In this document: positions 1 through 64,000 of the stretch, piece after piece
Numbering within the stretch: the stretch's first letter is position 1
Layout of the letters: each line of letters begins with the position of its first letter
IMG/VR virus record: IMGVR_UViG_3300037507_004165
Span: 1 to 64,000 of that record
DNA length: 64,000 nt
Direction: 5' to 3' (one strand)
DNA from: a virus
The notes under the pieces: generated by a model
Told to the model about the DNA's origin: nothing
The model's input: only the letters and a program-made list of their open reading frames with translations
The model's database searches: none
Translations under genes and position numbers: made by a program

Positions 1-1
1 T

Positions 2-166
2 AATACTCAAGAACCAGCAAAAGAATTTAAGATTGAAATTACCATTTCGCCAAATAATATGTCGTACAAGAGTGACTTTGATGAATTAAACACTATTTCA
101 TGGCTTGAGTTCATAAAGCACACTATTTTGAATAACCTGTCAAAAGGTACATCTCAAGAAAGCTAA
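2..166 (+). CDS. C-terminal end of an upstream gene, unidentified
   Basis: An open frame enters from the left edge and ends at TAA 164-166, giving the last 54 residues of a protein. The segment is hydrophilic with a short helical stretch (SWLEFIKHTILNN) and ends in a Ser/Gln/Glu tail. No family is recognisable from this piece. Its place directly before a portal gene makes a packaging protein such as the large terminase a reasonable guess from general phage gene order, but nothing in the residues supports that specifically. The start lies outside the window. Confidence 0.55.
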   Translation, partial: NTQEPAKEFKIEITISPNNMSYKSDFDELNTISWLEFIKHTILNNLSKGTSQES

Positions 167-185
167 TTAAATTATTAATAGGGTC

Positions 186-193
186 TACTATTA
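186..193 (+). promoter_or_regulatory. TACTATTA motif upstream of portal gene (candidate late promoter)
   Basis: This motif lies in the short gap before the portal gene, ending 33 bases before its ATG. Very similar motifs (consensus TACTATAT) sit 27-49 bases before start codons in most of the longer intergenic gaps of this window. The recurring position suggests a phage promoter -10 element. No -35 box is obvious. Confidence 0.3.
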
Positions 194-225
194 TCCTATA
201 AATCCCTATTTTTGGACGGCTACTC

Positions 226-1851
226 ATGGCTTTTAAAAAAACTTTTCCAACTCAAAGCAAAGAGTCTGAAATTGACTTTGTTGCAAAAAATATAGCTCCA
301 GATGAAATAAAGTCTTTAAACAAGACATTTAAAGTAGCCTCTCTAGCTCTTGGATATCAAGGAACTAATTATTTTTATACTGGGAGAAGTAATTTTGAGC
401 CATCTCCATATGATTTTGAGAGAATTATTCAGGCGGTAGATACTGACTCTTATGTCAAGCAGGGAGTAGCTAAATATAAAGACCTCTTTTGGAAAGAGGG
501 TTGGAAAATTGTTGGCGAAAATCAAGAGGCTGTTTCGTATCTCTATCAAAGAATAGACTACATGGAAATGGCTATGAAAAAACCATTTCTTGATTTTCTT
601 GTAGAAATATCTGACCAGTTAATAAAATTCTCTAATGTATTTATTGTAAAAGCTCGTGGGGACTTAAACCAATACTTTCCAAGCAAGTTATCACCAGTTG
701 GTGAGTCTAACTCAATGCCTATAACTGGTTATTACCTGATTCCAACAGAGCAAGTGAGAATTTTGCGCGATAAATACAATCGACCAAAATCCTATATGCA
801 GCAAACCGATCCATTAACCTATGCCCCAACTGAAAGAGATCCTGTTTGGTCCGCAGAAAGAGTAATACACTTATTCTTTGATAGAAAGCCAGGTCGTGCA
901 TTCGGTACTCCGTTCTTGGCAAATGTTTTAGATGACGTTGTTGCACTTAGACAGATGGAAGAAGATATACAAAATCTTGTTCATAGAGAATTATTTCCGC
1001 TATACAAATATATAATTGGAACTGCAGATCAACCAGCTGAGCCAGAAGAAATAGAAAAGGCAGCTGCAGAAATAGAAAATCTTAGAGCAGAAGGCGGCTT
1101 AATATTACCTTATAGGCACGATGTAGATGTTATTGGAGCGGCAAAAGAAGCACTAGAAGCAGATGCCTACCTACAGCACTTTAAGGAAAGAGTATCAATA
1201 GGTCTTGGAGTTGCCCCTCACCATCTTGGAATGACTCTTAATGGTGGCAATAGATCAATGACAGAAAGACTCGATACGTCTCTTTATGATAAGATCAAGC
1301 AGTTCCAGAAGCAGTTCTCTGAGATGGTTAGACTTCATATATTTAACGAACTTCTTTTTGAGGGTGGTTTTGATCCAATTCAAAATCCAATGGAAACTGA
1401 TCTATCAGATAGGTGCTATTTCAAGTTCAACGAAATCGATGTCGATACTCAGGTGAAAAAGGAAACGCACATCATGCAAAAGTATGTGAATTCTTTAATT
1501 ACTCTTACCGAAGCAAGAGTAGAGCTTGGAATAGATCCAGAAGTAGATATGGAAAATCTATTTACAGGAATACAAACGTCAATGCAAAAAGACATCATTG
1601 ACACTCAACAGTCAGCACAAGACGCAAATTCGGACAAGCAAAAACCAGCCCAAGCTGGCCAAAGAAACCTCCCTTCAAACAGAAAAGGTGTTGGGAATTC
1701 TGTAAGACCACAAAATCAATCTCAAAGAAAAACTTCACCTGATATAAAGAGATCAGACAGTAATTGGATAAACATGGTTGAAAATTTGCTAGAAGAACAA
1801 TATAATGTTAAGATAGAAGAGTTAGAAAATAAAACCAAAAGTGAGGAATAA
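226..1851 (+). CDS. Portal protein
   Basis: This 541-residue protein is the likely portal, the dodecameric ring at one capsid vertex through which DNA is packaged and the tail attaches. The identification rests on a typical portal core: a stem/wing region around residues 213-240 (HLFFDRKPGRAFGTPFL followed by a long helix with LRQMEEDIQNLV) and a crown-side segment around 327-350 (GVAPHHLGMT, then GNRSMTERLD). The last ~85 residues are Gln/Asn/Ser-rich and probably disordered. Length fits the family. It opens the head module and is followed after 3 bases by a small acidic gene. The ATG at 226 follows a gap with a TACTATTA motif. Only out-of-frame CGG triplets occur in it. Confidence 0.88.
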   Translation: MAFKKTFPTQSKESEIDFVAKNIAPDEIKSLNKTFKVASLALGYQGTNYFYTGRSNFEPSPYDFERIIQAVDTDSYVKQGVAKYKDLFWKEGWKIVGENQEAVSYLYQRIDYMEMAMKKPFLDFLVEISDQLIKFSNVFIVKARGDLNQYFPSKLSPVGESNSMPITGYYLIPTEQVRILRDKYNRPKSYMQQTDPLTYAPTERDPVWSAERVIHLFFDRKPGRAFGTPFLANVLDDVVALRQMEEDIQNLVHRELFPLYKYIIGTADQPAEPEEIEKAAAEIENLRAEGGLILPYRHDVDVIGAAKEALEADAYLQHFKERVSIGLGVAPHHLGMTLNGGNRSMTERLDTSLYDKIKQFQKQFSEMVRLHIFNELLFEGGFDPIQNPMETDLSDRCYFKFNEIDVDTQVKKETHIMQKYVNSLITLTEARVELGIDPEVDMENLFTGIQTSMQKDIIDTQQSAQDANSDKQKPAQAGQRNLPSNRKGVGNSVRPQNQSQRKTSPDIKRSDSNWINMVENLLEEQYNVKIEELENKTKSEE

Positions 1852-1854
1852 AAA

Positions 1855-2157
1855 ATGAGTTTTATGATAACGTCAGAAACTTCTAAGCAGTATCTCTTAG
1901 AGGAAGACGCAGTAAAAGGTTTTGAAATGGCTGTAGCTAATGGACAGTCAAGACTAGCACTTACCATTCTGGTGGATGTTGTCAATGGAATAATGGAAGT
2001 GTTTAATGCCATGATGGAAGATGAGCAAGAAGAGTCCAAGGAATCATCTGAGAGTCCAAAGGTTCAGCCAGTTGAAGAAAAGGTTCAGGAAAAGAAAAAG
2101 CCAGAACCTAAAAAAGATCAGACAGTAGAAAAAGACGACAAAAAAACAGCAGAGTAA
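1855..2157 (+). CDS. Small hypothetical head-module protein with a charged tail
   Basis: The 100-residue product has an N-terminal ~55-residue helical part (TSETSKQYLLEEDAVKGFEMA, then a hydrophobic helix to MEVFNAMM) and a C-terminal ~40 residues made almost only of Glu, Lys, Ser and Pro, which is surely disordered. It starts 3 bases after the portal stop and its TAATGA end overlaps the start of the next gene, so it is translationally coupled on both sides. Position suggests a head accessory role, but I do not recognise a family. Confidence 0.7.
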   Translation: MSFMITSETSKQYLLEEDAVKGFEMAVANGQSRLALTILVDVVNGIMEVFNAMMEDEQEESKESSESPKVQPVEEKVQEKKKPEPKKDQTVEKDDKKTAE

Positions 2158-2939
2158 TGAAACTTATCATAGGTTGCCCAATCTATAAAAGAGATTGGAT
2201 TTTTCCAATTTGGGCTGCTGCCGTCGAAAGACAATCACTATCTCTTGCTGATGTTGGATTTGTTTTCGTTGCATCTGAAAATGACGAAAAAACAATTTCA
2301 CTCTTAAATAAGTGGAAATCTGCCAACAAGCAAATACCAGTATTTGATATTGTCTACAAAGATGACACTCCACACCATGAGCATGGCGCGAATTCTAGAC
2401 AATGGACAATGTCCAAATATCATAATATGGTTTCTTTGAGAAACACTCTTTTGGATAATGTTAGGAAATATGAACCAGAGTATTTTTTTAGTCTTGACTC
2501 AGATATCATAATCCAAAACTCATCGACATTAGAGTTACTGATAAGCCACATAAAAGACGGTGCAGACGCGGTAAGCCCACTTATGTATATGACACCATTT
2601 GGCACTGATTTTCCTAGTGTTATGTCATGGTTAGACGAGCCTGGGAAAAAGGCAAAAAGACTACAAAACTATCCTATAGGAACTTATTTTAAGTCAGATA
2701 TAATAATGGCTGCAAAGATGATGTCAAAAGATGTTTATCAAAATGTTGACTATGTTTTTCACTCTCAAGGAGAGGATTTAGGTTGGTCAGGAAACGCCAT
2801 AAAAAATGGCTATAGTAACCTATTTTGTGCCTCGTATCTATATGCAGCACACATAATGCACCCACAAATGCTTGGACCATACCTAAAGCAAGGAGATCCC
2901 AGACAAGCGCAGCAATTTGAAAACATGGTAAAAATATGA
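2157..2939 (+). CDS. GT-A fold glycosyltransferase-like protein
   Basis: The 260-residue protein begins MKLIIGCPIYKRDW, the first beta strand of a nucleotide-sugar-binding Rossmann-like GT-A domain. It carries a DxD-type metal/nucleotide motif around residues 111-119 (FSLDSDIII). A later segment GEDLGWSGNAIKNGY resembles the acceptor-side region in which an acidic residue acts as base. It should transfer a sugar from a nucleotide donor; donor and acceptor cannot be read. It overlaps the previous gene by one base within the head module, which suggests modification of a virion protein or a cell-surface role. Two other glycosyltransferases (14604-15650 and 20848-21654) lie in the appendage module. 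Family assignment within GT-A is uncertain. Confidence 0.72.
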   Translation: MKLIIGCPIYKRDWIFPIWAAAVERQSLSLADVGFVFVASENDEKTISLLNKWKSANKQIPVFDIVYKDDTPHHEHGANSRQWTMSKYHNMVSLRNTLLDNVRKYEPEYFFSLDSDIIIQNSSTLELLISHIKDGADAVSPLMYMTPFGTDFPSVMSWLDEPGKKAKRLQNYPIGTYFKSDIIMAAKMMSKDVYQNVDYVFHSQGEDLGWSGNAIKNGYSNLFCASYLYAAHIMHPQMLGPYLKQGDPRQAQQFENMVKI

Positions 2940-2979
2940 TATCTTTATATAAAATTGTTTAATCTTATAAAAGTAAATT

Positions 2980-2987
2980 TACTATAT
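2980..2987 (+). promoter_or_regulatory. TACTATAT motif upstream of protease-scaffold gene
   Basis: An exact TACTATAT lies in the AT-rich gap 2940-3013 and ends 27 bases before the ATG at 3014. It is the clearest copy of the recurring candidate phage promoter element in this window. Confidence 0.35.
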
Positions 2988-3013
2988 ATCTAGATTTTGA
3001 AAATGGAGCAGCA

Positions 3014-4614
3014 ATGGCCTTTAACTTCGTAGAAACATTTACAATCGAAATGCCAAACTTTAAAGAGGCAAACATCGATTTTTCTGAAGCACAGAATAGC
3101 TCAAAAGGCTTAATCATTGAAGTGGCCGCAATACACGAACGGACTAACTGCAAACTACAATAACTATTCAGCTGAAGCACTTGAAAAAGCACTTCAGTCT
3201 TGGGTTGAGCCATATCCAAAGCCAATTATCTTAAACCATGATTTAAACTCTGAACCAATTGGAAGAGTTATGGCAGCTAAGATGGACAAAGAAGAGGATG
3301 GCTCAGCATACGTAAGGCTTCAAGTGGCAATAACTGACCCGGTAGCTATCCAAAAAGTCCTTGACAAGAGATATCTTACTGGCTCTGTTGGCGGAAGAGC
3401 CGGCAAAGCAGTTTGCTCCATTTCTGGGGAAGATCTTGCCTCCGAATCTTCAGATGGAAAGCCAAAGTTTCCAAAATATAAAAGAGGCCAAATCTACAAA
3501 GGTAAGCTGGCTTTTATCGACATGCAGGACATTTCTTTTAAAGAATATTCTTTTGTAAACCAGCCAGCAGATGCTAAGTCCGGAGTCAGAAAATCACGGA
3601 AATTCTGATGTCCAAGTTCAAAATTCTTCAAACGACTGGGTTGCTCGTAGTTCGGCATTTGTTCTCAATATGGACGAAGAAGATATCTACTCAGTTAAAG
3701 AACATAAGTCTATTCTTAAAGATTTGAAGAGAAAAGAATCTAAACCACTGTACTTGCACTTAAAAGGTGCCTTTCTTACGGCTATGGCCATACAAGAAAG
3801 CGAAACTTATAGGCATAATGATAGTTCATTACTATCTAAAGAGAATGATAATAATGAGGAGTCCGTTAATATGAATGAAAATCCCCAAGAGGATAACGTG
3901 CTAGCCGTTGTTGAGTCATTGGCCCAAGATTTGGCCCCAGCAAAGAATGATTCACAAGAAGAAGCGCCAGCACAAGAAGAAGTGCAGGTCACTGAAGAAG
4001 TTGCTGAAGCAGAGGATACAAAAGAAAATCCTAGCAACGAAGAATCAAAAGAAGAGATCTCAAATGACAATTCAGAAAAAGCAGATGAACAGGCTGATAC
4101 AGCTGTTGATTCTGAGGAAGCTGAAGAGCCAAAAGAGGAGTCTGAGCAACCTCAGACTACTGCTCAAGAGCAGCCACAAGAGGAAAACTCACTCAATAGT
4201 GAAGAAAAAGTAGCTACTGAGACCGAGCAGTCCGAATTACTCGAAAGAGTAAAGGCACTCGAAGAGGAGAATGCCAAGCTGAAGAAGGCTTTGCACAACA
4301 CTCTTGTAGAAAGAGTTGTTGATACAAAGATATCAGTTGGTCTTGAGTCAGTCGAAAATAGAGAGGCAGCAATTGAAGAGCACAAGAATCGTAGTGCCTC
4401 GTCACTTGCCGACTCACTAAGAGATTTGGCAAAGATGCCACAGCACAAACAGGCTAAGGTAGAAATGCCAGAAATTACCTCTGAAACAGAAGTGGTTGAG
4501 GGTGAAAAAAATGCAATTACTCTCGGCAACGAAGATTCAGAGAATAAAGCTGAAAGCAAGACAACTGTAGAGCAGCTTTTCGTAGATACGCTTATGGGTC
4601 GCCGTAAGCTTTAA
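3014..4614 (+). CDS. Prohead protease-scaffold fusion with two +1 frameshifts at CGG
   Basis: Translation from ATG 3014 stays open only if the C at 3140 and the C at 3597 are skipped, giving about 532 residues. Residues 1-194 look like a Ser-His prohead protease of the T4 gp21/HK97 class: a strand LIIEVAAIHEGLTANY across shift 1, the catalytic-His type motif NHDLNSEPIGRV near 73-84, and a nucleophile region YLTGSVGG near 124. Residues from 195 on are Glu/Gln-rich and disordered with a coiled coil near 406-435 (LLERVKALEEENAKLKK), as expected of a scaffold. Without shift 1 translation stops after 7 more codons; without shift 2 it gives the protease alone. It precedes the decoration-like and capsid genes. 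The catalytic assignment is by motif only. Confidence 0.82.
3140..3143 (+). other. +1 frameshift site 1, CGGA after GAA
   Basis: In the frame of ATG 3014 the codons read GAA CGG ACT. Skipping C3140 gives GAA GGA CTA and joins the long downstream frame (AIHE-G-LTANYNNYS). The unshifted frame ends at TAA 7 codons after the CGG. Confidence 0.85.
3597..3600 (+). other. +1 frameshift site 2, CGGA after TCA
   Basis: The protease frame reads TCA CGG AAA TTC TGA. Skipping C3597 gives TCA GGA AAT TCT GAT and opens the scaffold-like frame. The site lies at the junction between the protease and scaffold parts of the same gene. Confidence 0.85.
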
Positions 4615-4638
4615 TTCAACACATTAAGGAGAAATATA

Positions 4639-5412
4639 ATGTCATTAGCTAAATTTCGCAAAGTAGGAACCAAAACAGGCTCAGGCCGTTTTGTTGTTTC
4701 TGAGGGTATTGCTCCAGCAGCATACTTGCTCCCACACCCAGGTCTACCAACCTGGTACCAGGACAGCGAAGATGACCGTTTTGAAATCGTGATCACAAAG
4801 GGAACAATCCTTTCAGTGGTTGCCGATGCTAACGGAGATTCAAGAGTAGTTCCAGCTAACGGAACAGGCTCATCAGTAACTTGGGGCGACAGCATGCCAA
4901 GCTCATGGGATCCACTTGATGGTGCAACACCATCTTACAGCTCAGGCGCAACAGACACTGTTGCAGTTGGAGCAAGATCGGTTCCAATTGGCGTCGCTCA
5001 ATATGACCTCTATCGTCCATTCGATAAGGGCACCTCGCAGGGTGCAGGTTTCATCACTCATGGATATGTTGAATATCCAATGGTTGATGGCGTAAATGCG
5101 GACGTCACTGTTGGCTCAGTCGTAAGAGCTGACCATATGGGACGCCCAGTGAAGGCAGCTGCTACTGAGTTCTTGAACTCATCAGCAGTCTATTCTTACC
5201 TCCAGGTTGGTAAGGTAGTAGAAGTAGAGACATTTGCAACCAACTTCGATGATGGTCTCTTGTCCTACATGCAATTGCCATCGGATCCAGGCGCACTGAA
5301 GACAGTGTTCGAGCTCACCAGAGCAGGCACTTACTCAGGTAAGCTTGGTATTCGTTCCAATCTGGATGTCCACAATGTTGTTGGTGCTTTCCGCGTCAAT
5401 CTAACACTTTAA
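4639..5412 (+). CDS. Capsid decoration-like / head structural protein
   Basis: This 257-residue protein sits between the protease-scaffold and the major capsid genes, the usual place of a decoration or auxiliary capsid protein. It is rich in Gly, Ser, Thr and Val with many short beta-prone segments and no membrane span or signal peptide. It starts at ATG 4639 after an AAGGAG ribosome binding site. Codon use differs from most neighbours: more CGT, GGC, CTC and GAC, as in the capsid gene, which fits very high expression. The decoration role is inferred from position and composition; an auxiliary head protein of another kind is possible. Confidence 0.65.
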   Translation: MSLAKFRKVGTKTGSGRFVVSEGIAPAAYLLPHPGLPTWYQDSEDDRFEIVITKGTILSVVADANGDSRVVPANGTGSSVTWGDSMPSSWDPLDGATPSYSSGATDTVAVGARSVPIGVAQYDLYRPFDKGTSQGAGFITHGYVEYPMVDGVNADVTVGSVVRADHMGRPVKAAATEFLNSSAVYSYLQVGKVVEVETFATNFDDGLLSYMQLPSDPGALKTVFELTRAGTYSGKLGIRSNLDVHNVVGAFRVNLTL

Positions 5413-5443
5413 GAAAAAATAACACAGGAGGAATAGTCCTAAG

Positions 5444-6505
5444 ATGAGTAAGACAATCCAAGAGCTCCTCTCGGGTCTCCCAGCTTGGGAGACTGCACTA
5501 ACCGAGGATGGGCACATAGACGAAAATAACAGAGTAACCATTAAAGAGGCCTTTGCATCACCAGATGCAGCTGCCCTCTTTCCTAAGGTTATCTCACGTA
5601 CCTTAAAGGAAGCAGCAGAGCCACAACTTCTTGTGACTCCATTGCTTTCAACAGTGCGCCTAGGAAAGGGACGCTCGCTTGAGTTCCCAGCGGTTAACGC
5701 AATCCAAGCTTCAGAGATACCTGAAGGCCAAGAGTACCCAGAGCAGGCACTCGCATTTGCTAAGCAAGTCGAGGGCAAAGTTTCCAAGAAAGGTGTTAAG
5801 CTAGCTTTCACCGAGGAAGTTATTGCTGACTCTCTCTGGGACATTGTCGGCATGCACGTTCGTGCAGCTGGTCGCGCAATGGCAAGACTCAAGGAACAGA
5901 TTGCACTTAGCCGTTTCAAGGACGCCGCAACAATTGTCTTTGACAATGACAGCGGTTCATACGATGACACAACAGGTAAGGGTTTTGATGGCGCAGCCAA
6001 CCTAACAGTTACCTGGGATGACGTTGTAGATATGGCAGCAGTTCTCATGGCCGAAAACCATGTTCCAACAGACTTTATCTTGCACCCACTAATGTGGTCG
6101 GTCTTCCTCAAGGATGCGATCTTCCACACAGGTGGTTCAGCAGCAGCAGTCAACACAAGCTGGGGATACCGTCCACAGTCAGCCGATGGTGCGCTTAACG
6201 CAACAGCACCTCTCGGTTTGAATGTGATTGTTTCACCATTCGTAAGCTTTACAGCCAAGAGTGGTTCAACAGCAGCTAAATCAGACTTGTTCTTGATTGA
6301 TCGCAATGAAGTCGGAACACTTCTCGTCAAGGATGACATGAGCACAGATCAGTTCGATGATCCAAGCCGTGACATTCGTCAGATGAAGATGAAAGAGCGT
6401 TACGACATCGTAATGCTTGGTGACGGCGAAGGCATCACAGTTGCTAAGAACGTCAGATTGAGCCGTAACTACGAAGTTACTGTTACAAACAATATAGGTA
6501 ACTAA
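5444..6505 (+). CDS. Major capsid protein (HK97 fold)
   Basis: The 353-residue product is the likely major capsid subunit. It follows portal, protease-scaffold and decoration-like genes, has the right size, and shows the expected pattern: an N-terminal arm (residues 1-70), a spine region (TPLLSTVRLGKGRSLEFPA) and an E-loop/P-domain section (VEGKVSKKGVKLAFTEEV, then a long helix AGRAMARLKEQIAL). It starts at ATG 5444 after an AGGAGG box. Codon use is biased to CGT/CGC, GGT and AAC, unlike the AGA-rich fibre genes, which fits selection for high expression. A strong terminator follows. Family is by pattern and synteny. Confidence 0.85.
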   Translation: MSKTIQELLSGLPAWETALTEDGHIDENNRVTIKEAFASPDAAALFPKVISRTLKEAAEPQLLVTPLLSTVRLGKGRSLEFPAVNAIQASEIPEGQEYPEQALAFAKQVEGKVSKKGVKLAFTEEVIADSLWDIVGMHVRAAGRAMARLKEQIALSRFKDAATIVFDNDSGSYDDTTGKGFDGAANLTVTWDDVVDMAAVLMAENHVPTDFILHPLMWSVFLKDAIFHTGGSAAAVNTSWGYRPQSADGALNATAPLGLNVIVSPFVSFTAKSGSTAAKSDLFLIDRNEVGTLLVKDDMSTDQFDDPSRDIRQMKMKERYDIVMLGDGEGITVAKNVRLSRNYEVTVTNNIGN

Positions 6506-6545
6506 TAACCTCTTAGGGTTGTTATAGTTACGACCTAAGCGATTC

Positions 6546-6588
6546 GGGGCGGCGAAAGCCGCCCCTTATTGCTTTATCCCTTTTTTTT
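6546..6588 (+). terminator. Intrinsic terminator after the major capsid gene
   Basis: A perfect 8-bp GC stem (GGGGCGGC 6546-6553, GCCGCCCC 6558-6565) is capped by a GAAA tetraloop. A T-rich stretch follows, with a run of eight T at 6581-6588. It closes the head module just before the appendage genes. Confidence 0.8.
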
Positions 6589-6597
6589 GTTACTACT

Positions 6598-6603
6598 TAT
6601 AAT
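6598..6603 (+). promoter_or_regulatory. TATAAT with a TACTACT motif upstream of gene 6627
   Basis: Directly after the capsid terminator the sequence TACTACTTATAATATAG (6591-6607) lies 20-36 bases before the GTG at 6627. It is a degenerate version of the TACTATAT element and contains a TATAAT -10 box, so it probably starts transcription of the appendage module. Confidence 0.35.
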
Positions 6604-6626
6604 ATAGATTTTGGTAGGAGAAAACA

Positions 6627-7412
6627 GTGGCCCTTCCTTTAATAGACACAGTAGTCGCCCTAGATGTTAACATGGTGGCAATTAAATTTGGCAGGACTAT
6701 AAAAATAAGTAGTTTAATAAACGAAAATTTTATTGTTCAAACAAATAGCTCAACTCCATCCTCTGTTTCCAATCCATTTTTAGATATACAAACAATAGCC
6801 GACTATAACCAGATTTCAAGAACTTTAAAACTTTATTGGGATTCAGAAGCAAATCTTGTTTCTGATACTGAGTATTTAATAAGGCTAGTAAACTTTCTTG
6901 ACGCTGCAAATGAAACAATTCCAGAAGAGCAAATTTCTTTTACCTGGAAGGGTGACGATGCAACACCCTCGTCTTTTTCTTCAGTAAAAGCTCCAGAGCC
7001 AGGAGAAATTTTAGTAGAAGATAAATCAATAAGAACAGATGCCTACACCAGTGTTCAAATACTAGCTAAAAATCCAGAATTTTATATATCAGAAGTTATT
7101 CCAACTAATGGTGATTTTTATATAGAAAATGACTACAACATGGGAAGAGCAAAAATAATATTTAATGCTCGACCAGCGTCAAACTTTTTGAATAACACAT
7201 TTTTTAAATGCCAAAGAAAAAAAATACAAAGAGCACCATCTAGGTGGGAAAATATCCAAACAAATATACAACTTCACTCATGGAAACCAGAAGTTTATGT
7301 AGACTTTCCATCGCTCAATGACGCAACACCAGCTTATTATACTGAGGATAAAGAGTATTTTGAAAGTGGCTACAAGTATAGGATAATAGTGTCTAAAGAC
7401 GTTGGTGTATAG
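6627..7412 (+). CDS. Hypothetical virion protein, possibly Ig/FN3-like
   Basis: A 261-residue protein with alternating beta-strand character throughout, no Cys pattern and no membrane segment. The opening (MALPLIDTVVALDVNMVAIKF) and the segment VSDTEYLIRLVNFLD resemble bacterial Ig-like or fibronectin-type strands seen in phage structural proteins, but I cannot assign a family. It starts with GTG at 6627 after an AGGAG box and is followed by an overlapping GTG gene at 7412. Position at the head of the fibre genes suggests a virion component. Confidence 0.62.
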   Translation: MALPLIDTVVALDVNMVAIKFGRTIKISSLINENFIVQTNSSTPSSVSNPFLDIQTIADYNQISRTLKLYWDSEANLVSDTEYLIRLVNFLDAANETIPEEQISFTWKGDDATPSSFSSVKAPEPGEILVEDKSIRTDAYTSVQILAKNPEFYISEVIPTNGDFYIENDYNMGRAKIIFNARPASNFLNNTFFKCQRKKIQRAPSRWENIQTNIQLHSWKPEVYVDFPSLNDATPAYYTEDKEYFESGYKYRIIVSKDVGV

Positions 7413-7822
7413 TGGCCAATTTAGTTTATACTAAAGCAAAACAATCTCTTTTAAATGGGGAAATCAATACTTCGGCGTCAAATTATAGAGTTTTACTTTT
7501 GGATACAAATATATACTCAGTAAACATTGCAACTGATCAATATGTCTCTGATATACCAAATTCTGCAATTAAAGGAAGATCATCTAATCTTAGTAATGTA
7601 ACAAGCACAGATGGAATTCTTAACGCCGACGATGTTATCGTTAGTCATGATGGGTCAGCATTTCAAGCTTTAGCTTTATATCAAGTTGGGTCAACAGACG
7701 CAAGCTCCAGATTAATACTTTACATAGATAATTCATCTGGTTTACCATATGAAGGTAGTAATTCCTCTCTTTCAATTACTATATTCTGGAGTGATACTGT
7801 TAACAAAATTCTGTCTTTATAG
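7412..7822 (+). CDS. Conserved-type phage minor structural protein
   Basis: The 136-residue product begins MANLVYTKAKQSLLNG and continues with a beta-rich pattern ending SITIFWSDTVNKILSL. This layout (YxxAKxxLLNG at the start, a YxVxLLDTxxY strand, a central YVSDIP segment and an IxWSDxxNKIL end) is one I recognise from small tail-module proteins of many phages whose role is unknown. The GTG start overlaps the previous stop (TAG) by one base, so the genes are coupled. It lies before the fibre genes and is probably part of the appendage or its base. Confidence 0.62.
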   Translation: MANLVYTKAKQSLLNGEINTSASNYRVLLLDTNIYSVNIATDQYVSDIPNSAIKGRSSNLSNVTSTDGILNADDVIVSHDGSAFQALALYQVGSTDASSRLILYIDNSSGLPYEGSNSSLSITIFWSDTVNKILSL

Positions 7823-7832
7823 GAAATAAAAA

Positions 7833-8171
7833 ATGGCCATACAATATCCAGCTGCTCTAGATACCTTTACTAATCCAACCTCATCAGATAGGTTAGATTC
7901 AGTTACTGTACCCCACCATCAGCAGCACTCAGATTTAAACGATGCAGTTGAAGCATTACAAACTGTAATAGGTTTAAATCCAGCTGGATCTCATTTAACT
8001 GTAAAAGACAGAATTATTAGCATAGAATCAAATGTTACTGTTCAATCAGTATTAAATGGATTAAATGATGTTACTATAAATTCCGTAGCAACTGGTCAAG
8101 TTTTGCGTTACAACGGCTCTGCTTGGGTGAACTATGCAGAGGAAAATTTAGTTGATGGAGGAAACTTTTAA
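7833..8171 (+). CDS. Short fibre-associated protein with one LNDVTI/GSAWVN module
   Basis: This 112-residue protein has an N-terminal part with SDRLDSVTVPHHQQHSDLND and an amphipathic helix (AVEALQTVIGLNP), then one copy of the module LNDVTINSVATGQVLRYNGSAWVN found many times in the neighbouring large fibres (residues ~80-103). It probably is a small adaptor or truncated fibre carrying the repeated unit. It starts with ATG 7833 eight bases after an AGGA box and ends two bases before the next fibre gene, so the genes form one operon. Confidence 0.6.
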   Translation: MAIQYPAALDTFTNPTSSDRLDSVTVPHHQQHSDLNDAVEALQTVIGLNPAGSHLTVKDRIISIESNVTVQSVLNGLNDVTINSVATGQVLRYNGSAWVNYAEENLVDGGNF

Positions 8172-8173
8172 AA

Positions 8174-9688
8174 ATGGCTAACACAATCAGGATAAAAAGA
8201 AGGTCGTCTGGTGTAAGTGGTGCACCGTCAGCTCTAGAAAACGCAGAACTAGCTTTTACAGAAGTGGATGATGTTCTTTACTACGGTAAAGGAACTGGTG
8301 GAGCAGGTGGAAGCGCAACTTCAGTAATAGCAATAGGTGGCTCTGGCGCCTTTGCAACCTTAACAAGTTCACAAACAATCTCGGGAAACAAAACATTTAC
8401 TGGAACAGTTATAGTTCCAACTCCAACAGCTAATACTCATGCTACTACAAAACTTTATGTTGATGATTTAGTAGCCAATATAAATTCGAATATTTCAAAC
8501 GTTGCCACTTCATTTACTGTTGCAGGTGACAGTGGATCAAACCAAACAATTACTTCTGGCATAGATACGTTGACAATTTCTGGTGGAACTGGCTTATCTT
8601 CAGTTGCTGGTTCAACAGACACCATCACTATAAGTCTTGATGATACTGCTGTAACCGCAGGAACTTATGGCGCAGCTAATACAGTCGCAACATTTACTGT
8701 TGACGCACAGGGAAGAATTACATCCGCAAGCAATGCAGTAATCAATATTAACGCAGGACAAATCACCGGATTCACAGAAGACGCACAAGATGCAGCTGCA
8801 GCTCTACTTACAAATGCAACGCACTCTGGTGTTTCAGTAAATTACGACGACGCAAATTCCAAGCTTGCGATTACAAACCTAGGCGTTACTGCATTAACAG
8901 GAACTTCTGGAGAAGTTGTTGTTTCAGCTTCTAACGGTTCAGTTACAGTAGGATTGGCTAGTGATGTCACAATTGCAAACAACTTAACTGTTGGCGGAAA
9001 TTTAACCGTTAATGGAACCCTAACATCAATCAACTCAACAACTGTTACTGTTGATGATAAAAACATAGAACTTGCTAGCACAGCAAGCCCAACAGATTCA
9101 ACAGCAAATGGAGCAGGTTTAACTGTTAAGGGCTCAACAGATAAGACATTCAACTGGGTCAATACAACAACTGCATGGACATCCTCAGAATATTTGGATC
9201 TAGCTGCAGGAAAAGCCTATATGGTTGATGGATCCGTAGTATTATCAAATACTACTCTTGGATCAGGGGTAGTTAACTCTTCTCTTACATCAGTGGGCAC
9301 AATTAGCACTGGAACATGGAACGCTGGAACCATAGCAATAGCATATGGTGGAACTGGCGCCACAACTGCTGCTAATGCTAGAGTAAATCTAGGTATTGAA
9401 ATAGGCGTAGATGTTCAGGCCTACGATCCAGAATTGGCGGCACTGGCTGGTTTAAGTTCAGCAGCAGATAAACTTCCATATTTTACTGGAGCAAATACAG
9501 CTGCTTTGACAACCCTTACATCTTTTGGTAGATCACTGATTGACGACGCAGACGCAGCAACGGCTAGAGCAACCCTTGGTCTTGGAACAATCGCAGTTCA
9601 AGACGCTTCAAATGTTTCAATAACTGGTGGCTCGATCACCAACTTATCAACATTTGATGGCGTTGTAATTGACGGTGGAATATTTTAG
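8174..9688 (+). CDS. Tail fibre protein
   Basis: A 504-residue Gly/Ser/Thr/Asn-rich protein. The N-terminus (MANTIRIKRRSSGVSGAP, then LENAELAFTEVDDVLYYGKG) is a common virion-attachment start of phage fibres. Around residues 80-100 it has the THATTKLYVDDLV coiled segment typical of trimeric fibres. The body contains VTAGTYGAANTVATFTVDAQGRIT repeats also found in the 15733 fibre and an LTVGGNLTVNGTLT beta repeat. The C-terminus includes ATARATLGLGTIAVQDAS, a pattern seen near phage fibre ends. It should form a trimeric appendage for host recognition. It follows 7833-8171 with a 2-base gap. Confidence 0.75.
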   Translation: MANTIRIKRRSSGVSGAPSALENAELAFTEVDDVLYYGKGTGGAGGSATSVIAIGGSGAFATLTSSQTISGNKTFTGTVIVPTPTANTHATTKLYVDDLVANINSNISNVATSFTVAGDSGSNQTITSGIDTLTISGGTGLSSVAGSTDTITISLDDTAVTAGTYGAANTVATFTVDAQGRITSASNAVININAGQITGFTEDAQDAAAALLTNATHSGVSVNYDDANSKLAITNLGVTALTGTSGEVVVSASNGSVTVGLASDVTIANNLTVGGNLTVNGTLTSINSTTVTVDDKNIELASTASPTDSTANGAGLTVKGSTDKTFNWVNTTTAWTSSEYLDLAAGKAYMVDGSVVLSNTTLGSGVVNSSLTSVGTISTGTWNAGTIAIAYGGTGATTAANARVNLGIEIGVDVQAYDPELAALAGLSSAADKLPYFTGANTAALTTLTSFGRSLIDDADAATARATLGLGTIAVQDASNVSITGGSITNLSTFDGVVIDGGIF

Positions 9689-9714
9689 TTATTAAAAAAT
9701 AGAAAGGTTTTGCA

Positions 9715-12700
9715 GTGGCTTTACCAAGCATTACGCAGGGTCAAATAGCTATTGATCCAGTTAATAGAATATTCTATTACCTTGATAGTGATGGTAACCT
9801 TGTAAATTCATCCTTAAATTTATTACAAGATTCTAGTACTTCAATCATTACTGAAGAAAATTTAACAGTAAATGATATTACAATACTTGGAAATACAACG
9901 GTCATAGAATCAACCGTAACAACACTAAAAGATCCTATCATTACCCTTGGTGGCAAAACAGCACCAACGCTAGATGACAATAAAGATCGTGGAGTTGAAT
10001 TTAGATGGCATAATGGCACATCTGCAAAAGTTGGTTTTTTTGGATTTGATGATTCTACTGGAAAATTTACTTTTATCCCAGATGCAACCAATACCTCAGA
10101 AGTATTTAGTGGTTCTCTTGGAGAAATAGACGCAAATATTGATTGGGATAATGTTACTGGTAAACCAACATTTGTTAACTCTATAACTGGAACTCCAAAT
10201 GAAGTTAACGTAGATTATACTACCGGAAATATTATAATAAGCTTGCCATCAACAGTTGCAATCAATATCAGCGGAACAGCTGCAGGATGGACAACCCCAA
10301 GAAAAATAACCCTGTCTGGAGACCTAGAAGGGAACGTAATAATTGATGGCGGAAGCAACGTAACGCTAAGTGCCAACATAATTGCAAATGCGGTATCACT
10401 AGGTACAGACACAACTGGCGATTATGTAGCCAATTTAACAGCAGGAACTGGCATAACAATAAATAGCGGTTCTGGAGAACAATCCCAGCCAATCATATCA
10501 GTAACAACAAACACCTACGATGCCTATGGGGCAGCTGCAGCAGCAGAAGCAAACGCAGCGACAGACGCCTCAACAAAGGCAGCGACAGCCTATACTAATG
10601 CAACAGTCTATGTTAATAATCAACTATCCTCTTTTTCAGTAGACAGCCTTTCTGATGTTACCGTAAATACATCAGTAACAAATAGCTATCTAAAGTATAA
10701 TGGATCTGCCTGGATCAACGATCAAATAGACCTGGCTTCTGATACTGTTGGAAACTACGTACAGAACCTTGTTGCCGGCACTGGAATAAGTATAATAAAT
10801 AATTCTGGGGAAGCAGCTACGCCAACGGTATCACTCAATGCAGACCTTAATGATATTTCTAATGTTGCAATAAATTCTGGAACACTGCAACAAAATCAAG
10901 TTCTTATTTGGGATGGAGAAGATTGGATTAACGGAGCAGCACCACCAACTTCTGATGGATACAGCCATAGTGCAATAATAGGAAATGGAACAGAAACAGA
11001 GTTTACAATTGCGTTTCCTTTTATAGAAGATGATTTATTTGTAACGATACAAAGTGCAACTCCTCCATACGAAGTTATACAAGCTAGATGGGAAGTCCCA
11101 AGCCAGGGAAACCTAAAAGTTGAATTTAGCGAAGCTCCGGCATCAGGATCAGTAAAAGTAACAGCCTTTAGCAATGTATCAAGTGCTGCTATAAAGGTTC
11201 CAGCACTAGGCACTCTTGAAGATGTCAGCTACATTGGCAATGGCCACAACCCAGGAGATGTGCTGTATAGCGATGGAAACAACTGGTATAATCATCCTCT
11301 TTCGCTTAATGATCTTGCAGACGTAGACGGAACAAATGCCGCTGTAACTAATCAATTTTTAAAGTACAATGGATCTGCGTGGGTCAACGCGTCAATTGCA
11401 GAAGTTAATAATATTAACGATATAGCTGATGTTAATGTAACTTCAGCTTTTGACGGAGAGATACTGCAGTACAACGGTTCAGCTTGGGTAAATTCAACTT
11501 TTCCAACTAGTGAGCCAACTGGAATCGAAAATAGAGCTGATTCCACAATCAGTCTCTCGGGAAGAGTATTTACAATTGCTCCTGTATCCACATCGTACAC
11601 AGTTTGGTGTAAGGGTAAGAGATATGTCAAGACAACATCTTCATCAGTAACCATAACTGATCAATCTGGCTTACACTATATTTACTTTAGCAACACTGGC
11701 GCTTTAGCAAGTAAATTTAATACATTTTTTGATTTTGAAAATGAAGCACCAGTAGCTTATGTTTATTGGAATAGTGGAGGAAATACACACCACTTTTTTG
11801 CAGACGAGCGTCATGGAATAGTTTTAGATTGGGCCACACACGAATATCTGCACAGAACTCGTGGAGCAGCAATTGCAAATGGATTTGGAATCAGTGCAAC
11901 AACTGGTGGTGATGGAACGAGTAATACACATGCCCAAGTCGCTTTGGCTGGTGGAACATTTTTTGATGAAGACTTAGAGGTCCAGATTATAGACTCTGCT
12001 ACTCCAACACCAAATACTTGGGAGCAAACACTTAGTCCAGTAGCACAAATACCAATGTTCTATAGATCTGGTTCTACATGGGTTAAAGACGCAGCAACAG
12101 ACTACCCACTTAAGCACAATGGTGGAAGATCGATGTACAACCTCAATACTGCAGGAACTTGGTCTACTCCAGAAATATCTAATAATAGATGGGGTATTTC
12201 TTGGATAGTTGCAACAAACAACATTAATGAACCAGTTATAGCTATTCTTGGTCAAGACAACTATATTTCTACAAACTTAGCAGAAGATGCCGTCTGGGAA
12301 GATCTTGATTTAACAGGTTTTCCAATTTATGAGTTTAGACCACTACACAAGATTATATACTACACATCAAATACATACACCAATGACCCTCAAGCCTCTA
12401 TTATATCAGTTTGGGATTTAAGAAGAACTTTATCGACTACAGGGGCAATACCATCAACTCCAGTTTCAGATCATGGCTCTATGACTGGACTTGGAGACGA
12501 TGATCACCTGCAATATTTTAATTCAACGAGACACGACGCACACGATCACTCAACTGTATTAAATACATCTGTTCTTTCGGATCTTGGAGATGTCGCAAGT
12601 AATGCACCAAGTACTGGACAATTTTTAAAGTGGAATGGTACAGCTTGGATTCCAGATTCGATACCAACAATCAATAGTCTTGATGACGTTGGTGACGTTA

Positions 12701-13467
12701 ATGCAACGGGTGCAACAACTGGAAGCATTTTATCATATAATGGTTCAGTATGGGTGAGCACAATAGACCCTACGGTTAGCGGCAATTTGACAGTAACTGG
12801 AAACCTTGTAGTTAACGGCAACACCGTAACCATAAATACGGAAACCATTACCGTTGAAGATAAAACAATTGAACTTGGAAGCTCAGTTTCCCCAAGCAAT
12901 ACTACTGCAGATGGTTCTGGAATAGTTGTTCCAGACGGTTCTGCAAATAAATCCTTTACTTGGTCAAATTCAACATCTTCATGGTCATCTTCTGAGAGCT
13001 TAAATCTTGCCAGTGGCAAAGTTATTAAAATTGCAGGTACACAAGTTTTGTCTGCAACAAACTATACTGGAGAAGCTGCAACTGTTGCAGCAAACTCCGT
13101 TGGTCCAACAACACTTCAAGAGGGTCCAGCAAGAGCTGGATTTAGATCACAAATAAATGCCCAGACAGTTACCCCATACACTCTGGCAACCAGTGATCTT
13201 GGTAAGCTAATAACAATGAATGGCTCAACAGGAATGACCCTATACATACCAACCAACTCTTCGCAACCATTTAGTATTGGTGATAGAGTAGATGTTGTTC
13301 AAATAGGAACTGGAGCACTACAGATAGTCGGCAATTCTGGCGTAACGGTGAATTGTACTCCACAGGGGACAGCAAATACCGCTAATTTGCGTGCCCAATG
13401 GTCTTCAGCTACAATGGTCAAGATAGATACAAATCAATGGATTGTACTAGGAGACCTAAAGGCTTAG
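9715..13467 (+). CDS. Large tail fibre protein (1,250 residues)
   Basis: The product is a long repeat fibre. It carries several copies of the module ending LKYNGSAWVN or similar, LTVTGNLVVNGNTVTINTETITVEDKTIELGS beta-repeat type segments, and one IGNGTETEFTI...SATPPYEVIQARW module that is also in the 15733 and 19834 genes. A unique central part (residues ~600-930) has aromatic-rich, globular character and may be a receptor-binding or enzymatic insert. The C-terminal ~90 residues match the C-terminus of the 21721 fibre (SSATMVKIDTNQWIVLGDL versus SSATLIKRATDTWVALGDL). As there, a PASTA-like/FFPP protein gene follows immediately. Start is GTG 9715 after AGAAAGG. Confidence 0.75.
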   Translation: MALPSITQGQIAIDPVNRIFYYLDSDGNLVNSSLNLLQDSSTSIITEENLTVNDITILGNTTVIESTVTTLKDPIITLGGKTAPTLDDNKDRGVEFRWHNGTSAKVGFFGFDDSTGKFTFIPDATNTSEVFSGSLGEIDANIDWDNVTGKPTFVNSITGTPNEVNVDYTTGNIIISLPSTVAINISGTAAGWTTPRKITLSGDLEGNVIIDGGSNVTLSANIIANAVSLGTDTTGDYVANLTAGTGITINSGSGEQSQPIISVTTNTYDAYGAAAAAEANAATDASTKAATAYTNATVYVNNQLSSFSVDSLSDVTVNTSVTNSYLKYNGSAWINDQIDLASDTVGNYVQNLVAGTGISIINNSGEAATPTVSLNADLNDISNVAINSGTLQQNQVLIWDGEDWINGAAPPTSDGYSHSAIIGNGTETEFTIAFPFIEDDLFVTIQSATPPYEVIQARWEVPSQGNLKVEFSEAPASGSVKVTAFSNVSSAAIKVPALGTLEDVSYIGNGHNPGDVLYSDGNNWYNHPLSLNDLADVDGTNAAVTNQFLKYNGSAWVNASIAEVNNINDIADVNVTSAFDGEILQYNGSAWVNSTFPTSEPTGIENRADSTISLSGRVFTIAPVSTSYTVWCKGKRYVKTTSSSVTITDQSGLHYIYFSNTGALASKFNTFFDFENEAPVAYVYWNSGGNTHHFFADERHGIVLDWATHEYLHRTRGAAIANGFGISATTGGDGTSNTHAQVALAGGTFFDEDLEVQIIDSATPTPNTWEQTLSPVAQIPMFYRSGSTWVKDAATDYPLKHNGGRSMYNLNTAGTWSTPEISNNRWGISWIVATNNINEPVIAILGQDNYISTNLAEDAVWEDLDLTGFPIYEFRPLHKIIYYTSNTYTNDPQASIISVWDLRRTLSTTGAIPSTPVSDHGSMTGLGDDDHLQYFNSTRHDAHDHSTVLNTSVLSDLGDVASNAPSTGQFLKWNGTAWIPDSIPTINSLDDVGDVNATGATTGSILSYNGSVWVSTIDPTVSGNLTVTGNLVVNGNTVTINTETITVEDKTIELGSSVSPSNTTADGSGIVVPDGSANKSFTWSNSTSSWSSSESLNLASGKVIKIAGTQVLSATNYTGEAATVAANSVGPTTLQEGPARAGFRSQINAQTVTPYTLATSDLGKLITMNGSTGMTLYIPTNSSQPFSIGDRVDVVQIGTGALQIVGNSGVTVNCTPQGTANTANLRAQWSSATMVKIDTNQWIVLGDLKA

Positions 13468-13468
13468 A

Positions 13469-13943
13469 ATGACAATTCCAGCAAGTAATGCAGGCGGATC
13501 AAGAAAAGCGGCTAAACCAACGGTAGCTGCACGGTACTGCTAAGGCAACCGCAAACACTATAATAACAAACGCTGGTTTTGTTGTCGGCACTGTGACCCA
13601 AGAGTCCACGGATGATTCTGGAAATTTAGATAAAGTAAAGACTGCGTTAACAGATAATAGTGTTGTGCCACTAGGCCAATCAATTAACTATACTATTCAT
13701 AGTCCGTTCTTTCCTCCATTTTTTCCGCCATTTTTTCCTCCAGATTTTGCTGCCCCTCCATTTTTTCCTCCAGATTTTGCTGCCCCTCCATTTTTTCCGC
13801 CATTCTTCCCTCCAGAGTTCACGGCTCCACCACCCGTTTGGACATGTACAGCACTTGCAGCCGCAAACTACGCGTGCGCCGAATATCAGGTTGGCACATG
13901 CTCAGCGGCATTCTACGCTTTAGACAATAGTATTTGCGGATAG
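13469..13943 (+). CDS. PASTA-like protein with FFPP repeats, +1 frameshift at CGG
   Basis: From ATG 13469 the frame reaches CGG at 13532 after 21 codons and stops two codons later; skipping C13532 gives a 157-residue protein. Residues ~15-75 resemble a PASTA domain (NTIITNAGFVVGTVT ... GQSINYTI), a fold that binds peptidoglycan in other proteins. Then come FFPP units interrupted by two DFAAPP units and one EFTAPP unit, and a Cys-containing tail (four Cys in the last 33 residues). The paralogue at 23724-24152 has the same order without any frameshift and has an ordinary GGT at the aligned glycine. It directly follows a large fibre gene and may be an appendage tip. PASTA assignment is by eye. 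Confidence 0.75.
13532..13535 (+). other. +1 frameshift site 3, CGGT after GCA
   Basis: The frame reads GCA CGG TAC TGC TAA. Skipping C13532 gives GCA GGT ACT GCT AAG and restores VAAGTAKA. The paralogue at 23724 reads IAAGTAKA with plain GGT at that position, so one glycine-sized residue is expected here. Confidence 0.9.
13707..13836 (+). repeat. FFPP-coding repeat tract with DFAAPP insertions
   Basis: The tract encodes FFPP units and contains two perfect copies in tandem of a 30-base segment coding for FFPPDFAAPP. The near-perfect DNA identity suggests recent slippage or duplication. Confidence 0.85.
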
Positions 13944-13951
13944 GATAAAAT

Positions 13952-14359
13952 ATGATTACAGCAACATCAGGGCTAATACTTAATCACGGAGTTGTTCGTG
14001 GATACAGATTTATTTCAATTCAACCAGGAGAAAACCGTTTTGCCCCAGAAAAAGTAGACAATAAAGGAAGAGTTCTTTTATTCGTTATTGATGGGGTAGT
14101 AGAATTTTTAAACATAGTTTATTCACCACTTGCAGACATGCTGCTCAACGGTACAATAGTTGATAAAGAAAATCTTACAATAGAAGTTACGTTCAATGGT
14201 GAGACTGAAACAATAACTTTTGAGCCAGAAGATGAAGCAAACTATGCCATACTCGCAAGCAATCCCATTATAATAGAACAAACCATAGACTGCACCAATG
14301 GTTGCTTGCAAGTGCAAACACCAGGCTGGAAATGGGATGGGGAAAAGTTTTACAAATAA
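13952..14359 (+). CDS. Hypothetical protein, beta-rich
   Basis: The 135-residue product is predicted by eye to be mostly beta strand, with a segment FAPEKVDNKGRVLLFVIDGVVEFLNIVYS that may contain a hydrophobic core strand but not a membrane span. Near the C-terminus it has a Cys pair (TIDCTNGCLQVQ) and ends WKWDGEKFYK. I recognise no family. It starts 8 bases after the FFPP gene and precedes a small zinc-ribbon-like gene, within the fibre operon, so a role in appendage assembly or modification is possible but not shown. Confidence 0.6.
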   Translation: MITATSGLILNHGVVRGYRFISIQPGENRFAPEKVDNKGRVLLFVIDGVVEFLNIVYSPLADMLLNGTIVDKENLTIEVTFNGETETITFEPEDEANYAILASNPIIIEQTIDCTNGCLQVQTPGWKWDGEKFYK

Positions 14360-14372
14360 AACGAAATAAAAA

Positions 14373-14600
14373 ATGAATAAATGGCAAGAATATAAAAAAA
14401 AACTTGGCGATACAAGACCGTGGGACGTATTAAATCCTAAAGCAGAGTTTTCTGAAGAAGAACTTTTTAACAAAAGAATAAACACATGCTATAGCTGCGA
14501 AGAATTCATAAGAGTAACTGCTCAATGCAAACAGTGCGGCTGTTTTATGAAATTAAAAGCAAAGCTAAAAGAAGCCAAATGCCCAATCAATAGGTGGTAA
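14373..14600 (+). CDS. Small zinc-ribbon-like protein (DUF6171-like)
   Basis: A 75-residue protein with a Cys pattern suited to binding zinc: CYSC near residue 31-34, CKQCGC near 51-56 and a final Cys in AKCPINRW. The sequence YSCEEFIRVTAQCKQCGCFM followed by a Lys-rich helix and CPINRW is the layout I associate with the small phage/bacterial family DUF6171. Its function is unknown; such proteins often occur beside tail-fibre and glycosyltransferase genes in phages. It starts with ATG 14373 and is followed by the GT60-like gene with a 3-base gap. Confidence 0.68.
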   Translation: MNKWQEYKKKLGDTRPWDVLNPKAEFSEEELFNKRINTCYSCEEFIRVTAQCKQCGCFMKLKAKLKEAKCPINRW

Positions 14601-14603
14601 ACG

Positions 14604-15650
14604 GTGAATAGCGATTCCTCAGAATCTAAAGACCAAGAACAGTCATTGTCACCTTGGAAGTCTTTTAAGAAAAAAAACCCTAATTGGCAGCCCGGTGCAA
14701 AAAAAACCGATAATAATATCACTGAAACTATAAGCAATAAAAAAATATTTGTATCAATACCAGCGTTTAATGAAGAAGACCTAAAAAACACTGTAATTGA
14801 TTGTTTTAAAAAAGCAGATAATCCTGACAATATTTTTATTGGTATTTGCAATCAAAGATCAGATAACATCTTTGAAGATTTTTCAAGTTTTAAAAATGTA
14901 AAAGTTGTTAATTTAGGAACAGATTTATTAATGGGTCTTGGTCTATCTTTTTTTATCTCCTGCTCTCTTGCTGAAGATCAGGATTTCTTTTTAAGAATAG
15001 ATGGTCACTCTAGGTTTGAAACGGGATGGGACTCAATCCTTAAAAGAAATTACGAAATTATTAAAAATAGAGAAAACAAAAAAGTAATAATCTCCTATAG
15101 ATCACCATGGTTTGAAAAATTAAAAGATAACAGTATAAAGTATCACACTTTTAGTAAACCAGATGTAGAAACTTTAAAACGTGAAAACCTGTCTGCAATT
15201 AAAAAAATAGAAAATCTTAAAAAAGACGAAAAAGAGTGGAATGAACTAGGATATATAGAACACTATTTTGTGTCCGGTCACATGATATTTTCATCAATTG
15301 ATTTTTTAAAAGATATATTTCCAGACCCAAGAATTATATTTTTCGGGGAAGAGCACACAATTCCCATTAGAGCCTATACAAATGGCTATAGAATGTATGC
15401 AATAAAAGAGCAGTCTATTTTCCACATGGGAAAAACTAGCGAATATTATGAAAACTTGGGATTAGATAACTGGAAGCTTTTAAACACGAATCAACAATTG
15501 AAACAAAGTTTTTTATGGAGAACTTTTCAATTTTTTTATAGAAAAGTCTTAAAGGGTGAAGAGTTTGGGTACTACTCGGCAAAAAATCTTGAATCTTACG
15601 AAGAATACCTCCAAAATATGGGGTATGATTATAGGGATATAATAGAATAA
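14604..15650 (+). CDS. GT60-like GlcNAc transferase (Skp1 hydroxyproline GlcNAc-transferase family type)
   Basis: After a ~45-residue charged leader, the 348-residue protein shows the hallmark start of the GT60/GlcNAc family: IFVSIPAFNEEDLKNTV followed by DCFKKADNPDNIFIGICNQ (residues ~48-90). The metal/donor motif is FFLRIDGHSRFETGWD near 128-143. A late segment FFGEEHTIPIRAYTNGY (~248-264) matches the family's acidic acceptor region. Known members (Gnt1 of Dictyostelium) add GlcNAc to hydroxyproline of Skp1. Here it lies between the FFPP gene and a large fibre gene, and 10 kb from a prolyl-hydroxylase-like array, so a virion hydroxyproline acceptor is attractive but unproven. Start GTG 14604 after TAGGTGG; an internal start is possible. 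Confidence 0.78.
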   Translation: MNSDSSESKDQEQSLSPWKSFKKKNPNWQPGAKKTDNNITETISNKKIFVSIPAFNEEDLKNTVIDCFKKADNPDNIFIGICNQRSDNIFEDFSSFKNVKVVNLGTDLLMGLGLSFFISCSLAEDQDFFLRIDGHSRFETGWDSILKRNYEIIKNRENKKVIISYRSPWFEKLKDNSIKYHTFSKPDVETLKRENLSAIKKIENLKKDEKEWNELGYIEHYFVSGHMIFSSIDFLKDIFPDPRIIFFGEEHTIPIRAYTNGYRMYAIKEQSIFHMGKTSEYYENLGLDNWKLLNTNQQLKQSFLWRTFQFFYRKVLKGEEFGYYSAKNLESYEEYLQNMGYDYRDIIE

Positions 15651-15692
15651 GTAAAACTAAAAAAACGATGTTAATAAGTGGCAACAGTAAAT

Positions 15693-15700
15693 TACTATTA
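15693..15700 (+). promoter_or_regulatory. TACTATTA motif upstream of the 15733 fibre
   Basis: The motif is in the 82-base gap after the GT60-like gene and ends 33 bases before the ATG at 15733, the same spacing as in front of the portal gene. Confidence 0.3.
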
Positions 15701-15732
15701 ACTAAGATTCTATCTAAAAAAGAGGTTTAACA

Positions 15733-18700
15733 ATGTCCTTTAGCGGTTCAATTTTTGCAGTTAACAACACACTACTTCTCAAGAGATCTGACGAAGCAAA
15801 TAACGCACCTGAATCGCTCTTACTGGGCGAATTGGCCATTAACGTGGCAGATGGAAAATTATTCTATAAAAATTCAACAGCAAACGCAGTAATACGGAGT
15901 TAATTTAATTTCAAATGTGGTTGGTACAGCCAACCAAGTTTCAGTTACAGCAAATGCAACAAGTGGTGTTTACACACTATCTTTACCAGCAACAGTAAAT
16001 GTTGGCAACGTTGTCGCAAACACTCTCAGTGTCAATGGGGTCACAATTGATCCAAGTGGAGCCACAACAAATCAGGTCCTTAAGTTTGACGGAACTAGCT
16101 TTGTTCCAGGAACTGACACAGGTTTGGCTGGAACTACATATTCAACGACAATAGGCGACGGTACTAATACTGAATATACGATTACTCACAATCTAGGTTC
16201 AAGAGATGTTGTTGTCGTAACAAGAAACGCCTCAAGCCCTTATGAGGTAATTGATGTTCGCTGGGAAGCTGCAACAACCAGCACGGTAAAACTCGATTTC
16301 GCTTCTGCACCTTCATCAAACTCTGTAAGAGTTAGCATTTATAATGCTGTTTCAGGCTCAACAATAACCATTGGTTCAATAGATGACCTTGGTGATGTAA
16401 GTATCTCAAACGCATCTAATGGAGACTTCCTTCGTTATAACGGTTCAAGCTGGATAAATGATCCAGTAAATCTTTCTACAGACACTGTTGGTGATTATGT
16501 CGCCAACCTCACTGCTGGCACAGGGATTACCATCTCCAACGCTGGAGGAGAGGGCTCTAACGCAACAATTGCCGTAACAGCAAATACATATGATGCATAC
16601 GGCGCAGCATCAACCGCTCAAACAAACGCAGAAAACTATGCTGCTAACTTAGTTGCAAACGTAGCTACTTCTTTTGAAGTTGCTGCCGACTCTGGTTCAA
16701 GTAAAACAATTACCTCTGGTTCTGATACCCTAACCATTTCTGGTGGTACAGGTCTTAGCACAGCTACATCAAACACAGATACAGTTACTGTGAATCTTGA
16801 CAATACAGCCGTAACTTCTGGTAACTACGGAAACGCAAGCGCAGTAGCTACTTTTACCGTAGATGCTCAAGGTCGTTTGACAGCAGCAAGTAATTCAAAT
16901 ATTGCAATAACTGCTTCCCAAATTACAGATCTATCAACTGCCGCCGTAACTTCACTTACTGGTACCGCAAATGAAGTGGCTGTTTCAGCTGCAAATGGTT
17001 CTGTAACAGTAGGGCTTCCAGATGATGTAACAGTGGGTAACAGCCTAACTGTTGGCAGTGATCTTACCGTTACCGGAAACCTTACGGTGAATGGAAATAC
17101 CACAACTCTTAACACTGAGACTCTTGCTGTTGAAGACAATAAGGTCCTTCTTAATAGCAATGTCACTGGCTCACCAACTGCTGATGCAGGTCTTGAAGTT
17201 GAGCGTGGTACATCAACAAATGTTGAACTTCGTTGGAACGAAACCACTGATAAGTGGCAGTTTACTAATGACGGTTCTTCTTATGTGAATATTGCAAGCA
17301 ACACTGATGTAAGTACAGCCTACTCAAATGCAACTTCATACACCGATAACGCTATTTCAAATGTAAATAACACAATTGCAAACATCGCAACTTCATTTAC
17401 TGTTGCTGGCGATTCTGGCTCAAATCAGACAATCACTTCTGGTTCCGATACCTTAACAATTGCTGGTGGCACTGGACTTAGTTCTGTATCTGGTGCAACT
17501 GATACAATCACAATTAATCTAGACAACACTTCTGTAACAGCCGGGTCCTATGGAAATGCTAATACAATACCAAGCTTTACAGTTGACGCACAAGGTAGAC
17601 TGACAGCAGCTTCTAGCAACGCAGTAAGTATTCTTGCTAGCCAAGTTTCCGATTTTACAGCAAACGTAAGAAATCAAATAAGCGTTTCTGGAGACCTGGC
17701 GTACAACGCCTCAACTGGTGTGATTAGCTTCACAAATGATGCTGGAGACATTGAATCTGTCACTGCTGGAACCGGTCTTAGCGGAGGTGGATCTTCTGGC
17801 AATGTAACCATAGATCTGGCAAACACAACCGTAACAGCTGGCAACTATGGGGCAGCTAACTCAGTCGCCACGTTTACAGTGGACGCTCAAGGCCGATTGA
17901 CTGCAGCAGCCAGTACTTCAATCTCGATAACTGGTTCGCAGATTTCAGACCTATCATCTGTTGCTGTAACATCCTTAACTGGAACAGCAAATGAAGTTGA
18001 GGTTTCAGCCGCAAATGGGGCGGTAACAATTGGTCTTCCGTCCAACGTTACAATTGGTCAAGACCTCACTGTAACTGGTAACTTGACAGTTTCTGGAAAC
18101 ACAACAACTCTTAACACAGAAACTATTAATGTTGAAGACAATATAATAGTACTAAATAGTACAGTCACTGGATCTCCAACTCTTGACGCTGGAATTGAAG
18201 TTGAAAGAGGAACTTCTAACAACGCCGTATTCAAGTGGAATGAAACAGATGATAAATGGCAGATCAGTTCCGATGGAACAACATTTGCAAACGTTGCGAC
18301 AACTGACGACGTTGCAGCTGTTTCAATCACAGCACTTGATGAAATTGGCGATGTAAGCATTACCTCTGCTTCCGATGGACAATTCCTTAAGTGGAATGGT
18401 ACAGCCTGGGTAAATGACGCAATTGATCTTGGCACAGATACCACTGGCAATTACATGTCTGGTGTTACTGCTGGTACCGGAATTACAGTCACACATACTC
18501 CTGGTGAAGGTTCTAATGCAACAATCGCAGTTACAGCGAATACGTATGATGCTCACGGAGCAGCCTCTAATGCATATTCTAATGCTACTTCGTACACAGA
18601 TAATGCAATTTCAAATGTTAACAACACAATTGCTAATATTGCAACATCATTTACAGTAGCAGGTGACAGCGGATCAAATCAGACAATTACTTCTGGTTCA

Positions 18701-19768
18701 GACACACTCACAATAGCTGGCGGAACTGGATTGAGCACAGCTGCATCCAATACCGATACAATTACCGTAAGCCTTGATAATACAGCTGTAACTGCTGGTA
18801 ACTACGGATCGGCCAATTCAGTGGCCACATTTACCGTAGACGCCCAAGGCCGTCTAACAGCAGCAAGCGATTCTTCTATCTCCATCCTCGCCTCACAAGT
18901 AAGCGACCTATCATCGAATGCTGTAACATCACTTACTGGTACTGCAAATGAGATTGAGGTTTCAGCTTCAGCTGGAGCAATAACCATTGGTTTACCAGCT
19001 AATGTGACTATTGGTCAAGATTTGACGGTCACAGGAAACCTCACAGTTTCAGGAAATACTACAACCTTGAACACAGAAACATTAGCTGTTGAGGACAACT
19101 TTATAGTATTGAACAGTAATGTGACTGGATCACCAAGTCTTAACGCAGGGCTTACTGTTGAGCGTGGCACTTCAGCAAATTCAGAAATACGCTGGAATGA
19201 AGCCACCGATACATGGCAAATTAGCTCTGATTCAAGCAGTTATTCAAATATAGCTTCTGGGAACTTTGTATCCAACGTAACAGCTGGTACTGGCGTGACC
19301 ATAACCAATGCTGGTGGCGAAGGTGCAAATCCAACATTCGCAATAGGTCAGTCTGTTGGCACTAGTGACTCAGTAACATTTGGTAACACTACAGTTACAA
19401 ATACAATGGCAGCAGGCGCAATAACGCTTGACTCTGGAACTGGCGAACTTAACACTTCAACTCAGGTTGTTTCAGTAAATACGATTACAACAGTTGATAG
19501 CTTTGATAAGACAGCTTACAGAACTGCTAAGTATCTAATACAAGTTACCCAAGGATCCAAGTACACCAGCTCTGAGGTACTCTTAGTTCATGATGGAACA
19601 ACATCATACATGTCAGAGTACGCAGTTATTGAGCTCGGTGCATCTAGAATCCCTCTGGCTGTTTCAACATCAATCTCTTCTGATAACGTTCTCCTCAGAG
19701 TAACTGTCACAGACGCAGCAAGCACAAATGCTACTGTCAAAGTTGCAAGAACATTGATAGCAGTGTAG
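15733..19768 (+). CDS. Large tail fibre protein with +1 frameshift at CGG (about 1,344 residues)
   Basis: ATG 15733 follows an AGAGG box. The first 54 codons (SFSGSIFAVNNTLLLKRSDEANNAPESLLLGELAIN and onward) form the usual fibre attachment start; CGG at 15895 is followed by TAA one codon later, and skipping C15895 joins a 1,290-residue frame. The body has several near-identical ~250-residue repeats (VTAGNYGAANSVATFTVDAQGRLTAA, LTVTGNLTVSGNTTTLNTET, DAGLEVERGTS). The C-terminal ~100 residues (TVDSFDKTAYRTAKYLIQVTQ ... EVLLVHDGTTSYMSEYA) match a common phage fibre C-terminus. Without the shift only a ~56-residue peptide is made, so the shift is essential for a fibre. It is probably a trimeric receptor-binding appendage. 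Confidence 0.82.
15895..15898 (+). other. +1 frameshift site 4, CGGA after ATA
   Basis: The frame reads ATA CGG AGT TAA. Skipping C15895 gives ATA GGA GTT AAT and joins the fibre body (AVI-G-VNLISNVVGTA). A stop lies one codon after the intervening AGT in the unshifted frame. Confidence 0.87.
17319..18740 (+). repeat. Two protein-identical, DNA-divergent repeats in the fibre gene
   Basis: The ~55-residue segment starting AYSNATSYTDNAISNVN and ending GGTGLS occurs at about 17319-17483 and again at about 18572-18736. By eye the protein is identical in both while roughly 30 codons differ, all synonymously. Adjacent segments are also repeated with more divergence. Confidence 0.8.
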
Positions 19769-19833
19769 TATAATAGGGTAGAAATACCTCAACAATTTAA
19801 TAGTTTTTAAAACTAGAGGGACAGTGAACTTTA

Positions 19834-20826
19834 GTGGCAGACAAAGACTTTATAGTTAAAAATGGTTTGGTCGTTGGCGACACGCTGACGATTTCAGGCG
19901 TACAACTAGATCTTTCAAACGCCACCTCTGGTCAAATACTTAAATTTGATGGAACAAAATTTTCTCCGTCTTCTGATGAAACAGAAGGGCAAGCCTCTTC
20001 TTATTCTGCAACAATTGGAGATGGAACAAATTCATCTTATACGTTAAATCACAATTTAAACACAAAAGATGTTATAGTTTCTGTACTTGATTCAACCAGT
20101 TTATATGACAGTATTTTTGTAAGGACAGAAGCAACTAGTTCAAATGCAGTTACTTTGGATTTTTCTGCAACAGTTGAGTCTTCTTCAAGAAGAGTATTTA
20201 TAACTTCAGCTGGAGATTATGAATATTATACTCAAACAATAGGCGATGGATCTAACTCAAATATTGCAGTAAATCACGGACTTGGTTCAAGAGACGTAGC
20301 AGTAACTATAAGAAATGCAGATTCTCCATATGAATTTATCGAGGCTGCCACCTACGCTACTTCACCAAATAAAATAACTCTTGACTTTAGTTCGGCTCCT
20401 TTAGCAAACTCAATTGTAGCTTCTGTTTTTCTTCCGCTTGATGGATATAGTTATTCCAGAATAGTGGGTGATGGTACAACTTCTGTTTTTGAAATAAATC
20501 ATAATTTAAATACAAGAGATATTTCTCTCATTGTAAGAGATACAGAGTCCCCATATGGCTTTGTAAGGCCATATTGGGAGGCAACAACTGCGAATACTGT
20601 TTCAGTCGCATTTGAGGTAGCTCCAGATTCTTTTTCAAAAGAAATAACCGTATTTAAAGGAGTTGGAGGAAAAATCACAGCTCCTTCTTTTAACGATATT
20701 GCTATTGCGGCACCAGCAACATCTTCTTCGGATGGTCAAAAAGGAGACGTGGCCTATGATCAAAATTATTTTTATATTTGCGTAGATGAAAACAGCTGGA
20801 AGAGATTTTCCTTGTCAACTTGGTAA
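19834..20826 (+). CDS. Fibre-like protein with three IGDG modules
   Basis: The 330-residue protein starts ADKDFIVKNGLVVGDTLTISG, a fibre N-terminus. It has three tandem ~75-residue modules of the form YSxTIGDGTNSxYTLNHNLNTKDVxV, then a variable loop and a beta strand ending in a short VxVF-like strand. Single copies of this module are in the 9715 and 15733 fibres. The C-terminus (DGQKGDVAYDQNYFYICVDENSWKRFSLSTW) is a pattern frequent at the end of phage appendage proteins. Start is GTG 19834, preceded by AGAGGG at a slightly long spacing. It sits between a large fibre gene and a glycosyltransferase gene and probably is a short fibre or adaptor. Confidence 0.72.
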   Translation: MADKDFIVKNGLVVGDTLTISGVQLDLSNATSGQILKFDGTKFSPSSDETEGQASSYSATIGDGTNSSYTLNHNLNTKDVIVSVLDSTSLYDSIFVRTEATSSNAVTLDFSATVESSSRRVFITSAGDYEYYTQTIGDGSNSNIAVNHGLGSRDVAVTIRNADSPYEFIEAATYATSPNKITLDFSSAPLANSIVASVFLPLDGYSYSRIVGDGTTSVFEINHNLNTRDISLIVRDTESPYGFVRPYWEATTANTVSVAFEVAPDSFSKEITVFKGVGGKITAPSFNDIAIAAPATSSSDGQKGDVAYDQNYFYICVDENSWKRFSLSTW

Positions 20827-20847
20827 TAATGTGATATAATATAATAT

Positions 20848-21654
20848 ATGTCTATTGAACAACAAGAAATTAATATAACAATTCCAAAAGAAAAACTCCA
20901 AGAATGGAATGTCTTTTTTGGTCTGCCCTGCTATGACTCTCACGTTACTGAGCCATTCATGATGAGCTTTATGCAAGCATGTCTTTACTTTAAAGAAATT
21001 GGATTAAAATACTCAGTATGTACAATATCTGATTCTTTAATTAACCGCGCTAGAAATAATCTGGTAGCAAAATTTATGGGCAATCCAGCATTTACACACT
21101 TTATGTTTATTGATACGGACTTGCAATTTGACAAAGAAGCCATCCTAAAAATGTTATGGCATGACCAGGATGTTATGACAGCATCTTATCCAATTAAGGA
21201 AATTAACTGGGATAGAGTAAAAGAAGGCGCACAAAAAGATCTAGATTCAAAAGATTTAATGGAATATGGAACAAGATATGTAGTTCACCTTACAAAGCCA
21301 GGTGATGTTCAGTTGAACATTGAAAAAGGGGCCGTAGAATGCTACGAAGCTGGAACTGGCTTTATGCTAATTAAACGTGAAGTATTTGAAAAAATGTTTA
21401 AAAAGTATAAAAAACTTAAATACAAGGATGACACTGGTGCTCTGCAGGGCGACGAGCAAGAAAACGGATATGCTCTATTCAACTCTTATGTAGATGATGA
21501 GGGAAGATTCTTGTCAGAAGACTATGGATTCTGTAGATATTGGCAAAAAATGGGTGGAAAAGTATGGGTTGATCCAACCATTAATTTAACCCACTTTGGT
21601 AGAATAAAGTACCAAGGAAAAATGTTAGAATATTTAAAGAGAATAACACAATAG
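20848..21654 (+). CDS. GT-A glycosyltransferase (phage type)
   Basis: The 268-residue protein has the layout of a well-known phage glycosyltransferase group: VFFGLPCYDSHVTEPF near residues 24-40, ISDSLINRARNNLVAKFMG near 58-77, and the DxD-type motif FMFIDTDLQF near 90-99. It ends with a segment SEDYGFCRYWQKMGGKVWVD that resembles the acceptor/base region, and a conserved HFGR near 249. It should transfer a sugar from a nucleotide donor using a metal ion. It lies between fibre genes, so a virion protein or host-surface glycan is a likely substrate. ATG 20848 follows an AT-rich gap without a clear Shine-Dalgarno box. Confidence 0.8.
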   Translation: MSIEQQEINITIPKEKLQEWNVFFGLPCYDSHVTEPFMMSFMQACLYFKEIGLKYSVCTISDSLINRARNNLVAKFMGNPAFTHFMFIDTDLQFDKEAILKMLWHDQDVMTASYPIKEINWDRVKEGAQKDLDSKDLMEYGTRYVVHLTKPGDVQLNIEKGAVECYEAGTGFMLIKREVFEKMFKKYKKLKYKDDTGALQGDEQENGYALFNSYVDDEGRFLSEDYGFCRYWQKMGGKVWVDPTINLTHFGRIKYQGKMLEYLKRITQ

Positions 21655-21671
21655 TTTTTACACAAGTGCAT

Positions 21672-21679
21672 TACTATAT
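21672..21679 (+). promoter_or_regulatory. TACTATAT motif upstream of the 21721 fibre
   Basis: An exact TACTATAT lies in the 66-base gap after the glycosyltransferase gene and ends 42 bases before ATG 21721. An AGGAG box follows just before the start. Confidence 0.33.
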
Positions 21680-21720
21680 TTGAAGTATAAATAAAACAAT
21701 CACTTTTTTACAGGAGAAGT

Positions 21721-23722
21721 ATGGCCCGTTTAAGATTTGAAACAGCACCAGAAATTACAATCAACGACGAGGCTGCAGTATTTAAAGCAGCAAACGGTGC
21801 TAGCGCTCCATTAGTAGAATTTAGAGCAGCCAACGGATCAGTAATGGCTAACATTGCTGCAAACGGCGTGCTTAACGTAACATCAGTAATTGCTTCAGTT
21901 GTGCGGAAACACATCTACAGATTTTGCTACAAGAGCATATGTAGATGAAGTCGCCACAGGAATTAAATCAAAACCAGCAGTAAGAGTAGCAACAACAGCA
22001 AACCTTGCTGGCACATACAATAACGGAACAGATGGCGTTGGTGCAACACTAACAGCTTCTTCAAACGGAGCATTCCCAACAATCGATGGTGTCGGTAGCT
22101 GGGTGCAGAACATGTCTATTCTACTTAAGAATCAAACTACAGCAGCACAAAACGGTAGATACGTTCTTACAACAGTCGGTGACGCATCCAATCCATGGGT
22201 TTTAACCAGGTGTGGTCTTTGTGATCAGGCTAGCGAAATCCCAGGCGCATACATATTCGTTTCTGGTGGAACAGAGAATGCTGGAAGAGGTTATGTCTTA
22301 ACAGTAACTAATCCAGATACATTTACTGTCGGAACAGATTCAATTATCGCAACTCAGTTTAGCGCAACTGGGGCATACGCAGCTGGTCTTGGTTTAACCC
22401 TTCTTGGCAATTCTTTCGCTGTTGGAACAGCAAATACAGCAAGAATTATCGTAAATGATGATAACATTGATCTTGCAACCGTAACACAAACAAATAGCAA
22501 CGGTGCAAACACAGTTAACTTTGTTGCCGCTGTAACAGTCGACAACTTTGGCCGTATAACTGGAACAGAAAAAGCAAATGTTTCATTTGCTGGTTACGCA
22601 ACAATCGAAAGCCCAACATTTACCGGAAACGTAACTATACCAGCCAACGCAAATATTTCTGGCTATGCGCTTTTAGCAAGCCCAACTTTTACAGGCACCC
22701 CAACAGCACCAACAGCAAATGCGGGAACCTCAAATGGACAAATTGCTACAACTCAATATGTAGATACGGCAGTAAGTTCATTGTCAGCAACAGCTGGAAA
22801 TACATATATCGAAAGTTCAATCATAGCCGCAAAGGGCGACCTAATCGTAGGAACAGCTAACGACACAGAGGCAATTCTTAGCGTCGGGACAAACGGATAC
22901 TTCTTAAAGGCCAACAGCTCAGCCGTAACTGGTCTTGAGTGGGCTGCAATTCCAACAATCAACGCCCTTGACGATGTTGGTGACGTAACAATTACAGGCA
23001 ACGCAACAAATCAATATCTTCAGTATAATGGTAGCGCCTGGGTCAATGCATCGATCCCAACAATAAATGCCCTAGATGACGTGGGTGATGTAACCATTAC
23101 ATCAGTTGCCACCAATCACCTATTAGCCTGGAATGGAACAGCCTGGGTAAATACTGGAAACCCAACAGTTCCAGGAAACCTTACTGTAACTGGAAACCTT
23201 ACAGTTCAAGGAAATACTACGACTGTTAATACAGCCGAACTTCATGTTTCAGATAATATTATCGTTTTGAATCATGATGTTACTGGATCCCCAACAGAAA
23301 ACGCTGGTGTTGAAGTTGAGCGCGGTACATCAACAAACGTTCTCATTCGCTGGAATGAAACAGACGATGTCTGGGAGTTCACAAATGACGGAACTACATA
23401 TCAGAGAATTACCAGCGATACAGTAACAAATGCCCAGACAGCCGCATACACACTTGTTTTGGGTGACAGATCAAAGATGGTTGAAATGAACGTAGCTTCA
23501 GGTCATAACCTAACTGTCCCAACAAATTCCAACGTAGCTTTCCCAGTAGGTACAACAATTACAGTTTTACAGACTGGAGCTGGCCAAACTACAATCGCTG
23601 CTCAAGGCGGAGTAACAGTGAATGCAACTCCTGGTCTTAAGTTACGCGCGCAGTGGTCTTCGGCTACGCTTATCAAGAGAGCTACAGATACATGGGTAGC
23701 ACTAGGAGATTTGGCAGCATAA
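21721..23722 (+). CDS. Tail fibre protein with +1 frameshift at CGG (about 666 residues)
   Basis: ATG 21721 follows ACAGGAGAAG. Codons 1-61 (ARLRFETAPEITINDEAAVFKAANGAS onward) run into CGG at 21904; the unshifted frame ends 14 codons later. Skipping C21904 gives VVGNTSTDFATRAYVDEVATGIKSKPAVRVATTANL, a widespread phage fibre block (coiled YVDEV followed by KPAVRVATT), which shows that both halves belong together. The rest has LDDVGDVTI..YNGSAWVN modules, an LTVTGNLTVQGNTTTVNT beta repeat and a C-terminus paralogous to that of the 9715 fibre. A PASTA-like/FFPP gene follows after one base. The annotated frame alone, starting after the shift, would lack the attachment domain. Confidence 0.83.
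21904..21907 (+). other. +1 frameshift site 5, CGGA after GTG
   Basis: The frame reads GTG CGG AAA CAC. Skipping C21904 gives GTG GGA AAC ACA TCT ACA and restores the conserved fibre block STDFATRAYVDEV. Confidence 0.88.
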
Positions 23723-23723
23723 T

Positions 23724-24152
23724 ATGACAACGAATACGCCAGAGCCAGGTAAAGGCAGTAAAAGAAAAAGAGCTAAGCCAACAATCGCTGCTGGTACAGC
23801 TAAAGCCGACGCAAACACAACAATAACAAATGCAGGCTTTACAGTTGGAACGGTTACTGGAGAAAGCACTCAAGTTGCTGCTGACCTAGATAAGGTTAAA
23901 ACTGCTGTAACAGATACTACTGTTACCCCATTGGGAACTGCAATTAACTATACTATTCACAGCCCATTTTTTCCACCTTACTTTCCACCTTACTTTCCGC
24001 CTTACTTTCCGCCGTATTTCCCGCCATTCTTTCCACCGTTCTTCCCACCGTTCTTCCCACCGTTCTTCCCGCCATTTTTCCCACCATTTTTCCCACCGTT
24101 CTTCCCACCATACTTCCCACCGGGATTCGGCGGACCGGTACCAGTCTTCTAA
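23724..24152 (+). CDS. PASTA-like protein with 13 (F/Y)FPP repeats
   Basis: The 142-residue product has a short basic start (GKGSKRKRAKP), a PASTA-like domain at about residues 22-75 (ANTTITNAGFTVGTVTGE, then VTPLGTAINYTIHS) and a C-terminal tail of 13 consecutive (F/Y)FPP units ending PGFGGPVPVF. PASTA domains in other proteins bind cell-wall peptidoglycan, and the stiff aromatic-proline tail could be a rod or tip. It starts one base after the 21721 fibre, parallel to the 9715/13469 pair. The regular PP dipeptides are attractive substrates for the prolyl-hydroxylase-like enzymes encoded next door; that is inference. Its paralogue at 13469 needs a frameshift, this one does not. Confidence 0.78.
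   Translation: MTTNTPEPGKGSKRKRAKPTIAAGTAKADANTTITNAGFTVGTVTGESTQVAADLDKVKTAVTDTTVTPLGTAINYTIHSPFFPPYFPPYFPPYFPPYFPPFFPPFFPPFFPPFFPPFFPPFFPPFFPPYFPPGFGGPVPVF
23967..24122 (+). repeat. 13 x 12-base (F/Y)FPP-coding repeat
   Basis: Exactly 156 bases made of 12-base units coding (F/Y)FPP: order F, Y x4, F x7, Y. Third positions vary among units, mainly in the proline codons, so it is not a perfect DNA repeat. Confidence 0.92.
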
Positions 24153-24181
24153 AGAAAAAGATACTGGTTTAACAGTAAAAG

Positions 24182-24220
24182 TAGACAGGGGTCATAACAA
24201 CCCTGTCTATTTTTATTTTT
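24182..24220. terminator. Terminator between convergent genes
   Basis: A 9-bp stem TAGACAGGG (24182-24190) / CCCTGTCTA (24201-24209) with a 10-base loop is followed by TTTTTATTTTT. It lies between the end of the plus-strand FFPP gene and the end of the minus-strand oxygenase operon; its T tract suits the plus strand best. Confidence 0.75.
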
Positions 24221-24231
24221 ACAATAAATTA

Positions 24232-24840
24232 TTACAGGGATAGATAATCTACAGTAGATTCAGAACCTAGTTCGCCTTTTACAAAAATATTAAAAGCAAT
24301 AACTACTCTTTTTTCAGAAAATACTTTTGGAACTAAATGATATAAATGTGAAGGGAAAATAACTATTTTTCCAATTTCTAGATTTACACGAAAAAGATCA
24401 CTGTTTTCGCTTGCTTGACTTGAAGTTCTTAACTGTATTTGTGGAGTAAATTTTGGTCTTCTAAAAACAGTAAAATCTTCCTCTGAACCAGAAACATAAA
24501 TTATCCCACTAAACAAACTGTTCGGATGATAGTGTTCGTATTGATAACCATTTATCCCAGAAATAGTCACCCATGACTGGGTTATGTATGGTTGCACGTC
24601 AGCAATAGAAAGATCATTTAATATAAAAGTTGACATATGTTCTTCACAATTCTGTTTAAGAAAAGAAAGATTCTTATCATTAAGAACAAACTTATTATTA
24701 CTAAATGCATTGGATTGATAAAAAGTAGAGTCTTTTTCAAAGACTTCAATTGCAGATAATTCTTGGTTCGTAAAACTTCTACCAATATTGGAAATATAAA
24801 TTGGAGTCGGAAAGATATATTTTGTACCATTTTCAGACAT
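24232..24840 (-). CDS. 2OG-Fe(II) oxygenase-like protein (TIGR02466 type)
   Basis: The 202-residue protein starts YIFPTPIYISNIG, a start I associate with the TIGR02466 oxygenase family. It has the double-stranded beta-helix metal site: HYH at 103-105 (YEHYHPNSLFSG), a distal His in FPSHLYHLV (His165 or His168), and Arg178 in EKRVVIAFN for 2-oxoglutarate. The strand SGIIYVSGSEED matches the family core. Known relatives hydroxylate small molecules or peptide residues; the substrate is unknown here. It is the last gene of a four-gene minus-strand operon and overlaps the preceding gene by 8 bases. Confidence 0.75.
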   Translation of the reverse strand: MSENGTKYIFPTPIYISNIGRSFTNQELSAIEVFEKDSTFYQSNAFSNNKFVLNDKNLSFLKQNCEEHMSTFILNDLSIADVQPYITQSWVTISGINGYQYEHYHPNSLFSGIIYVSGSEEDFTVFRRPKFTPQIQLRTSSQASENSDLFRVNLEIGKIVIFPSHLYHLVPKVFSEKRVVIAFNIFVKGELGSESTVDYLSL

Positions 24841-25666
24841 TATCTATACTCCTAAAAAAAGATTCTGAATCAGAATAAGCCCAATATCTATTAAAAATTC
24901 TTTCACCAGAAAGAAATCCGCCCCTTACAGCGTGAATTATAGTGCTCAAATCTATTATAACTAAATCTCCTAAATTCCAATTTAACCAATAATTTTCGTC
25001 GTTGTCAAATTCATTAATTTTATTTTCAAACCATATTTTTATATCTGAAAAAATACTTATATCATTTTTCGATGGACTATTATCATCGTATAAAAGTAGA
25101 GAATCTTTTTCTGATTTAGGAGATAATTTAAGTATTTTTTCTCCGGTATTTCTGTGCACCCCAATTGCTGACCTAGCAAAAATGTTTGGCTTTACAATAA
25201 CTCCATTCACCGTATCATAGGTATTTTTTAGGGAATTAACTATTTTACATTTTGATAAAAAATCGACCCAATCTTTGTCCATTTGTTCTAATATATCTAT
25301 AGAGTTAATAAACCCAGTTTTTCCGCATTCGGAATCGCACACCATCTTCTGCATGTGCCAAGTACTGGCAATTTGTGGATCCGATTTATGGCAATTTTCC
25401 AAATGCCAAGGAATTAAAATTTCCCTAGAAGAACAAAACTTTTCGTTTCTTCCTATTGTAAAATTGTGATCTTCAGCATGAGGATTCGATATATAACCCC
25501 AATTTAATTTACTAGCAAAAGCCTCAGTTATTTGACCTTGTTGGTCGGGCTCCAAATTAATAGTCTTAAAAATAATAACTTTGTATTTCAAAAAAAGATC
25601 TACATATAAATCTATGTTTGAAATTATTTCTTCAAATTTACAATTATATATTTTTTTCAAAACCAT
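24833..25666 (-). CDS. TauD/TfdA-like dioxygenase with HxE-type motif
   Basis: A 277-residue protein with TauD-like layout: an early strand YKVIIFKTINLEPDQQ, the metal motif at IPWHLENCH (His88, Glu90 in place of the usual Asp), a following GKTGFINS strand, and the distal IDLSTIIHAVRGG with His245 and Arg256/Arg260 for 2-oxoglutarate. The family hydroxylates small molecules or free and carrier-bound amino acids. Glu instead of Asp is an accepted but less common ligand, so activity is plausible, not certain. It overlaps the next gene (24232-24840) by 8 bases in the minus-strand operon. Confidence 0.72.
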   Translation of the reverse strand: MVLKKIYNCKFEEIISNIDLYVDLFLKYKVIIFKTINLEPDQQGQITEAFASKLNWGYISNPHAEDHNFTIGRNEKFCSSREILIPWHLENCHKSDPQIASTWHMQKMVCDSECGKTGFINSIDILEQMDKDWVDFLSKCKIVNSLKNTYDTVNGVIVKPNIFARSAIGVHRNTGEKILKLSPKSEKDSLLLYDDNSPSKNDISIFSDIKIWFENKINEFDNDENYWLNWNLGDLVIIDLSTIIHAVRGGFLSGERIFNRYWAYSDSESFFRSIDNV

Positions 25667-25669
25667 ATT

Positions 25670-26290
25670 CTATAATAGTTCAGTTATAGTGTAAAATGAT
25701 GGGGTGGTAAATCTTTCGCCTCTAGTTACCATTTTTACTCCATGCAAATAATTGATATCTCCAGGATGTGCTACAGCAAGTCCTGGTTCAGGTTTTATCT
25801 CAATTTCATGTTGAGGATAATATAATTGTCCACCCTCAAAATCATCATTGTAGTAAATGAGGGAATTAAGGTCATATGTCGGAAACGGATTTGGTGATCC
25901 ATCATTGAGCTGCTTATCAGCATGAGGGCGTTGTTCTAAGCCAGGAAACCATCTTATTATAACTGGAGGACGAACGCTAAGCTTAACCCTAAATTCATCT
26001 TCAAGAAAATATTTCATTTTTAAGATATATTTGTCTATCAAATTATATATATCTAAATTTATTCTAGATAAAATGTCATAGCTGCACTGCCTATTTTGCC
26101 AGTAAGACGCATCGTATGTACAAGTTCCATCTTCAGCGTACTGGTTTTCTCCAGCATCCATCCATTCATTTATTGTTGGAAGAAAGTTTTGAATTTTTTT
26201 TAAATCTTCAAGATCAACAAAATTTTTTAATATCTTTATATTTTTTGGTGAGTTTCCAAAATATCCAGGCTCTATTAAAGACTTTTCCAC
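25670..26290 (-). CDS. Prolyl-4-hydroxylase-like 2OG-Fe(II) oxygenase
   Basis: The 206-residue product has the P4H core in its C-terminal half: HADK (His123, Asp125) after IIRWFPGLEQRP, the strand LNSLIYYNDDFEGGQLYYP, and YLHGVKMVTRGERFTTPSFY with His183 as distal ligand and Arg193 as the probable 2-oxoglutarate anchor. The FEGGQL block is diagnostic of the family. The N-terminal part (ILKNFVDLEDLKKIQNFLP) is the usual leading helix region. Expected reaction: hydroxylation of a peptide residue, often proline, with decarboxylation of 2-oxoglutarate. It is in the minus-strand operon, 6 bases from the next upstream gene. Confidence 0.84.
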   Translation of the reverse strand: MEKSLIEPGYFGNSPKNIKILKNFVDLEDLKKIQNFLPTINEWMDAGENQYAEDGTCTYDASYWQNRQCSYDILSRINLDIYNLIDKYILKMKYFLEDEFRVKLSVRPPVIIRWFPGLEQRPHADKQLNDGSPNPFPTYDLNSLIYYNDDFEGGQLYYPQHEIEIKPEPGLAVAHPGDINYLHGVKMVTRGERFTTPSFYTITELL

Positions 26291-26296
26291 AATTTG

Positions 26297-26944
26297 CTAC
26301 TCCTTTATGGACCAAAAATTAGAAGACATGTATCTTAATCCTGACGTAACTTTTTCTACCCTGTGAGTATATAGTTCATCAGAAGGAAAAATCAGCAACA
26401 TATTTGGTTGAGGTTTTATTTTAATGTTAAGTTTGGTAAAATGTAAGACGCCGCCCTCAAAGTCATTATTATAGTAGTATACAGAGCTGTAGTCTCTTGT
26501 GGGATGGCCAGAAGGGGTCTGCAAATACCTATTCATCCCATCAAAGTGAGTTGGTAAACCATCACCTGGGCTGTAAACAGTAACCCCAACCCCCTCTTCT
26601 TGCCAAACAGATTTATTGTATAAAATAGATATTAACTCAGATACTTTATGTAAAAAGTCATACTTTAATATACCTTCGGTTATTTCTGGAAATGTAAAAG
26701 AAATATTACTAGTAGGAAGAATAACATTTTCTCCTGTAGATGGATCTATTTTAGAGGAAAATTTATAATTGTCATCCTCACCCACAGAGTCATATTTAGT
26801 TACTGGGCACTTGAGCAAATGCTCGTAGAGTTTTTGAAATTTTTCATCATTCAAAAAGCTATTTATCTGATATAATTCTTCGCAGAGATTATTAGCTTTT
26901 AAATCGTGTTGCACTGGTGATGACATAGTGATATAGTATATCAT
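26297..26944 (-). CDS. Prolyl-4-hydroxylase-like 2OG-Fe(II) oxygenase
   Basis: The 215-residue protein shows THFDG (His133, Asp135), SVYYYNNDFEGGVLHF, a PQPNMLLIFPSDELYTHRVEKVTSGLRY block with His194 distal ligand and Arg204. It is the first gene of the four-gene minus-strand operon and is divergent from the 26978 oxygenase, with only 33 bases between. The start is not certain: ATG 26944 and ATG 26926 (MSSPVQHD) are both possible, and neither has a good Shine-Dalgarno box. The substrate is unknown. Confidence 0.84.
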   Translation of the reverse strand: MIYYITMSSPVQHDLKANNLCEELYQINSFLNDEKFQKLYEHLLKCPVTKYDSVGEDDNYKFSSKIDPSTGENVILPTSNISFTFPEITEGILKYDFLHKVSELISILYNKSVWQEEGVGVTVYSPGDGLPTHFDGMNRYLQTPSGHPTRDYSSVYYYNNDFEGGVLHFTKLNIKIKPQPNMLLIFPSDELYTHRVEKVTSGLRYMSSNFWSIKE

Positions 26945-26977
26945 AATGATTTACGGTAAAACTTTTTGAGGTAAAAA

Positions 26978-27610
26978 ATGGATTTTTATCATATTGGCGA
27001 TCCCAAGTTTGGCATGTTCTTATACAGAAATGCAATATCAAGAGATTTAAATATTCCAGAAAGACTTGAAGCTACTATAGGAAATAGCAGTCACCAGCTT
27101 TTTAAATGGTCAGACGCAGTTGTGGGTTACAACACAAAAATGCCAGACTATAGAGACTGTGTAGATTTAAAGATGAGTCCAGATCACTGGCCATATCTAA
27201 CTCCGGAGTTTGAAGAAATTAAAAAGTGCTATGATGATGTTGACTCTAGGCTCAAAAAGTGTTTAGAGCATTACGAGTCCATGTATAACTTTAAAATGGA
27301 TTATATGGAAGCTATAAATTTTGTTAGATATAAACCAGGTCAGCACTTTGCTGTTCATACAGACCATGGCTTCTCTTATACATGTACCGTCTCATCAGTG
27401 ATGTATTTAAATGATGAATATGAAGGTGGAGAATTGTGGTTTCCATATTTAGATATCACACTTAAGCCAAAAGCTGGTGACGTAGTATTATTTCCATCAA
27501 CTTACATATATGCCCACGCATCTCTTAAGGTAAAAAGCGGAATTAAGTATTCTGCAGTTACTATGTTTGATTATAACGATAATAATCACAAGAATCATTC
27601 AGTATATTAA
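26978..27610 (+). CDS. Prolyl-4-hydroxylase-like 2OG-Fe(II) oxygenase
   Basis: A 210-residue protein with a complete P4H motif set: NFVRYKPGQHFAVHTDHG (His127, Asp129), VMYLNDEYEGGELWFP, and GDVVLFPSTYIYAHASLKVKSGIKYS with His180 and Lys190, the 2-oxoglutarate-binding lysine of animal and viral prolyl-4-hydroxylases. The lysine makes this and 28274-28825 the closest to classical P4H; the others have Arg. It starts with ATG 26978 after a GAGG box and opens the plus-strand half of the island, followed by a glutathione-peroxidase-like gene. Confidence 0.87.
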   Translation: MDFYHIGDPKFGMFLYRNAISRDLNIPERLEATIGNSSHQLFKWSDAVVGYNTKMPDYRDCVDLKMSPDHWPYLTPEFEEIKKCYDDVDSRLKKCLEHYESMYNFKMDYMEAINFVRYKPGQHFAVHTDHGFSYTCTVSSVMYLNDEYEGGELWFPYLDITLKPKAGDVVLFPSTYIYAHASLKVKSGIKYSAVTMFDYNDNNHKNHSVY

Positions 27611-27639
27611 AACGCTGAATAAGCAGAAGGTCTAGGGAA

Positions 27640-28266
27640 ATGATAGACGAAAATTTAGAGACACCTTTTATTCAAGAATTTGAAGAATCAATATATGATA
27701 TTAAAGTAAACTCCTTAAACGGAGAAAAAGACATACTAAGCAAGTATAAGGGTAAAGTGACTATGATAGTTAATGTCACTGGAGAATGCGCAAATTCAGC
27801 CCAGTATCCGCTTATACAAGATTTATATCTTGACTATAAGGACAGGGGTTTCGAGGTGCTGGCGATACCAAGTACTGATTTCTGCGAATTTGCCTACGGA
27901 GAATTTGCTGATTCTGGAGCAAGTCCAGAAAATATGAAAAAGCACATGGAAAATCATTATGGAACATTTCTTCCATATTCCGAAATGATGACAATAAAAG
28001 AAGATCTAGAAAACGGCCTACAACCGCACTACCTTTATAGGGTGCTGCAAAGTGTCAATCAAGAGCGACTAAATAAAAATATTATAGATCTTCCAGTTCA
28101 GGGAAACTTTGAAAAATTTATAATTAATAAAACAGGTAAAAAAATGTTACGTTTCTGCAATTCAGATTTACTCAATTTAGCATTTGATGCAGGAAACAGA
28201 AAAACAAATTCAGATGTAGCTTTAGCCAGAATTAAAGAGGCAATAGAATTTTTCCTCGCAGAGTAG
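27640..28266 (+). CDS. Glutathione-peroxidase-like thioredoxin-fold protein
   Basis: The 208-residue protein follows the GPx plan: YDIKVNSLNGEKDILSKYKGKVTMIVNVTGECA, with Cys50 at the position of the peroxidatic Cys/Sec, then LYLDYKDRGFEVLAIPS. The family's NQF block, which carries the catalytic Gln, is replaced by STDFCEFAYGEF, so the catalytic tetrad is incomplete. It may be a redox protein or a non-enzymatic relative. A second GPx-like gene (29843-30460) keeps the Gln block but lacks the Cys. It is placed between two P4H-like genes, 7 bases before the next, suggesting an operon in which it handles peroxide or supports the oxygenases. Confidence 0.75.
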   Translation: MIDENLETPFIQEFEESIYDIKVNSLNGEKDILSKYKGKVTMIVNVTGECANSAQYPLIQDLYLDYKDRGFEVLAIPSTDFCEFAYGEFADSGASPENMKKHMENHYGTFLPYSEMMTIKEDLENGLQPHYLYRVLQSVNQERLNKNIIDLPVQGNFEKFIINKTGKKMLRFCNSDLLNLAFDAGNRKTNSDVALARIKEAIEFFLAE

Positions 28267-28273
28267 ATCTAAG

Positions 28274-28825
28274 ATGAATGATTTTATTACAATATATAAA
28301 TCAGCAATTGATAATGACACATGCGCCGAAATTGTAAACATGCTTGAAAAAGGCAAATGGAATAGATCTTTAGTTTACGATAATCAAAATCAAGATATGT
28401 TAAAAGCTGTCGAATCAGAAAGAAGAACGTGTGACGCTTTTGATAGAACTCAGTATCTATATCATAAAATATATTCAATGATAGATCCTATTATTTCTGA
28501 AAAATTATTTAATTACATAGATAAATTTGAAGTTGAATTAGCACAAAAACAAGAGATAGTTGGCTATAATATACTTAGGTATAAAGTCGGTCAACAGGCT
28601 GTTCTTCACTGCGATGATGGCATAGGGGTTCACAGAAGAGTGTCCAGTCTTCTTTACATCAATGAAGATTTTACCGGTGGTGAGTTATTTTTCGATAAAT
28701 TAAAAATAAAGTATTCACCTAAAGCTGGAGACATACTATTTTTTCCTTCATCATTTCCGTTTTCCCATGAAGCAAAAGCAGTACAAAGTGGAACAAAATA
28801 CTGCGTAGTTCGTTTTTGGAATTAG
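28274..28825 (+). CDS. Prolyl-4-hydroxylase-like 2OG-Fe(II) oxygenase
   Basis: The 183-residue protein is a compact P4H domain: NILRYKVGQQAVLHCDDG (His112, Asp114), SSLLYINEDFTGGELFF, and GDILFFPSSFPFSHEAKAVQSGTKYCVVRFW with His165 and Lys175. The lysine and the FTGGEL block are as in animal P4H. It begins 7 bases after the GPx-like gene. The C-terminus ends at the last core strand, so no extra domain is present. It probably hydroxylates a proline-containing peptide; the FFPP proteins are candidate substrates by proximity only. Confidence 0.87.
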   Translation: MNDFITIYKSAIDNDTCAEIVNMLEKGKWNRSLVYDNQNQDMLKAVESERRTCDAFDRTQYLYHKIYSMIDPIISEKLFNYIDKFEVELAQKQEIVGYNILRYKVGQQAVLHCDDGIGVHRRVSSLLYINEDFTGGELFFDKLKIKYSPKAGDILFFPSSFPFSHEAKAVQSGTKYCVVRFWN

Positions 28826-28852
28826 GCTATAAAAATGGTATAATGATTGTTC

Positions 28853-29557
28853 ATGACTAAAATTACTCTTACAAAAACTCACCAAAATCCACCAGAAATA
28901 AAGCAGTCCAGAATCAAAAGAGATTGGATGGACGACACCTACAACAAACATGCGTACCAGTGCCTACCGCTAACTGTTGCAAATGTGACTGGTTGGGAGC
29001 TTATTCTTCAACAAGATGTCGTTGTTCAATGGGATGGCGGCAATACTGTTCCAAGAGTTCTTGAGGGAGAAACCTTAAACGGAAGATCGATAGTCATGCC
29101 GAGCATTATTGGCATAATGTCATTTTCTACCGGTTGGGCGTTTCAAACCGAAGACAATTACAGTACCTGGATTGGAGGATCACCGAATTATTTTGTCGAT
29201 GGAGCGGTTCCATTGACAGCTCATATCCCTAGTTATTGGTGGCCAGATGAGTTTAATATGAACTGGAAAATTACAAAGGTGGGAGAACCTGTTATATTTC
29301 CAGCTGGCATGCCCTTTATGCACTTTACAATCTATCACAATACACTACTGCAGGATGTTGAGTTTCAGGTAGAAAATCTCTGGGACAAGCCAGAATTAAT
29401 GCAAGAGAGAATGAATTACAGCAACGCAAAAAGTAAAAAGTTGCAAGAGCAACCATGGACATGGATGAAGGGAATAAAAACTGGTTTAAATGAAAAAGGA
29501 GAAAGAATAGGTCCAACATTCAATGGACTTCCCTCACTTAAGGAACCAAATATATGA
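28853..29557 (+). CDS. DUF6065-like protein in the oxygenase island
   Basis: From ATG 28853 (a TTG six bases upstream is a poorer start) the product has about 234 residues. The segments RDWMDDTYNKHAYQCLPLTVANVTGWEL and VVVQWDGGNT are the pattern I associate with DUF6065, a family of unknown function found in phages and bacteria near oxygenases and glycosyltransferases. A cupin-like beta fold is likely (VGEPVIFPAGMPFMHFTIY). A TATAAT-like box lies just upstream. It overlaps the next gene by 4 bases. The family call is from memory of its motifs and is moderate. Confidence 0.65.
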   Translation: MTKITLTKTHQNPPEIKQSRIKRDWMDDTYNKHAYQCLPLTVANVTGWELILQQDVVVQWDGGNTVPRVLEGETLNGRSIVMPSIIGIMSFSTGWAFQTEDNYSTWIGGSPNYFVDGAVPLTAHIPSYWWPDEFNMNWKITKVGEPVIFPAGMPFMHFTIYHNTLLQDVEFQVENLWDKPELMQERMNYSNAKSKKLQEQPWTWMKGIKTGLNEKGERIGPTFNGLPSLKEPNI

Positions 29558-29850
29558 TGCATAACCTTGTTGGCATATGGAATTTAGATGTCAAATCACC
29601 GCTTGGTATTGATAAATACCAGTTATTTATATCAGAAACTATGACAGCAGCAATTGGTGAACAGAGAGGCAAGATGCAATTTGCAGACTTTCTTGTAAAA
29701 GATGACTCTTTTTTTATGAGTGGGTTTACTGAAACACCACTTAGGACAAATGTTTCTTTGCATGGGACTTTTGATGATAATAAGATTCTTGGTAAGATAG
29801 CAATAGACAACTACTGCCTGGTAGATTTTGAGGGCACAAAAAATGGATAA
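29554..29850 (+). CDS. Small beta-barrel-like protein, unknown
   Basis: A 98-residue protein starting MHNLVGIWNLDVKSPLGID, with repeated short beta strands and a GTFDDNKILGK turn near the C-terminus. The layout (GxWNLxVKSPLG ... TPLRTNVSLHGTFD) resembles small lipocalin-like or THAP4-like barrels, but I cannot name a family. It overlaps the previous gene by 4 bases and the next by 8, so it is translationally coupled in the oxygenase operon. Possible role: ligand binding. Confidence 0.6.
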   Translation: MMHNLVGIWNLDVKSPLGIDKYQLFISETMTAAIGEQRGKMQFADFLVKDDSFFMSGFTETPLRTNVSLHGTFDDNKILGKIAIDNYCLVDFEGTKNG

Positions 29851-30460
29851 TGTATACAACATAGGAATAAAATCAATTTCTGGAGAAGAAAACTTCTTAA
29901 GAAATTTTAATGGTAAAGTTACACTATTGGTTAATATATCAAGTAAATTTGGCTATACACCAAAATGTAGTCCACTTTGGTCCTATGCAAGAACAGCTAG
30001 GCAACTATGGCAACTTCAACAAATTCACGAAGAGTTTTATGATAGAGGATTTTCTGTTATTGGTTTTCCATGTAATCAGTTTGGAAAAATGGAGCCAGGT
30101 TCAAATAGTGAGATAAAAACTTTTTTAGAAACCAATTATCCATTTATGAACTTTCCAATATCAGAAAAAATAGATGTCAATGGAAAAGACGAACACCCAG
30201 TTTATTCCTTCTTAAAAGGAAAAGAAAAAAGAAACTACTCAGACACAACAGCAGATGGAACACAGGCAGCTAGTGATGGACAAAATTTGGCTGGCCAAGC
30301 AATAGCTAGAATACCTCATAATTATGAAAAGTTCTTGATCAGCAGAAATGGTATCATGGTTTCTAGATTTAACTGGCAAGACATGCCACTAGACGACGAG
30401 CCCAGAGTTATGGGCGCAAGTTGGACAATAAGAGAAGCAATAGATGAGGTCTTAGGGTAA
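29843..30460 (+). CDS. Glutathione-peroxidase-like protein lacking the peroxidatic cysteine
   Basis: From ATG 29843 (an upstream in-frame TTG at 29828 is weaker) the product has about 205 residues. GPx blocks are clear: VTLLVNISSKFGYTPKC, EEFYDRGFSVIGFPCNQFGKMEPGS and a C-terminal YEKFLISRNGIMVSRF. At the peroxidatic position, usually SKCG, it has Phe36 (SSKFG); a Cys follows at residue 42 and could substitute. The FPCNQF block with its Gln is kept. An insertion after the first block (SYARTARQLWQLQQ) is unusual. It begins within the end of the 29554 gene and precedes the largest P4H-like gene. Confidence 0.78.
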   Translation: MDNVYNIGIKSISGEENFLRNFNGKVTLLVNISSKFGYTPKCSPLWSYARTARQLWQLQQIHEEFYDRGFSVIGFPCNQFGKMEPGSNSEIKTFLETNYPFMNFPISEKIDVNGKDEHPVYSFLKGKEKRNYSDTTADGTQAASDGQNLAGQAIARIPHNYEKFLISRNGIMVSRFNWQDMPLDDEPRVMGASWTIREAIDEVLG

Positions 30461-30463
30461 ATC

Positions 30464-31600
30464 ATGACAAATACAGAAGTGAGAACAGAAGATCCATTTA
30501 AGGATATGAATCCTTTTCCGGTATCTCCAGAAATTACAGAAGAAATAATTAAAGAAATTGGCAACATCAAGTGCGAAGTTCTCGGTCCAGGTGTTGTTGT
30601 TTTCAGAAACGCATTTAACATTGATCAAAGTCTTATATTAAACTATATTGATAGCAAAGCTGAAGATGCTCATAAAATTCGATGGACCTATCATCAGATT
30701 GATGGTGTAACCTATGGGATAAATGAAGATGGATTTAGATACAGGATGGAAGAGGTTCCCTCTACGCCAATTAGACTGTTAGATCCCGTTAATTCAACAA
30801 CACCTGAATCAGTTAAAAACTTCTTTTTATACCTCGAAGATCAGATATACAAGTGCTTACTAAAATATATCGATCATTACCCTTTGATGATAGGCAGTAT
30901 TTGGTGGAAGACAAGGGGCCATATACTCAGATATGGAGATGGCGGAAGGCTAGGCTGCCACGCGGATAACGATACTAATTACAAGGTAACAAAAGGCGTA
31001 AGGTATATGCCGAGAGGAATGGTTGCATCACGCCAAACATGTGGTGCCCTCATTTATATGAATGATTGCGTGGATACTGAAGAAGAGCTTAATGGGAAAA
31101 ACTTTACTGGCGGAAACCTTAGGTTTGTCCATCTTGGCATTTCCTATAAACCTCAAAAAGGTGATATTATATTTTTTCCAACCAACTATGTTGCATCTCA
31201 TGATGTTGAAACAATGGGCAAAGGTGTCAGATACAGTTATTTAACATTTTTTGGGCAAGGAGCAGACGATATAAAAGCAGGAATAGTAGTAGTTGAAAAA
31301 AATAAAAGCAAGCAATGGTGTCCGCCAGTTTGGTTTGACAACATTTATGATGACTATGAAAAATACTGTAAATCAGAGTATTCTATTTATTCCGATGTAC
31401 AGGGAAATGGTGTGGAGCCAGGTTGGAACCCTGTATTTCAGGGCAGAGAGGTGGCGCAGTATGGCACTACGCACGATTCAGTCGAAATTGGGTCAATGCC
31501 AGATCCGGACACTTCTGAATTATTGCCTGCCAAAAATGATCAAGATAAAGAAGATATAATGGGCCCATGTGGAACAGAGCCCCAAAAAATAGGAGAGTGA
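30464..31600 (+). CDS. Long prolyl-4-hydroxylase-like oxygenase (378 residues)
   Basis: The protein has an N-terminal ~130-residue extension and a P4H core: GHILRYGDGGRLGCHADND (His166, Asp168), GALIYMNDCVDTEEELNGKNFTGGNL, and GDIIFFPTNYVASHDVETMGKGVRYSYLTFF with His256 and Arg266. The insertion between the first ligand and the FTGG block is larger than in the short P4H genes. The C-terminal ~100 residues are hydrophilic. It shares an N-terminal pattern (a short lead, FRNAF/FPSAI, YGINEDG/YAINRSG, then WWKTRGH/WWRTLGH) with the next three genes, so these four form one paralogous subfamily. It begins 3 bases after the GPx-like stop. Confidence 0.85.
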   Translation: MTNTEVRTEDPFKDMNPFPVSPEITEEIIKEIGNIKCEVLGPGVVVFRNAFNIDQSLILNYIDSKAEDAHKIRWTYHQIDGVTYGINEDGFRYRMEEVPSTPIRLLDPVNSTTPESVKNFFLYLEDQIYKCLLKYIDHYPLMIGSIWWKTRGHILRYGDGGRLGCHADNDTNYKVTKGVRYMPRGMVASRQTCGALIYMNDCVDTEEELNGKNFTGGNLRFVHLGISYKPQKGDIIFFPTNYVASHDVETMGKGVRYSYLTFFGQGADDIKAGIVVVEKNKSKQWCPPVWFDNIYDDYEKYCKSEYSIYSDVQGNGVEPGWNPVFQGREVAQYGTTHDSVEIGSMPDPDTSELLPAKNDQDKEDIMGPCGTEPQKIGE

Positions 31601-31601
31601 A

Positions 31602-32540
31602 ATGCTACCAGAACCAATTAATTATGGAATGGGAGTAGTTTGTTTTCCTAGTGCAATAGATGTTGATCAAGATCTTATAATCCCATATTTGGCTTCTTTA
31701 AAGCAAAAAGCTGTAGAAGAAGACTACACAATAGTCAAAGAAGAAGACGGAGCTTCATATGCAATCAACAGAAGCGGACATCGATTTTCTATCGATGACA
31801 TAGATAAGGCAGCAAGCCACATAATGAATTTTTTGGATGAAAATAGTCCAAAAGAACTTGTTTCATTTTTTGAAAAATGTGAAGAAACCTTTTATAACTG
31901 CTTGCTCAGATATATAGAAATATTTCCCATGATCTTGCCCAATATCTGGTGGAGAACACTTGGTCACGTTCTTGCTTACGGTCCAAATAGCGATATGGGA
32001 ATACATAATGATAATGATGTGAACTACCAGCCTGGTTTTGAGCCAGATCTACAACTGGCAACAAGGAATGTTTTAGGTGTTATTATATATTTGAATTCTT
32101 CAGTCCCTAATAAGGAAGATATTAAAAAGTATGAATATAATAATGGGGAAATTGTTTTTGAATATGCGAATGCAACTCATCATCCTAAGGCTGGTGATAT
32201 TCTTATGTTTCCATCGAATTATCTTGGAACTCATGAAATAAAACCTTGTCTTAATGGCAGTAGGTACGCATACATAGGATACTTTGCTCAGGGTTCATCA
32301 CACCCAGAAAGAGGAATTCATGTAATTCACGGAAACTTTCCAGCAGGAAAACAAGGCCAAGTTTGGATGGAAAATATAAGAGAAGACTACGCAAAGTACA
32401 TTATTTCCAAGTATAATATAGAAGACTTAAAATCAGTAAGAGATCCAAAGCTTATATCTCTTTTAAGGGGAACCATTAGAAGATATAATAGTTCTGGAAC
32501 AGAAAAAAATCTTCCGCATAAAAAGGAAAAAAATGATTGA
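31602..32540 (+). CDS. Prolyl-4-hydroxylase-like oxygenase, long subfamily
   Basis: A 312-residue paralogue of the neighbours: YAINRSGHRF near residue 53, WWRTLGHVLAYGPNSDMGIHNDND with His135 and Asp137, VIIYLNSS, and GDILMFPSNYLGTHEIKPCLNGSRYAYIG with His211 and Arg221. The FTGG block is replaced by YNNGEIVFEY, a divergent version. It starts one base after the 30464 gene's stop and overlaps the next gene by 8 bases. Function expected as 2OG-dependent hydroxylase; substrate unknown. Confidence 0.84.
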   Translation: MLPEPINYGMGVVCFPSAIDVDQDLIIPYLASLKQKAVEEDYTIVKEEDGASYAINRSGHRFSIDDIDKAASHIMNFLDENSPKELVSFFEKCEETFYNCLLRYIEIFPMILPNIWWRTLGHVLAYGPNSDMGIHNDNDVNYQPGFEPDLQLATRNVLGVIIYLNSSVPNKEDIKKYEYNNGEIVFEYANATHHPKAGDILMFPSNYLGTHEIKPCLNGSRYAYIGYFAQGSSHPERGIHVIHGNFPAGKQGQVWMENIREDYAKYIISKYNIEDLKSVRDPKLISLLRGTIRRYNSSGTEKNLPHKKEKND

Positions 32541-33402
32541 CAATAATGTTGAAGCAGATCATTTGGGTGGTGGAGTAATCGTATTTAGATCTGCACTTGA
32601 GCTTGATTGGGATTACATTCTTAATTTTTCCAGAAACGCAATCAATAAAGAAAAAGACGAAATGTATCAACCAGCAGTAAATCCAGAAACTGGTGTTGAA
32701 TGTTACATAAATAAAAGTGGATACTTTTTTAGCAAAGACAGTGTAGAGCAAATGCCCGGAAGAGGCTCTGCAATACACAGATATGCAGATGAAAAAATAA
32801 GAGAGATATTTGAATTTATTGAAGATTCAAAAGACAGGTATCTACTTAAATATTTTGAACTTTTTCCCCTAGCCGCCAAATGCGTATGGTGGAAGGTAAA
32901 AGGGCACATAGTTCAGTATAAAAAGGGTGTTTACTTAGGATCACACTCCGATATAAGTGCAGATTATGTTTATGACGTTTGGACGCCAACTGATCAGCTA
33001 GCAACAAGAAACACTATAAGTACAGTATTTTATTTAAATAATTGTGTAGATGAGGACTTAGTAAGCGATAACACATTCTCTGGTGGGCATCATTATTTTA
33101 ATTACCTAGATATAGACTTTGCCCCCACAAGGGGTGACATACTCTTCTTTCCGTCAAACTATATGGCTGGACATGAAGTTAAGCCGGTATCTGCTGGAGA
33201 AAGATACTCCTATCTTGGCTGGTATAGCCATGGCACTCCAAACAAAGAGGTTGGAGAATCAGTTACTGATCCAATAAAAAATCCTGAAATTTCTAAAACA
33301 TCTAGCAATCTCTACATGCCAAACCTGATGGAAGACTATAAAAAATTTCTTATAAGCAGAGGTTATGGAGAGCATTCAGAGCATTTTAGGATTATGAGAT
33401 AA
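32533..33402 (+). CDS. Prolyl-4-hydroxylase-like oxygenase, long subfamily
   Basis: The 289-residue protein has VECYINKSGYFFSKDS, VWWKVKGHIVQYKKGVYLGSHSD with His138 and Asp140, VFYLNNCVDEDLVSDNTFSGGHHYF and GDILFFPSNYMAGHEVKPVSAGERYSYLG with His214 and Arg224. All iron and 2-oxoglutarate ligands are therefore present. It overlaps the previous gene by 8 bases and is 2 bases from the next, within a tightly packed plus-strand operon. Confidence 0.85.
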   Translation: MIDNNVEADHLGGGVIVFRSALELDWDYILNFSRNAINKEKDEMYQPAVNPETGVECYINKSGYFFSKDSVEQMPGRGSAIHRYADEKIREIFEFIEDSKDRYLLKYFELFPLAAKCVWWKVKGHIVQYKKGVYLGSHSDISADYVYDVWTPTDQLATRNTISTVFYLNNCVDEDLVSDNTFSGGHHYFNYLDIDFAPTRGDILFFPSNYMAGHEVKPVSAGERYSYLGWYSHGTPNKEVGESVTDPIKNPEISKTSSNLYMPNLMEDYKKFLISRGYGEHSEHFRIMR

Positions 33403-33404
33403 TA

Positions 33405-34184
33405 ATGAAAATTACTGATATAGGAAGTGGTCTTTGCGTTATAGAGGATCTATTTAATGTAGATCCAAAGTTTACAATTGAGTATATAAACTTTCTAAGA
33501 AAATTAGAACAAGATACATTTACTTATGTAGAGGAAAATGGAAAAAAGTACGCCGTTAATAGAACAGGTTTTAAGTTTGATTTAGAGTCTGTTGCGATGG
33601 CTCCAGAAAGATTTATAGACCCATTATGTAAATCTTATGAGCAAAAACCAACTGAAGAACAGGTAAAATTAGTTCAAGATCTTGAGTCTTATCTCTATAA
33701 GGTTTTGGTTGAATACTGTAAGCTATACCCCGATGCCGCCACAGTTTGCTGGTGGAGAAGTCACGGTCATTTTGCAACCTATTCAAACGGACAAAGAATA
33801 GGGTCACATTGTGATGATCAAATTCCTTACGAAGAAAGTATGGGAGCTTCTAATGAGTATCCCAAACACGCAAAAGTAAGTATAAATATATATATGAATG
33901 ATTGTGTCGAAAGTGAAGACCAATTAGATGGAACAAATTTCACTGGTGGAGCGATAAGATTTAGGCACGCAAAATATGAGCACAAACCCAAAATGGGTAC
34001 CGCTGTCATCTACCCCGCAAACTACATAGGAACACATGAGGTTACGCCAGTTACTGGTGGAATAAGAGTAGCTTACTTGGGTTCTTTTCTTTACGGAAGC
34101 CCAGAAAACTCATCCCCAAATGATAGTAGAATTTGGATGAAAAATCTAAAAGAAGACTGCAATTTCTTTCAAAGAAAAATTTAA
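33405..34184 (+). CDS. Prolyl-4-hydroxylase-like oxygenase, long subfamily
   Basis: A 259-residue paralogue and the last gene of the island: YAVNRTGFKFD, WWRSHGHFATYSNGQRIGSHCDDQ with His135 and Asp137, INIYMNDCVESEDQLDGTNFTGGAI, and GTAVIYPANYIGTHEVTPVTGGIRVAYLG with His211 and Arg221. In the core strand GDIxFFPSNY is changed to GTAVIYPANY, a mild divergence. It is followed by a 65-base gap with a TACTATAT motif and then the tail-module genes, so the island ends here. Confidence 0.85.
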   Translation: MKITDIGSGLCVIEDLFNVDPKFTIEYINFLRKLEQDTFTYVEENGKKYAVNRTGFKFDLESVAMAPERFIDPLCKSYEQKPTEEQVKLVQDLESYLYKVLVEYCKLYPDAATVCWWRSHGHFATYSNGQRIGSHCDDQIPYEESMGASNEYPKHAKVSINIYMNDCVESEDQLDGTNFTGGAIRFRHAKYEHKPKMGTAVIYPANYIGTHEVTPVTGGIRVAYLGSFLYGSPENSSPNDSRIWMKNLKEDCNFFQRKI

Positions 34185-34210
34185 AATCACGTCATAAACC
34201 CTTTCTCGGT

Positions 34211-34218
34211 TACTATAT
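34211..34218 (+). promoter_or_regulatory. TACTATAT motif upstream of gene 34250
   Basis: An exact TACTATAT ends 32 bases before ATG 34250 in the gap that follows the oxygenase island. Confidence 0.35.
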
Positions 34219-34249
34219 ATTACAGTTCCTTTATCTGTGGGGTAATTAA

Positions 34250-34534
34250 ATGCTTTACGGCAGTCCTATAAATTATAATCAGCCAAATTATTCTTATACT
34301 GGAACCCTTTATGTATATGTTCCTGGTAACCCAAATCCTATAGTAGTTCCAAATGTTTCTTTGTTCTACGCAACCACAGAAGACTATTCAAATTTAACAA
34401 CAATTAGTTTAATAAGTCTTGAAATTCAGGGAGAGGCAATTATAACCGTTGTTCCAGAAAACGAAGATTATACAGCCCTTTTAACTGCAGAAGTTCTTTA
34501 TTTGACTGGCGAAAATGAAATAGCAATAGGCTAA
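34250..34534 (+). CDS. Hypothetical small virion-module protein
   Basis: The 94-residue product (LYGSPINYNQPNYSYTG ... EVLYLTGENEIAIG) is beta-rich with Tyr/Asn/Pro-rich start and no Cys. I see no family. It stands alone between two gaps that both contain a TACTATAT motif, so it may be a monocistronic unit. It opens the neck/tail module and may be a small structural protein. Confidence 0.55.
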   Translation: MLYGSPINYNQPNYSYTGTLYVYVPGNPNPIVVPNVSLFYATTEDYSNLTTISLISLEIQGEAIITVVPENEDYTALLTAEVLYLTGENEIAIG

Positions 34535-34544
34535 TAAAAGCTTC

Positions 34545-34552
34545 TACTATAT
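34545..34552 (+). promoter_or_regulatory. TACTATAT motif upstream of gene 34583
   Basis: An exact TACTATAT ends 31 bases before ATG 34583 in a 48-base intergenic gap. Confidence 0.35.
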
Positions 34553-34582
34553 AAGAAACTGCTTATTTTAAAATGGAGATTT

Positions 34583-35491
34583 ATGTCAACTAGCAACGTG
34601 CTCGTAAATGACACAGTAAAATTAAAAGTAAAATTTCTTGACCAAGACATAAATGGCAATCAAGTAGAAGCCACAATGAGTTCTGTCAATGTTAAAATAG
34701 TCAATTCAAAAGAAGAAGAAATAGTTAATACATTAGCCACAGCAGTCTCTGGTTCTCTTTCAGAATATTACTATAATTTTACCCCAACAATAGCTGGAGC
34801 ATATGCCGTAACTTTTACCGGAATTACCGCAGGAAGCCCGTCAAAAACGATTGTTTCTAGAACAAACATATATGCGAGTACAAGCACTACGGAATATAAA
34901 CCAACAGTAACCCTAAGAGCAGATGAGACAATATTATTTGCTCCAGACCTTTACCCCCTTTATCTAGACCCAGAAGAACTTCTTTCGATATTTCCAGACG
35001 CATCATTAATAGAAATAGGGGAAATGATTTATCATTACTCCTTGGAGATAAAAGAAATTTATGGACTTGGAGACGATGTAGATGGGTCAACTTTGCCATT
35101 CACAATACTTGAGTATATAAAGGCAGCTGCAGCATGTGAGCTAAGCAGAACTTACGGATTTGGTGGAGACGACGAACTATCCCTAAAGCTTGGGGACCTA
35201 GAGATAACCAATAGATCAGCACCAAGACAGGTTGCAACAAGATCAAATGCTACTACATGGTGTCAAATAGCCGCTTCGCTAAGAAGAGAAGTCTTGGCTA
35301 AAAAGGTCTCCATGAAGGGGGTAATGCCTAAGGGGTATCCATCTATTAAAACTAAAACCTCTGGCAAGAGAGTCGATCCACAAACTGGTAAAATGGTTTA
35401 CTTATCAGACATAGAGTTGATGGGTCCAGGTAGAACTGTTTCTGTAAAAGATGAGCCAGAATTTGACAGAGGTTTAAGGCAGTATGATTAA
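34583..35491 (+). CDS. Neck / head-tail connector-like protein with Ig-like N-terminus
   Basis: The 302-residue protein has an N-terminal ~105-residue beta domain (VKLKVKFLDQDINGNQV ... AGAYAVTFTGITAGSPSK), like the Ig-like/BppU-type domains of phage structural proteins, followed by a helical part (EEIYHYSLEIKEIYGL-like segment and AAAACELSRTYGFGGDDELSLKLGDLEI). The helical part resembles head-tail adaptors of the gp6/neck class. It overlaps the next gene by 8 bases, and the next gene looks like a head-closure protein, which supports a neck role. Confidence in the exact role is moderate. Confidence 0.6.
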   Translation: MSTSNVLVNDTVKLKVKFLDQDINGNQVEATMSSVNVKIVNSKEEEIVNTLATAVSGSLSEYYYNFTPTIAGAYAVTFTGITAGSPSKTIVSRTNIYASTSTTEYKPTVTLRADETILFAPDLYPLYLDPEELLSIFPDASLIEIGEMIYHYSLEIKEIYGLGDDVDGSTLPFTILEYIKAAAACELSRTYGFGGDDELSLKLGDLEITNRSAPRQVATRSNATTWCQIAASLRREVLAKKVSMKGVMPKGYPSIKTKTSGKRVDPQTGKMVYLSDIELMGPGRTVSVKDEPEFDRGLRQYD

Positions 35492-35864
35492 CGCCAAATC
35501 AGTATTTAGTAAAATACTAAGAGAGTGGGGTCATGACATACTTCTGCAAAGAAGGTTGTCAGATGATGGAATGTATAGTGATAAGTTTGAAAGGGTAACA
35601 ACAAGGCATGTCACGGCTGCATCTCGTTATTTGGCTTCCACAAAGGAAGAGGCCGCAGAAGGGCTAATTATTAATTCTGATAGAATATATTACTTTGAAT
35701 CTAAAATAAACCCTAAACCAGGTGATAGAATATATGAGACTTCCCAGTCGTCTTTAGAAGATTATTCCCTATATCTGATAGAAGAGTGCTATCCAGTAAG
35801 AGGAAGATATGGAGAAATAAATTTTTGGACTGTGGGAGCATCAAAGGAAGAGCCAGCGAGTTAA
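35484..35864 (+). CDS. Head closure / neck-like protein
   Basis: A 126-residue protein: REWGHDILLQRRLSDDGMYSDKFE, then RIYYFESKINPKPGDRIYETSQSS. The WGHDILLQRR start and the PKPGDRIYE strand match the beta-barrel head-closure proteins (SPP1 gp16-like class) that sit between connector and tail. It overlaps the connector-like gene and is 3 bases from the sheath-like gene, the normal order in contractile-tailed phages. Confidence 0.65.
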   Translation: MINAKSVFSKILREWGHDILLQRRLSDDGMYSDKFERVTTRHVTAASRYLASTKEEAAEGLIINSDRIYYFESKINPKPGDRIYETSQSSLEDYSLYLIEECYPVRGRYGEINFWTVGASKEEPAS

Positions 35865-35867
35865 ACA

Positions 35868-37481
35868 ATGCTTTTGACAAAACCATCGGACATTGCAACT
35901 ATACCTTTTGTATATAGATCTGGATATGACTATGTCGATCCAAATTCAAACATAAGGGTATTTTTGAGGAGAGGATTCAACTCTGGTGGTGCAACCATAC
36001 TTGGTCCTTTGGTCTTCAATATGGACCTAGCCTTATCTTCTACTCCGCAATACGAACAAATTTTTTCTGATACAAGTTCTATTTCTAGACAATCAATTGG
36101 TTCGTACATACTTAAGTTAAAAATACCAAATAATATATTTCCCGGTCAATATACCGTAGAAATATCCACTACTGTAAATTCGATATCTGACACAAAAGAA
36201 GTACCAATACAAGTTAAGGCCTCTGCGGCTTCTTCTGGTGATTGGAGTTCTGCTCCAAACTACGAAAATTATTCATTGGTAGACAAATCTGTTTCCTTAA
36301 ATGAAAGATCGAAGTACAAAGAAATTTCTCAATTTGAAACAAACAACATTCTCTTAATAGGTCATACAGATGCAATTGAACCGTACGGTATGCAGAAGAT
36401 AAGGTCAATACAGGAAGCAGTTGACATACTAAGAGCTGATTTTAATTCTCCTCTTCTCAGGGGAGTTTTCGATGCCTACAGTTGTGGGGCAAGAGATATA
36501 TACATTATGTCAGCTGGATACATGAGTGAGTATGTAGATAATGTATCTGAAAGAAATGCAAAAATATTTAAAGACAGCTTTAACAATACTTTTTCCTTTT
36601 ACGAAGCATACTATGACAGACTAGCTGAATGCTACACGCTAATTGAGCAGTATGAATTTATTGATATTATTGTTCCGCTAGAAGCATCAATCATAAACAC
36701 CGGCAATAAAAACTTTGCCAAACAGCTATCATTGGTTTGTGGAAGAATACAAGAAAATACTGGAGAAGTAACAATTGGAATAATCGGTTCAAGAAATCAG
36801 GGAATGAGTTCTTCAGATATTCAAACTCTTTTATCAACAAACTATGAAATACCATCAACAATTGATGGAAATGGATACATAACTAGAGATTATGGAAAGC
36901 ACATCATAATGATTTATGGAGAAGCAGTGTTTTCCCATAAGCAAATGCAAAGAACATACACATCGTCTGTAGCAGCAGCAGTTGCTGGCATGTTGAGCTC
37001 TACACAGGTTAATCTTGGGCTAAGCAAGCAAAGAATACCTTCAGCTTTATCAATACATGGAAATGAACCAAAGGTAAATGAAGTAAAAGCTTTGGAGCAG
37101 AAGGGTATAAACTGCGCTATCAGAGGTGGCAGATCAAGAAGATTTGTTGGTCCTTATGACGTGTATTTAAGTGGAGATTTAACTCAATCAATTAGCGAAA
37201 ACTTTAAAGATGCTTCAAACGTAAGACTGGCCGCAATGCTTATAGGCGAAGTCCAAGCAATAGGAAATAATGGTATAGGTAAATTCAACTATTCAAAAGT
37301 AATAGCAAAAGTAGAATCATTATTAGTTTACTTAAAGCAACTAGATATAGTCAGAGACTACGGGCTAGATGCTTATGCAGACAAAGACGAAAAAGGAAAG
37401 CTTTATTTTAACATAAACATAAAGTCTTCTAGAACTTTAAGAGATATATCTTTTAATATAGCTACAGGCAGAGGTGTCTAA
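35868..37481 (+). CDS. Tail sheath-like protein (second, larger copy)
   Basis: The 537-residue protein has an N-terminal beta domain (~1-120) and a sheath-like body: NNILLIGHTDAIEPYGM, IRSIQEAVDILRADFNSPLLRGVFDAY and the C-terminal region SNVRLAAMLIGEVQAIGNNGIGKFN ... ISFNIATGRGV. In sheath proteins the SIQEAVDILGxDSPL-type block and the LLRGV/GAxxIYI block form the core. A more canonical sheath gene follows at 38317-39573, so this may be a specialised sheath initiator, terminator or a second sheath. It overlaps the next gene by one base. Confidence 0.65.
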   Translation: MLLTKPSDIATIPFVYRSGYDYVDPNSNIRVFLRRGFNSGGATILGPLVFNMDLALSSTPQYEQIFSDTSSISRQSIGSYILKLKIPNNIFPGQYTVEISTTVNSISDTKEVPIQVKASAASSGDWSSAPNYENYSLVDKSVSLNERSKYKEISQFETNNILLIGHTDAIEPYGMQKIRSIQEAVDILRADFNSPLLRGVFDAYSCGARDIYIMSAGYMSEYVDNVSERNAKIFKDSFNNTFSFYEAYYDRLAECYTLIEQYEFIDIIVPLEASIINTGNKNFAKQLSLVCGRIQENTGEVTIGIIGSRNQGMSSSDIQTLLSTNYEIPSTIDGNGYITRDYGKHIIMIYGEAVFSHKQMQRTYTSSVAAAVAGMLSSTQVNLGLSKQRIPSALSIHGNEPKVNEVKALEQKGINCAIRGGRSRRFVGPYDVYLSGDLTQSISENFKDASNVRLAAMLIGEVQAIGNNGIGKFNYSKVIAKVESLLVYLKQLDIVRDYGLDAYADKDEKGKLYFNINIKSSRTLRDISFNIATGRGV

Positions 37482-38224
37482 TGCCCCAGAATCCAATACG
37501 TTTTCCAGTTCCAAATGTTAATGAAATTAACTATGACAGGTTGGGCGGTCCACCACTTCAAGCTCATGGAAATTTAACTTATATTGAGTTTATAACTGTG
37601 GTTAAGTCTCTCTGGGAAAACGCATACCCAATGATTAAAATAAAGCCAATTCAGTCTGGCGACTATGCGGAGTATCCAGTTATAGCTTATGGACTAGAAT
37701 TAAAGAGAGCTCATTCTGTTGAGCCAAAGCCAAAGACTAGAATATCCCCTAATGATGGGATAGCTATTTACGGCCAAAGATTTCAAAATATAATATCATT
37801 TTCAGTTATAACAAAAGCAGAATCCGGCAAGGTAAAAGGGGCCCTGGAGAGATATTCTGGTCCTGAGGCAGCTGATAAAATAATGGAAACCTTTGAGGAC
37901 TTCATGTTAGAGCATACTCCTGTTTTTAAAAGGCTTGGAGCCTCAGAATTTGTATATGCAAGAAGACTGTCTGATTCTGAAGAAAATAGGCAATCAACAG
38001 ACATTTGTAAAAGAACTGTAACCTACATGCTAACTACAGAGAAGTTGATTGGCATGGAGATTGAAAAGATTGAAAAGGTAGCTATTGACGTAAGAAGGTA
38101 TATGGCCTATGAAAAAGAGCTTTGGGACGACTTCTACGACTTTGACAATAGTGCTACCCCAACTTATGAGGGAACCGAATTAAATATAATTGACTTACAG
38201 CAGACAGCCACTCCAGACTCATAA
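37481..38224 (+). CDS. Tail completion / terminator-like protein
   Basis: The 247-residue protein lies between two sheath-like genes, where phages usually encode a tail terminator or completion protein. It shows NEINYDRLGGPPLQAHGNLTYIEF, a YPVIAYGLELKRAHSVEPKPK segment and later a helical-beta part (ICKRTVTYMLTTEKLIGMEI). I do not recognise a precise family, so the role comes mainly from position. It overlaps the sheath-like stop by one base. Confidence 0.55.
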   Translation: MPQNPIRFPVPNVNEINYDRLGGPPLQAHGNLTYIEFITVVKSLWENAYPMIKIKPIQSGDYAEYPVIAYGLELKRAHSVEPKPKTRISPNDGIAIYGQRFQNIISFSVITKAESGKVKGALERYSGPEAADKIMETFEDFMLEHTPVFKRLGASEFVYARRLSDSEENRQSTDICKRTVTYMLTTEKLIGMEIEKIEKVAIDVRRYMAYEKELWDDFYDFDNSATPTYEGTELNIIDLQQTATPDS

Positions 38225-38260
38225 TATCCATATTGTAGTTTGTTTTTAAGATTCATCCAT

Positions 38261-38268
38261 TACTATAA
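38261..38268 (+). promoter_or_regulatory. TACTATAA motif upstream of the sheath gene
   Basis: The motif is in the 92-base gap before the sheath gene, ending 49 bases before ATG 38317. A GGAGG box (38302-38306) is nearer the start. Confidence 0.3.
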
Positions 38269-38316
38269 CTACGAAGTAAAACTATAAATGTCGCTGCAAG
38301 CGGAGGTCAAAAGCTA

Positions 38317-39573
38317 ATGGCTCTACCAGGTGTAAAAACAGTAATCAAAGATAGATTTTATAGCATCTCTCGTCAGGATATTCCTGTCGGTCCGAGAGTT
38401 GTTCTTATTGCCGTAAGAGGCACAGCAGATGGTACAGGCAATGTCAAGGATCTTGACGTTGTTCAGGCAACCTCTGAAGAAGATGTAATTACCGCATTCG
38501 GTGAAGACTCAGATGTTCATAGAGGATATTTTGAACTCCTTGCAGGTGGTGCAGAAAGAATTCATATCGTTCCACTTCCAGCAGACTCCGTATTCAACCA
38601 CACAACAGGCTCAATCACCAGCGTAACATACGCAGCAGCCGGCGGTGGAAATGTTTTTGATGCAGCCTTCGAAGCAGCCGAAGCAGCACAACCAGACATT
38701 ATAGTTCCTTGGGGCCGTGGTTCACATCCAGATGAATGGGAAGATCCAGCAACACCAGGTAATGATCCAGAATTTGGTTTCTATGCAAACAATGGAACTG
38801 GATCAGGCAGCTGGGCTCTAAAGGTTGCGACAAAGGTAAAAGATATTTCAGAAAATTCTCACGCATGCTTTGCCGTTATGGGAATTAAGCCATACGTTGG
38901 AACATCTGAATTCATGACTCCAGCACAGGTTTCTTCACACCTATATAATTCTGGTTCCGGACCTGCTAACCTAATTAGCAGAGGTTCTGTAAGCATGGAA
39001 GAGATCGGCAGACACGTTGTAGTTATCGCTTCAGAGCTTAAGCCAGTTAACTATCCAGATGCATGGGGTTACTCAAATGGAGCTTCAACTTTTGCAGCTG
39101 CGATAAGCAGAATGTCTTCGTTTACTTCACCAGTAAACAAGACAGCATATAACGTAGCTGCGCTCAGATACAATCCTTCAAGAACACAACAGCAAGGATT
39201 GAGTGATCTTGGTGTTAACTTCATTGCGCTTAACTTCAATAAGATTCCAGTCTTTGTTGAGGGACTCACAATGGCAGCAGGAACATCGGATTACACAAGA
39301 ATTTCTACAATGAGAATTGTAACAGAAGCAGCTCTCCTTGTAAGACAAGTGTGCCAGAAGTTTGTTGGCGAGGCATCAACATTGCAAACACGCAATTCGA
39401 TGGAAACCGCAATTACTTCTGCACTACGAGGAATGCAACAAGTTGGTGCCTTGCTAGACAGTGACTTCACAGTAAGTTACTTCCCAGCAGAAAATAAGGC
39501 GTTTGTTGACCTCGTTCTAACACCAGCATTTGAACTCAAGAATATTGAAGTTCAAGTAGCAGTCACAGTATAA
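38317..39573 (+). CDS. Tail sheath protein
   Basis: The 418-residue protein begins ALPGVKTVIKDRFYSISRQDIPVGPRVVLIAV, a typical sheath start, then VVQATSEEDVITAFGEDSDVHRGYFELLAGGAERIHIVPL, which corresponds to the core block of contractile sheaths. The C-terminus (FVDLVLTPAFELKNIEVQVAVTV) is the strand that augments neighbouring subunits. Codon use is host-like as in the capsid gene, fitting many copies per virion. It is followed by a tail-tube-like gene. Role is well supported by position and pattern. Confidence 0.82.
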   Translation: MALPGVKTVIKDRFYSISRQDIPVGPRVVLIAVRGTADGTGNVKDLDVVQATSEEDVITAFGEDSDVHRGYFELLAGGAERIHIVPLPADSVFNHTTGSITSVTYAAAGGGNVFDAAFEAAEAAQPDIIVPWGRGSHPDEWEDPATPGNDPEFGFYANNGTGSGSWALKVATKVKDISENSHACFAVMGIKPYVGTSEFMTPAQVSSHLYNSGSGPANLISRGSVSMEEIGRHVVVIASELKPVNYPDAWGYSNGASTFAAAISRMSSFTSPVNKTAYNVAALRYNPSRTQQQGLSDLGVNFIALNFNKIPVFVEGLTMAAGTSDYTRISTMRIVTEAALLVRQVCQKFVGEASTLQTRNSMETAITSALRGMQQVGALLDSDFTVSYFPAENKAFVDLVLTPAFELKNIEVQVAVTV

Positions 39574-39606
39574 CATTAGTTAATATACCGAATTGGAGGG
39601 TATAAA

Positions 39607-40305
39607 ATGGCAGGTTCAGACTACTACGACAGTGCGGTTAATAAGTATCTCAATACTTATACCACATTTTCAGGCGCAGATATAGTTGCCACTTTTGGTG
39701 GCGTTGAGATCGGCGCACTTTCAGGAATCACTTTCTCTGTTACAAGAGAAAAGGCTCCTATTTACACAATGGGTTCACCAAATCCAAGATCTTTCTCTAG
39801 AGGAAAGCGCGGAATTGCTGGATCGTTAATATTCACGGTTTTTGATCGTCCAGCTCTTTACCAGATGCTCGACGCCAATCACCAAAAAGACAATGCACAG
39901 ATGTTCTACACAAGAAGACACAACACCCTTCCTGGAGATGTTGGACACAAGCGTGGAATCGCAGAGTTCTCTTCACAAGATTCTGACATTGTTTCACAAG
40001 TTCCATTTTACGCAGACCAAATTCCTCCTTTTGACATCACTATCACTTTTGCTAACGAATATGGCCAAGGTGCAGTGCGTTCAATCTACGGCGTAGAACT
40101 TTTGAATGAAGGTTCAGGCGCTTCGATGGATGACATTGTCATTGAGGAAACTATGACTTACGTAGCAAGAGAAATCGGTCCAATGTACAGAATTACAACC
40201 GATCAACTTGCAAATGGTAAGTTTAATACTGGAGATCTCAGAGACATCATTAACAGAGATGCCGTTTCTGAGGCAGGTCTTAATCCTAAGATAGTGAGAC
40301 CATAA
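39607..40305 (+). CDS. Tail tube-like protein, paralogue 1
   Basis: The 232-residue protein has the FSGADIVATFGGVEIGAL, VTREKAPIYTMGSPNPRSFSRGKRGIAGSLIFTVFDR block seen in tube proteins of SPO1-type phages. Two more paralogues follow (40391-41140 and 41142-42198) with IHRENSPVRTIGHVNPRGFVKGARTIAGSLIF and IRQEKSPIYGFWSYNF. Codon use is host-like, fitting an abundant subunit. AGGAGGG-like RBS (TTGGAGGG) precedes ATG 39607 and a strong terminator follows 31 bases after the stop. Confidence 0.75.
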   Translation: MAGSDYYDSAVNKYLNTYTTFSGADIVATFGGVEIGALSGITFSVTREKAPIYTMGSPNPRSFSRGKRGIAGSLIFTVFDRPALYQMLDANHQKDNAQMFYTRRHNTLPGDVGHKRGIAEFSSQDSDIVSQVPFYADQIPPFDITITFANEYGQGAVRSIYGVELLNEGSGASMDDIVIEETMTYVAREIGPMYRITTDQLANGKFNTGDLRDIINRDAVSEAGLNPKIVRP

Positions 40306-40335
40306 GTATTATACTTATTTAATAAGTAGGTTTTT

Positions 40336-40378
40336 GGTGGAGGAGATGGGGCAACTCTCTCCTCCACCTTTGCTTTTA
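40336..40378 (+). terminator. Intrinsic terminator after tail tube gene
   Basis: An 11-bp perfect stem GGTGGAGGAGA (40336-40346) / TCTCCTCCACC (40358-40368) with an 11-base loop is followed by TTTGCTTTT. It lies between tube paralogues 1 and 2, so the abundant tube and sheath transcripts could end here. Confidence 0.72.
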
Positions 40379-40390
40379 TAAAGGAAACAA

Positions 40391-41140
40391 ATGGCAAAAG
40401 TTGATCCACAACCAGTAAAGTACGATTTTGGCCCTTATCATCGCAGGGGAAGCTTGTATGATAGAGACGGAATGTCTAAGGCCAGAATAGAAAAAGGATT
40501 ACCAGATCCATTTTCGAATATGTCTTTTGCAGGCACCGATATAAGTGCCACGATGGTTATCCCAAATATTGATAGAGCAAACGGAACAATTAATACAGTA
40601 AACTCTACAGATGTTCTGGAATTGGCAGAAATTCAAACTATATCATATTCAATACACAGAGAGAATTCTCCAGTAAGAACGATAGGCCATGTTAATCCTA
40701 GGGGATTTGTAAAAGGCGCAAGAACGATAGCTGGATCATTAATATTCACCGTTTTTAATGAGTACGCATTCTATAGAATAAGAGAGTATAAACAGATAAT
40801 GGCCGAAACTGGTCTATTTTTTGCTCCGTTAGCAGATATGCTACCCCCATTTGATATAGTATTAACATTCTTCAATGAATATGGCCTTGGCGCTAAAATG
40901 AAAATATACGGCGTAAGCATAGTCGACGAAGGTCAAACTATGTCTGTAGATGACCTTATAACTGAACAGACATATACTTTTATGGCAAGGGGAATCCAGC
41001 CAATGGTGTCAATGGAATACGACCCCATGATGCTTGGGTCAGAGGAACTTGCAGTTTATAGAGATAAGCAAGTAAACTATTATGGTGAGAATAAAATGAA
41101 AGAATACACAACCTTTATTGACAGAATAAGGCAGCCGTAG
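40391..41140 (+). CDS. Tail tube-like protein, paralogue 2
   Basis: A 249-residue paralogue of the tube gene with an extra N-terminal stretch (residues 1-60, PYHRRGSLYDRDGMSK ...), then LAEIQTISYSIHRENSPVRTIGHVNPRGF and ARTIAGSLIFTVFNEYAFY, and AFTFMARGI-like C-terminal part (TYTFMARGIQPMVSME). The codons are AGA-rich, unlike paralogue 1, so it is probably less abundant: a tube initiator, baseplate or neck-side tube adaptor. It ends 1 base before the third paralogue. Confidence 0.7.
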   Translation: MAKVDPQPVKYDFGPYHRRGSLYDRDGMSKARIEKGLPDPFSNMSFAGTDISATMVIPNIDRANGTINTVNSTDVLELAEIQTISYSIHRENSPVRTIGHVNPRGFVKGARTIAGSLIFTVFNEYAFYRIREYKQIMAETGLFFAPLADMLPPFDIVLTFFNEYGLGAKMKIYGVSIVDEGQTMSVDDLITEQTYTFMARGIQPMVSMEYDPMMLGSEELAVYRDKQVNYYGENKMKEYTTFIDRIRQP

Positions 41141-41141
41141 T

Positions 41142-42198
41142 ATGCCCAACATGCCAAATCAAAATAGCCCTGTTGGCAGAAGACCATACAGGCCTTTCAG
41201 CGCCTATCTGCCACCAGATTTGGCACAAGATCCTTCATCACAAAAATCGTTTAATCCTCTAGATGAGGAAATAGATCTTCAGTGGGGTGGAAAGACCGAA
41301 GATAATAATAAATTTAACATGTATTATGATTACTTCTTTAGCGGTGAAGATGTAAAAATATACATAGATGGTCTTTTTGATTCAGAGTATGAATTAGATA
41401 TAGCTTCATTTTCATTTAATATAAGACAAGAAAAATCACCGATATACGGGTTCTGGTCATACAACTTCGATGCCGTGATGACAGGAACTAGAATAATACA
41501 ACGGTGAGTTTGTTCTCTTCACTAGATATCCAGGTAGAATGAGAGATCTTTTATCTGAAGCCGCAGCAGTAAGATCAAAGTTTTATTCTAATGAACCAAC
41601 ATCTCAAATTCAATCTTATCTAAGAAGTAATATGGAATCTTTTGAGGATGAAAAGAATATACAAAAGTACTGGGGAGAAAATACTTTAGATAGAATTTCT
41701 AGCCTAGACAGATTGTCGTATGATAGAACTGGAAGTGATTCAAGAAATATATTTAGTTCACATCCACCATTTAACTTTGTTGTTAAACACGGTGCCCAAG
41801 AAGGCTCTGTTACAACCATTGCTCAAAATGGTGTAACTCAACAAGATGGAAATTTTGAAACTATAGATAGATTAATGTCTCTTGATTATAACGATAGATT
41901 AGTTCAAAAAAGTCTAACAAAACCCATGGACATAATACTTCAAAACGTACACCTACTGTCGATGGGTTCTTCTTATCAGCCTGGTGGAACCCCACTAATG
42001 GAAGCTTATCAATTCTTGGCTAGAGATCTGTACATATCGGACGGCATATTAAAGAACCCACCAAATGCTACAGTAGCAGCCAATAATCAAAAGGGCTCTA
42101 AGCAAACAAATCCGACAAAGGTTCAAGAACCACCAACTGAGCAGCAGTTGTCGGATAGAAACGATTTATCTAAGATTTACGATACAAATCCTAGATAG
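41142..42198 (+). CDS. Tail tube-like protein, paralogue 3, with +1 frameshift at CGG
   Basis: From ATG 41142 the frame reaches CGG at 41502 and ends in TGA immediately afterwards. Skipping C41502 gives 351 residues: YFFSGEDVKIYIDGLFDSEYE, IRQEKSPIYGFWSYNFDAVMTGTRIIQ-G-EFVLFTRYPGRM. Aligned with paralogues 1 and 2 (GIAGSLIFTVF, TIAGSLIFTVF) the glycine at the shift matches their ordinary GGA codon, which confirms the joined reading frame. The C-terminal ~220 residues are an extension not found in the other two and include a Gln/Asn-rich low-complexity end. Without the shift only the first half-domain is made. Confidence 0.85.
41502..41505 (+). other. +1 frameshift site 6, CGGT after CAA
   Basis: The frame reads CAA CGG TGA. 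Skipping C41502 gives CAA GGT GAG TTT and joins the second half of the tube-like domain. Paralogues 1 and 2 have GCT GGA at the matching place. The stop TGA overlaps the quadruplet in the unshifted frame. Confidence 0.92.
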
Positions 42199-42245
42199 TA
42201 TATGATATAATGTAAATGTAAAAAGTTCTATTTTAAATAGGAGTT

Positions 42246-42776
42246 ATGATGAGTGATCAAAGAAAAGTTGTTGTAAAAAATTCTCCAGAATTGGCAGAAG
42301 AATTTGGTGCTGCTGACGCAGCAAAAATTGGTCCAGAAGAAATGTTGGATCAAACTGTGGCAGACAAAATGGAAGAAGCTGTAGCCGATGAAGCTGTCTC
42401 TGTTGAGGACCTTCCAGATGATGAACTTATATGGCCAGGTGGACCAAACGCAGCTCAAATAAAGCTTTGGAAAAGAGAGTATGGCGATGTGTATGTTACG
42501 TCAATCACCTACGATAAGCATGTAGCCTGGAGAACTCTAAATAGACTAGAGTATAAGAATCTAATGAAAAAGATGGGCCAGCTAGTTCAGGCGGGTCAGC
42601 TTACAGACGCAGAGGCTTCTCTTTGGAACGAAGAGGCAATTGCCGAGATATGCATATTGTATCCAGCTTTTGACAAGCAATCTCTTGTATCCGAAATGGC
42701 TGGACTTCCATCTTTGATAGCTCAAGAAGTATTGGAAGCTTCTGGATTCTCTGCTCTAGAGGTTCGTCAGCTCTAA
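42246..42776 (+). CDS. Tail assembly chaperone-like protein 1
   Basis: The 176-residue protein has an acidic ~60-residue start and a domain IKLWKREYGDVYVTSITYDKHVAWRTLNRLEYKNLMKKM ending in a helix pair near the C-terminus. It is directly upstream of a paralogue (42787-43414) and the tape-measure gene, the position of the G/GT tail assembly chaperones. ATG 42246 and ATG 42249 are both possible, after AGGAG. No frameshift is needed in this gene; an ordinary GGC glycine is at the position where its paralogue has CGGT. Confidence 0.65.
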   Translation: MMSDQRKVVVKNSPELAEEFGAADAAKIGPEEMLDQTVADKMEEAVADEAVSVEDLPDDELIWPGGPNAAQIKLWKREYGDVYVTSITYDKHVAWRTLNRLEYKNLMKKMGQLVQAGQLTDAEASLWNEEAIAEICILYPAFDKQSLVSEMAGLPSLIAQEVLEASGFSALEVRQL

Positions 42777-42786
42777 AAGGTGTCTA

Positions 42787-43414
42787 ATGTTGACACCAGA
42801 ACAGCTTTATAAGCTAAAGTCAAAGTATCGGTTCGATATTTCAAACGTCATTAAAAAATGATACTGTTATATTTAGAGAGTTGACCTTCTCTGAATTTGA
42901 TAAGATAAATGAATATCAAAATTCAGGTGAATCGAAAGCTGAAATAGAAGAAGTAATAATAAAGTCAGCTGTAATTTATCCCCCAGATATAAGTCTGGAC
43001 ACTTACCCTGCTGGCCTAGTGACATCTCTGGCCGATGAAATTTTAAATGAATCAGGCTTTGCCGATCCATCAAAGGCAAAAAGGGTGATGGAGGAAAAAA
43101 GGGCGGAAGCATCTGAGGTAAGAAGCTTAATGAAAGCTTTTGTTTTGGCTACTATAAGTGCATATACACCAGAAGATTTGGATAATTTAACTTATCCAAA
43201 ACTTGCTGAAAAGGTCGCCTTATCAGAAAAGATAATGGAAATAAAACAGGCGATTTTAGCAATAGAGTCAACAAATGTTTCTATTCAATTAATAGATCCT
43301 CAGGAAGAATTAGAGAAGCAGAATCAAAAAGTAGAAAACTTCAACAAGTCCAGAAAAGACGGTGAAGCTAAATACGATGACCCAATTGCTCAAAAACTAT
43401 GGGGTATGAAGTAA
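42787..43414 (+). CDS. Tail assembly chaperone-like protein 2, +1 frameshift at CGG
   Basis: From ATG 42787 the frame reads 14 codons to CGG 42829 and ends 10 codons later. Skipping C42829 gives a 208-residue protein: LYKLKSKYGSIFQTSLKNDTVIFRELTFSEFDKINEYQ, which lines up with IKLWKREYGDVYVTSITYDKHVAWRTLNRLEYKNL of the upstream gene, with glycine at the shift in both. Chaperones of this type often use a -1 frameshift to join G and GT, whereas here each is separate and the second needs +1. The C-terminus is Lys/Glu-rich and ends WGMK. It precedes the tape-measure gene by 17 bases. Confidence 0.83.
42829..42832 (+). other. +1 frameshift site 7, CGGT after TAT
   Basis: The frame reads TAT CGG TTC. 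Skipping C42829 gives TAT GGT TCG ATA and joins the chaperone-like frame (KYGSIFQTS). The paralogue 42246-42776 has EYGDVYVTS with GGC. Confidence 0.92.
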
Positions 43415-43431
43415 AATAAAAGGGGTTTGAT

Positions 43432-46400
43432 TTGTTTAGAGATAGGTCTTCACTAGTTAATGTTGGCTATGGAGTCGTATCTCGTGATATTCCTGCAGCA
43501 AACAACGAGGAAACAAATCCAAATCCAAATTCAAGCTTTATATCTAAAGCTCTTGAAGATAAGCCAGTACTTAAGTTTGTATCAACATCAGTAGCTACTT
43601 TAGCTGGAACATTTATAGCAAATAAGCTACTCTCAAAAGGTGGAATAAAGCTAGCTACGACCATACAAAGATCAGCTGATGCCGGGTCTCATTTAGGAAG
43701 AAGGTTTGTAGAAAACGCCGCCAAGATAAAGAAAGCTCTAGATGAATTAGAGGGCGTAAATAGATTCGTAGCTGACGGAATAGACCCATACGAAAGATTA
43801 ATTAATAGATCTGCAGATGGATCAGTAATTAGGCCAACGCTAACAAAACTAACAGGTGACTCATACGTTTCTGACGGAACGATGTGGATGACATCAAGTG
43901 AATTCAGAGCTACAAGATCTGGAAGAGAGCCAGTAGCCGTTTGGGGCTTTAGAGATGAGATACAGCAAAAATTAATAAGAGGTGCAAGAAGTTTACCACT
44001 TACACTTCCATCAACTTATTTGGTCCAAAAAGTTGTAACTGATCCAATTTTTGGAAATAAAGATGAACAATCTAGGGTTAAGTGGTATAACCCAGTTGAC
44101 GTAGTAACTGATTTTGTAAAGCAGTCTACGCTTAATATCACAAATCTACTTATACCTCAGGGCTTGGCAGGGGCAGCTAATCAGAGAATAAAGTCATTAA
44201 TTGATTCTCAGTATTTAGATTTCCCGCTTCCTCTAACAAGAGGTCAGCAAAAAACAGCAAATAAATTTGCAGACATAAGAACAATTCTAACTTCTTTTGG
44301 GCAAGATTCAGAAAAGTTAATTCAACAAGCAACAAGAATAAGTTCATCTGCTGGGTATGCCTTCTCAACATCAGTTCAAGAATCTCAGGCTAGACAAGGC
44401 GGATTAGTATTCTCACTGAGAGATGCCAGAAGAGGAGCAAGATCAGCAAGGCTTGCATCAGAAGCTTCTGGTGAGTCAAAGTTAAAAACAGCTGGCAAAA
44501 CTGCTTTAAGCTATTTATTTGGTCACAAAAGAGCAAGTGATCAAGCGGAATTTCTTGGCGCAATAGACGCAATACCCTCCCTCAGAGGAGTAACGGTAGG
44601 TGCAAGAAACTTCTCTAAAGATTTTAGAAATGCCAAGACAGCTTATGATGTCATACACGGAGCCATAGCTTATGATGAAGCTCTCGGCTATGTTTCTGGA
44701 AATCCAAGTCAAGTTAGAAAAATTTTAAATTCTACAATATCAGAAATAAAAAGACAGCATAAGAGTAGAATATCACAATTCGCAAAAGGTTCCCTATTAT
44801 CAAAAGACGTATTTGGATTAGAGGGGGCCAATGAGCCAGATACAAGAGGCGATTTTACATTTGCATTTGCACAAGATGAATATCTAAAATCTGTTTACGG
44901 TGAGTTAACTTCACTTGGAGCAGATCCATCTTCGGCAAGAAGTATGATTTCTGGGCTTAAGATTACTGGTCTCAATACCTCAAAAAACATATCGCAAAGA
45001 ATAACATTTGGAATTGGAAGAATAGATTCAGTACAAGATTCTGACTCAGAATTCTTTGAGTTAATTACCAAAAAAGCAAATAAAGAATTAAAAAACAGAG
45101 GAAGAGCTCTTGATGTAGATCAAGTAAAAAGAGCTTTCATAAAAACAGATCTTCATTTTCAAGACGAAAACTTTAGAGAATCTCTTCAACAAAGAGCAAT
45201 ACTAGCTTATCAGGGAGTTAGGGATAAGGTACTTACGCCTTCAGCGTCAAAAATCGTAAGACCTCAAAAAGCACTCTATGAAGAATTTAGCGGAGCAATT
45301 CCAGAGAATAAGTTAGATTATCTTGGTAGAAGAGCCGCACAAAAGCTCGGCATAAGGTTAACAAATAGTTTCGGAGAGTTAACCGATAGAACTATCATAG
45401 GAAGAGAACTCGCTAAAAGAGGAATAGATGCAAATAACGTCGAGCAGTTAAGAAGCTTTCTTGTAGACCAAAAATTAATGACAAGACCATCTAATATTGG
45501 TGGATTTAATATTTTTGGTTTAAGACAAGTAACTGTAGACAAAGCCTTTGATATAGGAACTTTTGAAGGTTTAACTCCAGCAGAAAGAGAAGAAGCAAGA
45601 TTACTTTTTGCTGATATAGCTAGAAAAGACCCAGTCTCTAGATCGGTTGGTTTTTCAACCGTAAGAGGGGTCTATGAAACTAGATCTGGCGGATTTGCCG
45701 ACACAACAAGCCTAAGAGTCGGTGCACAAAAGCAAGTAAGGACTTTATCACAAGACGTCGGTATTCCACTTGTAAGATTTAATCCACTTCAGATGCTTGG
45801 GATTGGTGGACCAAGAAGAATAGATCCTACCCAAGAAATACAGTTTATTCCAGCAGCATCTAGGCAGGACTTCATCTCTGGTGGCGGAGAAAATGCAAAA
45901 GTTTATGCCTGGGTAAAAGAAAGGGGTGGACTATTTGGTAGTTTGGGCAAAATATTCTCCGTTTCTGAAACAACAGGAATGGAAAATAATGTCAAAGAAA
46001 TTCCTGGATTATTTAAAGCAGTTTCTTCAATTGACACCGACATATATGCAAGAGCATCAAGACTGGCCACCGGAAGACAATCTTATAGAGATTCTGAATT
46101 AACAGCCTCTGAAATTGGTGAAGGTTTAAGTAGGTCAGAAAGGCTCAAGTTAGCATTTGATGTAGATGAAGAGCAGCCAAATTCTCTATTAAGAAAATTG
46201 GGTAGATTTAGAAAAAGAAAAGTTGATATAAGAAATGAATCAACTTTTGCAAGACTTTTTGGATCTCAAGAAATTTCAAGAAGAGGTGGAAGAAATCTAA
46301 GATTTAAAGTAGATGGCGATTTAGTAAGTGTAGTAGACGAAGCAAACTCTGAGATATTTAATCCAACAGAAGTTGTAGAAGCATTTGAAGACTTTAGAAT

Positions 46401-49400
46401 AGCAGCACAAGGCAGGGCAACTCCACTAAGAGCAATCGATGAAATCGAAAGAGCTCTTTCTATACAACCATTTTCTTTTGGAAAAACTTCTCAGCTTTCT
46501 GGACAAGAGTTAATATCTGCTGGTGAAGAAGCGCTAGAAAGATTTTCATCTCTTAGAGCTGATTTGTCATCAGGGGGAATAGAAGTTTCTGGACTTAGCA
46601 GGTCAGCAAGAGCACTTGAAAGAATTTTGCAAGAATCAAATGCACTTTCCTCCTATGTAGCAACAACAAAAACCTCAACGATCACAACTAGGCAAGATTA
46701 TTTAAGAAACATCCTCCACAGATTCAATGTTGAAATGGCAACATATGAGGGCTTTGGTGGGAATCCAATTGAAGTAACAAAGAGAATAGAACAAGTATTA
46801 AAAACACTAAAAGATTCTGGCCAAATATCCAATCTTCAATTAACTGAGGCAAGAGCCGCAGCGCTTGGTACGATATTTAATCTTAGCGCAATGCAGTCAT
46901 ATGGTGAAAGTGCTCAAAGAGGGCTCATAGCCTCAAGGTCCTTGAAGTTCTTGATACAAGCACAATCAGACAATGCGTTTAAAAACTCGTTCCAAAGTTT
47001 GCTATCTCCATTTACTAGCCAATCAATATCAAACGTAAACGCTCAAGGCGCTGGAAGGTTAATAAACCTAATAAGACCTTCTCTTAAGAGGGCTTTTGGT
47101 ACCGCTCCTTACCAGCTCGGTCCTAATGCTGTCAATCCACTTGGTAACATGGGAACAACATTTGTGCCAACGCTTGGCACAGTTCTCAATAGAGCATCTA
47201 GGGGCGAAACAACCTTTACAAAAGTAGCAGCCAATGTACTTGGAATAACTTCGTATAGAGATCCATTAACTTACAGTTCGGCATCAATACCATCCATACA
47301 TTTGTCAGACAGATTAAATAGATATTTTGAAACTGTAGGACTTGGAGTACAATCAGAAAACTACAGTGGACCCATCAGCGCTTTCTATTATGGAATGGGA
47401 ATTAAAAGAGTACTTCCGATAGCAGCAATAGGAACAACAGCCCTTGCAGTTGATAGAACTGTTGGAGGAATGGTAAACGAAAGGGACGCAAGAGGAGAGA
47501 GAGTATACGCTCCATTTGTTACCACTAAATTAGCTAGAGGAGCAGTAGAAGCTCAATCTTTAATGTCGGGACTTGTTCCTGGGGGAATGGGCTATGAGGA
47601 AAAGAAACAGCAGCTTCTAGAAGGTGAAGTCCCGATAAAGCAGGGTAGATTCTGGCCACTTGGCGTAACGCCATTTGAGGGCGGCAAGACAATGTACTAC
47701 AGGCCTTCTTATTATAGAAGGCTAGCTTCTGGCTCAACCTATACTTCAGATGCCTTTAAATCTCCACTTGAAAGATTAGCATATGGATATGATTTTTCTC
47801 CGCTAAGGCCATTTGACCCCTATAGATTTGAAAGACAACATTATTTTGACAGACCTTACCCAGTAACTGGAGAATACTTCACGGGTCAATTTGGTCCAAT
47901 AACACCATTCCTCAATATGACTATTGGCAAGCTGCTGAAGCCACAAGTCGAAATGCACTCAGAAGAAGTTGCTAGCGCATTATCTCAATATGTTCCAGCA
48001 GGATATTCCGGAGCTTACAATCCAACTGGGTTAATATCTTCCGGAAGAGTTTCGCCAGTTATTGGTGGAGGTGTTGCATCACAAAGCTCTGGTGCTGAAT
48101 CATCTCCGATTGTAGGATTGCAAATAGGATCCTATAATAATTCAGTATCTACAAATATACAACCTCTAAATACAGCTAGAAATATTTCGTTTGATTCAAT
48201 AGGCGCCATGAATAGCGCTTATCAGCAGTCAGCATTTTACGGTCCACCGCCAGTTCCAGGTTATATACCACCAAATATTGTTGCAGCAGGAAGGCCGATA
48301 TCCCAATCTGGCATGTCTTATCAGCTTTCTGAATTTGGTTACAGGATGCAAGAAATGGCTGGTATATATGGCTTTGCATTTGCAAACGTAAGAGAATCTC
48401 TGGGTCTTGGAAGATCCGATTTTCAACCCAATGCACCAGTACTTCAATCAGCAGCTAAAGCTTATGGTTCTACAAGATCGTTTTGGGACCTTAACCTCGG
48501 AGGTCTTGGAGACCTACCAGGTCAAGACTTAAGTATTGAACTTTCCGAAATAACAAGAAGATTTATTCCAAAAGAAAGAACAGATGTAAATTATCTTAAC
48601 CCAATTCAAAACACAATGGGTTTAAGATATCCGTTTTTACCTGGATCTGACTATTTCATAAACTTCAAAACTGGCGATCCGTTTACAAAAGTTCAGGAAG
48701 GAGAATTAAGACTTCCTGGAGTTGCATATGAAAGATTAAATCCAACTAGAAGAGATTATACAGATCCAGTTACTCAACTTGACATTCTAGCAGATGTTGC
48801 TCCTTACTCAAGACAATTTAGATCTTTGAATAGAACTCTTCAAATGGGTGGATTAGAACCATCTGAAAGAATAGAAGTTGAAAGAATAAGAGCACAAGTA
48901 GAAGAAACAACAAAAAGAAATACATTTAGTCCTTATAAATATAGAAATAAAACAGCCGAAGAACTTGGGGTCAGAGAGTCGACCAGAGCAATGCTCTCTA
49001 TGGGTGAATACATGGCCCACAGAGATACATTTATTAACACAAAATTCTTTCCAAGCAGAACAGCTCAAGAAGACTGGGAAAGAAGAAATGTCTATGGATC
49101 GACATTTCCAGAATGGCAAAGGCCAATAGAAAGCTTTATACAACCAATTTATTATAAAGCTACTCAGAGAAATCCTGTAGCAGCCGGAATAATAACTGCT
49201 GGTGTTGGAGCAATGTTTGGCAAAACAGCGCCAACTAGAGCAGCGGGAGCTCTTATAGGGCTATCTACTGGCACCATGTACTCTTCTTACCAAAACGCAA
49301 GAGAAACATTTACTGGAGAAAGATTTATTCCAAAAGAAAGAAAAAAACAATTAGCACTTGAAGAATACACCGATATATTAAATTATGTCAAAAATAGATC

Positions 49401-49996
49401 ACTTGCAGCAAGGGCAGCAGAAGTCGGAGATATGGCGTCCGCTGCGCAATTTGGACAAGCAGCTAGAAGAACTATGTATGGAGCAGATTTATATGGCAGC
49501 TCTGTTGATACATTATCTCTTGCAGTTCCAAAAAGAAAGAGAGAGCATTTTAAAGCAATGATAGAGGAGCAAGATCCTCTAGAAAGAGAAAGAATACTTT
49601 CTACTGCTCCCAGACTGGAAAGAAGAATCTACCAAGCTGCGTGGGGAATGCCGGTAGAAGAAAAGCCAGATCTAGTTGAGTATTTTTCAAGACATGAACT
49701 TCCTGACTTAAGCTGGGAAGGATGGCATCCGAATACAAATATGGAACATATTAAAATAAAAGTTGGCCAATCTATGGGAATTAATATGTCTCAAATGGGT
49801 TACTATCCACAACAGATAAGAGAAGCAAATTTAACAAACCCAAGTTATCCAGGGTTTTCAATGTCCCAAGATTCATCCATGGTTGCAGCAAGATTAAGAA
49901 TGATTATGTCAAGAAACAATATATCTCGGAACAGTATTTCCAGTAAATAACAGTTCTGGATCTTCTTCGATAAACATATCCTCAGGAATGATATAA
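43432..49996 (+). CDS. Tape measure protein with +1 frameshift at its C-terminus (about 2,187 residues)
   Basis: The frame begins at TTG 43432, 7 bases after AGGGG; the first residues are FRDRSSLVNVGYGVV. A hydrophobic segment near residues 55-75 (VSTSVATLAGTFIANKLLSKGG) and another near 1,320-1,340 (GIKRVLPIAAIGTTALAVDRTVGG) alternate with long Arg/Glu/Ser-rich helices, as in tape measures that set tail length and enter the membrane. Length predicts a tail of several hundred nanometres by the usual rough rule. At CGG 49927 the unshifted frame adds RNSISSK and stops; skipping C49927 adds 22 residues ending ISSGMI with the stop at 49994-49996, one base before the next ATG at 49998. That fit supports the shift. 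Confidence 0.78.
49927..49930 (+). other. +1 frameshift site 8, CGGA after TCT
   Basis: The frame reads TCT CGG AAC AGT. Skipping C49927 gives TCT GGA ACA GTA TTT and runs to TAA 49994-49996, next to the following gene's ATG at 49998. Only the last 22 residues depend on the shift. Confidence 0.82.
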
Positions 49997-49997
49997 A

Positions 49998-52900
49998 ATG
50001 CCATCGTCGCTTAATTCAAGAATTAGGGCACAAAGGCTTGTTCTAAAAAGAACTCCTGCTTATTCAATGATTGATATACAGGAGGATGGTACATTTATTA
50101 ACACAATAACTGGAAAAAAAAGTGATTCTCTTCAAGATGCGCTAACAGAAGCCGGACAACTGCGCTTGGCAGAAATGAGAAGATTTGGTCCTGGCGCAGC
50201 ACAAAATATGGTCTCTACTGGATCTGATGTAATTAAGAGTGAAATAGAGTTATTGAATGAATATTTGATGAATCCAAGAAACCATGAAAGACTCAGAAGT
50301 ATGGGTTTTGACAATTTGGTAAACGGACAAATAACTGGAACGTTAATGGTTTTCAATACAGATAACAACAGGGCAAATATTGAAGCCCTACAGTCTACAA
50401 TAAATGAAATTTTTCCAGGAGAACTAATAATAACAGATGGCGGAATGCAATTATTCAGTCTAAGTGAAGCAGTTACTGGTGCTGGTCAAAAAGTAAACCT
50501 AAGTGCTTCCGAACAATTTTTGCTCAAACAAATGGCTGGCGTTGGAAGATTAAGAGAGGATTTTGTTAGTAGTTTTTTTGCCGATGCCTCAAAAGCACTT
50601 GTCTCAACAAACGAAGCCGACAAACTAACTGCGCTTGCAAACGTAGGATCAAAGCTCGGAAAGATGACAAAGAGAATTCAGTCTATACAATCTCCAAGGG
50701 ATGTATCGTTTGGAACAAAGATAATAAATGAACTTATCGAAAGTGAAGGAAAAAAATTTTCCTATGTTTATGACGATGTAGAATTAATGCTAAGAGTAGC
50801 TGGTGGAGATTTAGAAAATCTATCACCCTTAGAAAGAGTTTTATCTAGATCTTCCACGCAAACAGAATTCCGCATGCAGTCAGCTGTTGATGCAGCAAAT
50901 GAGGCTTTTGAAACAATAGAATATGCAACAGGCCTTAAAAGAGCAGATGGCACCTATGCAGATACTGCAACACAAGATTTATCTAGGCAGTTAAAAGAAT
51001 TAATGGAAGAAGCTATTCAAAATAAATCTCCAGATGAAACAGTTCTTGATTACATGAAGAGACAAGCAGGAACTATGATAGACGAAACAGGAAATCTAGT
51101 TAAAATCCCAGAAGAATACATGGATGATTTTGGCAAATTGGTGATGGGAATAGATAAAAATCTAGAGACATTTAGAGACGGAACATATTTAATAGCAGAA
51201 AATAATTTAAGAGCTTTATTAAAATCTAAAGAAAATAACTATGAACAAGAATTCAGAAGATTAACAGCCAATGGGAGAACACTGACTAAACAGGATCAGT
51301 CTTTATTGAATCAGCTTTCGTCTGAAATAGATAAAACAAGATCAGCTTTAGAGTCTCATATGAGAGAAAGAAATCCAGCTAGAGTTGGTTTTGATGATGG
51401 TTTATTTAAGGGAGAAGGACAAGTATCTACCTTTAGTGATATATCTGGAATATCTGTAAAAAAGCTTAAAAAAATTGAATCAGAATATAATAGACTAAGT
51501 GGATTAACAACATTAACAGAATCACAACAAAATAACTTAAATTACTACGAAACAGTAATGAGTGCAAGAAATTTCTTTGAAAACTTTTTTGTTATAGCTC
51601 CTAGATCAGCTTTGAAAAAAGAAGTTGGAAATCAAGCTGCTGCGATATCGATGAATATTGCCACAAGCCACGCAGAAGGAGTTTATATGGATCCGATGCA
51701 GGCTTTAGTCGATCCAGCATTTTTTACAAATCAAGATCTTCAAAAAAGAATAACACAAAATATAGATGCGCAAGTTGCAGGTATCGCAAACTTTGGCACA
51801 ACGGGACAAGTCCCGGAAGAAATTTTAAGACAGTTAGAAGAGCAGTCTTCGCTTGATACATCTTTGCTTGATCCGTCGGCTCAAGCATCAGCATTAAGAA
51901 ACAGGGCAGAAGCAAGAGAAATATCTAACTTACTAAAGTCTAATGTTGACCCAAGACAGATTCCGGGACTTGTTAATAGGGTAAGAAATCATTATGCGAT
52001 AAAGGCATTCAGAGAAAAAGGAACTTCAGTAGATGTTCTTGTCCCCGATGCGTACAGGTATCAAATAACAACTAGAGGAGCTTCTGGAATAAGGCCTAAT
52101 AATATGTCCTCTTCTGGAATCTCTCAGGTGCCGGTAGCTCAAGGAAGATCATTAAATTTTGTAGAGTTTGCCGTAAGAGGAAGGCAAGCAGTAGTTTCCG
52201 ACAACAACGCATCAACATACAAAGCAGCACTTGGAACGTTCGACCTTGACGACAAAGTTCTTCCAGTAATGAGAACTTTTAAAGATGAAAATGGAAGAAC
52301 AAGAATAGGTTATATCACTACTCGTGACCCTAAGGGAACGCAGGAAATGATTCTAATGCGACCAGTAATGAGAGATCTTGAAACTATTCAGGAATTAGCC
52401 GGGGCAAGTGACGACGTATTATTATCCAGATTCAGATCAATGGGAACAATAGATTTATCCAGAATTAGTCAGGAGCTATCTCAGGCCAATATAGGATCGT
52501 CAGATATGCAAAACGCACTAGGGATAATCCAGGGGGCTTTAAAAGCGAATAAAAAGGGTGAACTATTTTCTTCAAGTGGTGTTCAAAGAGGCTTAAATAA
52601 AGCTTCAGAAGATACAATGTTTGCTATAGAAACAATATTAAGAATAGTGAGAGAGGGTAAGTATGACCCGTCTGCACCTTCTTTATTACCTGAAATACCA
52701 ACATCTGTAATAGATGAGCTAACGTTGCGTGGCTCAGCAGCAATAAGGGGTAGAGACGTTTTGGCTTCAAGCGGAAGAACAGTCGCCCAAGAACTTGGTT
52801 TAGGTCCAGAACAAGGCGCTCCTTATTCTTACAAAACATTTGTTGAGGGTCAGTTTTCTGGTCAAACAGATATCGCAACAGTAAGAAGATTTTTAGATCA

Positions 52901-55169
52901 AGTTAATAGTCAGCTACCTCCCGGAATGCCAAGACTAACCGATGGTGAATTGGGTGATTTCTTTTCAGGAGATATGGCTGGCGTTGCCTTAAGAAGAAGG
53001 CTGGGAGTTACGCTTGATCAAGCAACAGCAATAGGATCAAGAGTTTTGTTCGAAGCAAACTTTTTGGAAAGTCTTGGCGCTGTTGGAGATGTACAAAACT
53101 CAATAGGAATGAATATAAACAGAATGTCTTCTGTTTCCTACTTGGCACCTCAGTTAGATGACTTTTCAAGACAACTTTCGACTATGGCACCAGTCGGCAT
53201 ACCAGCTGATTTGATGACCAATATACTTCAGGAATCTTCTACATCTAGATCATTTATAGCAATAGCTCCTTCAGATATAGTTGACGTTATTAATCAATTG
53301 TCTGGAGAACAGAGAATAGCGCCACTTTCTGAAAAAATAGCTGGCCTTAGTCCGGATCAGGCAGCGAGAACTAGGGCAGGGTATGAAGCTTTAGCAAAAC
53401 AAGTTGGCGGAGCAACAGCTGACACTTTACACGATTTTTCAATAAAGCCAGTCAATATAGCACTCGCTCAAATGGAACAGCAATTTGCGCAACTTGGAAC
53501 TCAAAGGGCATTGGGTATAGCAGCTGGCTTGTCAGCAGAACAGCTGCCTGGTTTTGATCCAAGTATTCTCAACGCCGGATTCGGAAGAATGAAGTCCAAT
53601 GATGATATTGCTCTTCTAAAAAGATCTGTTTTACAAGAACAAAAAAGAGTTAGAGACAGATTGCTATCTTCTGGAGTTGATGCATCTGTAGTTTCAAGAC
53701 TAGATGCAGAAATAAGTTCTTTAGAAAGGGCTAATTCACAACAGGTTAGGGATATTTTGTCCCTTTCTAATACAAGTGATTTTTATAGAAAATATGGATC
53801 ATATTCTCAAGCAATGGATATGGGCATGTTCGCCAGGGGTCAAATCGATACAGCAACAGCCACTTCATTTAGAATGTCTGATGTTTTAACAAGGCCAGTA
53901 GCAAAATCTGAATTTGTTTCAAAGGCAAGGGCATTATTAGAAAGTTCAAAAATCAAATCATTATTTAATGAACTAGAAAAGTATGATTCATTAGGTGATA
54001 AAGATACACTGCAGCTTGATCAAAATACTATAAGAACTACAATTAAGTATGAGCTAGGCGAGGAATTGTCAAAGGGCTTAAGGGCAATCAGGGAATCATA
54101 TCCTGGCTCTTCTGGAAAAACACTAGATATCATAGAAACACTTAATGCAGAAATCGTAAGAACTCATGGAGCTCGATACTCTTCTCTTCTTTCTTATCCA
54201 GGAGAAGAGGGGGCAGAAACCACAATGATGACTCTTTTTGAATTATCAAAGAGAAGAAGACTTTTGATGAATCAATCTTATGACGCAAGAAATCTAAACT
54301 ATATTCAGGAAGCGTACAGAGCAACAATAAATCCAGTAGGAGATGTAACTGAACTAAGTCCCCAAGCTGCAAGAAGAATACTTGAAGCCCATACTCCAGA
54401 CACAGTTTCAATAATGGGGATTGAAGATGTTGTTAATCCAAGAAAGATAAGAGATCAAAACCTTCTTGATTTTATCGAAATTATCGCTGAATCTGACAAT
54501 GGTCTAAAAGTTGTTGGCTCAAGAGTTAACGCAACTAGGGTTGCTCAAGAGGCCTATGGAATGATTTCTAGAAGAACTGGTCTAGAAGCAATAGACGAAG
54601 AGATGTCTGCTCTTGGAGAAGTTCCAGCAACAACTTCAGATGGATACGCAAGAGAAGTTACTTCGTTAATGGATGAAATAGAAAGACTAGAAGATGAATC
54701 AAACCCAATGCTTGGCGAGTTCTTTAATGCAGCAAAAAGTCCCTATAGAAGAATTATAGATTCCTTTAAAGATAGCGATAGTGCCCTTAGACAGTTTATT
54801 GATTCTCCTGGGGTAAAGAAATTTGGAATAGCTATGGGAGCAACAATAGCTGCAAGCTTTTTCTATCAGAGTAGAAAGCAGAAAGATTTAACTTCAGATA
54901 GTATTTCTGGTCCACCACTCCTACCTGGTGGTAATCCTTACGAAACAGAATATCCAACTAGACAGTCAATAATACAAGATTTAAATTCAAATAGTCAGTA
55001 CTCTTCTGGCACCCAGTATCAAATTAACACAAGCGGTTCAATGGAAGATTTAAATAGATTAAGAGGGCTGTTTGGTGATGTTATTGACGGCCCTATAAAC
55101 GCTACTATGTATGATGGATTACCTATGGCTGGGCAAGACCCTTATCCTGATTTAGCCTCTAGATTTTAG
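49998..55169 (+). CDS. Second very large tail protein (1,723 residues), tape-measure-like
   Basis: The protein is largely helical, rich in Arg, Ser, Glu and Gln, with no enzyme motif I can recognise. A hydrophobic stretch near the C-terminus (FGIAMGATIAASFFYQSRK, about residues 1,612-1,630) is followed by a short Pro/Ser/Gly-rich tail. It follows the tape measure by one base and precedes a small gene and the giant baseplate-class gene. It could be a second part of a split tape measure or an internal tail/ejection protein. No in-frame CGG occurs. Confidence 0.68.
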   Translation: MPSSLNSRIRAQRLVLKRTPAYSMIDIQEDGTFINTITGKKSDSLQDALTEAGQLRLAEMRRFGPGAAQNMVSTGSDVIKSEIELLNEYLMNPRNHERLRSMGFDNLVNGQITGTLMVFNTDNNRANIEALQSTINEIFPGELIITDGGMQLFSLSEAVTGAGQKVNLSASEQFLLKQMAGVGRLREDFVSSFFADASKALVSTNEADKLTALANVGSKLGKMTKRIQSIQSPRDVSFGTKIINELIESEGKKFSYVYDDVELMLRVAGGDLENLSPLERVLSRSSTQTEFRMQSAVDAANEAFETIEYATGLKRADGTYADTATQDLSRQLKELMEEAIQNKSPDETVLDYMKRQAGTMIDETGNLVKIPEEYMDDFGKLVMGIDKNLETFRDGTYLIAENNLRALLKSKENNYEQEFRRLTANGRTLTKQDQSLLNQLSSEIDKTRSALESHMRERNPARVGFDDGLFKGEGQVSTFSDISGISVKKLKKIESEYNRLSGLTTLTESQQNNLNYYETVMSARNFFENFFVIAPRSALKKEVGNQAAAISMNIATSHAEGVYMDPMQALVDPAFFTNQDLQKRITQNIDAQVAGIANFGTTGQVPEEILRQLEEQSSLDTSLLDPSAQASALRNRAEAREISNLLKSNVDPRQIPGLVNRVRNHYAIKAFREKGTSVDVLVPDAYRYQITTRGASGIRPNNMSSSGISQVPVAQGRSLNFVEFAVRGRQAVVSDNNASTYKAALGTFDLDDKVLPVMRTFKDENGRTRIGYITTRDPKGTQEMILMRPVMRDLETIQELAGASDDVLLSRFRSMGTIDLSRISQELSQANIGSSDMQNALGIIQGALKANKKGELFSSSGVQRGLNKASEDTMFAIETILRIVREGKYDPSAPSLLPEIPTSVIDELTLRGSAAIRGRDVLASSGRTVAQELGLGPEQGAPYSYKTFVEGQFSGQTDIATVRRFLDQVNSQLPPGMPRLTDGELGDFFSGDMAGVALRRRLGVTLDQATAIGSRVLFEANFLESLGAVGDVQNSIGMNINRMSSVSYLAPQLDDFSRQLSTMAPVGIPADLMTNILQESSTSRSFIAIAPSDIVDVINQLSGEQRIAPLSEKIAGLSPDQAARTRAGYEALAKQVGGATADTLHDFSIKPVNIALAQMEQQFAQLGTQRALGIAAGLSAEQLPGFDPSILNAGFGRMKSNDDIALLKRSVLQEQKRVRDRLLSSGVDASVVSRLDAEISSLERANSQQVRDILSLSNTSDFYRKYGSYSQAMDMGMFARGQIDTATATSFRMSDVLTRPVAKSEFVSKARALLESSKIKSLFNELEKYDSLGDKDTLQLDQNTIRTTIKYELGEELSKGLRAIRESYPGSSGKTLDIIETLNAEIVRTHGARYSSLLSYPGEEGAETTMMTLFELSKRRRLLMNQSYDARNLNYIQEAYRATINPVGDVTELSPQAARRILEAHTPDTVSIMGIEDVVNPRKIRDQNLLDFIEIIAESDNGLKVVGSRVNATRVAQEAYGMISRRTGLEAIDEEMSALGEVPATTSDGYAREVTSLMDEIERLEDESNPMLGEFFNAAKSPYRRIIDSFKDSDSALRQFIDSPGVKKFGIAMGATIAASFFYQSRKQKDLTSDSISGPPLLPGGNPYETEYPTRQSIIQDLNSNSQYSSGTQYQINTSGSMEDLNRLRGLFGDVIDGPINATMYDGLPMAGQDPYPDLASRF

Positions 55170-55177
55170 GTTTTAAT

Positions 55178-55636
55178 ATGATTTTTGGTGCTGACACACA
55201 AAATAAAAATTTAGCAGATTCTGCTAAAAAAAGAATAGATACGTCTCCTAGAACTAGAACGTCTAATGCCATGTCTGCAAGAATAGCTAACTCAAAGCAG
55301 GGTTCACCAAATGAATCAACAGTCTCTAATCAATCCAGATCAACACTTTCAAAATCAAAATCTGATCCTATAAGAGGTTCTAGAGAAGGTCTTATGGACG
55401 GTGTGTCAACACCGATTCAAGCCTCTGGAGATGGATATGATAATAAAGATTTTCAAGGAGCTAGATATAAAGACAAAAGTTCAAGCGCTGAGTTTAAACA
55501 AGATATAGCTAATAAATTTAGAACAAACACAAGTAAAAATGCTATAATTAATAATCAAAGTTCAAGGTTTGGTTTAAACAGTTCAGCTCACCTTTTAAGT
55601 GAGCATCTTAAAGCAGATACAATATTGGGTAAATAA
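55178..55636 (+). CDS. Hypothetical Ser/Asn/Lys-rich small protein
   Basis: The 152-residue protein is low complexity throughout (RTRTSNAMSARIANSKQG, SRSTLSKSKSDPIRGS, SSAEFKQDIANKFRTN) and likely disordered. No family is recognised. It lies between the 1,723-residue tail protein and the giant gene with gaps of 8 and 0 bases, so it is part of the same transcript. It may be a small baseplate or assembly factor. Confidence 0.6.
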   Translation: MIFGADTQNKNLADSAKKRIDTSPRTRTSNAMSARIANSKQGSPNESTVSNQSRSTLSKSKSDPIRGSREGLMDGVSTPIQASGDGYDNKDFQGARYKDKSSSAEFKQDIANKFRTNTSKNAIINNQSSRFGLNSSAHLLSEHLKADTILGK

Positions 55637-58600
55637 ATGGCAGAAGCACCTAAAAGTCAGGACGTATACGAGGACTCTGATTTAGCCCCTATATCTTCTT
55701 TATTTGGAGAAATGGGAAATGATAGAAGTTTCTGGGCTAAAGCTGGTGGAGTTTTTGAAGACGCTTTAGGTTATTCAGCTGACGCTCTATTTTCTTGGGC
55801 ACGGATATGGCGATTATCGCAACTCGTTTAATCAGGCAATAGATAATGATCTAAAAGGGCAGTTTGGTGCTGGGTGGACTCAAGGTGATTTTTATAATTC
55901 AGATCAGATGTTTATCAGGCTTACAAGTTTCAGAAAATCTGAAATGGCCCACATTAAAGATGAAAATAGTAGAAAATTAATCTTTGAAAAGATTGGTCAA
56001 TCTGGACTCCTTGAACTAGCACAGATGGCTGGTGGCATTCAAGAGTTTGCCAGACAAAGATTTACGAGCGCAGAGACGTTAAGAAAATCTGCTTCTGAAT
56101 ATAATGATCCAATCAGAGATACTTTTTGGATGGATAAACTTATCCAAGCAAAAAATTTCTTCTACGCAGATCCATTTGCCCTGGCAACTGTTTACAAGTA
56201 TTTTCCAAATTTATATAGACTATACATAACATCTCTTGCGGCTACTGCAGACTATGGTTATTCGGAAGAAGATCCACTTAATAACCATGAGCAAATCATG
56301 GAGAAGATGTTCAAAGCTTTCGGAACTGATGATCAAGGCAATGCCACGTTCAAACCAATATGGGCAATTGATAACTTTTTGACAGCTCAAAGAATAGAAA
56401 AAGAAATAAAGAGGATGAATTTTGGTTCGGCAAATCCTCCAAAAACTCCAGATATTTTTCACCTGAGACTTGGTGCAGCGAACTTCTACATACCTCCAGT
56501 TTCAATAAATGTTAATACAGGATTTAAGACTGGAAGTTTAACTGGTGGTGCAATCAGACAAAAAAGTTCTCCAAAATATAATTCTGGATACAAAGAAACA
56601 ACAATAACCATAAAGCTATTCTTTCCTAACTACGAAGAAATTTGGGGGATAAGCATAGATGATGCAACAAGGGTCAGTTTAAATTCTAATTTCCATATAG
56701 ATTTCAAAGATCCAGCACATGAACAGAAAATAGATAAGTTTCTTTCATCGCTAAGAGGGTTAGTAGCTGCGTTCAAGTACGCTCCGATTATACCTATTAA
56801 AAACCATTACTTGAATTCAGTTTTTGATATAACCGGTGTTGCTTTGTCATCAATGACTGTATCTACAGTACCAAATTATCCATTTACTCTTGAAGTAGAC
56901 TTAGAGCTCTTCCACTTTAACCATAAGCCATATTTGCCAATGATTAAGGATTTCAATCAAGCTGTTAACTGGGGCAAGTACAGACACTATATGGGAAGAG
57001 CAGCTGGATCTCTGGCAAACTCAGTAAACGCAGAGTTTCTCCTAAAAACTGTCCAAGAACAGGTTGCAAACACAGGTGTAGTTGCAGATTATGAAATGGA
57101 TTCCGGAAGAGACCAATACGCAATAAGCCCATACGGCGCAATGCCAGAAGACGTAAAGCCATATAATAATGATGTTTTGACAACAAATGTGTATAGCGAT
57201 TGGGTTAATGGAAACGGCATTTCTCTATATATACCAGCAGAAGTCCAATCTAAAATTTTTAGTCCAGATGTATCATCTTTTAGATCGGCAGAAGAAAAAT
57301 CTATTCAAGAATTTGGAAGAGCATTTTGGGAAAACCTACTATTTAAGTTTGGAATTGATGTAACTGACATAAGTCTTTACAAGAGTCTAGATACTGTAGT
57401 GATAAACTCACTGAACTATACAGTTCCGATGTCTCAAAGGGACAAGGCTTCTAGAATAGTGGATCTGGCATTAGCTGGATCAAATGCCAAAGACATTTAC
57501 ACTGCAGTTTACGATTCTTTAGCCGCAAGTTATATAGCCAATAATGTTCTTAACGACGCTTCTAAAGATTATATAAGGAACAGAAAGTCACCAAGTGAGT
57601 TACAAGTACCAGGACTATCGACTCCAGAACAAACAGAAGACTTGAAAGCTGATAAGTGGGCAATGTATACCGCATCCCAAAGCGTAAAAGGGCTGTTGGA
57701 GTATAGTATTACTCAAAATGTTGAAGCTATCCTTAAAAAGGCAAAGAAAGAAATAGATCGAAATTCGAAAGACTATTTAAGAACCTATGCCGAAGAAGAA
57801 AGAAAGTTTATGGATTCTTTCTATGGACTCTTATACGAAAGAGTGTATCAAGATGAAAGTATCCAAAACTTACTTGGAATAGGTGCAGTCAGAGACGCAG
57901 AAAAAAATAAACTTCCAGCATTCACAATACGTGAATGGGAAGTCCCAATGATGAAGATAGATCTTGATCCAGAAAAAGTTATAGTTAATGGTGTGAGCCT
58001 AAGCATGGGCAATAATTTAGCCAAACTTCAATTACAAATGCAAGATGAACCAACGTATCAATACATAGGCTCTAATGACTCAATGGTCAGTATAAACATG
58101 ACTATATTTGGTGAAACAGAGCTTAGAAAAATAAAGAAAATGTTTGACTTCCTAAGCGGTCTTGCAAGACTAGAGCACGCAGCTGGTGTAATAGGTTATA
58201 TGGGCATAAAGAATGTGGTGTGTGCTCTTGCTGGCATAAAGTACGTACTACCATTGAACTATACTGTTCAAACAATCCAGGGATATCCCCACGTATACAA
58301 TGTGCAGCTTATGCTAACCGACTTTGATATATTCCAGCAAAAGAGAGAGAGCATAAGTGCTGATGGTCAAATAGCTTTGATAAAAGAATTTGGCACAAAG
58401 AAAAATCCATTCTTAAGATTGAAACAAAAATGGGATATGTTTAATACTTATCCAGATCTTCCATTGACTATATACAATCAGGAAACAAAAGAAGTAGTTG
58501 GTACATTTGATCCAGACTTCTACTTTAGAAGTTTTGAGATGTTTGATGAAGACGTAGTCAATAATGTAATTGAATCAGATCAGTATACTTTGCCTGTTGG

Positions 58601-61600
58601 TGAGTGGGCACAGGAAAAAAGAAATTTAAATGATAGAGGAAAATCATACGTATATTATGTCAAAAAAATTCTTATAGAAAATAATGGAGATATACAAAAA
58701 GTAAAAGAATTTTTAATAGACACCTCTAAGCTTCCAGCAGATGAAGCTATGAAGGTTTTTAGAATAGCTATATTTGATCAAGAAAATGAGCCCGAGTTTG
58801 AAACTTCACTTCAGTCTTCTAGATTTATAGCCAACAAGTATCCAACTATTTGGAAAGATCTAATAGATTCATTTAAAGACGACCAAGGTGTAGATTATAA
58901 TTTTGAGGATGTTAAGTTTAATACTAGATATGGCGTGGTAAAAATAGGAGATGTTATATCTGGTTCCAAAGAAGAAATTGATAAGTTTAATAAACTAGTT
59001 GCTGACAGTATAGATGAAGCTAACGGAAAAGAACTACCGTCATTTGACCCAGACGATGTGGACCATTTTGGAATCATGCACTTCATACCCGCAGCAGATT
59101 CAAGCGATACTAAGAGAATACCAGCTATATATCAAACTCCAGACGGAGGATATATTATGGGTTATTCAAACAGGGAAGACGGACGCTTCTATATAGCTAA
59201 AGACTTTTTGAGAATAGGACCTGATGGAAAAGCTGTTTCAACCTCTAAGGTCACAACAATTTCAGATACTCAAGTTCCAGAAAGGGATCCACAATCAACT
59301 CATACTGGAGTACCAGGAACTTCTTCTTTAAACACTTATCAAAATGCAATGGGCACAAATAGTGTAAACTCAATGCAGTCTGTTTCTACTTCTGGAACAC
59401 ACAAAGGTGTCGCCAAGCACTGGCAAAAAATGATGCTCGACACCCAGTACAGAGATATTTCTGGAAGAATGGTCAGAGCGTTTCCTACCTACATGCTCTG
59501 GCTAATAGATGATCAAAACTTTTTTGCTGGAGTAAAATTGTTTGATAATTTCTACGGTCTTCAGTCGGTAATAGACTTCTCTCTTGTGTCCTCTGAAGAT
59601 ATTCTTGGTGACACTTTAATGTTAAGAATATCAAATACTTATTCAAAACTTTCTAGACCAGAGCTTACGCTTCAGTCAATCCTTGGAACAGATGGAACTG
59701 TGTCTGGATCTGTAAGCAACTCAGATATAGATAAAGCAGCTTCTAATCTTTCTGAGGGAACAACAAAGATGGTAGAGACGTTAATCAAGAGATCTTTGAA
59801 TATTAAATCACACATGAACTCTAGGTATGTAACAGAAATAGAGCATATGAGATTGAAGCCAGGAGTAAGAATTCATCTAAGAGCTGGATACGGAAGCAAT
59901 CCAAATTCACTACAAACAATTTTCAATGGAGTTATTGCAGAAGTAGATCATGGAGAAATAATTACCGTAATAGCACAGTCCGACGCCGTAGAGTTGAGCC
60001 CCATAATAAATAGTACAAAGAAAAAGGGTGACAGCGGTAAAGTTGATGGTGGAATAAACACTGGTCTTTGGATGTCAGAGCCAAGAGATTTAATGATTCG
60101 CTTACTTTCTATGGGCGCTTCAAGAGTTAGAGAAGCTTTCGCCCACGCAACAAGAGGGACTGTTTTTTCTGAAAATAAATTCGGCATAAGGCACTTTGGC
60201 CAAATACTATATGCTCCACTAACTCCAGAAGAAGAGCAAAAATCCTCCCTGTACAAACAAAGTGTTATCAACGCATTTAATGAAGTGGGCAAAAATCCAA
60301 TAAGAGGAAGCGTAGGATTGGGCTGGAACTCAACGGCAAATCTTATCACTGGTGGAATGCACCTTGGAGCTGCTACGTTAACTAATGCCTCTCTAGCTCC
60401 AGTAAACAATCTTCCTGGCGTTAATTTCTCTTACAGCGCTGGAACAGATCCAGGCATACAAAGTTTTGGCGGAGCAGTAAGAACTCCGTTGGTCGGGGCA
60501 ATGCAAACGCTGTGGGCTAATTTTTCAACACAAAGAGATTTAGAGATATTTAAAAGAAATATATATCCAGGAAATGGTGTAGGCGTAGCTCAATTCCTTG
60601 GTGGTGACTTAGACGATGGCTGGGCGACTATGGCAAGTATCGATATATCTGAAATTGATTCTCAAAAATTTGGATATCTTGATAGGCTTTCAAATAGTTC
60701 TTGGTCTGGATTGATTGAACAATCATCCAATCTTACAAATGTAGACGCTGCTCAGGTATTGGAAAAAGCTACGTCTGGAAATAAATTGATAGATTCAAGC
60801 AAGGCAATAGGAACTAGCCAGGTCTTAGGTGTAACCGCAGCAGCTGCTGGAATAGCTGCTGCTGCCAATCCTTTAACTCTTGGTCTCGGAGCTGGTTTGG
60901 TGAAAACTATGAGCGGAAGAGGCGGAGCCAACATAATGAAGACACTTGGCTTAGTTTCAGATCTTGATGATGATATATATGATGAAGTTTCATTTAGAGC
61001 GCAGACTTACATGAGAAGTGTTTGGGATATGTTTCAAATGTGCGCAAGATTACTCCCAAATTATATAGTTGCTGTCAGGCCCTTTGAGGAAAGATCAACC
61101 ATATTTTATGGAAAACCACACTGGCTCTATACTTCCGGCGTAATGCCGATCTCTACTGGATTTCCAAGTGAAGAACAAGCAAAGGCAAATAATATATCCA
61201 TACCTGGATATTCAGATCCAGACGATTCTTTGTCTAAACTTTTGTATTCTCTAAACAAAGAAACAACACCATACGCAGATGCATTAGCCTCTTTGCAAAA
61301 TAAAGAAAATGTTTTGGCAGAATCATTAGCCTCTATGGCCAAGGAAATGACTTCTATGACTGGGATATTTAGGGCTGGTCAAGGTTTGAATAGACAGATA
61401 GTCGACTTCAATGATGTTCATAGAAATACATACTACAAAGATAATAAACCAGTTTCTCGTCTTCCAGTTAATAAAGGAAAAGTTCAAGTTGGATTTCACT
61501 TACCATTTAACACAACTGGGACAGGAATTGAAATGTCCATACAAACTGGTTCAAGTGACGAAAAGCTTAATCATAAGCAAATAGCTCAGCTTCCAATAAG

Positions 61601-64000
61601 ATATTCATATCCATTTTTTACAAATAGAACTTCCGGAACATTGCCCTCATTAAATTTTGACAGAATACTGAGAGGAAATGATGAAGAAGAAATAACAAGG
61701 TCATTAAATAATATATACCAAATTTCTTTGGTGGAAAAAGGATTAATATCAAAAGGCGAGGGGTCAGAATCAACAGCTCTGGTATCTAAAAAGAGTGAGG
61801 GTTCAGAAGAAACTTTAGATTTTAATTTTGATTTCGCGTCTAAACTCAAGTTCCTTGGTCTTGATCAGTTACTGACTGGTACCGCAGCTTTTGATCCATC
61901 TGGAATTTATGACCCAGACTCTTCTTTAGGGCAAATAAACGCTACTCAAGTTATTCAAATGCCCCTGCCCATAATATCAACTGCCGATATAAAATCAGAC
62001 CCATCTACAAGTGGGGAAATACAACTTTCTGAAAAGTTTCAAAAGTACTATGAAGATTTAGACCCAGCATACTCAACATTGGCAGAATACTGGGGGGATA
62101 TTCAATTGAATTTTTCTGAGTGGGGAATGCCAAAGTCTGCAGAAGACGAACAGTTTTATATCGCAATGCGTTGGCCGTACAATCCGGTAAAGGCACGAGA
62201 TGAAGCTGGGCTAAACCTAAGTCAAAACCAAGATATTAAAAACGAAATACTTAAAAAGTTTTTGAAAAACTATAATCTAAAAGAAGAAGATTTAGCTGGA
62301 AATCCAGATGAATACAAAAAACGTAAAGTTCTTGTATACAATCCAAAAACAAAAACAGCAGTAGTTTGTACGCCAGCTTATTTCCTTTGGGGAGAAGACG
62401 ACGCAAATGATCGAAACGGAATAGCTGCCATAGTGTCTCCTGACGCAGCCTACTTTTTGGGATTATTGATAGATGAAAAGGGTAGAATTCTTTCTCCACT
62501 AGAAAGTATTGGTGGAGTTAATGGTGGAATATGGTCAAGCGGCGGCAGACAATGGGAAGAAATGGGAATGGCAGAAAGGAATTTGTCTGAATGCATGTTT
62601 ACCTTTGTTCCAGATAGCACTCCAGTTGGAGTCGTCACAAGTTCGTATAATCCAGCTAATAGATTTTCATATACAAATTCATATAATGACGATACATTCC
62701 TAATCGGCTTTGGAGCATTTAAACCAATAGAAGGTAATCTACCCGAAATTCTTCCAGCAATTCAAACCAAAAATGTTTTGACTGGCATGACTGCCGATAG
62801 GGCAGAAAGAATTCTGTCTAATGGACTAAGAACAGAGGTAAGTTATGGTTATGCGACTGATCTTGTTGCGGCAAAAACAGCACAAGATTGGCAAAAGGAA
62901 TGGAGTAGGGGCGGCAACTGGGTCAATTACTTTGACTACATAATGCCGAACGAAGATTCCGAATTACAGTTGGGTGAATTGTCTCAAGATTCATTATTTG
63001 AAAAGCTAGAAGAGGATAAGAAAGATGAAACACGAGACGCATTTGCTTCTGTCTACGATCCACTCGATAACATATCTGTTGTAGCAAGAGGATTTTATGA
63101 TGAGCAGTTTGATAATACTGTAAAAGTCATTGCTGGCAACGGTAGAAAGGTAACAGAGGCTCAGCAAATTTGGGACCAATTTAGGTTTGGATATCATAAT
63201 TACGAATCTGTTAAAAGCGTATTCCAAAAAACGTATGGTTTAGATCCAGATAGCGAAGAAGAATCTTCAGATCCAATATTTGCTTTGTTAACTGGAAAAG
63301 ATTCTCTTGTATTTGAGGAGTTTAATGCAGATAAAAGAAGCGCAGAATTTAATACTCTTCTTGGTGCAGACTGGATTACATCGATTAATCAAGCAGCTTC
63401 TGTAACTTCGGCAGTTGATATAGCAGTAAGCGAATACGTTGATGCTGGAGTTTCTGGTCTAGATGAAAACAAAAAGCCAATAATAAATAAAGACCAAGGA
63501 ATAATAGATATATATAACGTACTACTTCAGAAAAAATTAAATGGTCTTAAATCAATTGTTCAAAATCATTTTGAAACTTATGAATACGCAAGAGACGCTT
63601 CTACTCAAAGTGTTGATATTCAGGATAGAGTTAAAGAAGCTCTTTCTGGGATTAAAACGCCAAAGCAGTTGTTCCTCTTGCTTGTTGGAATATTTAGACA
63701 AAAACTATGGTCAGATCCATACGCTAGAGCATGGTTAATTTTGAGGCCAGACAAAAAGAGATTTAGCGCTACAGGTGCTGGTGCAGTTGTGCAAGCTATG
63801 AATCCAGTATCACTCGCACTTGATACATACGGAAACGACAACGATCAATGGAGCTTTAGGCCAATAGACAAAGTATTCGCTGCATTTATTGACTATGAGA
63901 GAGAATATGCCACGAATCAAACATCATTTATTAAGCTACTAAAAGAAAACGCAAAAGAAGGAAATAACGCAGGCAACTGGGTAACTGGAGTCTGGGAAGA
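55637..64000 (+). CDS. Giant baseplate-class protein with +1 frameshift at CGG, runs off the window
   Basis: ATG 55637 begins AEAPKSQDVYEDSDLAP; after 55 codons CGG 55802 leads to a stop 9 codons later. Skipping C55802 joins one uninterrupted frame of more than 2,730 codons to the right edge (FSWA-G-YGDYRNSFNQ), so the product exceeds 2,787 residues. It has segments FHLRLGAANFYIPPVSINVN and IREWEVPMMKIDLDPEKVIVNGVSLS, a helix with RLEHAAGVIGYMGIKNVVCALAG, and a late FPTYMLWLIDDQNFFAGVKLFDNFYGLQ block, of the type seen in large tail/baseplate proteins of SPO1-like phages. It has no stop in the window. Role is by size, place and general pattern. Confidence 0.75.
55802..55805 (+). other. +1 frameshift site 9, CGGA after GCA
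   Basis: The frame reads GCA CGG ATA TGG CGA. Skipping C55802 gives GCA GGA TAT GGC GAT and joins the giant frame. The unshifted frame ends at TAA 9 codons later. Everything downstream depends on this shift. Confidence 0.88.

What the first reader, a model, noticed from the sequence alone, without database searches (positions are those of the whole stretch)
24232..34184. Ten 2OG-Fe(II) oxygenase-like genes in one 10 kb phage island
Eight genes have P4H-type iron and 2-oxoglutarate ligands (HxD, distal His, Lys or Arg), one is TIGR02466-like and one TauD-like. Four of the P4H-like genes form a paralogous subfamily with a shared N-terminal domain and WWKTRGH-like block. Phages often carry one or two such genes, but this many in tandem, inside the late region, is unusual. 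Different copies could hydroxylate different residues or substrates.
Basis: partly seen in the sequence, partly recalled or inferred. Interest (0 to 1): 0.82.

Follow-up and report, generated by a model that had tools for sequence, protein, structure and literature searches.

The report
Phage hydroxylase cluster beside proline-repeat protein
This aquatic phage carries ten oxygen-using hydroxylase genes next to a gene for a protein that ends in a strict Phe-Pro-Pro-(Phe/Tyr) repeat, and the same pairing recurs in nearly all of the uncultivated phages sampled here that carry the repeat, which suggests a phage system for chemically modifying its own adhesive tail proteins.

Summary
All ten genes belong to 2OG-Fe(II) oxygenase families: eight are P4H-like with HxD, distal His and Arg/Lys, one is PF13759-like with HxH, and one is TauD-like with HxE. 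They lie between tail-fibre and sheath genes. The rest of the 154-kb genome has four more. The island also holds two glutathione-peroxidase-fold genes, DUF6065 and a 98-aa gene. 'Many 2OG genes in one phage' is not unprecedented: cyanophage S-SCSM1 has 24, function uninvestigated.

What appears new is the partner. Directly upstream is a 142-aa protein ending in 13 FPP units ([FPP(Y/F)]n). Contigs picked only by a DNA pattern for such arrays carry PF13640 in 48 of 50 cases (median 6 copies), against 10 of 50 and 1 of 25 controls. Contigs picked by the P4H subfamily carry the array in 37 of 41 cases, against 0 of 50. Only 5 of the 50 contain this phage's capsid gene, so the pairing is probably not one lineage. 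The arrays are C-terminal, on PASTA or Fn3 proteins, about 450 bp from a 2OG gene. Catalytic ligands are invariant in about 780 homologues.

Best explanation (0.62): the cluster hydroxylates the FPP repeat of a virion adhesin. Modification itself is unshown.

The parts
23724..24152 (+). FPP-repeat protein, 142 aa: N-terminal PASTA-like domain, C-terminal [FPP(Y/F)]n array of 13 FPP units; proposed substrate
   Evidence: sequence; N-terminus homologous to a PASTA-scoring FPP protein; the window protein itself gets no Pfam hit
13593..13943 (+). second FPP-repeat protein of the genome, 116 aa, less regular array, same PLGxxINYTIHSPFFPP junction
24232..24840 (-). 2OG-FeII_Oxy_5 / TIGR02466-like; HxH (H103, H105) and H168, R178
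   Evidence: PF13759 2.5e-16; PDB 2rg4 and 3bvc relatives
24833..25666 (-). TauD-like 2OG oxygenase, HxE (H88, E90), H245, R256
   Evidence: PF02668 5e-11
25670..26290 (-). short P4H-like (A2 group), H123xD125, H183, R193
   Evidence: PF13640 6.8e-5, below cut-off; PHROG 61 5.4e-14
26297..26944 (-). short P4H-like (A2), H133xD135, H194, R204
   Evidence: PF13640 6.3e-13
26978..27610 (+). short P4H-like (A2), H127xD129, H180, K190
   Evidence: PF13640 9.6e-13
27640..28266 (+). glutathione-peroxidase-fold protein that keeps a Cys in the motif (NVTGECAN)
   Evidence: PF00255 1.6e-14
28274..28825 (+). short P4H-like (A2), H112xD114, H165, K175
   Evidence: PF13640 1.6e-12
28847..29557 (+). DUF6065, the usual companion of FPP and P4H genes; predicted beta fold with weak dUTPase similarity
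   Evidence: PF19541 3.5e-44; AF2 pLDDT 90; Foldseek E about 6e-5; present in 40/50 FPP contigs
29554..29850 (+). 98-aa conserved unknown protein (its family is found in 59 of the analysed loci, this window included)
   Evidence: no Pfam or PHROG hit; family 5
29828..30460 (+). glutathione-peroxidase-fold protein with the catalytic Cys replaced (SKFGYxPxC); directly 5' of the first long P4H
   Evidence: PF00255 4.6e-30
30464..31600 (+). long P4H-like paralogue A1a, H166xD168, H246, R256
   Evidence: PF13640 1.4e-9; AF2 pLDDT 84, best PDB matches mostly protein prolyl hydroxylases
31602..32540 (+). long P4H-like paralogue A1b, H135xD137, H211, R221
   Evidence: PF13640 1.1e-7
32533..33402 (+). 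long P4H-like paralogue A1c, H138xD140, H214, R224
   Evidence: PF13640 2e-11
33405..34184 (+). long P4H-like paralogue A1d, H135xD137, H211, R221
   Evidence: PF13640 1.7e-9

Best explanation
The island is a virion-protein modification cassette. The P4H-like enzymes, with other 2OG oxygenases, hydroxylate prolines (perhaps also other residues) in the Phe-Pro-Pro-(Phe/Tyr) array at the C-terminus of a PASTA- or Fn3-anchored virion adhesin made from the same late region. Several paralogues would act on different prolines, ring positions or stages of one repetitive substrate. The modified array would be a stiffer, more polar, sticky polyproline-like tail used for host or surface binding. The Cys-less GPx-fold protein encoded next to the first long P4H may be a non-redox partner subunit, comparable to PDI in animal collagen P4H. 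Shown: family membership, intact ligands, a P4H-type predicted fold for one enzyme, and a specific association with FPP arrays that probably crosses lineages. Inferred: the substrate, the residues modified, incorporation into virions, the partner role and the adhesive role.
For: FPP-selected contigs of at least 15 kb: 48/50 have PF13640, 294 copies, 12.5 per 100 kb; collagen-like-selected contigs: 10/50, 21 copies, 0.87 per 100 kb; Fisher p 9e-16. Second control 1/25. Reverse: 37/41 contigs selected by the long P4H carry an FPP array against 0/50 controls. The FPP gene lies a median 446 bp from the nearest 2OG gene, on its 3' side in 69/73. Only 5/50 FPP contigs have this phage's capsid, so common descent of the whole phage does not easily explain the link. 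FPP arrays are rare in 84,980 cellular species genomes: 18 stretches, several of the multi-unit ones apparently phage contigs in MAGs. Ligands invariant in A1 (340 HxD, 335 His/Arg) and A2 (440 HxD, 438 His, 437 Arg/Lys) homologues. Nearest solved relatives by sequence and fold are mainly protein prolyl hydroxylases, including PBCV-1 vCPH and algal P4H bound to (Ser-Pro)5. Precedent: a characterised viral P4H and its peptide substrates (Eriksson 1999, cited in PMC12333218).
Against: No biochemical or mass-spectrometric data. The long subfamily is far from characterised P4Hs by sequence (best PDB E-value 0.0067). Ten enzymes for one repeat is more than seems needed. Co-localisation could mean only shared late expression and joint transfer. 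Two FPP contigs lack PF13640 (G006, G009), and cyanophage S-SCSM1 has 24 2OG genes with no FPP array, so multi-2OG sets do not require FPP. Control contigs are not matched for environment or phage type.
Confidence: 0.62

Rival explanations
1. The enzymes modify other virion proteins (for example the neighbouring 610-aa tail fibre) or host proteins such as EF-Tu, and the FPP protein is only a neighbour in a mobile adhesion module.
For: B. anthracis and P. putida P4H structures linked to EF-Tu are among the best fold matches. In cyanophages 2OG genes also lie beside tail-fibre genes without FPP. Tail-fibre relatives accompany the cluster in 110 of the analysed loci.
Against: Selecting on the FPP repeat alone recovers 2OG genes, usually several, in 48/50 contigs, which a chance neighbour would not explain.
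Confidence: 0.18
2. The 2OG genes make or tailor a small molecule, glycan or lipid (surface decoration or natural product) together with the PhyH, halogenase, carbamoyltransferase and glycosyltransferase genes elsewhere in the genome.
For: Trp_halogenase, carbamoyltransferase, PhyH, Asp hydroxylase and glycosyltransferase genes at 118-136 kb; TauD and PhyH members usually act on small molecules (general knowledge).
Against: The nearest solved relatives of the P4H-like majority act mainly on peptides. No carrier protein, synthetase or other pathway enzyme was seen in the island itself.
Confidence: 0.1
3. Auxiliary metabolic genes that lower host 2-oxoglutarate and shift nitrogen or energy metabolism, as proposed for cyanophages.
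For: Proposed in the literature (PMC9602691).
Against: Does not predict diverse paralogues, late structural position, or the tight link with one repeat protein.
Confidence: 0.05
4. Neutral amplification: duplicated 2OG genes retained without specific function.
For: Paralogues in tandem.
Against: Ligands invariant in hundreds of homologues and a conserved gene order across many loci.
Confidence: 0.03

Closest known systems
PBCV-1 viral prolyl 4-hydroxylase (vP4H/vCPH, PDB 5c5t)
   Same: Virus-encoded P4H fold; characterised together with peptide substrates; [quoted passage not shown]
   Different: One enzyme in a eukaryotic algal virus; here many paralogues in bacteriophages, an FPP(F/Y) array, and DUF6065 and GPx-fold companions
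Cyanophage 2OG-Fe(II) oxygenases (S-SCSM1 with 24, others 1-5)
   Same: Pfam families PF13640, PF13759 and PF05721; sometimes beside tail-fibre genes
   Different: No FPP array in S-SCSM1; tblastn with DUF6065 or the second long paralogue found no cultured phage
Animal collagen prolyl 4-hydroxylase (alpha2beta2 with PDI) and P3H1
   Same: 2OG prolyl hydroxylase fold acting on proline-rich repeats; PDI is a thioredoxin-fold partner (general knowledge)
   Different: The possible partner here is GPx-like and its physical interaction is untested; the repeat is FPP(F/Y), not GXY
Bacterial P4H of Bacillus anthracis (3itq, 5hv0)
   Same: Best solved match of the short group by sequence and of the modelled long gene by fold
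   Different: Single cellular gene; different substrate context

Membership tests
2OG-Fe(II) oxygenase superfamily (PF13640, P4H type) | Profile match over the curated cut-off | tested here: met
   7 of 8 P4H-like genes over cut-off; 25670-26290 below it but PHROG 61 at 5.4e-14
2OG-Fe(II) oxygenase superfamily (PF13640, P4H type) | HxD, distal His and Arg/Lys ligands | tested here: met
   8/8 in the island and invariant in homologues
2OG-Fe(II) oxygenase superfamily (PF13640, P4H type) | Double-stranded beta-helix fold | tested here: met
   One gene only (30464-31600) modelled, pLDDT 84; best PDB matches mostly prolyl hydroxylases, TM normalised by target about 0.5-0.65
Protein prolyl hydroxylase | Hydroxylates peptidyl proline | not testable with these tools
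   Needs enzyme assay or mass spectrometry; only fold and sequence kinship shown
2OG-FeII_Oxy_5 / TIGR02466 (24232-24840) | Profile match | tested here: met
   PF13759 2.5e-16; TIGR02466 itself was not scanned
2OG-FeII_Oxy_5 / TIGR02466 (24232-24840) | Canonical HxD/E carboxylate ligand of 2OG oxygenases | tested here: not met
   HxH (H103, H105) at that place; whether HxH is family-wide was not tested
TauD/TfdA (24833-25666) | Profile match and HxD/E, H, R ligands | tested here: met
   PF02668 5e-11; HxE, H245, R256
Glutathione peroxidase (29828-30460) | Catalytic Cys/Sec | tested here: not met
   Phe in its place; F/A/Y/S in 33/33 parsed homologues of this type
Glutathione peroxidase (27640-28266) | Catalytic Cys/Sec | tested here: inconclusive
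   Cys present (NVTGECAN) but the rest of the motif is atypical
PASTA domain (FPP protein 23724-24152) | Profile match | tested here: inconclusive
   No direct Pfam hit; homologous N-terminus of the L336 protein hits PASTA at 7.5e-10
Virion protein (FPP protein) | Found in particles | not testable with these tools
   Position between tail-fibre and sheath genes only

The most novel reading that the evidence does not exclude
A widespread, previously undescribed bacteriophage system builds a post-translationally hydroxylated [FPP(F/Y)]n polymer tail on virion adhesins: a viral counterpart of collagen, extensin or mussel-glue proteins, made by many dedicated prolyl (and possibly aromatic) hydroxylases with a Cys-less GPx-fold partner and DUF6065.
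Probability: 0.45. Interest if true: 0.92.

Novelty: new variant of a known kind. Interest (0 to 1): 0.8.

Why it matters
2OG oxygenases are common phage genes whose purpose has not been specifically investigated (PMC9602691). This association names a concrete candidate substrate in many uncultivated phages and makes the question directly testable by mass spectrometry and co-expression. If right, protein hydroxylation is a routine part of adhesin maturation in these phages, and [FPP(F/Y)]n is a new class of modified biopolymer.

Tried and rejected
Nucleotide search of the region and tblastn of the second long paralogue and DUF6065 in cultured phages: no match. tblastn of the FPP protein: no match, though the low-complexity filter makes this uninformative. 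Collagen-like repeats as substrate in this window: none found. Literature searches for DUF6065, for the FPP repeat, and for phage prolyl hydroxylase with tail fibre: nothing relevant. DUF6065 as another 2OG or cupin enzyme: not supported, the fold search points weakly to dUTPase. Host assignment: the best capsid and portal relatives are Bacillus, Moorella and Acinetobacter phages at about 25-45% identity, too distant to name a host. The capsid scan kept only relatives above 90% identity and did not break the lineage confound; the capsid search in FPP contigs was more useful.
Full report
Observation. Eight are P4H-like (PF13640) with HxD, distal His and, ten residues on, Arg or Lys. One is PF13759-like with HxH in place of HxD, and one is TauD-like with HxE. 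Four of the eight form a long subfamily (A1) sharing an N-terminal region and a WW(K/R)xxGH block; four are short (A2). The island sits in a late region: portal 226-1851, capsid 5444-6505, tail fibre 21890-23722, sheath-like 35868-39573. The finding does not mention four interspersed genes: two GPx-fold genes, DUF6065 and a 98-aa unknown. The window is part of a 154,137-base virus record. Outside the window it encodes a TauD, an Asp/Asn hydroxylase, a PhyH and a fifth A1 gene, the last again preceded by a GPx-fold gene. So the genome has at least 14 such genes.

The partner. Directly before the island, 23724-24152 encodes a 142-aa protein ending in FPPY x4, FPPF x7, FPPY, FPPG. A second, less regular one lies at 13593-13943. 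In related loci the arrays are almost strictly four-residue periodic: Phe before Pro-Pro in 1,778 of about 1,818 cases, then Phe 1,262, Tyr 437, His 93, Trp 22. They are C-terminal: a median of 7 residues follows the last unit (near-identical loci included). The N-terminal part is PASTA-like (PF03793 7.5e-10 in a homologue) or Fn3 (1.9e-11); the window protein is homologous to the PASTA-scoring one but scores no Pfam hit itself.

Is the pairing more than chance? Contigs were chosen only by a DNA pattern for FPP(F/Y)FPP(F/Y)FPP. Of 50 with at least 15 kb, 48 carry PF13640, 294 copies in all, 12.5 per 100 kb. Of 50 contigs of similar length chosen by a collagen-like pattern, 10 do, 21 copies, 0.87 per 100 kb (Fisher p 9e-16). 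A second, small control set gives 1 of 25, though many of its contigs are short. In the other direction, 37 of 41 contigs chosen by the A1 enzymes carry the array, against 0 of 50 controls. In FPP-pattern loci the nearest 2OG gene is a median 446 bp away and on the 3' side in 69 of 73. Only 5 of the 50 FPP contigs contain this phage's capsid protein (most contigs are fragments, but several above 80 kb lack it), and DUF6065 homologues from the loci fall to about 23-30% identity. Kinship of the whole phages therefore does not easily explain the link. In 84,980 cellular species genomes the pattern occurs in 18 stretches. Contigs with multi-unit FPP proteins of the phage type (L336, L341, L348, and L349) look like phage DNA in MAGs; others are single matches or unrelated proteins.

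Conserved cluster. Across 80 A1-selected loci a common order is FPP gene, short P4Hs, GPx-fold gene, DUF6065, further genes, 98-aa gene, GPx-fold gene, A1a-A1b-A1c-A1d. Other phages add a further PF13640-like family (73 loci), a 247-aa unknown (68 loci) and other companions between DUF6065 and the 98-aa gene; these are not in this window's island. DUF6065 is in 40 of 50 FPP contigs. GPx-fold genes come in two kinds: one keeps a Cys and often precedes DUF6065; in the other the catalytic Cys is Phe, Ala, Tyr or Ser in 33 of 33 parsed cases, and all 33 lie directly before an A1 gene. That recalls PDI as partner of collagen P4H, but no interaction was tested.

Enzymes. Ligands are invariant: A1, 340 HxD and 335 His and Arg; A2, 440 HxD, 438 His, 437 Arg/Lys (homologues include near duplicates). 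The A2 profile best matches Bacillus anthracis P4H (6.1e-12) and also human P3H1. A model of A1a (pLDDT 84) matches mainly protein prolyl hydroxylases: B. anthracis, PBCV-1 vCPH, algal P4H with (Ser-Pro)5, collagen P4H, PHD2 and P. putida P4H with EF-Tu. DUF6065 is modelled well (pLDDT 90) and weakly resembles dUTPase.

Interpretation. The simplest account is that the cluster hydroxylates the FPP array. Shown: families, intact active sites, P4H-type fold for one enzyme, conserved clustering and the FPP association in both directions. Inferred: that FPP is the substrate, which atoms are modified, that the protein is in the virion, and the adhesive or stiffening role. The main rivals are modification of another virion or host protein, and small-molecule or glycan tailoring.

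Known precedents. Cyanophage S-SCSM1 has 24 2OG genes whose functions are uninvestigated, while other T4-like cyanophages have 1 to 5 (PMC9602691), so the number alone is not new. Seven of the S-SCSM1 genes flank a short tail fibre with an RQPR/RAPFNFR repeat region, and in S-CAM7 a P4H lies near a collagen-like protein: hints of a wider pattern. In PBCV-1 a viral P4H and its peptide substrates were characterised (Eriksson 1999, seen as a citation in PMC12333218). The bacteriophage FPP system, its many paralogues and its DUF6065 and GPx-fold companions were not found in the literature library, which holds open-licence papers only.

Noticed in passing
window 13593-13943 (+): Second FPP-repeat protein with a Cys-containing tail, after a 1250-aa ORF and far from the 2OG island.
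   Followed up: partly
L012:4252-12192 (genome 128252-136192): Stretch with Trp_halogenase, carbamoyltransferase, Asp/Asn hydroxylase, PhyH, a fifth A1 P4H and a GPx-fold gene: possibly a second modification locus.
   Followed up: partly
L011:14814-16935 (genome 118814-120935): TauD-like oxygenase followed by two glycosyltransferase-like genes (Gly_transf_sug/Caps_synth and TOD1/MUCI70).
   Followed up: no
L351:4081-5346 (MK867354.2): Cyanophage S-SCSM1 short tail fibre carries an RQPR/RAPFNFR repeat insert and has 2OG genes on both sides.
   Followed up: partly
L356:2032-9282 (MT586120.1): Cyanophage S-CAM7: putative prolyl 4-hydroxylase near a 1546-aa collagen-like (GPx) protein.
   Followed up: no
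window 28847-29557 (DUF6065): The DUF6065 model weakly resembles dUTPase (E about 6e-5), a possible clue for this family of unknown function.
   Followed up: partly
L336, L341, L348: FPP-repeat proteins of phage type inside bacterial MAG contigs (Verrucomicrobiales, Gammaproteobacteria), probably binned phage DNA.
   Followed up: partly
L011:17640-20000 and L012:1-1968 (genome 121640-125968): 1442-aa protein with signal-peptide-like start and Thr/Pro linkers, resembling a bacterial surface protein.
   Followed up: no
window 55908-64000, continuing to genome 66491: Single 3527-aa plus-strand ORF running off the window.
   Followed up: no
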